IMG/VR virus record: IMGVR_UViG_3300006919_000369
Location: 1 to 26,300 of that record
Strand: one strand, 5' to 3'
DNA length: 26,300 bases
Source of the DNA: a virus
Shown: positions 1 through 26,300 of the stretch, in pieces
Numbering within the stretch: position 1 is the first letter of the stretch
How the letters are laid out: every line of letters starts with the position of its first letter
Made by a program: the position numbers and the translations under genes
Notes under the pieces: model-generated
The model's database searches: none
Told to the model about the DNA's origin: nothing
The model's input: only the letters and a program-made list of their open reading frames with translations

Positions 1-3000
1 AACCTCAACAAGACGAAGCTGGTGGCCCTATAGAATCTCTTATAGGAGGCACTAAACGTTTTGCATCTTCAATAAGAACAGCACTAGATTTAGGCGATAC
101 TGCTGAAGACGCTACTTTAGAAGGTATAAAACGTCAAGAAGGAATTAAAGAACGTCCTGGCTTTAGTATGGAAGATATTAAACGTGCTTATAAAGATGAA
201 GGTTTAATGTCAGCAATAGGAGAAACCGCTTCACAAATACCTGGTACTGTAGCTGAACAAGCTCCTTTATTAGGTACTATTTATGCAGGGGGTAAAGCAG
301 GTTTTGCCCTTACTCCACCAATAGGTCCTTATGCAAAACCAATAGGTGGTCTTATAGGTTCTATGGCAGCTCCATTCTTAAGTATGATGGGCAACAATAT
401 GGAGCGTAGAGCTCAAGAACAAATAGCTAGAGGAGAACCTGTTGATATTAATAGAGCAGAGGCGGCTGCATTTGCTGCTGGTCAGGTTATTATGGAAAGA
501 ATAGGATTAGCATATTCTGGAATAACTAAAGTATTAGGTGTTGATAAACTTGGAGCTGAGTTAACCAAGAAAATGGGTAAAGAAGCTGTTAAAGAGCTTA
601 CTAAGAAAAATATGGGTTTAGCCATAGCTGGAGGAACATCAAAATATTTATTATCTGAATTACCAACTGAAGTTGGCCAACAAGCACTAGAAAGAGTTTA
701 TGCAGGACTAGATGCTTTTGATGAAGACGCTATGAATGAGTATGGCGAAACTATGGCTCAAGTAGCTTTAACAGGTCCAATAGGTTCTGTTACTGGGTAT
801 GTTGGTGAAAGACAAAACAGAAGAACAATAAAAGATTTAGAAGAGTTAGAAAAAACTAACTTAGCTACTATTCGAGCAGATGCTGAGAAAAGATTAAGAG
901 AAAAAACATTAGAAGTAGAAAAGCAACAATCTATAGAAGCAACTGGTAATTTATTAAATGAAGTACTTAATGTGTCTAATTTTGGGTTAGATTATTTTCA
1001 AGATACTAGTGATATATTAAAACAAATTTCTCCTTTTGAATCTAGAATTGATGAACTAAGAATTAAAGCAGAAACAGCAATTGAAAACGGAGATATAAAA
1101 GCTGCTAATGAATATATAAATCAAATTCAAAATTTTAATGACAAAATAACATTAAAAATTGACAAATTTAAAGATTTAAAAATAGAAGATATACAAAAAC
1201 AAACTAAAAAAGCTATTAAAGGTAGAGAGTTTATTGCTAACGAATTACAACAAATAGCTGATATAAAAGCTGAATCTAATTTTGAAAACAAAACACCTGG
1301 GTTATTAACTGATAATGTATTAAGACATTTTTTAGGTTTACAAAGAAGATCAAATACTTATAAAAATGCATTGGGTTTAGACTTAAATAATCCTAATAAT
1401 TTTAAAAAGTTTAAAAAACTGTTAGATGATAATCAACCAAACATTAACCAAGAGGCTTACGATCAGTATATAATAAAACTAACGGACTATCTGGAGAAGC
1501 AAAATGCTGGAAAACAAATACCCATCGCATATACTAGAGAACGCGATGAAATACTTAGTAGATCCAAACCAAAAACCACTACCAGAAGTAGCAGAGATGA
1601 CGGAACTGGAATTACTGGGGATACAACTCCTACTGGACGCCCTGCTGGACGAAAAAGCGTTGAATATACTCCATTAAATGCTAGCCAAGATACAATAACT
1701 CAAACTATTGAAACTCTAAATAACGAGATACAACAAACAAGCGATCTAGAAGAAATATCAGAAACTGGAAACCAGTTACAAAATCTTGATAAGCTAAAGA
1801 CTAAACTAGATAAAGCTAAAACAAAACTAGCTCCTAAAAATTTAACTAAAGATGAAAAAAGCACACTAAAAACATTTTTAGGTGAGTTTGTTGAAAACAC
1901 ATTTAGAAACCAACAATCCCTCCAAGACCCTAATGTAAGAGCTCAATATAAAGGCGCATTAGATACTATAAGAGACTTAGATAAACAGTCTCCTTTTAAA
2001 GATACAAAGTATGATGTGCAAGAAGAAGTAGCACCTGAAACTGAAGTTGAAACAGTTCCTGAAACAGCTCCTGAAACAGCTCCTGAAACTAAACCAAAGT
2101 TAATACATGATGTAATTGAATCATCTTTATGGAAAGCTAGCTTAGATGCTGAAGATTTAAAAAATCCAAACTTTAAAACAGTTGATAACTATTTAAAATA
2201 TATAGATGAAATATTAGCAGAACTTCTACCTCTAAAGAAAAGAGTAGAAAATCAAAAAAGACCTAGAATAGCTGTAATGGATCAAATATATAAACTACAA
2301 GATCAGATAAGTTTTTATCATGGCTCTATAGCAAGAGCAGCGGGTGATCCTTATCAATTACCTCAAACAAAACTAGGGGATTTGATAGGCGAATTAGTAC
2401 GAAATCCTAGTAAAGAAGGGAGACAAAAACTACAAGAGCATATAAATGAGCTTAAAAAACGTTCAGGCCCTGCTACAGATGAGTATCAAGAGTATTCAAA
2501 CAAAGAAGCTCAACCAGACATAATACAAGAAGTAGTTAAGCAAAAAAATTTACGTAGTGCGCTACAAACATTAAAAAATAAATTTAGTAATAGACTAAAC
2601 AAAGCACAAGCTGCTTTAGTAGATAGACTACTACAGGTTCCTGGAATGAATACCACATCTCTACGATCAGATACGTTTGAAGAAAAACCAACAAACAAAC
2701 CTAAAGGTGCTTATAGCTATAGAGTTAACAGTGTTCGTTTGCATCCTGATACAGCAAACACAGTTACAGTGCTTCACGAAGCTATCCACGCAGCTACTGT
2801 TAGCGAAATAAACAAACATTTAACTGAGTCAGATAAAGTTATTAATAACTCTAAGCTAGGACAACAGTTATTAAATATGTTTAACGCAGCTAAAGATGTT
2901 GACACTGATGGTCAATTTAAACAACCTTTTAAAGACGTTAGAGAATTTGTAGCTTATGGACTAACTGATGAAGATTTTCAAAAGTTTTTGTCTGGCGTAA

Positions 3001-5930
3001 GATCATATAACGCTCAGGAGTCACGTATATCTAATCTATGGAATGACTTCGTTAACTTTGTTAAAGAGGTATTAGGATTAGGAGATATATCAAATACTGT
3101 TCTAAACGATTTATTAATCGTGTCTGATGACTTATTACAAGGTCCAAATGGCGCGATTGTAGGTAAAAGAGAAGGTACATATTTCCAAGAAGGTGAAACA
3201 GAAAATTCTTTAGATGCGCCAAAAAGAAATAGCACTGGTTTTTTCCAAGGTATGCTAAATAAAATAACTAATCCTGATGTACCTAAAGATAGTATAGGAG
3301 ATTTATACTTAAAAGCTAGAGTCAAAGTTGCTAACTTTTATGCTAAACCTCAAGAAGCTTTAATGGATGAGTTTAACGGAGCAGTTACACTAGATCAACA
3401 AATACGTGCAGACTTGTATTTAGATCAAGCTTTACATAGTAATGCAATAGCAGCTCAAGCTGCAGAAGTAGGAAAAGTTATATTTAATGATAACGGTTTT
3501 GGGGAAGTTGTAGAAGACGATAATAACTTTAATACTATTTTTAATGCTATAAATAATCTATCTAAAACTTTTGGTCCTGAAGAAGCTAGAATAATTGTTC
3601 AAAGATACTTAGCTGCTAAAGCATTCTTAGGCAGGCAAGGGCTTAAAAATGAATTAGAAAGAAAAATGAATGATTTGACAGAAGAAGCTGAATACTTAAT
3701 CAAAAACCAAAAAAATGAACCTGATGCTAAACGTAGAGCTAGAGCTGCTAAACGTAAAGCAGCAGAACTAGATAAACAAATTACTAATTTAAAAATTACT
3801 GATCAACAGTTAATGGACTCTGAAGAAGCTGTTAATGAATATTCTGATTTGCCAGAAATAAAAGCTATTGAAAATGTTGTATACAATATAAATTTAAACC
3901 ATATAGATTTAATGCAACAATCTGGACTTATAACAGATAGTAAAGCTCTTGAGTATAAAAACACAGCTGAATGGTATGTTCCTTTGTTTAGAGATGTAGA
4001 TCCTACTGAGTCTGCAACAAAAGAATATTTTAGAGGTTTTGCAGATTTAGGTAATGAATTTGAGTTTAGAGGTTCAGAAAAACAAGTATTAGATATATTA
4101 GATAATATGATTAAAAAGCATTTTTGGATTGTAAATGCTTCTATGAGAAACAATGCTAACCGTAAAAATGCAAACGCATTAGCTGCTAGAGATGAAGATG
4201 GAGACTTAATAACATACTCTTCTCAATCTGCAGCACCACAAAACATACAAGAAAATTTAGCTAAGGTGTTTATAGACGGTAAAGAAGTATGGGTTGAATA
4301 TGATGATCCATATTTTGCATTTGCTATTGAAGGTTCTGAAGTTCCTATAGATGACTTTGGTAGATACATGTCAGCGTTTTCTAAAACTTTACGTTTAGGT
4401 GTTACATCTAACCCTATATTCCAAGCATATCAAGTTTTTAATGACGCTATAGGTTCTGCTTTGTTTTCTGGTGTAAAACGTCCTTTCCGTCTTGCATTAA
4501 AAGTTTTAAACAGCTATAGAGTAGCAACTATGGATGACTCTGATCCTGTGTTAAGAAGAATGAAAAATTTAGGTATTGTAGGTGGGTTCTATGGTTATGA
4601 TACAAAAGACCCTTTAAAAAATTTAAGAGTTAAATATAAATTAGAAGATGATAGTAAAATTAAAAAGTTAGTTAGAGCTACTGATGCATGGGCAGCTAAC
4701 TCTGATGTTGCTCAACGTAGAGCCTTGTTTGAAGAAACACTATTAGAAACAGGTGGTGTTAAAAACGAAGATGGTTCTATAACAGGTGGTAATGAAATAC
4801 TTGCTATGAACAGAGCAACAAATATTATTAACTGGCAAAGAAGAGGGCAAAGCGGTAAAGTAAGATGGTTTGTACATTTAATACCTTTTGCTAATGCATA
4901 CATACAAGGTGCTGATGTTCTTATACAAGCTGCTAGAGGTAAAAATATTGCTGGTGTAGAAAAAGCTGCTGCTAAAAAACTATTCTTTAAAACAGCTGTA
5001 AATGCCATGATGCTAAACTTTTTATACAGAATGGCAATTGGTGCTTTTGATGATGACGAAGAGTATGCATCTATGGACGATAGACAAAAACTTAGATCAT
5101 ACATGATACCAGGCACTGGGTTTAAGTTACCAATTAGGGCTGAATTAGCACTAATAACTAAAATGATTCCTGAATTAGGATATAACATTTATGCTAATGA
5201 AGGCACTGTAAACGAATATGATGCTACTAAAATAATGAATATAATAGGCAGATCATTTGCTGATGCTGCTATGGGACCAAATATGGTACCACAAGCTCTA
5301 CGACCAGCAATGGAAGCGGTTTTTAATTATGACTTTTTTACTGATAGACCTATTGTTGGATTAGGTTATCAAAATCAAGAAGTATCAAGGCAGTTTACTC
5401 CTTATACTTCTGAAATGGGTAAGATAGCTGGTAAGACAGGGCTTATTTCTCCATTAAAATTTGATCATTTAATAAGAGGTTATTTTGGTACTATGGGTAG
5501 TATGGCCTTATATATGTTTGATAGTATGGCCACTACCTTATTTGATGTTAAACGTCCTCCATTACCCTTAGATAGAATTCCAATAATATCTCCTTTATTT
5601 TACTCTCCTGTAGGTAGAGATAGACTAAATGACTTTTATGAACTAAAACAAATGTCAGATGTAATGACTAATACGTTTAATGATATGGTTGAAAAAGGAG
5701 ACTACAAAGCACTTGAAAAATTAACAGACAATGATAAAAAACTTATAGGCGTAAGAGATCAAGTCTTATTTTATAACAGGATGCTTAAAGACATTAGAGA
5801 TAGAAGAAAAGAAGTTATTAATGGAAACATACCAGAAAAGAAAAAAATGCAAGCATTAGAAAGACTGCAAAAAGAAGAATATAATGCTTTAGCTGGTATA
5901 TCTAGAGTAAGGCAAAGAGCAGGGCTATAG
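1..5930 (+). CDS. Giant virion-type polyvalent protein with metallopeptidase motif and LPD38-like region (5' partial)
   Basis: The frame is open to the left edge: codons can be read from base 3 with no stop, so the ATG at 168 is probably internal and at least 1975 residues are visible. Residue numbers here count from that ATG. The N-terminal part has Gly/Ala-rich hydrophobic stretches (about 25-75 and 95-160). A long charged, probably coiled-coil section follows, then a Pro-Glu-Thr linker (nt 2026-2095). A zincin motif LHEAIHA lies at nt 2772-2792 (HEAIH 870-874), with a downstream REFVAYG that could give the third ligand. The C-terminal third (nt 4380-5300) contains NPIFQAYQVFNDAIG and HLIPFANAYIQGAD, resembling LPD38 of large polyvalent phage proteins. 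Such proteins are typically packaged or ejected internal virion proteins; that role is inferred. It is the only rightward gene and converges with the leftward cluster, overlapping its last gene by 6 nt. Confidence 0.8.
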   Translation, partial: PQQDEAGGPIESLIGGTKRFASSIRTALDLGDTAEDATLEGIKRQEGIKERPGFSMEDIKRAYKDEGLMSAIGETASQIPGTVAEQAPLLGTIYAGGKAGFALTPPIGPYAKPIGGLIGSMAAPFLSMMGNNMERRAQEQIARGEPVDINRAEAAAFAAGQVIMERIGLAYSGITKVLGVDKLGAELTKKMGKEAVKELTKKNMGLAIAGGTSKYLLSELPTEVGQQALERVYAGLDAFDEDAMNEYGETMAQVALTGPIGSVTGYVGERQNRRTIKDLEELEKTNLATIRADAEKRLREKTLEVEKQQSIEATGNLLNEVLNVSNFGLDYFQDTSDILKQISPFESRIDELRIKAETAIENGDIKAANEYINQIQNFNDKITLKIDKFKDLKIEDIQKQTKKAIKGREFIANELQQIADIKAESNFENKTPGLLTDNVLRHFLGLQRRSNTYKNALGLDLNNPNNFKKFKKLLDDNQPNINQEAYDQYIIKLTDYLEKQNAGKQIPIAYTRERDEILSRSKPKTTTRSSRDDGTGITGDTTPTGRPAGRKSVEYTPLNASQDTITQTIETLNNEIQQTSDLEEISETGNQLQNLDKLKTKLDKAKTKLAPKNLTKDEKSTLKTFLGEFVENTFRNQQSLQDPNVRAQYKGALDTIRDLDKQSPFKDTKYDVQEEVAPETEVETVPETAPETAPETKPKLIHDVIESSLWKASLDAEDLKNPNFKTVDNYLKYIDEILAELLPLKKRVENQKRPRIAVMDQIYKLQDQISFYHGSIARAAGDPYQLPQTKLGDLIGELVRNPSKEGRQKLQEHINELKKRSGPATDEYQEYSNKEAQPDIIQEVVKQKNLRSALQTLKNKFSNRLNKAQAALVDRLLQVPGMNTTSLRSDTFEEKPTNKPKGAYSYRVNSVRLHPDTANTVTVLHEAIHAATVSEINKHLTESDKVINNSKLGQQLLNMFNAAKDVDTDGQFKQPFKDVREFVAYGLTDEDFQKFLSGVRSYNAQESRISNLWNDFVNFVKEVLGLGDISNTVLNDLLIVSDDLLQGPNGAIVGKREGTYFQEGETENSLDAPKRNSTGFFQGMLNKITNPDVPKDSIGDLYLKARVKVANFYAKPQEALMDEFNGAVTLDQQIRADLYLDQALHSNAIAAQAAEVGKVIFNDNGFGEVVEDDNNFNTIFNAINNLSKTFGPEEARIIVQRYLAAKAFLGRQGLKNELERKMNDLTEEAEYLIKNQKNEPDAKRRARAAKRKAAELDKQITNLKITDQQLMDSEEAVNEYSDLPEIKAIENVVYNINLNHIDLMQQSGLITDSKALEYKNTAEWYVPLFRDVDPTESATKEYFRGFADLGNEFEFRGSEKQVLDILDNMIKKHFWIVNASMRNNANRKNANALAARDEDGDLITYSSQSAAPQNIQENLAKVFIDGKEVWVEYDDPYFAFAIEGSEVPIDDFGRYMSAFSKTLRLGVTSNPIFQAYQVFNDAIGSALFSGVKRPFRLALKVLNSYRVATMDDSDPVLRRMKNLGIVGGFYGYDTKDPLKNLRVKYKLEDDSKIKKLVRATDAWAANSDVAQRRALFEETLLETGGVKNEDGSITGGNEILAMNRATNIINWQRRGQSGKVRWFVHLIPFANAYIQGADVLIQAARGKNIAGVEKAAAKKLFFKTAVNAMMLNFLYRMAIGAFDDDEEYASMDDRQKLRSYMIPGTGFKLPIRAELALITKMIPELGYNIYANEGTVNEYDATKIMNIIGRSFADAAMGPNMVPQALRPAMEAVFNYDFFTDRPIVGLGYQNQEVSRQFTPYTSEMGKIAGKTGLISPLKFDHLIRGYFGTMGSMALYMFDSMATTLFDVKRPPLPLDRIPIISPLFYSPVGRDRLNDFYELKQMSDVMTNTFNDMVEKGDYKALEKLTDNDKKLIGVRDQVLFYNRMLKDIRDRRKEVINGNIPEKKKMQALERLQKEEYNALAGISRVRQRAGL

Positions 5931-6119
5931 GCGCCAAACTCTTATACCTTGTATATCGTTTTCTATAACAACTTTAAATACACAATCAAACTCTAGCCTT
6001 TTACTTTCTTTTTCTATAGCCTTTTGAGCAGCTGAAATATCAACAGCAGGTATAAATATAGAAGTACCTGGCTTAAAGTTAGGCCAATCTATTTGATAAT
6101 CTGTCCCGTTAGTTAACAT
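5925..6119 (-). CDS. Small conserved-looking phage protein, 64 aa, function unknown
   Basis: The 64-residue product begins MLTNGTDYQIDWPNFKPG and ends GIRVWRL. It has no signal peptide or membrane segment. The composition suggests a compact alpha/beta protein with one amphipathic helix (AAQKAIEKESKRL) between short strands. Its start overlaps the end of the primase-helicase gene by 11 nt, which suggests translational coupling, and its stop overlaps the end of the convergent giant gene by 6 nt. It is the last gene of the leftward replication unit. The TWP/PNFKPGTSIFIPA-type opening reminds me of small proteins next to phage replication genes, but I cannot name a family. Confidence 0.65.
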   Translation of the reverse strand: MLTNGTDYQIDWPNFKPGTSIFIPAVDISAAQKAIEKESKRLEFDCVFKVVIENDIQGIRVWRL

Positions 6120-8955
6120 TTCTAGGCATATCCAATTCTAAATTAGTGTGTTGTAGCTCCTCAAAGTTTGTAGTATCTATCCAAATACATCTTACTCCAG
6201 GACCACTTATGTCTAATCCTTTGTGTAGTGTTTTTGGGTGACTAGTTCTTTTTATAGCTTTTTGATCTTTTAACCCTTTAACAAAATCTGTATATTCTAC
6301 TTCTCTTCCTTTTAAATATTCTCTCATTATTGCTACCGGTATGTAAATAGTATGTGTATCTGGTTCTACACGTACTTTTAAACCTAATGTTGGTTTAAGT
6401 AATGGGGCTTCTTGTAAACCTGTTCTATTATCGGCAGCATCATTAATAACAAGTGTTGAACTTCTATTTTCTAGTAAGAAGTTACCAAGTGTTTCTACAG
6501 CATCAAAGTCTCTTGCTTTTACCTCTTTTTTATTATCTTTATATTCTTTAGCTATACGTTCATATACTGGTTGTATTGGTATATTATGTATGCCAAGCTT
6601 TTTCGCTATAGTAGCGCCTAAAAACACTGCTGTAAATAGTATTGAATACTTTCTATCTATGCCTGGTATTTTAAATTCTTTGTCTATTTTCTTTTGTAAA
6701 CTATCTAAACTATGTTTTATTACATCAACATTTTGAATAAGGTATTGAGCATACTGTTCTCCAGCATGTCCATAGTTATCTAAAAACAAACTAGTATATT
6801 CATCAGCTTCTTCTTTAGAATATATAGTATCCATCTCTATTAGTATTTGAAAGAACCTAGCCATATCACCACTAGCTTTTGCTCGTTTAGATAGAGTAAC
6901 AGTTCTAAAATCAGTATTACTTGAGACAACACAGATTAAATTAAATGTTGTATCGTTTGTACGTTCTTTGTTTGCCCCGCCGCTTCCTAATCTATTTTTA
7001 CCTCGTCCTGTTGCAACAAACTTTAAAAACTCGTGTAGCGAATCAGGGTGCAGATTAGTCATCTCATCAACTGTGGTAGGTAAGTTATTCATATACCCAA
7101 ACCTATTAACAATAGAGTTTTCTGTATCACCCCATAAATTTATTAATTTTGCCCCTATGTCTGGGTTACCTATTACGCTTGTTATAGCTTGTAATACAGA
7201 TGTTTTACCTTGTCCTGACTCAGGGTTATATAAATTAACGACAGCAGACTTGTCTTTTTGTTTAAAGAAAGGCATTAAAAAAGATCCAAATGCACAGAAA
7301 AAAGCAAAAGCTCGTAGCTCCATACCAGGTTTTTCATACATAGAAATACCTTTTTTCCATAAATCATAACTACCTTTTTTAACTAGTGTATGATTAAATT
7401 CTTTAGTAGATTCTGATATTGGAACATATTTTATACCAAAAGCACTTATCTCTCTGTTACCTAGTAATATTCTATTTTTTACATCTCCTAAATTCCAACC
7501 ATATTGTTTGTACATTTCTGATGCACGTTTGTTCTTTTGTTGGGCTCTTATGCATACAATTATATATTCAATAATTTGACTTAATTGTTTAGGGTTAGCT
7601 ACTATACCTGCGTCAACTAATATCTGTCTTGCTTTGTCTACAGCTAATAGATCAGAAGTTCTAGCTATAAATTCTCTAACTCCATCATTAGGTAGATGTA
7701 ATTTAAACCATGCACTTTCACCAACAGAAGAATCATGTAGTCTTTCAACTAAATAAAAATCAAATTCATAAACAAGAAAACCATCTTCGTCTTCATCATC
7801 TATTGTTTTGTATACACCACCATTTTTACCTCTAAAATAAGGATATGGTAAGTCAGGTATGTGATATATTACTTTTTCTCCTAACTCTTCACTAACAGCT
7901 TCTATGGCGTTGTCTGCGCCCTTTGCTTTAGCAATCACTCTACCTAGTTGTATTGGTGAAGTTATCTGACCTTTGTGTTTGCAGCCTTTACAGCCGTCAG
8001 GTCTTTGTGATTCAAACTGTTTGCATGAATGTGGGCCTGGTATTTGTTCAACTTTATCAATAGTTGTTTGATAGTTGTAGTCAGGATGAAACTTTGATAT
8101 TACATGTATAGCTACATCTTTGTCTTCACAAAACCCTGCAATAGATAAACCTGATCTCCACAAAGGTTCTTCTATCTTAGATTGATGTGTCATTATATAT
8201 TCTAGTTGAGAGCAACCATCTTTACGTTGTATACGCTCTACTATTTTTCTAAACTTAGAAGAATGATTACCAAGTATTGCTTTTGTTGCTGGGTCTAAAT
8301 CACGTCTAGGTTTCTTTTTTGTTACAACATCAATAGGTATTAAGTCAACTAGATCTTCAAATGGTGTAGGTGAGCCTTCGTTTAATATAACAACGTTTTT
8401 AGGGTTTTTTATATCTTTAAAGTTTTTAGTTCCTGGAACTCTTAATATCCTAGACACATCAGCTGTGCAACTATGGTCCGCATGTAGTTTATGTTTAATG
8501 CACAAAAACTTAAAACCATCTGCTACAGGTTTCCACACATCTTTTGCAACAGCTTCTGTAAAAGTCCAGTAACAATGCACACCATTACCAGAATCAACTA
8601 TGTAAGGTTCAGGTAGCTTAGTTTCGTCTGTAAAAGCACGTAAAGCTTTTAAAGCATCGTCCTTAGTTTTATAGTCTTTCCACTTTCGCTTCTTTTCATC
8701 AAACCCACAATCTATATCTAACCACAAACATTTTTGTTCTTTAGCGTTAGTTCCTTGTCTATTTTCATTAGTTAACCAAGTTGACATCGTAAAATACACA
8801 TCTTGGTAATCTCTAATAAACTTATTAATGACTTCGTTAACTTTGTCTAAAGAATCAACAAATTTAGGTTGAACTATATTTTGTTGGTCTTTACCGACTA
8901 TGCAGTAGTATCCTGTGTCGGGTAGAACATTTTTTAAAAAATCTAATGATCGCAT
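6109..8955 (-). CDS. Bifunctional primase-helicase (AEP-type primase plus P-loop ATPase)
   Basis: The 948-residue protein would make primers and unwind DNA at the phage fork. The N-terminal third reads as an archaeo-eukaryotic (PrimPol-like) primase: LWLDIDCG at 78-84 supplies the metal-binding acidic pair, SGNGVHCYW at 122-130 the catalytic His motif, and SRILRVPGTKNF at 168-179 the third motif. Cys311, Cys322, Cys325 and His327 could form a zinc site. The second half has a P-loop, NPESGQGKTS (577-586), and a Walker B-like TTVDEMT (627-633), like the ATPase half of phage primase-helicases related to DUF927. The last 80 residues look like a small basic DNA-binding domain. It follows the HTH gene by 10 nt in the same operon as the SSB-like protein. 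The primase assignment is strong; the helicase class is less certain. Confidence 0.88.
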   Translation of the reverse strand: MRSLDFLKNVLPDTGYYCIVGKDQQNIVQPKFVDSLDKVNEVINKFIRDYQDVYFTMSTWLTNENRQGTNAKEQKCLWLDIDCGFDEKKRKWKDYKTKDDALKALRAFTDETKLPEPYIVDSGNGVHCYWTFTEAVAKDVWKPVADGFKFLCIKHKLHADHSCTADVSRILRVPGTKNFKDIKNPKNVVILNEGSPTPFEDLVDLIPIDVVTKKKPRRDLDPATKAILGNHSSKFRKIVERIQRKDGCSQLEYIMTHQSKIEEPLWRSGLSIAGFCEDKDVAIHVISKFHPDYNYQTTIDKVEQIPGPHSCKQFESQRPDGCKGCKHKGQITSPIQLGRVIAKAKGADNAIEAVSEELGEKVIYHIPDLPYPYFRGKNGGVYKTIDDEDEDGFLVYEFDFYLVERLHDSSVGESAWFKLHLPNDGVREFIARTSDLLAVDKARQILVDAGIVANPKQLSQIIEYIIVCIRAQQKNKRASEMYKQYGWNLGDVKNRILLGNREISAFGIKYVPISESTKEFNHTLVKKGSYDLWKKGISMYEKPGMELRAFAFFCAFGSFLMPFFKQKDKSAVVNLYNPESGQGKTSVLQAITSVIGNPDIGAKLINLWGDTENSIVNRFGYMNNLPTTVDEMTNLHPDSLHEFLKFVATGRGKNRLGSGGANKERTNDTTFNLICVVSSNTDFRTVTLSKRAKASGDMARFFQILIEMDTIYSKEEADEYTSLFLDNYGHAGEQYAQYLIQNVDVIKHSLDSLQKKIDKEFKIPGIDRKYSILFTAVFLGATIAKKLGIHNIPIQPVYERIAKEYKDNKKEVKARDFDAVETLGNFLLENRSSTLVINDAADNRTGLQEAPLLKPTLGLKVRVEPDTHTIYIPVAIMREYLKGREVEYTDFVKGLKDQKAIKRTSHPKTLHKGLDISGPGVRCIWIDTTNFEELQHTNLELDMPRNVN

Positions 8956-8965
8956 TGCCCTCTCG

Positions 8966-9196
8966 CTATAGTTCGTTTATTTCTCGCATTATTGATTTAA
9001 TAAGCTCTTCTTTGCTTTTTGCAGGTTTAGATTTGCCTGTAAACCAATCATATATGCCCTGTCTAGACATGCTTAGCTTTTCTGCAACTTTAGTCACAGG
9101 ATAGCGTTTGTTTATACACAGGGCACCGAGATCAACTCCTAAGCTACGCTCAGCGTTTTCATTAGCCTCAATAATAAATTGTGAATATCCTCTCAT
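8966..9196 (-). CDS. Small helix-turn-helix protein
   Basis: The 76-residue product has an HTH segment, VTKVAEKLSMSRQGIYDWFTGK, with the usual pattern of a helix, a turn at S-M-S and a recognition helix starting at RQGIYDW. This resembles XRE/Cro-type or Fis/PSQ-like DNA-binding folds. I prefer the ATG at 9196 because AGGTG lies 6 nt upstream of it; an in-frame GTG at 9205 directly abuts the stop of the SSB-like gene and has no ribosome binding site. It sits between the SSB-like protein and the primase-helicase, so it may regulate the replication operon or help load replication proteins. Neither role can be read from the sequence. Its N-terminal half (ANENAERSLGVDLGALC) is helical and charged. 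Confidence 0.75.
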   Translation of the reverse strand: MRGYSQFIIEANENAERSLGVDLGALCINKRYPVTKVAEKLSMSRQGIYDWFTGKSKPAKSKEELIKSIMREINEL

Positions 9197-9205
9197 CAAA
9201 ATCAC

Positions 9206-10108
9206 CTATTGCCAATCTGAAACTAAATCATCAAGACTTACATCACCAGTTTCAGCTTTAGGTGCAGGAGCAGGTTCAGCTTTTGGTTCTGGTGTAGGTG
9301 CAGGTTCTTCTATCTTAGCTTCTTGTTTTGGCGGCTCTGCTTCTTGAATTGCAGGAGCTGGTTCAGGTGGTTGTTTAGGTTCTTCACCTTCGTCATTATT
9401 AATATTTACAGTTAATGTTATTGCACGTTTAGCATCATCTGATTCACTCTTGCTTTGACATACTGCATACTCTTCATCATTCAAGATACGAATAGGTTTA
9501 AAACCTACTTTAGTGCTAGATGAATCTGTATCAAAAGACATACGTGATACTACAGACATAAGATTTTGTCCGTTCGCTCTTACATAATCAGTATATTCAT
9601 GTAGAGGTTTACGCTCTGCTGTGCCATTACCAAATATAGATTGTGAAGGTAAAGTTACTTGATATACATCACCATTAATATCATCAGCACGAACTACAGC
9701 AATACGTCTGCTAAATCTACAAGCTTTTGTGCCGTTTGGCCCTGAACCTTTTACGTTTTTAGGACATTCTGCACAAGTTGCTCCTTGTGGTGTTTCTACT
9801 TTTGAATCTGGCTTAATACTATCTTGTGTCCAACACACAGGAGGTTGTAGTTTTTCGCCTGGCTTGTATTCTCCAGCAAAATACATTCTATGAACATGTG
9901 GTGATGCGTTAACAATAACTACATCAATATGCCTTGACTCTGATTTGTCAATTTCTTTACCATTTACCATTAATCTAAATATATTATTACGTATTGATAT
10001 ACGTTTAGAAGTAATAGAACTTCCAGTAATATTTTTAGTAAACCCATCGTCACGTTTAGCAGCAGTTGTTACTGCGCCACTTTGAAACACGTCTATATCG
10101 GTGCTCAT
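9206..10108 (-). CDS. Single-stranded DNA-binding-like replication protein with acidic tail
   Basis: The 300-residue protein has a beta-rich core (about 1-235) with a probable zinc site (Cys92, Cys112, Cys115, Cys130, within TCAECPKNVKGSG and KACRFSRR). A long Pro/Glu/Ala-rich linker (about 237-285) follows, ending in the acidic-hydrophobic tail GDVSLDDLVSDWQ. A structured core with a flexible linker and an acidic tip is the layout of phage and bacterial SSBs, whose tips recruit polymerase and helicase. Similar zinc-containing proteins occur next to SNF2 helicase and PolA genes in phages. It starts by ATGA overlap with the coiled-coil gene and lies upstream of the primase-helicase. The SSB role is inferred from layout and context; no classical OB-fold signature was identified by eye. 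Confidence 0.65.
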   Translation of the reverse strand: MSTDIDVFQSGAVTTAAKRDDGFTKNITGSSITSKRISIRNNIFRLMVNGKEIDKSESRHIDVVIVNASPHVHRMYFAGEYKPGEKLQPPVCWTQDSIKPDSKVETPQGATCAECPKNVKGSGPNGTKACRFSRRIAVVRADDINGDVYQVTLPSQSIFGNGTAERKPLHEYTDYVRANGQNLMSVVSRMSFDTDSSSTKVGFKPIRILNDEEYAVCQSKSESDDAKRAITLTVNINNDEGEEPKQPPEPAPAIQEAEPPKQEAKIEEPAPTPEPKAEPAPAPKAETGDVSLDDLVSDWQ

Positions 10109-10515
10109 TCAGCTTTCTCCTTATTTTTATTTTTACGAATTACCACAGTATACTCACTTGTTGTTTGTAAACCGGGTGGAACTAAGTCAGGGTTTTCTGC
10201 TAAAAACTCCTTAACATTACCTTGACACAAACGTTTCTCCATTAACTCTAAAGCATTATTGTCTTTTAAAAACTTATACATATTAGGCCAATCGCTTGTC
10301 CAATATCTAGACTTTAATGATCTTGTTAATGTGCCAGCGTTTGTTTTAATGCTTGATACATTTAACTTTTCACAAGCTTCATTTAATGCGTTCTGCACAT
10401 GAGCTCTTTTCTCTTTGATGTCTTTTATTTTAGATTCAAGATCAGCAATAGCTTCACGCATATTGATATCAGCTTGCATTAACTTCTCAAGCTTGTTATC
10501 TTCAAATTCTTCCAT
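10105..10515 (-). CDS. Coiled-coil replication-module protein, 136 aa
   Basis: The N-terminal 50 residues form a clear charged coiled coil (MREAIADLESKIKDIKEKRA and onward). A globular part follows with NAGTLTRSLKSRYWTSDW, an alpha-helical stretch NALELMEKRL, then NPDLVPPGLQTTSEYTVVIRK. The coil-plus-YxVxxRK layout resembles the Gp157-like group of phage recombination or replication accessory proteins, but I recognise only the layout. A strong ribosome binding site (AGGAGAG) lies 5 nt before the ATG and a promoter lies 30-58 nt upstream, so this is the first gene of the operon that also makes the SSB-like protein, the HTH protein and the primase-helicase. It overlaps the SSB-like gene by ATGA. 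Confidence 0.7.
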   Translation of the reverse strand: MEEFEDNKLEKLMQADINMREAIADLESKIKDIKEKRAHVQNALNEACEKLNVSSIKTNAGTLTRSLKSRYWTSDWPNMYKFLKDNNALELMEKRLCQGNVKEFLAENPDLVPPGLQTTSEYTVVIRKNKNKEKAE

Positions 10516-10577
10516 GAACTCTCCTATTTATTAACTTGACTTTATATAGTATCAGCTTTGTTAACTTTGTCAAGTAT
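10516..10577 (-). promoter_or_regulatory. Leftward sigma70-like promoter of the SSB/primase operon
   Basis: On the minus strand, TTGACA (10568-10573) is followed after 16 bp by TACTAT (10546-10551), predicting a start near 10539, about 24 nt ahead of the ATG at 10515. The -35 region is continuous with a copy of the + strand motif GTTAACTTTGT (10560-10570), which reads ACAAAGTTAAC on the transcribed strand. This is the only intergenic gap in the replication operon. Confidence 0.6.
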
Positions 10578-12134
10578 TTAAATACCAATTTCTTCTTTAA
10601 ATAAATCAATTAGTTTGTCGTGATTTTTTATTTTTTGACTTAAGTATTTGTATATTTTTTTCTCTACCGGACTTCCTTGTAAGTGCACCACGGTCATTGG
10701 GTTTTTTTGTCCAGCTCTATCAATCCTAGCACAACATTGAATGTAAGTTTCTACGGAAACAACAGGCGTCCAAAACACAGCTACGTTTGCAGCGTGTAAT
10801 GTAATGCCATGTGACGCAGCTTGAGGTTGTATAATTAGTATTCTAGGACTTTCTTTTTCTTGAAAGTTTTTAATTATTTGTGTTCTTCTTCCTGCTGATA
10901 CACCACCATGAATTGAATCGCAAGATATTTTATCTTTGGTAAGTTTGTCAGTTAGCTTATCGATAATGCTTCTAAATGCACAAAAAATAATGACTTTTTG
11001 ACTGGCTTCTTCTATAATTTCTTTTAAAACATTGTATCTACTAGAGTAATCAAACTCTACTACCGATCTATCTGCTGTATACGCAGCTCCAGAGCTAACT
11101 TGGAGAAGTTTTGTTAACATGGTTGCTGCGTTGACGGCAGATACTTCTTCTTGACCTATCTCAATAATCATTTCTTTTTTAAGTTTATTGTAATAAGTTT
11201 TTTGTTCTGGAGTTAACTCTACATCTCTTTCTGTATACATAATGTCAGGCAAATCAAGACATTGTCTTTTTTCAAATCTTACAGCTGGTTGTAGAGTTTT
11301 ATGAACTATGGCTTCTGCTTGAGGTCTCGCAACCCAAGTAAACTGGCTTATCTTTTGCATAACCATATCTTTAAATGTTCCAGCGTATCGTGGGACAGAG
11401 TTAGGATTAATTAACTTAGCTAAACCATAAGCATCAAACGGAGATTGACATGCTGGTGTTCCTGTTAATAACCAAACCCATGTTGTTTCATCAATAATTT
11501 TATTTATTGATTTCCATCTTCTTGTTTTAACGTTTTTAATGTAGTTAGCTTCGTCAATAACAATAAGATCAAAGTTACCTTTGATTATTTCTTTTTCCAT
11601 TATGTTAACGCCGTCGTAATTAATAATCACTACGTCAGTGTTTTCTTTAAATACTTTTTTTCTTTGTTCTGTAGTTCCGTGTGCAACACCTACTGTTCTG
11701 TGCATAGCTGTTTTAAAAAAGTCAGCTTGCCATGCTGGTTGCATAATAGACAAAGGACAAATAACTAACATTCTGTTAACTTTGTTTTTGTTTTTTAAAT
11801 AATCATATGCCCATATAACAGAAGATGTTTTACCTGTGCCTGCTTCATTTAAACAGTATGCTCGTTTGTGTGCAGATAAGAACTCAGAAGTTGTTACTTG
11901 ATGTTTAAAAGGTTTGAATATTCCTGGCCATTCATATTCTTTGTTTATAGGTGATGGAGGGTTTTTAAGTTTTAATGAACTTAATTCTAATACTTCGTCT
12001 AAACCCCAATTAACAATAACTTGTGATACACCGTTGTCATATGTTTTTACTAATTTACTTTTTTCAATCTTTTCTAAAATTAAATCAGGGTTAGTAGTAT
12101 TTACAATAATGGCCTTATCTTTGTATAACTCCAT
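10578..12134 (-). CDS. SNF2-family DEAD/DEAH-type helicase/translocase
   Basis: The 518-residue protein is a superfamily 2 ATPase with SNF2-type motifs: motif I NEAGTGKT (96-103), motif II DEAN (194-197), motif III LLTGTPACQSP (222-232), and in the second RecA lobe VIIFCAF, IHGGVSAGRR and the motif VI region CARIDRAGQ. DEAN in place of DEAH and the TGTP-plus-RxDRxGQ pattern are typical of small phage SNF2 helicases found with PolA, RecB-like and VRR-NUC genes. These probably act as dsDNA translocases in replication or recombination. It is shorter than chromatin remodellers and has no accessory domains. The start overlaps the 46-aa gene upstream by TAATG. It contains one copy of GTTAACTTTGT (11775-11785), coding K-V-N. 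Confidence 0.92.
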   Translation of the reverse strand: MELYKDKAIIVNTTNPDLILEKIEKSKLVKTYDNGVSQVIVNWGLDEVLELSSLKLKNPPSPINKEYEWPGIFKPFKHQVTTSEFLSAHKRAYCLNEAGTGKTSSVIWAYDYLKNKNKVNRMLVICPLSIMQPAWQADFFKTAMHRTVGVAHGTTEQRKKVFKENTDVVIINYDGVNIMEKEIIKGNFDLIVIDEANYIKNVKTRRWKSINKIIDETTWVWLLTGTPACQSPFDAYGLAKLINPNSVPRYAGTFKDMVMQKISQFTWVARPQAEAIVHKTLQPAVRFEKRQCLDLPDIMYTERDVELTPEQKTYYNKLKKEMIIEIGQEEVSAVNAATMLTKLLQVSSGAAYTADRSVVEFDYSSRYNVLKEIIEEASQKVIIFCAFRSIIDKLTDKLTKDKISCDSIHGGVSAGRRTQIIKNFQEKESPRILIIQPQAASHGITLHAANVAVFWTPVVSVETYIQCCARIDRAGQKNPMTVVHLQGSPVEKKIYKYLSQKIKNHDKLIDLFKEEIGI

Positions 12135-12274
12135 TATTTACCTTGTCCACGATATTTTTTAAAGCATTTTTTTAATGATTTATTCATAGCACTTGTCTTC
12201 GGTCTACGACCACCTTGTGATGTTCGCTTATGTAAAGACTCATGAGCTTTTTCACTTCTAACTATTTTTGCCAT
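12134..12274 (-). CDS. Tiny basic conserved phage protein, 46 aa
   Basis: The product begins MAKIVRSEKAHESLHKRTS and ends KKYRGQGK. It is strongly basic, and HESLHKRTS with a C-terminal YRGQG matches a small protein I associate with marine phage genomes. It has no known activity. The TAATG overlap with the SNF2 helicase start (12132-12136) supports real, coupled translation. The basic composition suggests nucleic-acid binding, which is only inference. Confidence 0.65.
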   Translation of the reverse strand: MAKIVRSEKAHESLHKRTSQGGRRPKTSAMNKSLKKCFKKYRGQGK

Positions 12275-12318
12275 TTTTTAGTTCCATATCTATTAAAATA
12301 ATTATCATCAAATTTCAT
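12262..12318 (-). CDS. Possible 18-aa peptide between two small genes
   Basis: An 18-codon ORF, product MKFDDNYFNRYGTKKWQK, starts by ATGA overlap with the 35-aa gene and overlaps the start of the 46-aa gene by 13 nt. The exact fit between neighbouring stops and starts is what suggests translation. It may only be a coupling leader that carries ribosomes to the next gene. There is no independent support. Confidence 0.3.
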   Translation of the reverse strand: MKFDDNYFNRYGTKKWQK

Positions 12319-12422
12319 TTCTTTTCCTCTTTCTTTTTGTTTCCAAAAATTCTATCGTAGTTCTCATCAAACTTCTTTTTGTTAGTAGGTCTTTGTTGAC
12401 TACCTTTTCCACCATCACCCAT
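12315..12422 (-). CDS. Tiny conserved phage protein, 35 aa
   Basis: The product reads MGDGGKGSQQRPTNKKKFD and then ENYDRIFGNKKKEEKK. The GKGS-QRP opening and the D-R-I-F-G core match a very small protein that recurs in marine phage genomes and has no known function. It starts by TAATG overlap with the oxygenase gene stop (12420-12424). It is highly charged and probably disordered apart from the NYDRIFG segment. Confidence 0.6.
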   Translation of the reverse strand: MGDGGKGSQQRPTNKKKFDENYDRIFGNKKKEEKK

Positions 12423-13045
12423 TACCAAAATACCTCCATTCTGTTGTTGCGTCTTATTAAATGTCCTTGCATTGTAATTCTAAAATCTCTAGGTTTATAT
12501 TCTTTAAACCCTGCTATCCTGTGTAATGTTTTACCATCATGCCACAACATAACTTTTTCTTTATAGGGTAAATAATGATGCTCTTTTTCTATAATATAGT
12601 CAATACCTGCACCTGATTCAGGTATTATTATTGGAACAGTAAAAGTGCTTGGATCGATATCAGGTAAACCTAAAGTTATGTGTGGGTAATCTTGGTGCCA
12701 ATTACCTGCAATAGTTAAAAACTTTTCGTCTGATGGAAAAATATGAAAACCTGGGTAGCATAGATCTTCAGCTAAAACTACTTCTTCATCTAACTCATCT
12801 TGTAGTGTATGTAATATTGTTTTGTATAAACCTACAAAGTTATCATACAACAAGGCATTCATAGCTTTTTGTTTTTCTTTGTATTGAGGAGTTTTACCAT
12901 CTAGGTAAGCACTTCTACCTAAAGTATAAAAAGGATATTCAGTTGATCTTGGTATCCAGTATTCAGACAGCATAAATAATCTACGTAAAGTATTTAGTTT
13001 ATCAAAAGCTAGTCTGTGTTCTGTCCCAAATAAATTATTTTTCAC
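12422..13045 (-). CDS. Probable 2-oxoglutarate/Fe(II)-dependent oxygenase
   Basis: The 207-residue protein shows the facial-triad pattern of 2OG-Fe(II) dioxygenases: H117-x-D119 in NWHQDYPH and a distal H175 in GKTLHRIAGF, followed by R189 in RDFRITMQGH at the place of the 2OG-binding arginine. The spacing of about 56 residues between HxD and the distal His fits the family, and the segments between (VPIIIPESG, YKEKVMLWHDG) look like the jelly-roll strands. Enzymes of this class hydroxylate nucleic acids, proteins or small molecules; the substrate here cannot be told. The start overlaps the 51-aa gene by 11 nt and the stop overlaps the next gene by TAATG. Similar oxygenases are common in marine phages. 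The distant fold match keeps confidence moderate. Confidence 0.5.
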   Translation of the reverse strand: MKNNLFGTEHRLAFDKLNTLRRLFMLSEYWIPRSTEYPFYTLGRSAYLDGKTPQYKEKQKAMNALLYDNFVGLYKTILHTLQDELDEEVVLAEDLCYPGFHIFPSDEKFLTIAGNWHQDYPHITLGLPDIDPSTFTVPIIIPESGAGIDYIIEKEHHYLPYKEKVMLWHDGKTLHRIAGFKEYKPRDFRITMQGHLIRRNNRMEVFW

Positions 13046-13190
13046 TAATAAGCTTTCTAAGATGTAACTTCATTAAAGCTTCTCGTTCGGTTCTAGGAGC
13101 TAAATCTACAGCGTTGTGAGGTTCAAAAAACCTGTAGCCTTTTTTAAGATTTTTCTTCCAAATGCTCAAAGTTTTTTTGTTTATTTTCAT
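13035..13190 (-). CDS. Small basic protein, 51 aa, unknown function
   Basis: I place the start at 13190 (MKINKKTLSIWKKNLKKGYR) because AAAGGA lies a few bases upstream; a longer reading from 13241 would overlap the DUF1289 gene by almost 100 nt. The product is Lys/Arg-rich with a predicted C-terminal helix (REALMKLHLRKLISEK). It overlaps the 3' end of the DUF1289 gene by 47 nt and the oxygenase start by 11 nt. No family recognised. Confidence 0.5.
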   Translation of the reverse strand: MKINKKTLSIWKKNLKKGYRFFEPHNAVDLAPRTEREALMKLHLRKLISEK

Positions 13191-13353
13191 ACGTTTTCCT
13201 TTCTTTTTTAATCTGTCTAATTCTAGTTTTTCGTTCTTCATCTGTCATGTAAATCCATTTTTCTAAATCTTCGTATGTTCTAAAACAACTTACACATCTA
13301 GGTTCACCATCTACTTCTTGATACCTACATATGTTAACACATGGTGTATTCAT
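13144..13353 (-). CDS. DUF1289 family zinc-binding-type protein
   Basis: The 69-residue product opens MNTPCVNICRYQEVDG with Cys5, Cys9, Cys20 and Cys23 (C-x3-C-x10-C-x2-C). An aromatic-rich helix follows (TYEDLEKWIYMTDEERKTRI). This is the pattern of DUF1289, a small protein family common in proteobacteria and occasionally in their phages, thought to bind metal (Fe-S or Zn) but of unknown function. It is the first gene after the terminator at 13.4 kb, so it heads the leftward unit that includes the oxygenase and the SNF2 helicase. AGAGG lies 9-10 nt upstream of the ATG. The C-terminal 20 residues are Lys/Glu-rich and run over the next gene. Confidence 0.8.
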   Translation of the reverse strand: MNTPCVNICRYQEVDGEPRCVSCFRTYEDLEKWIYMTDEERKTRIRQIKKERKTYENKQKNFEHLEEKS

Positions 13354-13369
13354 ATTCTTTAACCTCTTT

Positions 13370-13397
13370 ATAATACAGGATTTCTTGACAAATGCAA
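13370..13397 (-). promoter_or_regulatory. Possible leftward promoter for the DUF1289 unit
   Basis: On the minus strand TTGCAT (13392-13397) is separated by 16 bp from TATTAT (13370-13375). It lies between the terminator and the DUF1289 ATG, where a promoter is needed. The predicted leader is very short (about 10 nt), which weakens the call. Confidence 0.35.
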
Positions 13398-13403
13398 GTG
13401 ATA

Positions 13404-13450
13404 AAAGAAAAACGCACTAACTGAAAGGAATTTAAAGATTAGTGCGTTTT
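13404..13450 (-). terminator. Rho-independent terminator after the HNH gene
   Basis: A perfect 12-bp inverted repeat, AAAACGCACTAA (13409-13420) and TTAGTGCGTTTT (13439-13450), encloses an 18-nt loop. In the leftward direction it runs into TTTTTCTTTT, a proper U tract. It lies 25 nt beyond the stop of the HNH gene and ends the PolA unit. It is the only clear intrinsic terminator I see in the leftward 20 kb. Confidence 0.85.
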
Positions 13451-13474
13451 AGTGGCATGGTTATTAGAACCCAC

Positions 13475-13783
13475 TCATGCCTTGGGTTTTTTTGTAGTCT
13501 TTTTCTTTGCGTATTTTTTACCTACTACATTCTTTATCATAGAGCTGTCGCCATTTCTAGGAAAAGAACTGTTTTTTCCAAAGTCTCTAATTCTTAGATT
13601 AGATGTTGTGTTAGAGCCACCTTTGCTTAAAGGTTGTTTGTGGTCTACTGCTTTACCATCACCTTTTTTTACTTTACCTAATCTTTCCATCATGCGTCTA
13701 GCTTTATTTCTAGCCACTCGTTTTTTTATTTGATCAGGCTTACTTTTATATTCTCTGTTTTCTTTTTGATAATCTCTAGCCAT
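13475..13783 (-). CDS. HNH-type endonuclease-like protein
   Basis: The 102-residue basic protein carries an HNH-like core, AVDHKQPLSKGGSNTTSNLR, with Asp47-His48 and Asn62 in the expected places. The final motif residue is unclear: the usual C-x2-C knuckles and terminal H/N are replaced by RIRDFGKNSSFPRNG, so activity is not assured. The N-terminal Lys/Arg-rich helix (KKRVARNKARRMMERL) could bind DNA and the C-terminus is a poly-Lys tail. It starts by TAATG overlap with the RecB/Cas4-like nuclease and ends the PolA unit before the terminator. Phage HNH proteins of this size act as homing, packaging or recombination nucleases. Its place inside the replication operon favours a resident accessory nuclease. 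Confidence 0.75.
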   Translation of the reverse strand: MARDYQKENREYKSKPDQIKKRVARNKARRMMERLGKVKKGDGKAVDHKQPLSKGGSNTTSNLRIRDFGKNSSFPRNGDSSMIKNVVGKKYAKKKTTKKPKA

Positions 13784-14454
13784 TATTTACCCCAATGTGG
13801 ACACCCTTGAACTGGACAAAACTTTTTGCACGCAAAGTTTGGCACTGGATTAAATACTTCTGTGTCATAAGCTACATCCATACGCTGTATTAATCTTGAC
13901 CACTCTGCATACATGTCGTCAATGTTAGTTATATTATACTCTTGTTTTATAATATCTTTACATACTAAATAAATTAAACCAGCTTTAATTGTTTGTATTT
14001 CAGGAAAGTGTTTAAACACACCAACACTAAGTAGGCCTAATTGTTTTGGATCAGCATACTGACTATTTTTACCTGTTTTATAATCAATCATGGTTGCTAT
14101 TTTTTTATCTTTGTCAATAATTAATAAGTCAACAGCCCCACGCCACCATACATTGTCATCAAAAAAACCACAAGGTTCTAAATCTTTGGTTAAACCTAGT
14201 TTTAATTCACATTGTTTCTCCCCAGGAATTTCATTTAGTTTATCTAATATTGTTTTAAATTCACTAAATTTATCAGGTAGAGGGACTCCGTCTCTTATGT
14301 AAAGTTCGGCTGCTTTGTGAACTTCGTTACCGTATAAGAAATGTTTTTGGTTTGGATCTTGTTTTATATCTTTAGCTACATACAAATGAAAATATTGTTT
14401 AGGACATTTTTCAAATGTAGTTGCACTAGAGTAAGACCATGTGTATTTAGCCAT
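13783..14454 (-). CDS. RecB/Cas4-like PD-(D/E)XK exonuclease with Fe-S cysteines
   Basis: The 223-residue protein shows the RecB/Cas4 nuclease motifs: GNEVH (42-46), E83 in CELKLGL, GAVD (106-109), MIDYKTGK (122-129, catalytic D124 and K126) and a QL pair at 138-139. Cys17 (FEKCPKQYFHLY) and Cys209, Cys213, Cys218 (ACKKFCPVQGCPHW) are placed like the four iron-sulfur ligands of Cas4 and AddB-type nucleases. Such enzymes resect DNA ends in recombination and replication. Stop/start overlaps of the TAATG type link it to PolA before it and HNH after it. There are no cas genes or CRISPR repeats nearby, so a phage recombination role is far likelier than CRISPR adaptation. Confidence 0.87.
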   Translation of the reverse strand: MAKYTWSYSSATTFEKCPKQYFHLYVAKDIKQDPNQKHFLYGNEVHKAAELYIRDGVPLPDKFSEFKTILDKLNEIPGEKQCELKLGLTKDLEPCGFFDDNVWWRGAVDLLIIDKDKKIATMIDYKTGKNSQYADPKQLGLLSVGVFKHFPEIQTIKAGLIYLVCKDIIKQEYNITNIDDMYAEWSRLIQRMDVAYDTEVFNPVPNFACKKFCPVQGCPHWGK

Positions 14455-16286
14455 TATTTTGCATCCATATAGTTATCCCCAACTCCAATTTCACAGTCGA
14501 GGGGTAAGTCTTCGCACCATTCAGAAGCAGAAGTCATACACTGCTTTACGTATGATACACAATCGTTAACTTCGTTATCTTTACATAGCATAACAAGTTC
14601 ATCATGCACAGTCATTACTACAGGGTATTTTTTAGACACAGCTATAAGTTGGTCTGCAATAATATCTCTAGCTAATGATTGTATACATCTTTGGAATGTT
14701 TTAGCAGGGTGTATGTATTCAGGAACAATAGTTCTACCCATTAACTTGTCATATACCCATGACTCCCTACCATTTTCGTTTACAATTTTTCTTAAGTTAG
14801 GTAAACCTAAAATCATTTTGTTTGGCTTAAGCATTCCTTTCTTAGGTATTCCTGATATTATACCACGATTGCCCATTGTGTAATGTTTGTTTGTATGTAT
14901 AGCCTCTAGCATTGTGCCAGCATCGTTCCATGCTTGAACTAACTTTGGGTTTGAATCACGATAGTGGTATACAATATTTTTAATCTCATCTAAATCTTTT
15001 TCTACCCCACCTTGTTTTAATATTGCATGCATTTTGTTTGCACCAACACCATAAATACCAGAAAGGTTAACTACTTTAAATATAAATCGTAAATCTTTAT
15101 CTACTAAATCATAAGTAATGTGCATTATATCTGCTGCTGATTTTTTATATAAATCCACACCATTTTTAATCATCTCTATTTTGTCATAGTCTCCAGCAAA
15201 CCAATAAGCTAATCGTAATTCAATGTTACTTAAATCACTAGCTACAAGTTTATAACCTTTTGGTGCACATATAGCTCTTCGTAACTCAGAAGTTCTCGGT
15301 AGATTTTGTAAATTAATCCCATCTACACCCGACCACCTATGGCTTATTACAGCTCCAGAATATTTTAATGGAACAGGTAGCTTTCCCCTATTAGCAATAG
15401 CTATAAAGTTTTCTGTGCGTGTTTCTTCTATAGTAGACTTGTTACCTATTCTTGCCGCTGCTAATGTTTGAACGTATGGATCTTCATGGTTTAATAGTTC
15501 TTTAAAGCCTTCATCTGTTTTAGCAAAAGCATATGTTTCTTTACCTGTAGTAGGGCTAATCTTCATAGGTGGATTTATGTTCATGCTTATTAACAACTCA
15601 GCAAATTGAGGGTTACTCATTAATATACTTTTGTCCACTGCAACCTTACTTAAAAGTTCTTCTTTTGTTGCTTTTGTTTTTGCTAAATGTTTTATTAACA
15701 GTGCTTTATTTATATATAGTTTAGGCTCTGTAAACATTCTTATTGTAAGATCAATTAGTTTGAGTTCTTTTTGTGTAAAGTTATTTACTAGTGAAAAGAA
15801 AAGATCATATGTTAGTTGAACGTCGTTTATACAATAGTTACCGTATGCTTGAAGTTCATTTGGAGTAAAGTCTAGCCTGTGTTTTCCCAGAGCATCTAAT
15901 ACTTCGGTTCCTTTTTGTCCTAAGTTGTATATACTTGATAAGTTTTTAAGTGATACTGATTCTGTTAACCCATGAATTATTATTCCCATACTCATAGTGT
16001 CAAACAAACCTTTAGGGTTTATATCAAATATCCAGTTTAATATTGCAGCGTCAAACCTCATGTTATGCCCTAACACAAATTTGTCTTGCATGTTAAATGA
16101 ATCTAGAAAAGATTTTATTTCAGAATGTGTTCCAGAAAACCATTGAGGTTCTTTATTGAATTCTTTTACAGCTACACCTATAGTTTCAAATTGAGGGTCT
16201 CTTATATATTCTTCTGTTGTGTATTTTCTGAGTCCGTATGTTTTATCGTAGTATGTTTCAAAGTCAATCGTTATTAGATTCTTCAT
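14454..16286 (-). CDS. Family A DNA polymerase with 3'-5' exonuclease domain
   Basis: The 610-residue replicative polymerase starts immediately with exonuclease motif I (TIDFETYYD, D8 and E10). Exo II is GHNMRFD (73-79) and exo III YCINDVQ (Y151, D155). The polymerase domain has motif A SDLSNIELR (D351, E356), motif B R400-x3-K404-x7-Y412-G, and motif C VHDELV (H561, D562, E563). All catalytic residues are present, so proofreading and synthesis should both work. No 5'-3' exonuclease domain is present, as usual in phage PolA. AAAGGAATAG precedes the ATG. It overlaps the zinc-ribbon gene upstream by 23 nt and the RecB/Cas4-like gene downstream by TAATG. Confidence 0.96.
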   Translation of the reverse strand: MKNLITIDFETYYDKTYGLRKYTTEEYIRDPQFETIGVAVKEFNKEPQWFSGTHSEIKSFLDSFNMQDKFVLGHNMRFDAAILNWIFDINPKGLFDTMSMGIIIHGLTESVSLKNLSSIYNLGQKGTEVLDALGKHRLDFTPNELQAYGNYCINDVQLTYDLFFSLVNNFTQKELKLIDLTIRMFTEPKLYINKALLIKHLAKTKATKEELLSKVAVDKSILMSNPQFAELLISMNINPPMKISPTTGKETYAFAKTDEGFKELLNHEDPYVQTLAAARIGNKSTIEETRTENFIAIANRGKLPVPLKYSGAVISHRWSGVDGINLQNLPRTSELRRAICAPKGYKLVASDLSNIELRLAYWFAGDYDKIEMIKNGVDLYKKSAADIMHITYDLVDKDLRFIFKVVNLSGIYGVGANKMHAILKQGGVEKDLDEIKNIVYHYRDSNPKLVQAWNDAGTMLEAIHTNKHYTMGNRGIISGIPKKGMLKPNKMILGLPNLRKIVNENGRESWVYDKLMGRTIVPEYIHPAKTFQRCIQSLARDIIADQLIAVSKKYPVVMTVHDELVMLCKDNEVNDCVSYVKQCMTSASEWCEDLPLDCEIGVGDNYMDAK

Positions 16287-16443
16287 CTATTCCTTTCTGT
16301 TTTCCTTTCTTGCAAAAACCATGAGCAGTGTAAAAATCTAAACCACACCACCATTTATTCTTGTCTTTTATATGTGCTCTATCACCACACACATTACAAA
16401 CCTGTTTTGTATTATCTTCTTTTATTATAATACTCCCAGTCAT
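16264..16443 (-). CDS. Small zinc-ribbon protein upstream of PolA
   Basis: From the ATG at 16443 the product has 59 residues with CNVCGDRAHIKDKNKWWCGLD and a later Cys (C-x2-C-x13-C-x11-C), a probable zinc ribbon, then an acidic tail. An earlier in-frame ATG at 16494 would add 17 residues and overlap the neighbouring zinc-finger gene by 83 nt, so I prefer the shorter form, although its ribosome binding site is weak. It overlaps PolA by 23 nt. The function is unknown; nucleic-acid or protein binding is likely. Confidence 0.6.
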   Translation of the reverse strand: MTGSIIIKEDNTKQVCNVCGDRAHIKDKNKWWCGLDFYTAHGFCKKGKQKGIDEESNND

Positions 16444-16606
16444 CTGCACATTCTTTGTTACACCAGCGTCTGTCTTTTGGTATAAAATCACCACAGTTTA
16501 AACATTGTCCTGTTCCTTCAATAGAAGTTTCTTCGTTAGCATATTTACGTCTAAGCATCTCTTCTATTTCTAATCGTTCTTGTGTTCTATCTATGTCGTC
16601 TGACAT
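16412..16606 (-). CDS. Small treble-clef zinc-finger protein
   Basis: The 64-residue product has a helical N-terminus (ERLEIEEMLRRKYANEE) and a zinc finger, CLNCGDFIPKDRRWCNKECADD (C-x2-C-x10-C-x3-C), close to the DksA/TraR and DUF2116 types. Phage proteins of this kind bind nucleic acid or RNA polymerase; which applies here is unknown. AAGGGG lies 8-9 nt upstream of the ATG. It is the first gene after one copy of the 30-bp GCACAAATTAAGA dyad, so it heads the PolA unit. Confidence 0.7.
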   Translation of the reverse strand: MSDDIDRTQERLEIEEMLRRKYANEETSIEGTGQCLNCGDFIPKDRRWCNKECADDWEYYNKRR

Positions 16607-16621
16607 CGGTCATACCCCTTG

Positions 16622-16651
16622 GCACAAATTAAGATTTTTCTTATTTTGTGC
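16622..16651 (-). promoter_or_regulatory. Leader dyad copy 4 (before the PolA unit)
   Basis: Left arm GCACAAATTAAGA (16622-16634), 4-nt spacer TTTT, right arm TCTTATTTTGTGC (16639-16651); one mismatch in 13 pairs. It lies 15 nt upstream of the ATG of the zinc-finger gene and overlaps the last codons of the DUF3310 gene. No convincing promoter is seen just upstream of it. Confidence 0.75.
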
Positions 16652-16877
16652 TCTTTTTATTTCTTATAATTAGTCTTAGTTTTTGAAGATAATAGTCACA
16701 TTTATCTAAATCTTCTATTCCGTTCTTCCTTGAGAATCTCCAAATGTATTTAATTACATTAGCTACGCATACAGCTACAATTCCTACTAAGCCCATCGTT
16801 GCTGAATCAATAGCATCAATACATTCTACTTTACCTTGGGTATAATGAGAAGGTTTATTTACATTATCATTTTTCAT
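16641..16877 (-). CDS. DUF3310 family protein
   Basis: The 78-residue product matches DUF3310: NKPSHYTQGKVECIDAID, a middle hydrophobic stretch, then NVIKYIWRFSRKNGIEDLDKCDYYLQKL. The HY-x2-G-x-E/K-ID and N-V-I-K-Y-x-W-R motifs are diagnostic. The family is very common in phages, often beside nucleotide-metabolism or replication genes, and its biochemical role is not established. The start overlaps the VRR-NUC gene by 11 nt, which suggests coupling. The 3' end runs into the leader dyad of the next unit. Confidence 0.88.
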   Translation of the reverse strand: MKNDNVNKPSHYTQGKVECIDAIDSATMGLVGIVAVCVANVIKYIWRFSRKNGIEDLDKCDYYLQKLRLIIRNKKSTK

Positions 16878-17178
16878 TTATGGTTTGCTTTCCTGTTAAC
16901 ATCATTTCTAAAATGTCAACATTGTGTTCGTTGATTATATATGCTTTACCTTTAGCTTCTTCAATAAGGTTTAGATTTTTTATTTGTAATTTGGTTGGTG
17001 TATTTTTATTGGCTTTGCATTCAATACCTATAAACTTGCCTTTGTAACAGGCAACTATATCAGGCACACCTGACTGCATGTAGCCACTAGCGACAGGGAA
17101 AAAATAGTATGCCCCAATCTTTTTCAAGACTAGGACACACTTATCTTTAACCCACTTTTCAGTGATTTTTTTAGACAT
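16867..17178 (-). CDS. VRR-NUC domain nuclease
   Basis: The 103-residue protein is a minimal PD-(D/E)XK nuclease: GVPDIVACYKGKFIGIECKA places D40, E53 and K55 exactly as in the VRR-NUC family, and Q65 follows in TKLQIKN. Stand-alone phage VRR-NUC proteins probably resolve branched DNA or Holliday-type junctions in replication or packaging, as in siphophage replication modules with SNF2 and PolA. The start codon sits at the base of a small hairpin (17177-17195) formed with the end of the gene upstream, which could make its translation depend on that gene. Confidence 0.9.
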   Translation of the reverse strand: MSKKITEKWVKDKCVLVLKKIGAYYFFPVASGYMQSGVPDIVACYKGKFIGIECKANKNTPTKLQIKNLNLIEEAKGKAYIINEHNVDILEMMLTGKQTINEK

Positions 17179-17195
17179 GTTATCTAAGATAACAT
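17177..17195 (-). promoter_or_regulatory. Hairpin over the VRR-NUC start codon
   Basis: The transcript carries AUGUUAUC, a 3-nt loop and GAUAACAU, a perfect 8-bp stem. The stem includes the stop codon of the 97-aa gene and the first bases of the VRR-NUC AUG. Ribosomes finishing the upstream gene would open it, a usual arrangement for translational coupling. Confidence 0.45.
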
Positions 17196-17477
17196 ATTTT
17201 TTTGGTCTTGTATATCTTTATCGACAACTAAATAGCTTATAAGTTTTGGTGAGTTAGAAAACTTTCGTATCGCATCTTTTTGTTTAAGAATAATAAGTTT
17301 CATATTTAAATAATCAATATCTTTATCGTTCTCTATGATGAGATAAAAATCTTTCTCACGCATACCAACATCTTTAACCATTATGCTATCGTCTACAAGT
17401 TTGAGAAGAGCAATCTTTCTCCTGTGTTGTTCAGGTATGTCTGGATTGTCTTCGTCTTTTGAAAGATAAACTTTCAT
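17184..17477 (-). CDS. Hypothetical protein, 97 aa
   Basis: I do not recognise this protein. The product opens MKVYLSKDEDNPDIPEQHRR, is strongly charged, and alternates short strands (FYLIIENDKD, MKLIILKQKD, LISYLVVDKD) with helices, suggesting a small alpha/beta fold. It has no cysteines or membrane segments. It overlaps the DUF3150-like gene by ATGA, which ties it to the MoxR/VWA unit, and lies 5 nt before VRR-NUC. Confidence 0.65.
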   Translation of the reverse strand: MKVYLSKDEDNPDIPEQHRRKIALLKLVDDSIMVKDVGMREKDFYLIIENDKDIDYLNMKLIILKQKDAIRKFSNSPKLISYLVVDKDIQDQKNMLS

Positions 17478-18319
17478 ATAAGCTCCATAAGTTCTGACAC
17501 TTTGCTTGCTACATCTTTACGCAAAGCATCACTTTGTCTTAGATCCTCTGCATCAACACCGACTATAATTTTCTCTAGTCTTTGTCTAGCTGTTTCTAAC
17601 TTAGGATCTTTTGTGATATTCAAACTTGATAGCATGCCTGTTAGTTCTAAAGCATTAGTAACAAGAGTGTCTCTGAATATCTTCTTGTCTTCACCAGATA
17701 ATCTTTCGACCATGTGGTTAACAGTATCATGCAGTCTAGTCCAAGCTGACTTCATAGCAAACTCTACTCTGTCGTTGTATGCTTTCTCATACTGTTCTTT
17801 AAGATCCTGTCGCATTTGATTGTTAATGTTATCAAAGTGATTGACTTCAGGAACAGGTAGGAAAGTATAGTTAATCTTAAACTTTCTTTGTAGTTCGTCT
17901 GCTATTGGATACTCAGATCTATCAAACAACTGACCTAGCTTGTAAGCCATAGCATCAACAATGTTTGGATAATTACCTATAAACTTGTTGACACGTTCTT
18001 TGAATAGTTCTTCATGCTCGTCCATTTGTTTCTTGTAGTCAAAAAACTGTGTCATAGGTAATAGTCGTATACCACCACTCGACGACCACGGCAAAGTTTG
18101 TCGCATGTGCCAGTCTCGTATTTCACTAGCATGCTTTTGTATCTTAGCCAAAGCATCTGAACCTGCAAGCAAATGCTTGTTGTAGTTACCTGCTTTAGTT
18201 GTCGTGTTTTTGTTTACATCTATTTCTTTAGACACACTTTTGTCTAGCTTTCTTGCTGACCAAACAGATATGTTTAGTTCAACAAGAACATTACTTGATG
18301 CAATATTAATATCACTCAT
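17474..18319 (-). CDS. DUF3150-like protein of the MoxR/VWA cluster
   Basis: The 281-residue, mostly helical protein opens with a strand-like VLVELNISVWSARKLDK, which resembles the start of DUF3150 proteins. It then shows GGIRLLPMTQFFDYKKQM and a long helical section (EELFKERVNKFIGNYPN) followed by a conserved-looking AWTRLHDTVNHMVERL. DUF3150 genes are often found beside MoxR-type ATPases and CobT/VWA proteins in phages and plasmids, which is the context here. The family role is unknown; a partner or substrate adaptor of the ATPase is a reasonable inference. A strong ribosome binding site (AGGAGGATAAG) directly precedes the ATG and overlaps the end of the 228-aa gene. Assignment is by resemblance, not by alignment. 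Confidence 0.65.
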   Translation of the reverse strand: MSDINIASSNVLVELNISVWSARKLDKSVSKEIDVNKNTTTKAGNYNKHLLAGSDALAKIQKHASEIRDWHMRQTLPWSSSGGIRLLPMTQFFDYKKQMDEHEELFKERVNKFIGNYPNIVDAMAYKLGQLFDRSEYPIADELQRKFKINYTFLPVPEVNHFDNINNQMRQDLKEQYEKAYNDRVEFAMKSAWTRLHDTVNHMVERLSGEDKKIFRDTLVTNALELTGMLSSLNITKDPKLETARQRLEKIIVGVDAEDLRQSDALRKDVASKVSELMELI

Positions 18320-18320
18320 C

Positions 18321-19007
18321 TTATCCTCCTAGTCTGTAATATTCGTTACTGTCAATGGGTGCACTATTTATATAATTAATTTCTAGGTTTGTTATGTTAC
18401 CCTCGATTATGTCGTTTGCTACTTTTATTGCCATGTTATCTTCAGGAATTGGTATCCTAAATTTATTAATTTGTTTCTTAAGTTTTTGTAGTAGAGCATA
18501 GCTACCTTCTGAAAAACCTGCTTTGTAATCTTTACTACTACGTCTATGTTCATAACTAAGCCCTGCTCCGTATAAACTAAACTTGTATTTACCTACAGTT
18601 TCATTAGGTTCACGAGTTTTAATTCCTTCAAGTTCTCTAAGGTTTTCTAATATCTCGTCTCTTATATGCTGAGATGATACATTATGATCCTCATTTAATA
18701 ATAAACACATAGTTAAAAACTCTTCTATGGGTTTCCATACTTCACTGCCTGCTTTGTAGTTAACTACTTTAGCATCATAATCATTATTTAATATTATGTG
18801 TGGGTGTGTGGGCCCAACATGTTGTCTCCATAAGTCTGAAGCAATATGTTTAGTAATAGCATTACTATAAGTGTTTTGTGCACCTACAGCTTCAGTTATA
18901 TATTTCTTAATGTTTTTCTTTTGACCAACACCAAGATTGTTTAAATCTAGGTGCCCAACCAATCGTGAAAAATATTGATTGTGTGCGTCAGGTATGTTGA
19001 TACTCAT
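18321..19007 (-). CDS. Hypothetical protein of the MoxR/VWA cluster, 228 aa
   Basis: I do not recognise this protein. It opens MSINIPDAHNQYFSRLVGHL and is mostly helical. There is a middle segment with Glu/Asn-rich helices (SSQHIRDEILENLRELEG) and an aromatic stretch, GKYKFSLYGAGLSYEHRR. There is no signal peptide, membrane segment or metal motif. It is linked by TAATG to the VWA protein upstream and sits 1 nt before the DUF3150-like gene, so it is part of the same translational chain and probably works with those proteins. Confidence 0.75.
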   Translation of the reverse strand: MSINIPDAHNQYFSRLVGHLDLNNLGVGQKKNIKKYITEAVGAQNTYSNAITKHIASDLWRQHVGPTHPHIILNNDYDAKVVNYKAGSEVWKPIEEFLTMCLLLNEDHNVSSQHIRDEILENLRELEGIKTREPNETVGKYKFSLYGAGLSYEHRRSSKDYKAGFSEGSYALLQKLKKQINKFRIPIPEDNMAIKVANDIIEGNITNLEINYINSAPIDSNEYYRLGG

Positions 19008-20155
19008 TAGTCTTCTCCTTCATAGTTAATTGTTTTTCCATGAGGTGATACTTCTTTAGATGTAACTACCCATAAGGTAGGATACTTCCAAGTGCCACCC
19101 CAATCTTCTTCTACATAGCCGTCGGTGAATATAAGCACGGCTTCAGGTTTGATTTTGTGTTTGTCTAAATACTTATTCACACATCTAACCTCTGTGCCAC
19201 CCCCACCCATTGGTTTTGTAGATTTAAGCATGTTGCCATACTCATGCTGTTTATACTGCTCTGCACCTGCTACATCAGAATCCCAATACAACAAGTGAAC
19301 AGTTTTTGGTATTACATCTTCACATATACTGACTACTTCAGAAAGAAACGCTTGTATGTCTTTCTGTCTGATAGATCCTGATGTATCAATACCAATTACC
19401 AAGTCACCAACAGATTCACCTATCATTGATGGCATGTATATATCTTGTGATACAAACCTACGATGTGGGCGTCTCCATGATGACTTATCTTTTGTGCTAC
19501 ATATGTTGTTCATGAACTGTCTAAGTTCATGACGCCAGTTAACTTTTGGTTTAAGCAAATCGTTGATAGCTCTAGACTGATTACCACCCATCTTACCTCG
19601 TAGTATCTCGCCTTGTCGCAGAGCCGTATCAATTTGTTTTTTAACTTTGTTAACTTCGTCATCGTCCAACTTTTCAGCACCGTCCCAATCATGAACATCA
19701 AGTTGATACCCTTGGTTCATGTTAGGATTTTCTTGAATCAAAGTGTCAAACACTTGCCTTGTAGTCCAACCATCAAAACGTTTGTCATACAATGCACCAC
19801 TAGGCATTACAGTTATAGCACTGTTAGGATCAGCATTTACAATAGTTTGGTTAACTATGTAGTCAGCCGCCATGTTTGCTATCATAGGATTTTGTTTAAA
19901 TAATCCTTTCCATAAGTGCATGTGTTGAAACGCTTTGTGTATAGCTTCGTGCAACACGATGAAATTTAGTTCTTTACTCTGTAGTCTGTCTATAAACTTT
20001 GGGTTGTATACAACATCTCTGCCGTTAGTTGCAGCTGTTGGTATATCGTCCTGAAAACTAACATCGCCTATAGACAAAACACCAGAGAACAAACAAAACT
20101 CTTTGCTACGCATAATAGCAATATGAGATTTTGTGACTTTATCTTGTGGTGTCAT
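19007..20155 (-). CDS. Metallopeptidase-like plus VWA (DUF2201-type) protein
   Basis: The 382-residue protein has two parts. The N-terminal domain carries a zincin motif, VLHEAIHKAF (HEAIH 69-73), and Asp98 in NMAADYIVN as likely third ligand, matching the peptidase-like domain found in front of DUF2201. The C-terminal VWA-like domain has an intact MIDAS site: DTSGS (257-261), GGTE (319-322) and TDG (344-346), so it should bind Mg2+ and a partner. Proteins of this build pair with MoxR-type AAA+ ATPases, as in RavA-ViaA, CbbQ-CbbO and CobS-CobT, where the pair remodels or activates a target. Here the ATPase gene lies just upstream, with a 53-aa gene between. No secretion signal, so it acts in the cytoplasm. 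The target is unknown. Confidence 0.88.
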   Translation of the reverse strand: MTPQDKVTKSHIAIMRSKEFCLFSGVLSIGDVSFQDDIPTAATNGRDVVYNPKFIDRLQSKELNFIVLHEAIHKAFQHMHLWKGLFKQNPMIANMAADYIVNQTIVNADPNSAITVMPSGALYDKRFDGWTTRQVFDTLIQENPNMNQGYQLDVHDWDGAEKLDDDEVNKVKKQIDTALRQGEILRGKMGGNQSRAINDLLKPKVNWRHELRQFMNNICSTKDKSSWRRPHRRFVSQDIYMPSMIGESVGDLVIGIDTSGSIRQKDIQAFLSEVVSICEDVIPKTVHLLYWDSDVAGAEQYKQHEYGNMLKSTKPMGGGGTEVRCVNKYLDKHKIKPEAVLIFTDGYVEEDWGGTWKYPTLWVVTSKEVSPHGKTINYEGED

Positions 20156-20313
20156 TCTGTCTCCTCTATCTCAAAGTCTGAACCTGCTACATTTTTGTGT
20201 TGTTGATAAAGTTCTAAAGCGTATTCACAAGCTTTTAGTTTGCTACTGAACTTGCCTACAATGTTACCTACACCTTTAGTGCTGTATTCCACAACTAAAT
20301 ATTCTTTATTCAT
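20152..20313 (-). CDS. Small protein between MoxR ATPase and VWA genes, 53 aa
   Basis: This gene was read directly from the sequence. The product begins MNKEYLVVEYSTKGVGNIVG and ends GSDFEIEETE. AAGGAGATAACA gives a strong ribosome binding site that overlaps the stop of the MoxR gene, and the stop overlaps the VWA start by ATGA. This exact fit is good evidence for a real gene. It looks like a small beta-beta-alpha domain with an acidic end; no family recognised. Confidence 0.75.
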   Translation of the reverse strand: MNKEYLVVEYSTKGVGNIVGKFSSKLKACEYALELYQQHKNVAGSDFEIEETE

Positions 20314-20323
20314 TGTTATCTCC

Positions 20324-21370
20324 TTAGAAAAATTGTTTATGATCCATTACCCAGTCCGTAAACTTTTTGTTAGTTGCAGCGAGTGCTTGTTTAGAACCAT
20401 TCATTATGTTGAATGCAAACAATGCTCTCATTTCCATAGGTAGTCTTTGCATATACACAATCCATGGTTCAAGGTTTTCTTTGGTTATGTTCATTAGTTC
20501 ACGCATAACAAGAATTACTCTTGCTGATGGATCGTTAGGAACGATAGCTTTATCAGGTTCTTTGTATATAGCTTCTCGTGTTGGTAGTTCATCTGCAAGT
20601 GAGAAGTATGCAGACATATCTCTCGCAGCTGATTCACCAATGGTGCCTGATAACGCTGTCATTGTTGTATTCTCACCAAGCTTGTGTCTAGCTTTAACAA
20701 CGAATGATGCTTTGTGTAAAGATCTTGGTGTGACAAACGCTTGTTGTTCTTTCTGAGGATTAAATATATACAAGTTCTCTTTCTGAGATGGATCAGTATA
20801 ACTAGCCAGACAGTGTGGAAACTGTTTAACCCATGCTATAACTTCAGGAGACAAGTCATTATCAATTGCCCATGCAATCCATTCATCATCTGTTGGATTA
20901 CGAAGATTAACAGTAGTGATTCTGTTTTTAGCATGGGCTTTCAAACTGTCGCCAACACCGTCTGTTATCAAATTACCTGTGGAATACACAATTGAATCAG
21001 GGTGAAAAGCAACAGAACCAAGCCGTCTTTCCAACATAACAGGTAACAACATATTCTTTACAGGTTCACTAGCTTTTGTAATCTCGTCGAGCATTACGAT
21101 AACAGGTTTACCATGATGTAATTGAAACCTTTCGTTTGGATAGAATGATGTAGTCTTTGTATTATGATCCATGGCAGGCATAGCTAAGTCACCCAAGTCT
21201 AAGTCTGCACAGTCAATATATACAGGTATATGTGTGGAAAACTTGTCTGCCAATGTATTTAGTATTGACGATTTACCAATCCCAGGTTGTCCCTGAACAT
21301 GCACTGTTGTCGTCGTGCCTACGCTTTCAATCAGATTAGTTACTTCTGATAGGTTTAGTGATAATTGCAT
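20324..21370 (-). CDS. MoxR-type AAA+ ATPase
   Basis: The 348-residue ATPase has Walker A GQPGIGKS (27-34), Walker B VMLDE (92-96), sensor 1 STGN (130-133) and a likely arginine finger near AKNRIT (147-152), the order seen in MoxR/CobS-type AAA+ proteins. It would form a ring that uses ATP to remodel a target together with the VWA protein two genes downstream. AAAGGAACT precedes the ATG. A leader dyad copy lies 23 nt upstream of the start, in the 53-nt gap after the 318-aa gene. Marine phages are known to carry CobS-like members of this group, usually without a proven role. Nothing here points to cobalamin synthesis itself. Confidence 0.9.
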   Translation of the reverse strand: MQLSLNLSEVTNLIESVGTTTTVHVQGQPGIGKSSILNTLADKFSTHIPVYIDCADLDLGDLAMPAMDHNTKTTSFYPNERFQLHHGKPVIVMLDEITKASEPVKNMLLPVMLERRLGSVAFHPDSIVYSTGNLITDGVGDSLKAHAKNRITTVNLRNPTDDEWIAWAIDNDLSPEVIAWVKQFPHCLASYTDPSQKENLYIFNPQKEQQAFVTPRSLHKASFVVKARHKLGENTTMTALSGTIGESAARDMSAYFSLADELPTREAIYKEPDKAIVPNDPSARVILVMRELMNITKENLEPWIVYMQRLPMEMRALFAFNIMNGSKQALAATNKKFTDWVMDHKQFF

Positions 21371-21393
21371 TTTTAGTTCCTTTCAAATTAAAT

Positions 21394-21423
21394 GCACAAA
21401 TTAAGATATTTCTTAATTTGTAG
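21394..21423 (-). promoter_or_regulatory. Leader dyad copy 3 (before the MoxR gene)
   Basis: Left arm GCACAAATTAAGA (21394-21406), spacer TATT, right arm TCTTAATTTGT then AG (21411-21423); the inner 11 bp pair perfectly. It fills the short gap between the 318-aa gene and the MoxR start, with no clear promoter nearby, so the MoxR genes may be read through from the promoter at 22.5 kb. Confidence 0.75.
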
Positions 21424-22380
21424 TTAAATAGCCAGTTGTCTTTGTGGTTCATCAACAAGTTCTAATATATCTTTATAGTGTTGTTGTTTAATACTACGCT
21501 CTAACGAATTTAAGTATTGATCAGGAGTTGATCTTTTAGCTCTAGGTCCCCAAAAGAATTCATAGCTTGAATCTTTAAGTTTATCGCTGTCTGGTTCAGG
21601 CATCCTATTATAATTCTCACGCATGAGAGCGCATATTAAATGCCTGTATTCTTCATTATCAGACTTACACGCTGAAAGCCATAGATCGTTAGCATCTTCT
21701 TTTGACCAAGAGTCTGGGTATATATTCCACATAGCTGAAATATATTCTTTTATTTTTTGAAGTTTACCTTGACGCAACGCTTTCATTTTTTTACGATTTA
21801 CTTTATATTTTTTAGGAACTGTAAACTGTTCTTCATTTAAAGGTGTGCCATCATACGAAAATTTGTAAAACTTTTTATCAACTAGATCTCGACTATGACC
21901 GTTTACAAGTTCAGCACGAGTTGAAAATGATTCGTCCTGTAAATCTTTTTCGTATACAAACCCACTAGGTATAAACTCTTTCCATGGTATTGCCCAGAAA
22001 CGTATACCTGTTAAACTTGTTTGTATAGTGCTACCACCAGTGGAACGAGGTGGAGTTACTTCATAGTGGTTTGGATAAAAATTAACAGTAGCATTATGCG
22101 ATACAAATTTACTCCAATCACTAGTTCTATAAGCACTGTTAGGGAAATAATTAGTTATACAATAGAAGAATTCGTTAACTTCGTTATCATATAGTTTAGT
22201 TATATACCCATTAGAAAAATGATGTGTTACTTTGTATCTGCTAGACTGTTGTGTAGAGTAACTACCTTCGTCTGAGTAACCTGATTCTTCATACTCAGGA
22301 CTAAAACTCCATACATGTTCTAGCTGTTTGTAGGTGGGTGTTTCTATTGAATCCCACACTAAACCGATTTCAATAGACAT
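21424..22380 (-). CDS. Hypothetical protein heading the MoxR/VWA unit, 318 aa
   Basis: I do not recognise this protein. The N-terminal half is rich in aromatics, Ser and Thr and looks beta-rich (YKVTHHFSNGYITKLYDNEV, then NATVNFYPNHYEVTPPR). The second half is helical and basic (KVNRKKMKALRQGKLQKIKE) with a Trp-rich stretch, MWNIYPDSWSKEDANDLWL. There is no signal peptide or membrane segment. It has its own perfect sigma70-like promoter and leader dyad and a good ribosome binding site (AAAGGAGA), so it is probably well expressed and is the first gene of the unit that continues into the MoxR, VWA and DUF3150-like genes. A target or substrate-recognition protein of that system is one possibility, with no direct evidence. 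Confidence 0.75.
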   Translation of the reverse strand: MSIEIGLVWDSIETPTYKQLEHVWSFSPEYEESGYSDEGSYSTQQSSRYKVTHHFSNGYITKLYDNEVNEFFYCITNYFPNSAYRTSDWSKFVSHNATVNFYPNHYEVTPPRSTGGSTIQTSLTGIRFWAIPWKEFIPSGFVYEKDLQDESFSTRAELVNGHSRDLVDKKFYKFSYDGTPLNEEQFTVPKKYKVNRKKMKALRQGKLQKIKEYISAMWNIYPDSWSKEDANDLWLSACKSDNEEYRHLICALMRENYNRMPEPDSDKLKDSSYEFFWGPRAKRSTPDQYLNSLERSIKQQHYKDILELVDEPQRQLAI

Positions 22381-22408
22381 AATTGTCTCCTTTCATAGAT
22401 GAAAAAAA

Positions 22409-22446
22409 CTAGGCACAAATTAAGAATAATCTTAAATCGTGCCTAG
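22409..22446 (-). promoter_or_regulatory. Leader dyad copy 2 (before the 318-aa gene), with extended stem
   Basis: Left arm GCACAAATTAAGA (22413-22425 core), spacer ATAA, right arm TCTTAAATCGTGC; a further CTAG/CTAG pair extends it to 17-bp arms (22409-22425 and 22430-22446). It lies about 40 nt downstream of the -10 box at 22488 and 28 nt upstream of the ATG, so it falls in the 5' leader of the transcript. Confidence 0.8.
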
Positions 22447-22487
22447 AAACTTAATGAAACATGAGGTAATACTACCCCCATTCTGAT

Positions 22488-22516
22488 ATTATACATCAGT
22501 AGGTTTACAATGTCAA
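22488..22516 (-). promoter_or_regulatory. Consensus sigma70 promoter for the 318-aa/MoxR unit
   Basis: On the minus strand TTGACA (22511-22516), a 17-bp spacer and TATAAT (22488-22493) match the bacterial consensus exactly. It lies in the gap just after the 80-aa membrane protein gene, with a predicted start near 22481. Confidence 0.88.
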
Positions 22517-22531
22517 GCTGTTGTGTCATTA

Positions 22532-22774
22532 TTAATCCTTCACTGATTCGTTTGCGCACTCTAAATTTGCATCTGATTTAATATAGACTGTGCTTGTTGG
22601 GTCTGCTTGTATATAAGTAATACCTCGCTTACATAGAAACCTAACAGGTTCACCATTTATATAATCGTCAATAGCATAGAATATTGTGTTGCTATACCAC
22701 CCAACACCAAAGCCTATTACTAACAAGGCTACTATCTCCATTATGTGTTTTGCTTTGTATATAGTTATCTTCAT
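22532..22774 (-). CDS. Small membrane protein with one N-terminal TM segment
   Basis: The 80-residue product has a hydrophobic segment at about 12-33 (IMEIVALLVIGFGVGWY) after a short basic N-terminus. The remaining 45 residues have two Cys and would lie in the periplasm if the usual positive-inside rule holds. It could be an uncleaved anchor or a signal peptide. It starts by ATGA overlap with the zinc-ribbon gene and ends 15 nt before the consensus promoter of the next unit. Small single-pass proteins are common among early phage genes; no specific role is visible. Confidence 0.65.
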   Translation of the reverse strand: MKITIYKAKHIMEIVALLVIGFGVGWYSNTIFYAIDDYINGEPVRFLCKRGITYIQADPTSTVYIKSDANLECANESVKD

Positions 22775-22971
22775 TTGATTAGTCCCCCCTTGTTGTTGAT
22801 ACCTTTGAGATCTTCTGCGTTGGTGAACAACATGTAATTACTTTTGTGCATAGGTGCAACGCAGTGCTTTTTAGTTTTAGCTTCTTCGTCACCACATGAT
22901 AAACATGTTTTGTATCCTAACTTGTGTCTACCTGTAGCCACGAGTTCACCACATTTTATACAGTTATACAT
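22771..22971 (-). CDS. Small zinc-ribbon protein, 66 aa
   Basis: The product begins MYNCIKCGELVATGRHKLGY and continues KTCLSCGDEE, giving two CxxC knuckles (C-x2-C-x15-C-x2-C), a zinc ribbon. I chose the ATG at 22971 because AAAGGAAAC lies directly upstream; the longer in-frame start at 22995 would overlap the gene before it. The rest is basic then neutral (MHKSNYMLFTNAEDLKG). DNA or RNA polymerase binding is a typical role for such proteins but is not shown. Confidence 0.65.
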   Translation of the reverse strand: MYNCIKCGELVATGRHKLGYKTCLSCGDEEAKTKKHCVAPMHKSNYMLFTNAEDLKGINNKGGLIK

Positions 22972-22982
22972 ATGTTTCCTTT

Positions 22983-23177
22983 CTAAAATAAACATTCGCC
23001 CACTGCATCGTAGGCTTTTTGATAGTCCGATTTCTTTTTTGGCGCTTCAAGTTTGATAATCTTAGTGCCTGTCTTACCTTCACAAAACCACTTAGCTTCA
23101 CGCAAAGACTGAAACCTCATCATACTCTCTCCATCTATTAAGACTTCGTGAGTAAATACTCTATCGCATGTGGACAC
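22983..23177 (-). CDS. Hypothetical protein, 64 aa, GTG start
   Basis: The start codon is GTG at 23177 with AAGGGAG 6 nt upstream, inside the end of the 142-aa gene (17-nt overlap). The product contains VLIDGESMMRFQSLREAKWF, then a basic helix KKKSDYQKAYDAV. It looks like a small beta-alpha domain. I recognise no family. Confidence 0.6.
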   Translation of the reverse strand: MSTCDRVFTHEVLIDGESMMRFQSLREAKWFCEGKTGTKIIKLEAPKKKSDYQKAYDAVGECLF

Positions 23178-23589
23178 GGATTACTCCCTTGATCTTAAAC
23201 CGTTTAAGTATATCCCCGTAGAGCAACTCTTGCAATAAATTGACATCTCTCTTTTTATAGAACAGAGTATCTGTAATACTATTGCGATAAGACTCCAAGT
23301 ATTGATCTCGTGCCATGGTAGGCAACAGGTGTATCTTACGATTCTTGGTTAGCTTGACACCTATAAATATCTCATGTGCTCTCATAGGTTTATCACCTAA
23401 TACTTTTAACACACGCTTAACCATTTCATCATATGTTAGAACAACACCATCGTCATCTTCATACTTAGTTTTCTTAGTGAAGTAACTAGATGTAGTTTCC
23501 TCTTGCTCTTTGAGATAGTTCTTAGGTTTGATATCAGTTTTTAGTATGCGTTTTTTAGACACCATTCTTTCTCTGTGGCTATATACCAT
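23161..23589 (-). CDS. Hypothetical protein, 142 aa, possible winged-helix
   Basis: I do not recognise this protein. It is basic, with a disordered N-terminal 45 residues, then MVKRVLKVLGDKPMRAHEIF, a helix followed by a turn and helix that resembles the start of a winged-helix domain, and an end rich in strands (GDILKRFKIKGVIRVHMR). A DNA-binding role is only suggested by this pattern. The first ATG at 23589 has AGGAGT 5 nt upstream, overlapping the stop of the 86-aa gene. Confidence 0.6.
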   Translation of the reverse strand: MVYSHRERMVSKKRILKTDIKPKNYLKEQEETTSSYFTKKTKYEDDDGVVLTYDEMVKRVLKVLGDKPMRAHEIFIGVKLTKNRKIHLLPTMARDQYLESYRNSITDTLFYKKRDVNLLQELLYGDILKRFKIKGVIRVHMR

Positions 23590-23592
23590 AAC

Positions 23593-23853
23593 TTACTCCT
23601 CACAGTTACCATTGATACAGAATCTATTTTGGCTCAACAACTCGTCCTCTATTTCTTCTAGTGCTTTTTGTTCAGCCTCGTCACACTTTTGTTTCCATTC
23701 CGTTAACTTCGTTAGCAGTTCTTCTGCTAGTTCTTTCTGTGCTAACAACATAAAGTCAGACGGGCAGTCGCATGAGTCAGAAGTTAGTTCTGTCCTATCT
23801 ACACACTCACGCAACTCTACTGTCAACTCTTGTAGTAATTTTTCAGCGTTCAT
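23593..23853 (-). CDS. Hypothetical acidic coiled-coil protein, 86 aa
   Basis: The product is Glu/Leu-rich with a long helix (AEELLTKLTEWKQKCDEAEQ and onward) and several Cys (RECVDRTE, CDCPSD, FCINGNCEE). It has no membrane segment. AAAGGTG precedes the ATG. It contains one copy of GTTAACTTCGT (23702-23712), here in a different codon frame (T-K-L-T) from the other coding copies. No family recognised. Confidence 0.6.
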   Translation of the reverse strand: MNAEKLLQELTVELRECVDRTELTSDSCDCPSDFMLLAQKELAEELLTKLTEWKQKCDEAEQKALEEIEDELLSQNRFCINGNCEE

Positions 23854-23865
23854 ATATACACCTTT

Positions 23866-24213
23866 CTATGTATAAGTATCTTCGATAACATCATACCCAC
23901 GCGACATCCAACTCTCGCGTTTGATATTCCTAAACCAATCAGATACAGTTGGTATCCGACCACCACAGTCTTCTTTAACATGTTGCTCACCAATGTAACG
24001 AACAGGAACTTGCCTGCCGTCAGAGTTGGTGATAGTTATGCCGAACACTCGTTCACATTCAAATATACCTTGACTGTGATGACGCAGTGCTCTGTGTCTG
24101 AAGTCTGCAAATGTTTCTTTGGTAGCATCAAACCAATCATGTATTGCCTGATAGTCTTCTACTTTGCCACCCCATTTCTTTACACTTGTTAGTGCGTGTT
24201 GATGTGTATGCAT
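23866..24213 (-). CDS. DUF6915-like protein
   Basis: The 115-residue product shows the motif series I associate with DUF6915: SVKKWGGKVEDYQAIHDWFD, then DFRHRALRHHSQGIFECE, GITITNSDGR, VPVRYIGEQHVKEDCGG and IPTVSDWF. The His-rich core (RHRALRHH) and HVKED could bind a metal. The family occurs in bacteria, plasmids and phages with no known function. It starts by TAATG overlap with the DUF6878-like gene, so the two are translationally linked. The family name is from memory of its conserved motifs. Confidence 0.75.
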   Translation of the reverse strand: MHTHQHALTSVKKWGGKVEDYQAIHDWFDATKETFADFRHRALRHHSQGIFECERVFGITITNSDGRQVPVRYIGEQHVKEDCGGRIPTVSDWFRNIKRESWMSRGYDVIEDTYT

Positions 24214-24701
24214 TATAGATTCTCCAAACTTTCAAACATTTTGTCTATGATTTGTCGTTTATCTGTTTTCTTGTGTTTGCCTTCGTCAGCAAACATAGTA
24301 AAACTTTCGTTGCCATAGCCATATTGATCTTCGTCAATGTAGCGTATCTTGATGTCCATGTTGACTGATGGTTTGCCGTCTTCATCAAGCGTTATGGTAA
24401 TCGTGCCGTAGCCACCATCGTTGTTATACCAATCGTGACCTGATTCATCGAGCATTTGATAGCCGAGATCTTCTGCACACTTGTATATAGTTACTTGCTC
24501 TTCACCTCGATCTTCATCGTAAACCCATGTGATACTATCTTCAGGTATCTTTATTGGTTCATCACTAGAGTCTAGGAAAGTTATGCCATCAATCTGACCA
24601 TCATCTCCTGAACCTTCAAACTCAATGGTAAAGCTATGCACATTGAGTAGCTTTAAATGTGCGAATAGTTTTTCTACATGTTGCTTTGTAAAATCTGCCA
24701 T
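24213..24701 (-). CDS. DUF6878-like acidic protein
   Basis: The 162-residue, very acidic protein shows SFTIEFEGSGDDGQIDGITF near the N-terminus and HDWYNNDGGYGTITITLDED in the middle, a layout resembling DUF6878 (GSGDSGQ and W-x-NDGGYG signatures). The C-terminus is a charged helix (TDKRQIIDKMFESLENL). No catalytic motif is seen. AAAGGA lies upstream of the ATG at 24701 and the gene is coupled to the DUF6915-like gene. The acidic surface could mimic DNA, as in anti-restriction proteins, but this is speculation from composition alone. Confidence 0.65.
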   Translation of the reverse strand: MADFTKQHVEKLFAHLKLLNVHSFTIEFEGSGDDGQIDGITFLDSSDEPIKIPEDSITWVYDEDRGEEQVTIYKCAEDLGYQMLDESGHDWYNNDGGYGTITITLDEDGKPSVNMDIKIRYIDEDQYGYGNESFTMFADEGKHKKTDKRQIIDKMFESLENL

Positions 24702-24722
24702 GATAATTCCTTTCAGTTATTG

Positions 24723-24914
24723 TTAGTATGTTATTTTGTTGACTTCATACATGAGCCATAGCATGAGCACGATGCCACCACCTGCTAAGAATGTCATGAT
24801 AAGCGTAAGTATTCTGTCACAGTTTGATTGTTTATTTTCAATAGGAAAATCAGGTATTGAATTGTGATACTCGCGTAACTTTTTTTCTAAGTTTTCTATT
24901 TGTTGTTTGTTCAT
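24723..24914 (-). CDS. Small C-terminally anchored membrane protein, 63 aa
   Basis: From the ATG at 24914 (AGGAATT upstream) the product is a charged helix, MNKQQIENLEKKLREYHNS, then a single hydrophobic segment near the C-terminus (IMTFLAGGGIVLMLWLMYEV). A longer in-frame start at 24941 would lie inside the leader dyad and is unlikely. It is the first gene after the leader dyad and consensus promoter at 25.0 kb. Spanin- or holin-like roles are possible by size, but there is no lysis gene nearby. Confidence 0.6.
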   Translation of the reverse strand: MNKQQIENLEKKLREYHNSIPDFPIENKQSNCDRILTLIMTFLAGGGIVLMLWLMYEVNKITY

Positions 24915-24935
24915 AATAATTCCTTTACATAAAGT

Positions 24936-24965
24936 GCACAAATTAAGAATAATCTTAAAATGTGC
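24936..24965 (-). promoter_or_regulatory. Leader dyad copy 1 (before the accessory-gene unit)
   Basis: Left arm GCACAAATTAAGA (24936-24948), spacer ATAA, right arm TCTTAAAATGTGC (24953-24965); two mismatches in 13 pairs. It lies 46 nt downstream of the -10 box of the consensus promoter and 21 nt upstream of the ATG at 24914. Confidence 0.78.
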
Positions 24966-25010
24966 TGATTGATAAAATGTAGGGTATATTTAGTCTGCCC
25001 CACAATTATA

Positions 25011-25039
25011 ATTATACACTAAGTCATTGACTTTGTCAA
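25011..25039 (-). promoter_or_regulatory. Consensus sigma70 promoter for the accessory-gene unit
   Basis: On the minus strand TTGACA (25034-25039), a 17-bp spacer and TATAAT (25011-25016) match the consensus exactly. The -35 box covers the stop codon of the second HTH gene. The predicted start near 25004 gives a leader of about 90 nt that contains the dyad. Confidence 0.88.
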
Positions 25040-25302
25040 TCTGTCCAACCACTCCGAATGTCTTCAATATCTACAACATTGTTAACTTCGTTAACTTCTT
25101 TTTCTCTCTGTTTTTCTATATATACTAGTTCGATAGTGAATAGTTTCCACATACCAGCTGGCATTGGGTATTGTCCTTTCTCCCATCGTGACCATGTGTT
25201 GTTGGTAACACAGCACAAATCTGCACAGTCTGCCTGTGATAGTTTGGCACGAAGTCTAGTATTTTTAATCTCTGAAGTGTTAGGAACATGGTATTTATTC
25301 AT
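25036..25302 (-). CDS. XRE-type HTH regulator B
   Basis: The 88-residue product has an HTH, RLRAKLSQADCADLCCVTNN, followed by TWSRWEKGQYPMPAGMWKLF, the W-E-x-G and M-P-x-x-W-x-LF signature of small phage XRE/Cro-like regulators. An acidic tail with EVNEVNN and DIEDIRSGW is added. It is clearly homologous to the next gene (same spacing of LR-x3-LS-x2-D/A, R/W-YE/WEKG, MP-x3-W-LF), so the pair is a tandem duplication. It overlaps gene A by ATGA and is co-transcribed with it. Its stop codon lies in the -35 box of the following promoter. Confidence 0.85.
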   Translation of the reverse strand: MNKYHVPNTSEIKNTRLRAKLSQADCADLCCVTNNTWSRWEKGQYPMPAGMWKLFTIELVYIEKQREKEVNEVNNVVDIEDIRSGWTD

Positions 25303-25517
25303 GCCATTTGCCCTTGTTTTGATTTAATTACTCTGCACTTTAGCTCAAATAATTCCCAATATGCTAGTGGCATTTTAGTGTTACCTCGCTCATATCTTTG
25401 GAATGTTCTTGATGAAATATGGAGTAGATTACCTGCATCTTCAGTTGACAATCTCAAGGATTTTCTGAGATCTTTTATCTGTTTTGGTGTTGGTGAATTG
25501 AGTATTTTTCCTTCCAT
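25299..25517 (-). CDS. XRE-type HTH regulator A
   Basis: The 72-residue product has an HTH in PKQIKDLRKSLRLSTEDAGN and LLHISSRTFQRYERGNTKMP, then AYWELFELK, matching the small XRE/Cro-like phage regulators with the MPxAxWELF end. It is the first leftward gene, with AGGAGAG upstream of the ATG and its own promoter about 30-55 nt further up. An operator-like dyad (ACGACAA-G-TTGTCGT) sits between the -35 and -10 boxes of that promoter, which fits autorepression. Whether A or B binds the dyads cannot be told from sequence. Confidence 0.87.
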   Translation of the reverse strand: MEGKILNSPTPKQIKDLRKSLRLSTEDAGNLLHISSRTFQRYERGNTKMPLAYWELFELKCRVIKSKQGQMA

Positions 25518-25542
25518 TTGCTCTCCTTTTGTCTGGATTTTT

Positions 25543-25572
25543 AGTATAGCAAAAACGACAAGTTGTCGTCAA
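25543..25572 (-). promoter_or_regulatory. Leftward promoter of the HTH pair with operator O1
   Basis: On the minus strand TTGACG (25567-25572), an 18-bp spacer and TATACT (25543-25548). The 15-bp dyad ACGACAAGTTGTCGT (25555-25569; 7-bp arms, 1-nt centre) lies in the spacer and touches the -35 box, so a bound repressor would block polymerase. Confidence 0.7.
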
Positions 25573-25652
25573 ATTTATTTTCAGTGGGTGTTTGAAATTG
25601 CTAAATATATATGAGTATATATTTATATGAGGATTTTTTATGGGTAAATTCA

Positions 25653-25721
25653 ACACAGCGTATACACACAGCGTATACACACAGCGTAGAAAGACTACAC
25701 ACAGCGTATACACACAGCGTA
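25653..25721 (+). repeat. 13-bp iteron array, five copies of ACACAGCGTA
   Basis: ACACAGCGTA starts at 25653, 25666, 25679, 25699 and 25712. The full unit is ACACAGCGTATAC with 13-bp spacing, except one 20-bp step where AGAAAGACT is inserted, so the array is a 3+2 arrangement. The last copy lies one base from operator O2. The repeats are exact over ten bases. Confidence 0.92.
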
Positions 25722-25722
25722 G

Positions 25723-25737
25723 AAGACATATTGTCGT
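25723..25737. promoter_or_regulatory. Operator-like dyad O2
   Basis: AAGACATATTGTCGT matches O1 (ACGACAAGTTGTCGT) at 12 of 15 positions and keeps the GACA/TGTC dyad. It directly follows the iteron array. Confidence 0.55.
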
Positions 25738-25760
25738 GTTTGCTTATTTTTTAATCATTT

Positions 25761-25775
25761 GCGACATATTGTCGG
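25761..25775. promoter_or_regulatory. Operator-like dyad O3
   Basis: GCGACATATTGTCGG keeps CGACA/TGTCG arms around a central TAT and is identical to O2 over the core GACATATTGTCG. It lies 38 bp (centre to centre) from O2. Confidence 0.55.
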
Positions 25776-25804
25776 TTTTGGTGGAGTTAGGGTGTAAAAT
25801 TACT

Positions 25805-25965
25805 AAGTTGTTGATTTATATACAATATTACGGTTTTTAACTTTGTTAACTTTGTGGTATTCTTACGGCTTAAGTTATTGATTTATAAAGAATATTACGG
25901 GTTTGAACTTGGTTAACTTTGTCAATTTACACCGTAAGTCTTTGATTTATATATAATATTACATT
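25805..25965 (+). repeat. Three AT-rich direct repeats with a period of 64-67 bp
   Basis: Units start at 25805, 25872 and 25936. Each opens AAGT, then TTGATTTATA, a short variable step and AATATTAC. The first two are followed by AACTTTG/AACTTGG-GTTAACTTTGT and all end near a TTAC-type sequence. A shortened fourth version (TATAATATTACAC) appears at about 26122. The strongly A/T-rich core could serve as a DNA-unwinding element. Confidence 0.75.
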
Positions 25966-26153
25966 CTTACAGCTATTTATTGTCAATAGCACCTGCGAAA
26001 CAAGATCAACGGAGTTAAAAAAATAAAAATCTATAATAAAAACAAGCTGGATATATAAAAAACTATTGTAATAATGTAATAATGTAAATTTATAGTAAAA
26101 AATATAATAAAAACAAGTGCTTATAATATTACACCTATTCTTACACTTTTAAC

Positions 26154-26197
26154 TTAGTTAAAAAAGCGTAAATTTATAATAAACGACAATCTGTCGT
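26154..26197 (+). promoter_or_regulatory. Possible rightward promoter with operator O4
   Basis: TATAAT (26175-26180) has only a weak -35 candidate (TTAGTT, 26154-26159, 15-bp spacing). The dyad ACGACAATCTGTCGT (26183-26197), with the same arms as O1, covers the predicted start site. If real, it would drive genes lying beyond the right edge and be controlled by the same regulator as the HTH pair. Confidence 0.45.
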
Positions 26198-26238
26198 GCC
26201 CACGATCTATAGTTGAAAGTGTTATTTTGCGTTAGCTT

Positions 26239-26293
26239 CGTCGTTTACGACGGTCATAAACGGTCATAACCTAACGGTCATGACCTCGGTCAT
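26239..26293 (+). repeat. CGTCGT/ACGACG dyad followed by four CGGTCAT repeats
   Basis: The dyad CGTCGT-TT-ACGACG (26239-26252) runs into CGGTCAT at 26251, 26261, 26275 and 26287, start-to-start steps of 10, 14 and 12 bp, close to one helical turn each. Two of them form the palindrome GGTCATGACC (26276-26285). Confidence 0.8.
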
Positions 26294-26300
26294 CAAAAAA

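Follow-up and report, generated by a model that had tools for sequence, protein, structure and literature searches.

The window (the whole 26,300-nt stretch of viral DNA analysed here) carries leftward genes for, among others, a MoxR-type AAA ATPase, a 318-aa protein, a hyperdiverged 228-aa protein and two small XRE-type helix-turn-helix proteins (Table 1). The 318-aa protein is only 23-32% identical between phages; for the products of its syntenic neighbours (MoxR, VWA, a 281-aa protein, PolA) the range is 53-85%. A large non-coding, repeat-rich region adjoins this part of the genome.

Table 1 Coordinates of the dyads, promoters and genes discussed
Feature	Position	Strand	Remarks
Dyad copy 1	16622..16651	-	13-N4-13, intercistronic; 15 nt before 64-aa gene 16412-16606
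Dyad copy 2	21394..21423	-	In the gap that separates the 318-aa stop codon from the RBS of moxR; the MoxR start is 23 nt away
Dyad copy 3	22413..22442	-	45 nt past the -10 hexamer; the 318-aa gene starts 32 nt further on
Dyad copy 4	24936..24965	-	45 nt past the -10 hexamer; 21 nt before a 63-aa gene, ATG at 24914
Sigma-70 promoter TTGACA-17-TATAAT (12/12)	22488..22516	-	Belongs to the 318-aa unit; -35 region TTGACATTGT
Sigma-70 promoter TTGACA-17-TATAAT (12/12)	25011..25039	-	Belongs to the accessory-gene unit; -35 region TTGACAAAGTCAA
318-aa gene	21424..22380	-	No assigned function; dyad-led; compared in sequence across relatives
MoxR-type AAA ATPase gene	20324..21370	-	Dyad-led; marker for finding relatives
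228-aa gene	18321..19007	-	Hyperdiverged; homologous frames in relatives; considered as dyad-binder candidate
Two small XRE-type helix-turn-helix genes	25036..25517 (25036-25302, 25299-25517)	-	Own operator-like repeats upstream

Dyads in the window

Each dyad consists of the 13-mer GCACAAATTAAGA, four further nucleotides and an inverted partner arm (13-N4-13). Exact matches to GCACAAATTAAGA number four in the window, all on the plus strand (starts 16622, 21394, 22413 and 24936), and 17 bases on from each lies the partner arm with one or two mismatches; the four dyads that a first-pass annotation had described are confirmed. Allowing one mismatch adds nothing to these copies in the record except the partner arm at 16639, and at up to two mismatches there are eight matches, that is, both arms of the four copies. 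In 100 shuffles searched with GCACAAATTAAGA at the latter tolerance the mean was 2.31 and one shuffle also reached eight; this count alone is thin evidence, and it is the exact matches and the paired spacing that make the case. A scan for full dyads, with a pattern derived from the very copies counted, found four in the window against a mean of 0.2 in five block shuffles. The GCACAAATTAAGA pattern read backwards had no match in the record. Copy 1 shares 11 nt with the 3' end of the 78-aa gene that precedes it (16641-16877), and in copy 3 flanking CTAG/CTAG lengthens the symmetry.

The copies do lie before leftward starts, as annotated; the distances, measured on L009, a contig of the same phage, are 15, 23, 32 and 21 nt for copies 1-4 instead of the 15-31 nt given earlier. 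The statement that two copies lie between an exact-consensus promoter and its gene also holds, 12/12 promoters preceding those at 22413 and 24936. The arm next to the ribosome-binding site was taken to be the invariant one. This fails genome-wide: a fifth copy (L009:239), which the overlapping contig places about 700 nt past the right end of the window, has the canonical arm on the opposite side, and another flipped copy is found at G001:13591. Since flipped copies exist, it is only by local accident that a single arm is invariant in the window.

Dyads in related phages

Most relatives whose MoxR is 61-82% identical have 13-N4-13 dyads at comparable sites but with letters that differ per lineage, and several more distant relatives have short palindromes there. 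Scans with patterns picked from copies already found gave 6 dyads in G001, 7 in G002, 9 in G003, 7 in G004, 8 in G006, 6 in G007, 5 in L009 (the window's own phage), 6 in L022, 6 in L019 and 4 in the window, against a summed shuffle mean of 0.4. Every match at the scan threshold in G001-G003 falls in the early region, and the records of 62-66 kb have their 6, 7 and 9 dyads confined to it. A blind family finder reported at least three copies in 14 of 104 sequences, several of them from one phage, and in none of 104 after shuffling; a looser version applied to 88 of the 104 returned a repeated family in 9/88 compared with 0/88 shuffled. For G002 the blind family missed one counted copy and included a weak one inside a late-end replication gene (33462), which was left out of the dyad count.

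Upstream of the same genes in close relatives the window's letters are missing, but a dyad with other letters is usually present, as ahead of moxR; no clear dyad was seen ahead of moxR in G004/L025-27 and L023. Which genes are preceded by a dyad varies from relative to relative, and as markers of functional unit boundaries the dyads hold up only in part. The two arms match each other at 0.90 across 12 lineages, represented by one hand-picked copy each, as opposed to 0.49 after re-pairing. Within a genome the half-sites follow a single consensus; between lineages they change.

With regard to placement, 53 of 69 copies are followed within 60 nt, at 10-37 nt, by a Shine-Dalgarno-like core, a start codon and an open frame, a combination found at 18% of random early positions. 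Most copies crowd the ribosome-binding site, which suits translational control as well. A promoter of at least 10/12 lies within 110 nt of 24/69 copies (random positions, 3.3%); here the dyad is always downstream of the promoter and not over it, with a spacing from the -10 hexamer of 34-45 nt in 23 copies and of 58 nt in one. The other 45 have no such promoter within this distance. Three copies stand directly before a terminator (G002:54847, G004:28838, G006:6023) and a few in an XRE control region (L022:797, G006:6794, G007:4120, L019:180). The dyads are multiple sites per genome, many of them away from promoters, in DNA that is presumably transcribed.

Alternative explanations

The first-pass annotation had left open whether the element is an asymmetric operator or an RNA leader hairpin that serves antitermination, processing or translational control. 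Such a hairpin would be read by a protein or RNase near the ribosome-binding site. As RNA the window copies indeed fold at -10.7 to -12.4 kcal/mol, dyads of G004 and G002 at -10.9 and -10.2 kcal/mol and the palindrome of L047 at -9.0 kcal/mol, and most copies are found in 5' leaders or intercistronic gaps near a ribosome-binding site. Moreover, the outermost pair has changed symmetrically in 3/6 copies of G001 (GCAC/GTGC to ACAC/GTGT and CCAC/GTGG), as it would in an RNA stem. However, the comparison of arms among relatives that had been proposed came out in favour of DNA. Over 69 copies the arms form 570 Watson-Crick, 30 G.U, 31 A.C and 59 other pairs; for the 68 unique copies, with L077 and L079 added, it is 28 G.U against 31 A.C, a G.U share of 0.47 (CI 0.34-0.61). 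Changes within genomes are one-armed or unequal in 106 cases and symmetric in 10. The excess of G.U over A.C, and of compensatory over one-arm changes, that selection on base pairing would leave is not there, and since A.C mismatches are as frequent as G.U wobbles, selection probably keeps half-site recognition, not RNA pairing. The idea that the 5' arm varies yet keeps pairing does not hold throughout: mid-arm positions in the window are A.A and U.U beside the one G.U, and the two outer pairs of the 21394 copy are C.C and U.G. Flipped copies speak against a hairpin too, as do the palindromes of four distant relatives, some of them barely stable when folded (L042 -0.5, L055 -2.8, L043 -4.0, L047 -9.0 kcal/mol), and Rfam 15 had no match at gathering score in the window. 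A hairpin is thus an unlikely explanation; of the earlier alternatives the operator is supported, shorn of its asymmetry.

An operator could also act at the promoter itself, as a middle-promoter activator site or phage-specific promoter and not as an elongation roadblock. The narrow spacing at the 24 promoters and the copies in XRE control regions fit this, and the ESAS of Adephagia (see below) is reported, in the available part of the literature, to contain a putative SigA promoter. But the dyads sit downstream of those promoters, most copies have none nearby, three precede terminators and the gap to the ribosome-binding site is often, as in G004, too short to accommodate a -10 element together with a start site; we consider such a role improbable, if slightly less so than the hairpin. 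Binding sites of a DNA-organising or partition protein, centromere- or nucleoid-like and by chance in the scarce non-coding early gaps, would account for dispersed, lineage-specific inverted repeats and for the adjoining repeat-rich region; the link of the dyads to starts and promoters and the lack of a ParA-type ATPase (PF13614) in all four relatives searched make this the least credible proposal. Scarcely better is the small XRE pair as binder, even though these are the sole DNA-binding regulators recognised nearby and the clade yielded 16 homologous frames. Their control regions have a different repeat (CGACAATATGTCG in L009, AGGACAATAGTGTC in L020 and L029), which also lies over the XRE promoter of the window (25554-25570), and G003 with its nine dyads has only one HTH_31 match, in another gene. 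The XRE pair is probably not the dyad binder.

Discussion

Judged by sequence, placement, copy number, lineage-specific symmetry and the lack of an RNA-pairing signature, we favour, with some confidence, the reading that the dyads are dispersed, stoperator-like DNA operators, bound by a probably dimeric protein that the phage itself encodes and whose specificity drifts fast. In each half-site an outer box (about 4 bp) and an inner box (about 5 bp) would flank an A/T-rich spacer that lacks fixed complementarity, and the two half-sites would face one another over 4 bp. Some sites lie about 28-39 bp downstream of the predicted starts of strong sigma-70 early promoters, others in early intergenic gaps right before a ribosome-binding site; three relatives also have one by a stop codon, directly ahead of an intrinsic terminator. 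Protein bound there may impede RNA polymerase within leaders or intercistronic gaps, and the early region would thereby be turned down or insulated. As the specificity of the protein would drift quickly, each lineage may have brought its sites into line with a sequence of its own, without a change in the kind of place. The points against an operator include the low share of wider contigs with a repeated family (9/88) and the lack of a match to PF00589, PF13614 and PF00239 in the four relatives searched (records that may be incomplete, G004 being a fragment): with no integrase, ParA or resolvase family found, nothing there suggests lysogeny and hence a repressor.

The best candidate for the binder, a tentative one, is a hyperdiverged protein of about 203 aa encoded by the first early gene just outside the window. 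Models of it and of the 228-aa protein had no significant match in the PDB; homologues of the latter (22 frames in 20 contigs, not each with a demonstrated dyad, e.g. L023, L031, L081) all belong to the closer clade by MoxR, VWA or PolA identity. It is a rather doubtful speculation that the early protein of the 203-aa family, which would represent a DNA-binding type lacking recognisable relatives, binds the dispersed dyads of the early units and shuts down its own as well as incoming related genomes, and that superinfection conflict or satellites drive the re-setting of specificity and sites per lineage in these apparently non-integrating tailed phages.

As a rule, operator-repressor pairs stay conserved, since a change in the protein demands a matching change at every site. 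Here, in contrast, the synteny of the early modules persists, usually along with a dyad in a similar place, and the letters of the dyad differ between the lineages compared. This offers a large natural data set on the joint change of DNA-binding specificity and several genomic sites. In uncultured phages the dyads may also flag early transcription units, and they may open a route towards the function of ESAS-like elements.

As far as the available parts of the reports go, these extended start-associated sequences (ESAS) of cluster K mycobacteriophages are the closest known elements: imperfect inverted repeats right before the start codons of a subset of genes, tied to SAS sites in the non-structural half of the genome, with a consensus that varies by subcluster; described in 2011 and in 2024 still termed unclear in role, they were seen by their authors as little supported as RNA hairpins and preferably as sites of a DNA-binding protein (PMC3203893, PMC11373665, PMC12699233). 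The dyads resemble them in being imperfect inverted repeats just before starts of non-structural genes, restricted in G001-G003 to the early region, and in their subgroup-specific consensus. Unlike ESAS, with arms of 17 bp and a variable spacer of mostly 4-13 bp, the dyads are 13-N4-13 in the clade of the window and shorter palindromes elsewhere. A 13-bp SAS adjoining the start codon usually accompanies ESAS, whereas the window dyads have none (SAS GGGATAGGAGCCC had no match within two mismatches in the window); the putative SigA promoter of Adephagia lies inside the ESAS, whereas promoters are upstream of dyads; and dyad turnover spans at least a dozen lineages here.

From the portions at hand, the stoperators of cluster A mycobacteriophages are numerous repressor sites scattered through transcribed DNA away from promoters, with a motif that drifts with phage and repressor; they are asymmetric 13-bp sites, predominantly in a single orientation, as many as 30 per genome (PMC6550527, PMC9283540). 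The dyads share the multiplicity, the drift of the motif between phages and the position, often outside promoters in DNA that is probably transcribed, but have half-sites on both arms, flipped copies, only 6-9 copies per relative record scanned whole and no accompanying integrase or ParA family in the four relatives searched. The 17-bp palindrome of cluster O mycobacteriophages, again according to the accessible text, is a dispersed dyad, near-invariant within a genome and without meaningful orientation, in phages without integrase or parAB, for which dimeric DNA-binding proteins were predicted; more than 30 copies occur genome-wide, about a third of them within genes, with no close tie to starts and with one consensus for the cluster (PMC4351075). 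The dyads agree in the former respects, including that no integrase or ParA family was found in the four relatives searched, and differ in the latter: the 62-66 kb records have 6, 7 and 9 of them, confined to the early region and mostly 10-37 nt before starts. The Nostoc cyanophages A-1 and N-1 were described, in the part of the paper available, as having between-gene repeats that differ in sequence between these related phages and were suggested to be possible stoperators (PMC4916379); this variation is shared by the dyads, which are symmetric and fewer, the A-1 and N-1 motifs being asymmetric and numbering 43 and 21 per genome.

A repeated dyad ahead of leftward starts

The 13-mer GCACAAATTAAGA occurs exactly four times in the window, a 26,300-base IMG/VR virus record, every time as one arm of a 13-N4-13 inverted repeat (dyad), and each dyad lies 15-32 nt ahead of a leftward start codon, close to the 15-31 nt given in the first-pass annotation. 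Its further statement that two copies stand between an exact-consensus promoter and a gene is borne out as well: two dyads are downstream of perfect TTGACA-17-TATAAT promoters, the sole 12/12 matches in 16-26.3 kb. The viral contig L009 is the window's phage or nearly so, because its four matching copies are spaced as in the window, its MoxR-type ATPase is 100% identical and so are the other shared ORFs. Past the window's right end it carries a fifth dyad, with an 11/12 promoter upstream and a gene of a ~203-aa family downstream. There the canonical arm is on the opposite side relative to the window copies; the orientation is thus free, and the notion of one invariant arm in fixed orientation had to be given up. 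A search of viral contigs with a pattern anchored on the 13-mer matched nine stretches. Two of them belong to the window's phage, L009 with four sites and L006 with one; each of the remaining seven had a single site and no GCAC outer box in the flanks inspected, and these were dropped.

Positions of the dyads and of other features discussed
Feature	Record	Position	Strand
Dyads	window	16622, 21394, 22413, 24936	
Fifth dyad	L009	239	
Dyads at a stop codon of the 203-aa family	G002; G004; G006	54847; 28838; 6023	
Dyads with RBS and ATG missed by the start rule	L019; G007	1846; 4821	
Second leader repeats	window; L022; G003	22463-22478; 3937-3972; 64688-64725	
Promoters with the extended -35 motif	window	22488-22516, 25011-25039	
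1920-aa gene	window	168-5930	rightward
78-aa gene	window	16641-16877	
228-aa gene	window	18321-19007	-
MoxR-type ATPase gene	window	20324-21370	-
318-aa gene	window	21424-22380	-
XRE pair	window	25036-25517	-
Repeat-rich region	window; L009	25520-26300; 912-1750	
Tandem units in this region	window	25653-25721	
Further dyads in this region	window	25555, 25762, 26183	
MoxR relative and 423-aa frame	L141	9932-12203	

The same place, other letters in relatives

A MoxR search gave 45 viral loci. We inspected 39 moxR leaders, 19 of them from the closer clade (MoxR 61-82% identical, or the window's phage), and 14 of these 19, several being the same phage, have a 13-N4-13 dyad directly upstream of moxR; no clear dyad was seen in the moxR leaders of L023 and L025-27, and the L021 leader is cut. 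The dyad sequence is lineage-specific and recurs elsewhere in its own contig (GCACAAATTCACA, TCACAAACCCTCG, TACAAATTCYCG, CTCAAATTCACG, CCCAAATTCCTA, TAACAAAGTGGCA, CGACATTCCTACC, GGAA-N4-GCACG, GAACATTATCCTA). Scans of whole records or longer contigs counted six copies in G001 (61.9 kb), seven in G002 (66.3 kb), nine in G003 (65.8 kb), seven in G004 (none before moxR), eight in G006, six each in G007, L022 and L019, and five in L009, against a summed shuffle mean of 0.4, window included; the patterns were derived from copies already seen, so these counts measure specificity, not discovery. All matches in G001-G003 fall within the early region, which in G003 spans the record ends.

Applied to 104 sequences, a blind finder of 13-N4-13 families returned at least three copies for 14 (several of these being the same phage) and for none of the 104 shuffled versions, two of which reached two copies; one weak copy of the G002 family, inside the DUF927 gene, was left out of the counts. 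With a looser finder, 88 of the 104 sequences, mostly more distant relatives, gave families in nine and none in shuffles. The nine families consist of short palindromes (e.g. GACCTAACAWTGTTAGGTC, TTTCTACAGTGTAGAAA, TTGCCGTAGCRCTACGGCAA, TTTATACAC-N4-GTGTATAAA) that, by eye, mostly lie directly upstream of ribosome-binding sites (RBSs), and once before a terminator in L047 and L053. On direct reading of the moxR, VWA and 281-aa leaders, TAAACAn(n)TGTTTA was found in several L034-L058 contigs and TGTAACAATGTTACA in L055; many such leaders of the L034-L058 group have no palindrome.

Placement relative to starts and promoters

An SD-like core, a start and at least 40 open codons follow within 60 nt of 53 of 69 copies (12 contigs), at a dyad-to-start distance of 10-37 nt (median 23), and the same rule is satisfied by 18% of 2,200 random same-strand early-region positions (G003 left out). 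A sigma-70 promoter matching at least 10/12 positions lies within 110 nt upstream of 24 of the 69 copies, versus 3.3% at random; the -10 box is 34-45 nt from the dyad in 23 of them and 58 nt in one. Many dyads without a nearby promoter sit between operon genes. Among the 16 start-less copies, three are at the stop codon of a 203-aa-family gene, directly before an intrinsic terminator, several are located in control regions, and at least some of the remainder are failures of the start rule (two, for example, show an RBS and ATG).

DNA site or RNA hairpin

If pairing in the transcript were selected, single changes would be expected to favour G.U over A.C, whereas half-sites read in DNA by a protein would make both equally likely. 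Each half-site consists of an outer box, an A/T-rich spacer and an inner box. The ten box pairs of the 69 copies gave 570 Watson-Crick, 30 G.U, 31 A.C and 59 other pairs; in 68 unique copies (duplicates out, three L077/L079 copies in) the numbers were 564, 28, 31 and 57, and the G.U share was 0.47 (95% interval 0.34-0.61, which is optimistic as the copies are related). There is no G.U excess over A.C, and in the nine contigs with at least four copies, departures from the majority half-site were one-arm or unequal in 106 cases versus symmetric in 10. Of the two readings that had been offered, an asymmetric operator or an RNA leader hairpin, the operator is favoured by both results, and the G.U/A.C test led us to reject the hairpin as the main reading. 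The arms match in 0.90 of box pairs across 12 lineages (one hand-picked copy each), versus 0.49 when arms of different lineages are combined (highest value in 2,000 re-pairings, 0.69), and arm positions 5-8 are often A.A or T.T. Predicted RNA folding gave -10.7 to -12.4 kcal/mol for the window copies and -9.0 (L047), -4.0 (L043), -2.8 (L055) and -0.5 kcal/mol (L042) for four short palindromes; no known RNA family (Rfam 15) reached its gathering score in the window. In G001, three of the six copies have a symmetric change of the outer pair, which counts against the DNA reading.

In many leaders another inverted repeat lies between the start site and the dyad; several of these repeats have a GGGAAA-type loop, and some include a T run (GAGCGTGGGAAACTACGCTC TATTTTTT). 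They resemble 5' RNA hairpins or attenuators more closely than the dyads do.

Candidate binders

Genes of the 203-aa family stand first in the early region and diverge from those running the opposite way; in G002, G004 and G006 a dyad lies on each side of the gene. The L009 member has 55% identity to its G001 counterpart and 19-25% to seven further members. Dyad distance correlates with protein distance most highly for this family, yet weakly (rho 0.54; 7 genomes, 21 non-independent pairs), followed by Hjc (0.47), the 318-aa protein (0.40), the 228-aa protein (0.31; 0.48 on the same 7 genomes) and PolA (0.20), and is about 0 for MoxR (-0.07), VWA (-0.01) and the 281-aa protein (-0.10). As a pointer to the 203-aa family as candidate binder the correlation is suggestive only; the value for Hjc, which is not a likely binder, is almost as large. 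AlphaFold predicted an all-helical 203-aa protein (pLDDT 82.9, pTM 0.56); the 228-aa model reached pLDDT 78.2 and pTM 0.72. Neither had a Foldseek match in the PDB at E <= 0.001, the best VIA-align Z of 6.1 for the 203-aa model is uninformative for a helical bundle, and Pfam and PHROGs gave nothing above curated cut-off or convincing for seven proteins of the 203-aa family. All 22 frames found for the 228-aa family, in 20 contigs, come from the closer clade.

The 318-aa protein is unlikely as universal binder: L047, L053, L055 and L083 have palindromes, and no 318-aa homologue could be detected in the stretch examined. The XRE pair is also unlikely, as it has its own, different repeats (CGACAATATGTCG in L009, GCGACAATCTGTCGC in L033, AGGACAATAGTGTC in L020 and L029), together with a dyad lying over the window's XRE promoter. 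In 21 of 24 strong early promoters the -35 reads T[T/G]GAC[A/T][A/T]TGT and often completes a small palindrome (TTGACATTGTCAA), possibly a second operator overlapping the -35.

Comparison with known systems

The nearest described elements are the ESAS, which in cluster K mycobacteriophages are inverted repeats ahead of start codons with a subcluster-specific consensus, departures that do not support RNA pairing and a role described as unclear (PMC3203893, PMC11373665, PMC12699233). The window element shares the placement and the lineage-specific sequence but differs in arm length and has no SAS association. Cluster A stoperators are likewise dispersed, drifting repressor sites but asymmetric and oriented (PMC6550527); the window dyad is not an oriented stoperator. 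Cluster O mycobacteriophages have a dispersed dyad as here, but with one consensus and >30 copies (PMC4351075). Judged by titles and abstract openings, we recognised no published account of these dyads in this phage group.

Named relatives and lifestyle

Megablast of window positions 1-25000 against phage records gave no match. MoxR matched 480 phage records, the best 40 at most 26.6% identical, and PolA 686, the best 25 at most 33.7% identical and from RHph_TM-group phages of Rhizobium. A six-copy palindrome, GTTACCT-N4-AGGTAAC, with some copies before starts, occurs in the first 50 kb of RHph_TM3_14A; it was not counted because three copies are in annotated genes (one of these at the very gene end, ahead of the following start) and a further copy overlaps an RBS. 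The KPP25 (44 kb) and Rollin (41 kb) stretches have no palindrome family of four or more.

A MoxR prophage search of a collection that represents 84,980 species by one genome apiece gave three loci (best 47% identity), none with a palindrome repeated three times; the search was limited to two patterns, so absence is weak evidence. In Spiribacter salilacus (L141, a 619-kb scaffold), the 47%-identical MoxR relative adjoins a 423-aa frame that may be its partner metallopeptidase; by eye, the neighbouring genes do not seem phage-like and no prophage is apparent, and the relative is possibly domesticated or ancestral. Searches for tyrosine integrase, ParA and serine recombinase families found none in G001-G004 and matched 14, 14 and 10 of 14 control genomes. 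We incline towards a group that is lytic, or at least does not integrate, and whose dyads would act in early shut-off or in keeping out related phages.

Gene content and a repeat-rich region

The leftward region encodes the MoxR-type ATPase, a metallopeptidase/VWA protein, family A DNA polymerase, exonuclease, SNF2 helicase, a DUF927 protein, an Hjc-like protein and many small proteins. Contigs with MoxR identities as low as 44-50% share the order 318-aa - MoxR - VWA - (228-aa) - 281-aa - Hjc - PolA, interrupted only by contig ends or missing genes, and in L083 the 281-aa gene precedes VWA. Between phages, 318-aa proteins are 23-32% and 228-aa proteins 23-37% identical, and MoxR, VWA, 281-aa and PolA far more alike; by this divergence the 318-aa and 228-aa genes are fast evolving. 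The 78-aa protein, which we take to be of the DUF3310/SaV type, matches phage 'nucleotide kinase' PHROG families. The 1920-aa protein has an LPD38 domain near its C-terminus and is likely a large virion or injected protein.

Adjoining the XRE genes and continuing into L009 are ~800 bp that are apparently non-coding and repeat-rich, with ACACAGCGTATAC tandem units and CGACAnnnTGTCG-type dyads. This stretch looks like an origin or control region, and relatives have a repeat-rich counterpart.

Follow-up and report, generated by a model that had tools for sequence, protein, structure and literature searches.

MoxR-type AAA+ ATPases act as motors together with MIDAS/VWA co-factors in NorQ-NorD, CobS-CobT, CbbQ-CbbO and RavA-ViaA, and the phage locus described here has the same combination. 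To our knowledge, the partners NorD, CobT, CbbO and ViaA have neither an HExxH domain nor a DUF3150 subunit beside them. In the CobS-CobT cobaltochelatase, the third subunit is CobN, whereas the third linked gene of the present locus encodes a DUF3150 protein. Engagement of a ligand by the MIDAS is known from midasin. In NorQD, as set out in two reports (PMC9976466, PMC13036017), the VWA protein engages the client and the AAA+ ring remodels it.

The MoxR-VWA pair is common in phages, matches being present in 674 and 480 records, and has already been described there (Iyer 2021, PMC7824862; Liu 2021, PMC8651126), with contradictory proposals for its role, namely virion assembly and cobalamin. 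In jumbo phages (Iyer et al. 2021, PMC7824862), MoxR is accompanied by a vWA protein with an N-terminal metallopeptidase, as it is here. However, the jumbo-phage pair lies among virion genes, whereas the pair described here is located in what is probably the early arm and is always linked to DUF3150. A homologous adjacent pair is formed by the ATPase and DUF2201 protein of Schitoviridae (N4-like phages), which are homologues of N4 gp24-gp25 and are found, for example, in G7C. It lies near replication or nucleotide-metabolism genes and, unlike the present locus, had no DUF3150 beside it in the phages sampled. While the motor-adaptor pair is thus known from phages, the three-part MoxR-VWA-DUF3150 set has apparently not been recognized in them before.

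Organization of the gene cluster

The window, that is, the whole stretch of DNA analysed, is a 26,300-base IMG/VR virus fragment. ORF calling confirmed the six near-contiguous ORFs of the cluster reported in an earlier note on this DNA, all on the minus strand and with junctions ranging from overlaps to gaps of at most 53 bp. The first is A318 (318 aa, 21424-22380), directly upstream of the MoxR-type AAA+ ATPase (348 aa, 20324-21370; phrog_1297). These are followed by a 53-aa ORF (20152-20313), the DUF2201 metallopeptidase-VWA protein (382 aa, 19007-20155; phrog_1314), the subclade-specific B228 (228 aa, 18321-19007) and the third core component, a DUF3150 protein (281 aa, 17474-18319). The description of a MoxR and metallopeptidase/VWA pair accompanied by uncharacterized partners in one chain is therefore supported.

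The chain runs on beyond the reported end of the cluster, still on the minus strand. A 97-aa ORF (17184-17477) overlaps the DUF3150 stop and shares a motif of about 40 residues with proteins of about 260-340 aa encoded at the equivalent site in relatives. The next gene of the chain encodes an Hjc-like (PD-D/ExK) nuclease (16867-17178) and is followed by DUF3310 (16641-16877) and, further downstream, by PolA, a family A DNA polymerase (14454-16286), which keeps this downstream position and strand in almost every relative with sufficient sequence. Neither Rfam families nor tRNAs were detected in the window, and none of the cluster proteins matched a PADLOC model at E 0.01.

The MoxR ATPase and the metallopeptidase-VWA protein

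The ATPase matched AAA_5 above the Pfam cut-off. Its Walker A (G30-x-G32-K33) and Walker B (D95-E96) residues are invariant in 27 sequences, as are N133, R150 and R216; sensor 1, the arginine finger and sensor 2 are intact. Among solved structures, the nearest profile matches were NorQ, CbbQ and the midasin AAA domains. The adjoining gene for a VWA-domain partner that characterizes MoxR ATPases was present at all of the loci surveyed below (66/66 and 22/22).

In the DUF2201 protein, an N-terminal zincin-type metallopeptidase domain (HEAIH...H) is fused to a C-terminal VWA/MIDAS domain. Both were retrieved with the family models PF13203 and PF09967, the metallopeptidase (DUF2201_N) with E=4e-29 (102 bits, cut-off 23.2) and the VWA domain with E=8e-18 (65 bits, cut-off 26.4). 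The residues H69-E70-x-x-H73, H78, D98 and N102 are invariant in 28 sequences, as are those of the MIDAS, D257-x-S259-x-S261 and D345, while T321 is conserved in at least 90%. The key residues of the ATPase and of the VWA/peptidase protein, read as intact from the single sequence, are thus kept across relatives. The peptidase domain also resembles SprT-like proteins, below the Pfam cut-off (E=0.0036, 17.6 bits, cut-off 25.6); this weak similarity fits action on DNA-bound proteins without showing it. Separately, phrog_1314 carries the wrong label 'HNH endonuclease', and this widespread label conceals the system in many phage annotations.

The DUF3150 protein

The Pfam match of the third core protein to DUF3150 (PF11348) lies under the gathering cut-off (E=0.0028, 17.5 bits, cut-off 24.9). 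Nevertheless, the profile built on the phage proteins finds annotated DUF3150 proteins in phage MinM2 (E=5e-48) and on a Manganitrophus plasmid (E=1e-35), and tblastn alignment spans 99% of the query. Because homology is full-length although PF11348 scores below its cut-off, we refer to the protein as a divergent relative of DUF3150. W20, D26, K48, R68, W78 and 15 other residues are invariant in 34 sequences, and the mean column identity in the phage group (52%) is of the same order as the conservation of the motor.

An AF2 model (pLDDT 86) predicts a bundle of long helices, for which a fold search of the PDB gave no informative match. VIA fold matches to this model were dismissed, as they involved mainly residues 163-281 and generic helix bundles. 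Sequence searches against solved structures with DUF3150 and A318 returned nothing convincing, and a literature search whose coverage left out most subscription journals found no papers on DUF3150. DUF3150 may be a dedicated third subunit and as such would be a new element, with a mechanism that we infer.

Linkage of the core genes in related phages

IMG/VR was scanned with the proteins of the window, which gave about 190 loci whose ORFs were then searched by profile. In the wide group, the gene order is A318-MoxR-VWA-(B228)-DUF3150-c97-nuclease-PolA, where c97 corresponds to the 97-aa ORF. The loci come from pattern scans and are mutually related, so that the following counts are not independent: where a distinct DUF3150 locus had 6.5 kb or more of upstream sequence, MoxR and VWA were both present (66 of 66), and where a distinct MoxR locus had 4.5 kb or more of downstream sequence, so were VWA and DUF3150 (22 of 22). 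A scan of IMG/VR with the DUF3150 profile confirmed at least 593 among the 600 candidate stretches listed. Judged from gene content, the cluster has a core of three linked genes, those for MoxR, the DUF2201 metallopeptidase-VWA protein and DUF3150 (hereafter the triad), which are conserved together in this large phage group and on large plasmids.

The survey of all six genes that the earlier note had called for found this core constant, but the six do not make up one fixed unit. Instead of three or four unknown partners, there is one universal partner, DUF3150, alongside A318 (upstream of MoxR in 62/66 DUF3150 loci), B228 (24/66) and the 53-aa ORF, which was seen in the closest relatives only. 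Partners occurring routinely without the ATPase and VWA protein had been named as evidence against a joint system; in this phage group, DUF3150 was found without MoxR and VWA at none of the 66 loci.

The triad on plasmids and in other phages

DUF3150 was detected by tblastn on 44 plasmids; the IncC conjugative plasmid pAR060302 was considered as a carrier and rejected, as it gave no match. In all eight proteobacterial plasmids sampled, the triad occurs as MoxR-DUF3150-VWA, adjacent or nearly so, which was confirmed with the phage profiles, and the Synechococcus/Planktothrix phage MinM2 carries the same arrangement. The order of the triad therefore varies between MoxR-VWA-DUF3150 and MoxR-DUF3150-VWA, while linkage persists. 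Burkholderiales and other plasmids thus encode homologues of all three core proteins, as the window does. However, the plasmid sets differ in their gene order, in having no match to A318 or B228 and in their neighbours, which are PRTRC, partition or type IV secretion genes rather than the nuclease, DUF3310 and PolA.

The trees of MoxR, VWA and DUF3150 agree in joining MinM2 to a Rhodovastum plasmid and in placing L085, a locus with plasmid-like gene order, with or inside the group of the window. They are broadly congruent, with several long branches that leave finer joins unsure. One scan of bacterial chromosomes, made with a single conserved peptide pattern, found DUF3150 and VWA on a 3.4-kb MAG contig and nowhere else, which is weak evidence of absence.

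DUF3150 also occurs in a second setting. On two Candidatus Manganitrophus plasmids and in phage Tunturi_3, it lies beside an AAA+ ATPase, DUF1257 and DUF2997. As in the window, DUF3150 is next to an AAA+ ATPase on mobile elements, but this ATPase is of another class (Pfam AAA, PF00004) than MoxR, and no VWA protein was found near these sets. DUF3150 could be a general AAA+ partner of mobile elements, the component that stays the same in a remodelling machine whose motor half would be either MoxR with the metallopeptidase-VWA protein or AAA-DUF1257-DUF2997. Phages and plasmids would use this machine early, and it would have protease activity against DNA-bound or host proteins. We offer this broader reading tentatively and rate its chances somewhat below even. 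Conversely, in ten other phages sampled, mostly Schitoviridae, MoxR-VWA is present with no DUF3150 beside the pair, and no DUF3150 was found anywhere in the records of G7C, D473, phage G and cto1L10. Not every MoxR-VWA pair, then, needs DUF3150.

Fast-evolving accessory proteins

Compared with the nearest relative (L018), identity is 82% for MoxR, 83% for DUF3150, 70% for VWA, 79% for PolA and 66% for the nuclease, whereas A318 and B228 retain only 31% and 37%, respectively. The same contrast in rate between the core and these two proteins was seen over 900 pairs. By this measure of sequence change, A318 and B228 are the fast-changing parts of the cluster and are best regarded as lineage accessories. 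The A318 family grew from 35 to 87 members in an iterative profile search and has a mean column identity of 16%; for its most distant members, family membership is less secure than the unvarying location just before MoxR would imply. The AF2 model of A318 (pLDDT 78) had no match in a fold search of the PDB. In MinM2, a 279-aa protein encoded upstream of MoxR was considered as an A318 homologue and rejected, as no homology was found.

Promoter, genome placement and predicted timing

An exact-consensus sigma-70 promoter (TTGACA-17-TATAAT, 22488-22516, minus strand) lies upstream of A318. The window has two exact copies of this sequence against 0.02 expected, and the nearest relative has a near-exact TTGACA-17-TATACT at the equivalent site. 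Between the promoter and A318, at approximately 22400-22450 on the minus strand, there is a strong hairpin (-33.6 kcal/mol, z -5.1) followed by U7, which resembles an intrinsic terminator and is a candidate terminator or attenuator. In the nearest relative, the promoter is retained, but the same interval shows no obvious hairpin with a U-tract behind it. Hence the promoter, whose presence was correctly noted earlier, may not simply drive the cluster as had been proposed: it might give rise to a short transcript, or the hairpin might act as an attenuator.

In the 61.9-kb relative G001, the replication genes, including the triad, run in one direction and the terminase, portal and tail genes in the opposite one. 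In nine of nine relatives that were judged near-complete by their length and in which a terminase was found, DUF3150 is encoded on the strand opposite to the terminase. Near-consensus sigma-70 promoters of G001 occur in its first 16 kb, and none was detected in the pieces scanned of the following ~42 kb. This placement points to an early/replication arm for the triad, from which early expression is predicted. Nearness to replication genes may also be lineage inheritance. Large subunits of ribonucleotide reductase (RNR), class I/II and class III, were absent from ten near-complete relatives, in searches that detected the positive controls, and likewise from the window record, MinM2 and G7C.

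Possible function of the triad

We consider it an even call whether the cluster is an early-expressed AAA+ protein-remodelling machine, with DUF3150 as its third subunit, that acts on DNA-bound or host proteins. By analogy with NorQ-NorD, CobS-CobT and midasin, MoxR would assemble as a hexamer and the VWA protein would use its MIDAS to bind an acidic residue of a client or of an adaptor, after which ATP-driven motion would remodel the client. More speculatively, the HExxH domain might clip the client or serve as a docking fold, DUF3150 might be a dedicated stalk, adaptor or client holder, and A318 and B228 might fit the machine to lineage- or host-specific partners. The likeliest clients would be those met early, either replication and recombination proteins or DNA-associated host proteins destined for removal or inactivation.

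Host proteins, virion assembly and replication proteins had all been suggested as targets, and gene placement makes the second of these less likely. A role of the pair as a chaperone that folds, assembles or processes structural proteins was proposed for the same peptidase-VWA architecture in group 2.2 jumbo phages (PMC7824862); a related pair of Acidianus two-tailed virus has a reported role in virion assembly, and in GAP32 the pair adjoins virion genes. In the present lineage, however, the triad lies amid replication genes, opposite to the terminase strand in 9/9 near-complete genomes, and is accompanied by early-type promoters; it is also present on plasmids, elements that do not form virions, and we regard this role as distinctly unlikely here. 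The best-studied MoxR-VWA pairs, NorQD and CobST, insert metals, and according to a published proposal tailed viruses combine CobST with the CobN of the host for cobalamin (PMC8651126), so that the triad might insert a metal or activate an enzyme, for example by supplying cobalamin for ribonucleotide reduction. The lack of an RNR large subunit in the relatives, the window record, MinM2 and G7C argues against this reading, which we consider unlikely, although the client could be a host metalloenzyme.

Another reading is counter-defence or host takeover: the triad would eliminate or disable a protein that serves the host in defence or housekeeping, and the quickly diverging A318 and B228 would provide recognition. 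This would be in keeping with the far faster evolution of these two proteins than of the core, with the early placement of the triad and with its being common to phages and plasmids, which face the same defences. Relaxed constraint would also account for the fast evolution, and there was no match in the defence library, which holds few counter-defences; we judge this explanation rather improbable. That the genes share no function and are together only through the synteny of this phage group is very improbable, even though the nuclease, DUF3310 and PolA genes next to the triad likewise hold their place widely, as plasmids and MinM2 keep the triad together in an altered order and beside other genes, and its trees are broadly congruent.

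The remodelling machine remains the reading that we favour. Gene placement, the plasmid triads and the absence of RNR weigh, in this lineage, against both the virion-assembly and the cobalamin proposals. Compared with the MoxR-VWA pair, for which these proposals contradict each other, the DUF3150 triad is a sharper and testable object, a three-gene set common to phages and plasmids and placed early. Any role common to the triads of phages and plasmids must serve both kinds of element, which argues against an explanation of the triad confined to the virion.

Genes associated with DUF3150

The ORF next after DUF3150 (window 17184-17477; equivalents include that of surveyed locus L050, at L050:2214-3239) encodes a protein of approximately 80-105 aa in most loci bearing B228, the 228-aa subclade protein, and of approximately 260-340 aa in most loci without it. 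A motif of about 40 residues is common to the short and long forms, being located near the C-terminus of the long one.

DUF3150 is also found in an AAA ATPase–DUF1257–DUF2997–DUF3150 gene set common to a soil phage and Nitrospirota plasmids (surveyed loci L004:2108-6762, L137:5866-8888 and L149:5867-8887). In the phage Tunturi_3, the DUF3150 protein is annotated as 'HNH endonuclease', which is likewise the PHROGs name for the DUF2201 metallopeptidase-VWA family (phrog_1314, with examples at L007:5968-7092 and L219:5974-7329). For phrog_1314, this label is now present in many phage records.

Other features of the window

A strong hairpin followed by U7 lies on the minus strand (window 22400-22450, approximate positions), separating the exact-consensus promoter from the gene that opens the cluster; it may be an attenuator or belong to a short RNA. 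A further sigma-70 promoter that matches the consensus exactly, the second in the window and also on the minus strand (window 25011-25039), stands where the block of leftward genes begins. On the plus strand, window 168-5930 encodes a 1,920-aa protein with an LPD38 domain at its C-terminal end, a large polyvalent protein that may be carried in the virion.
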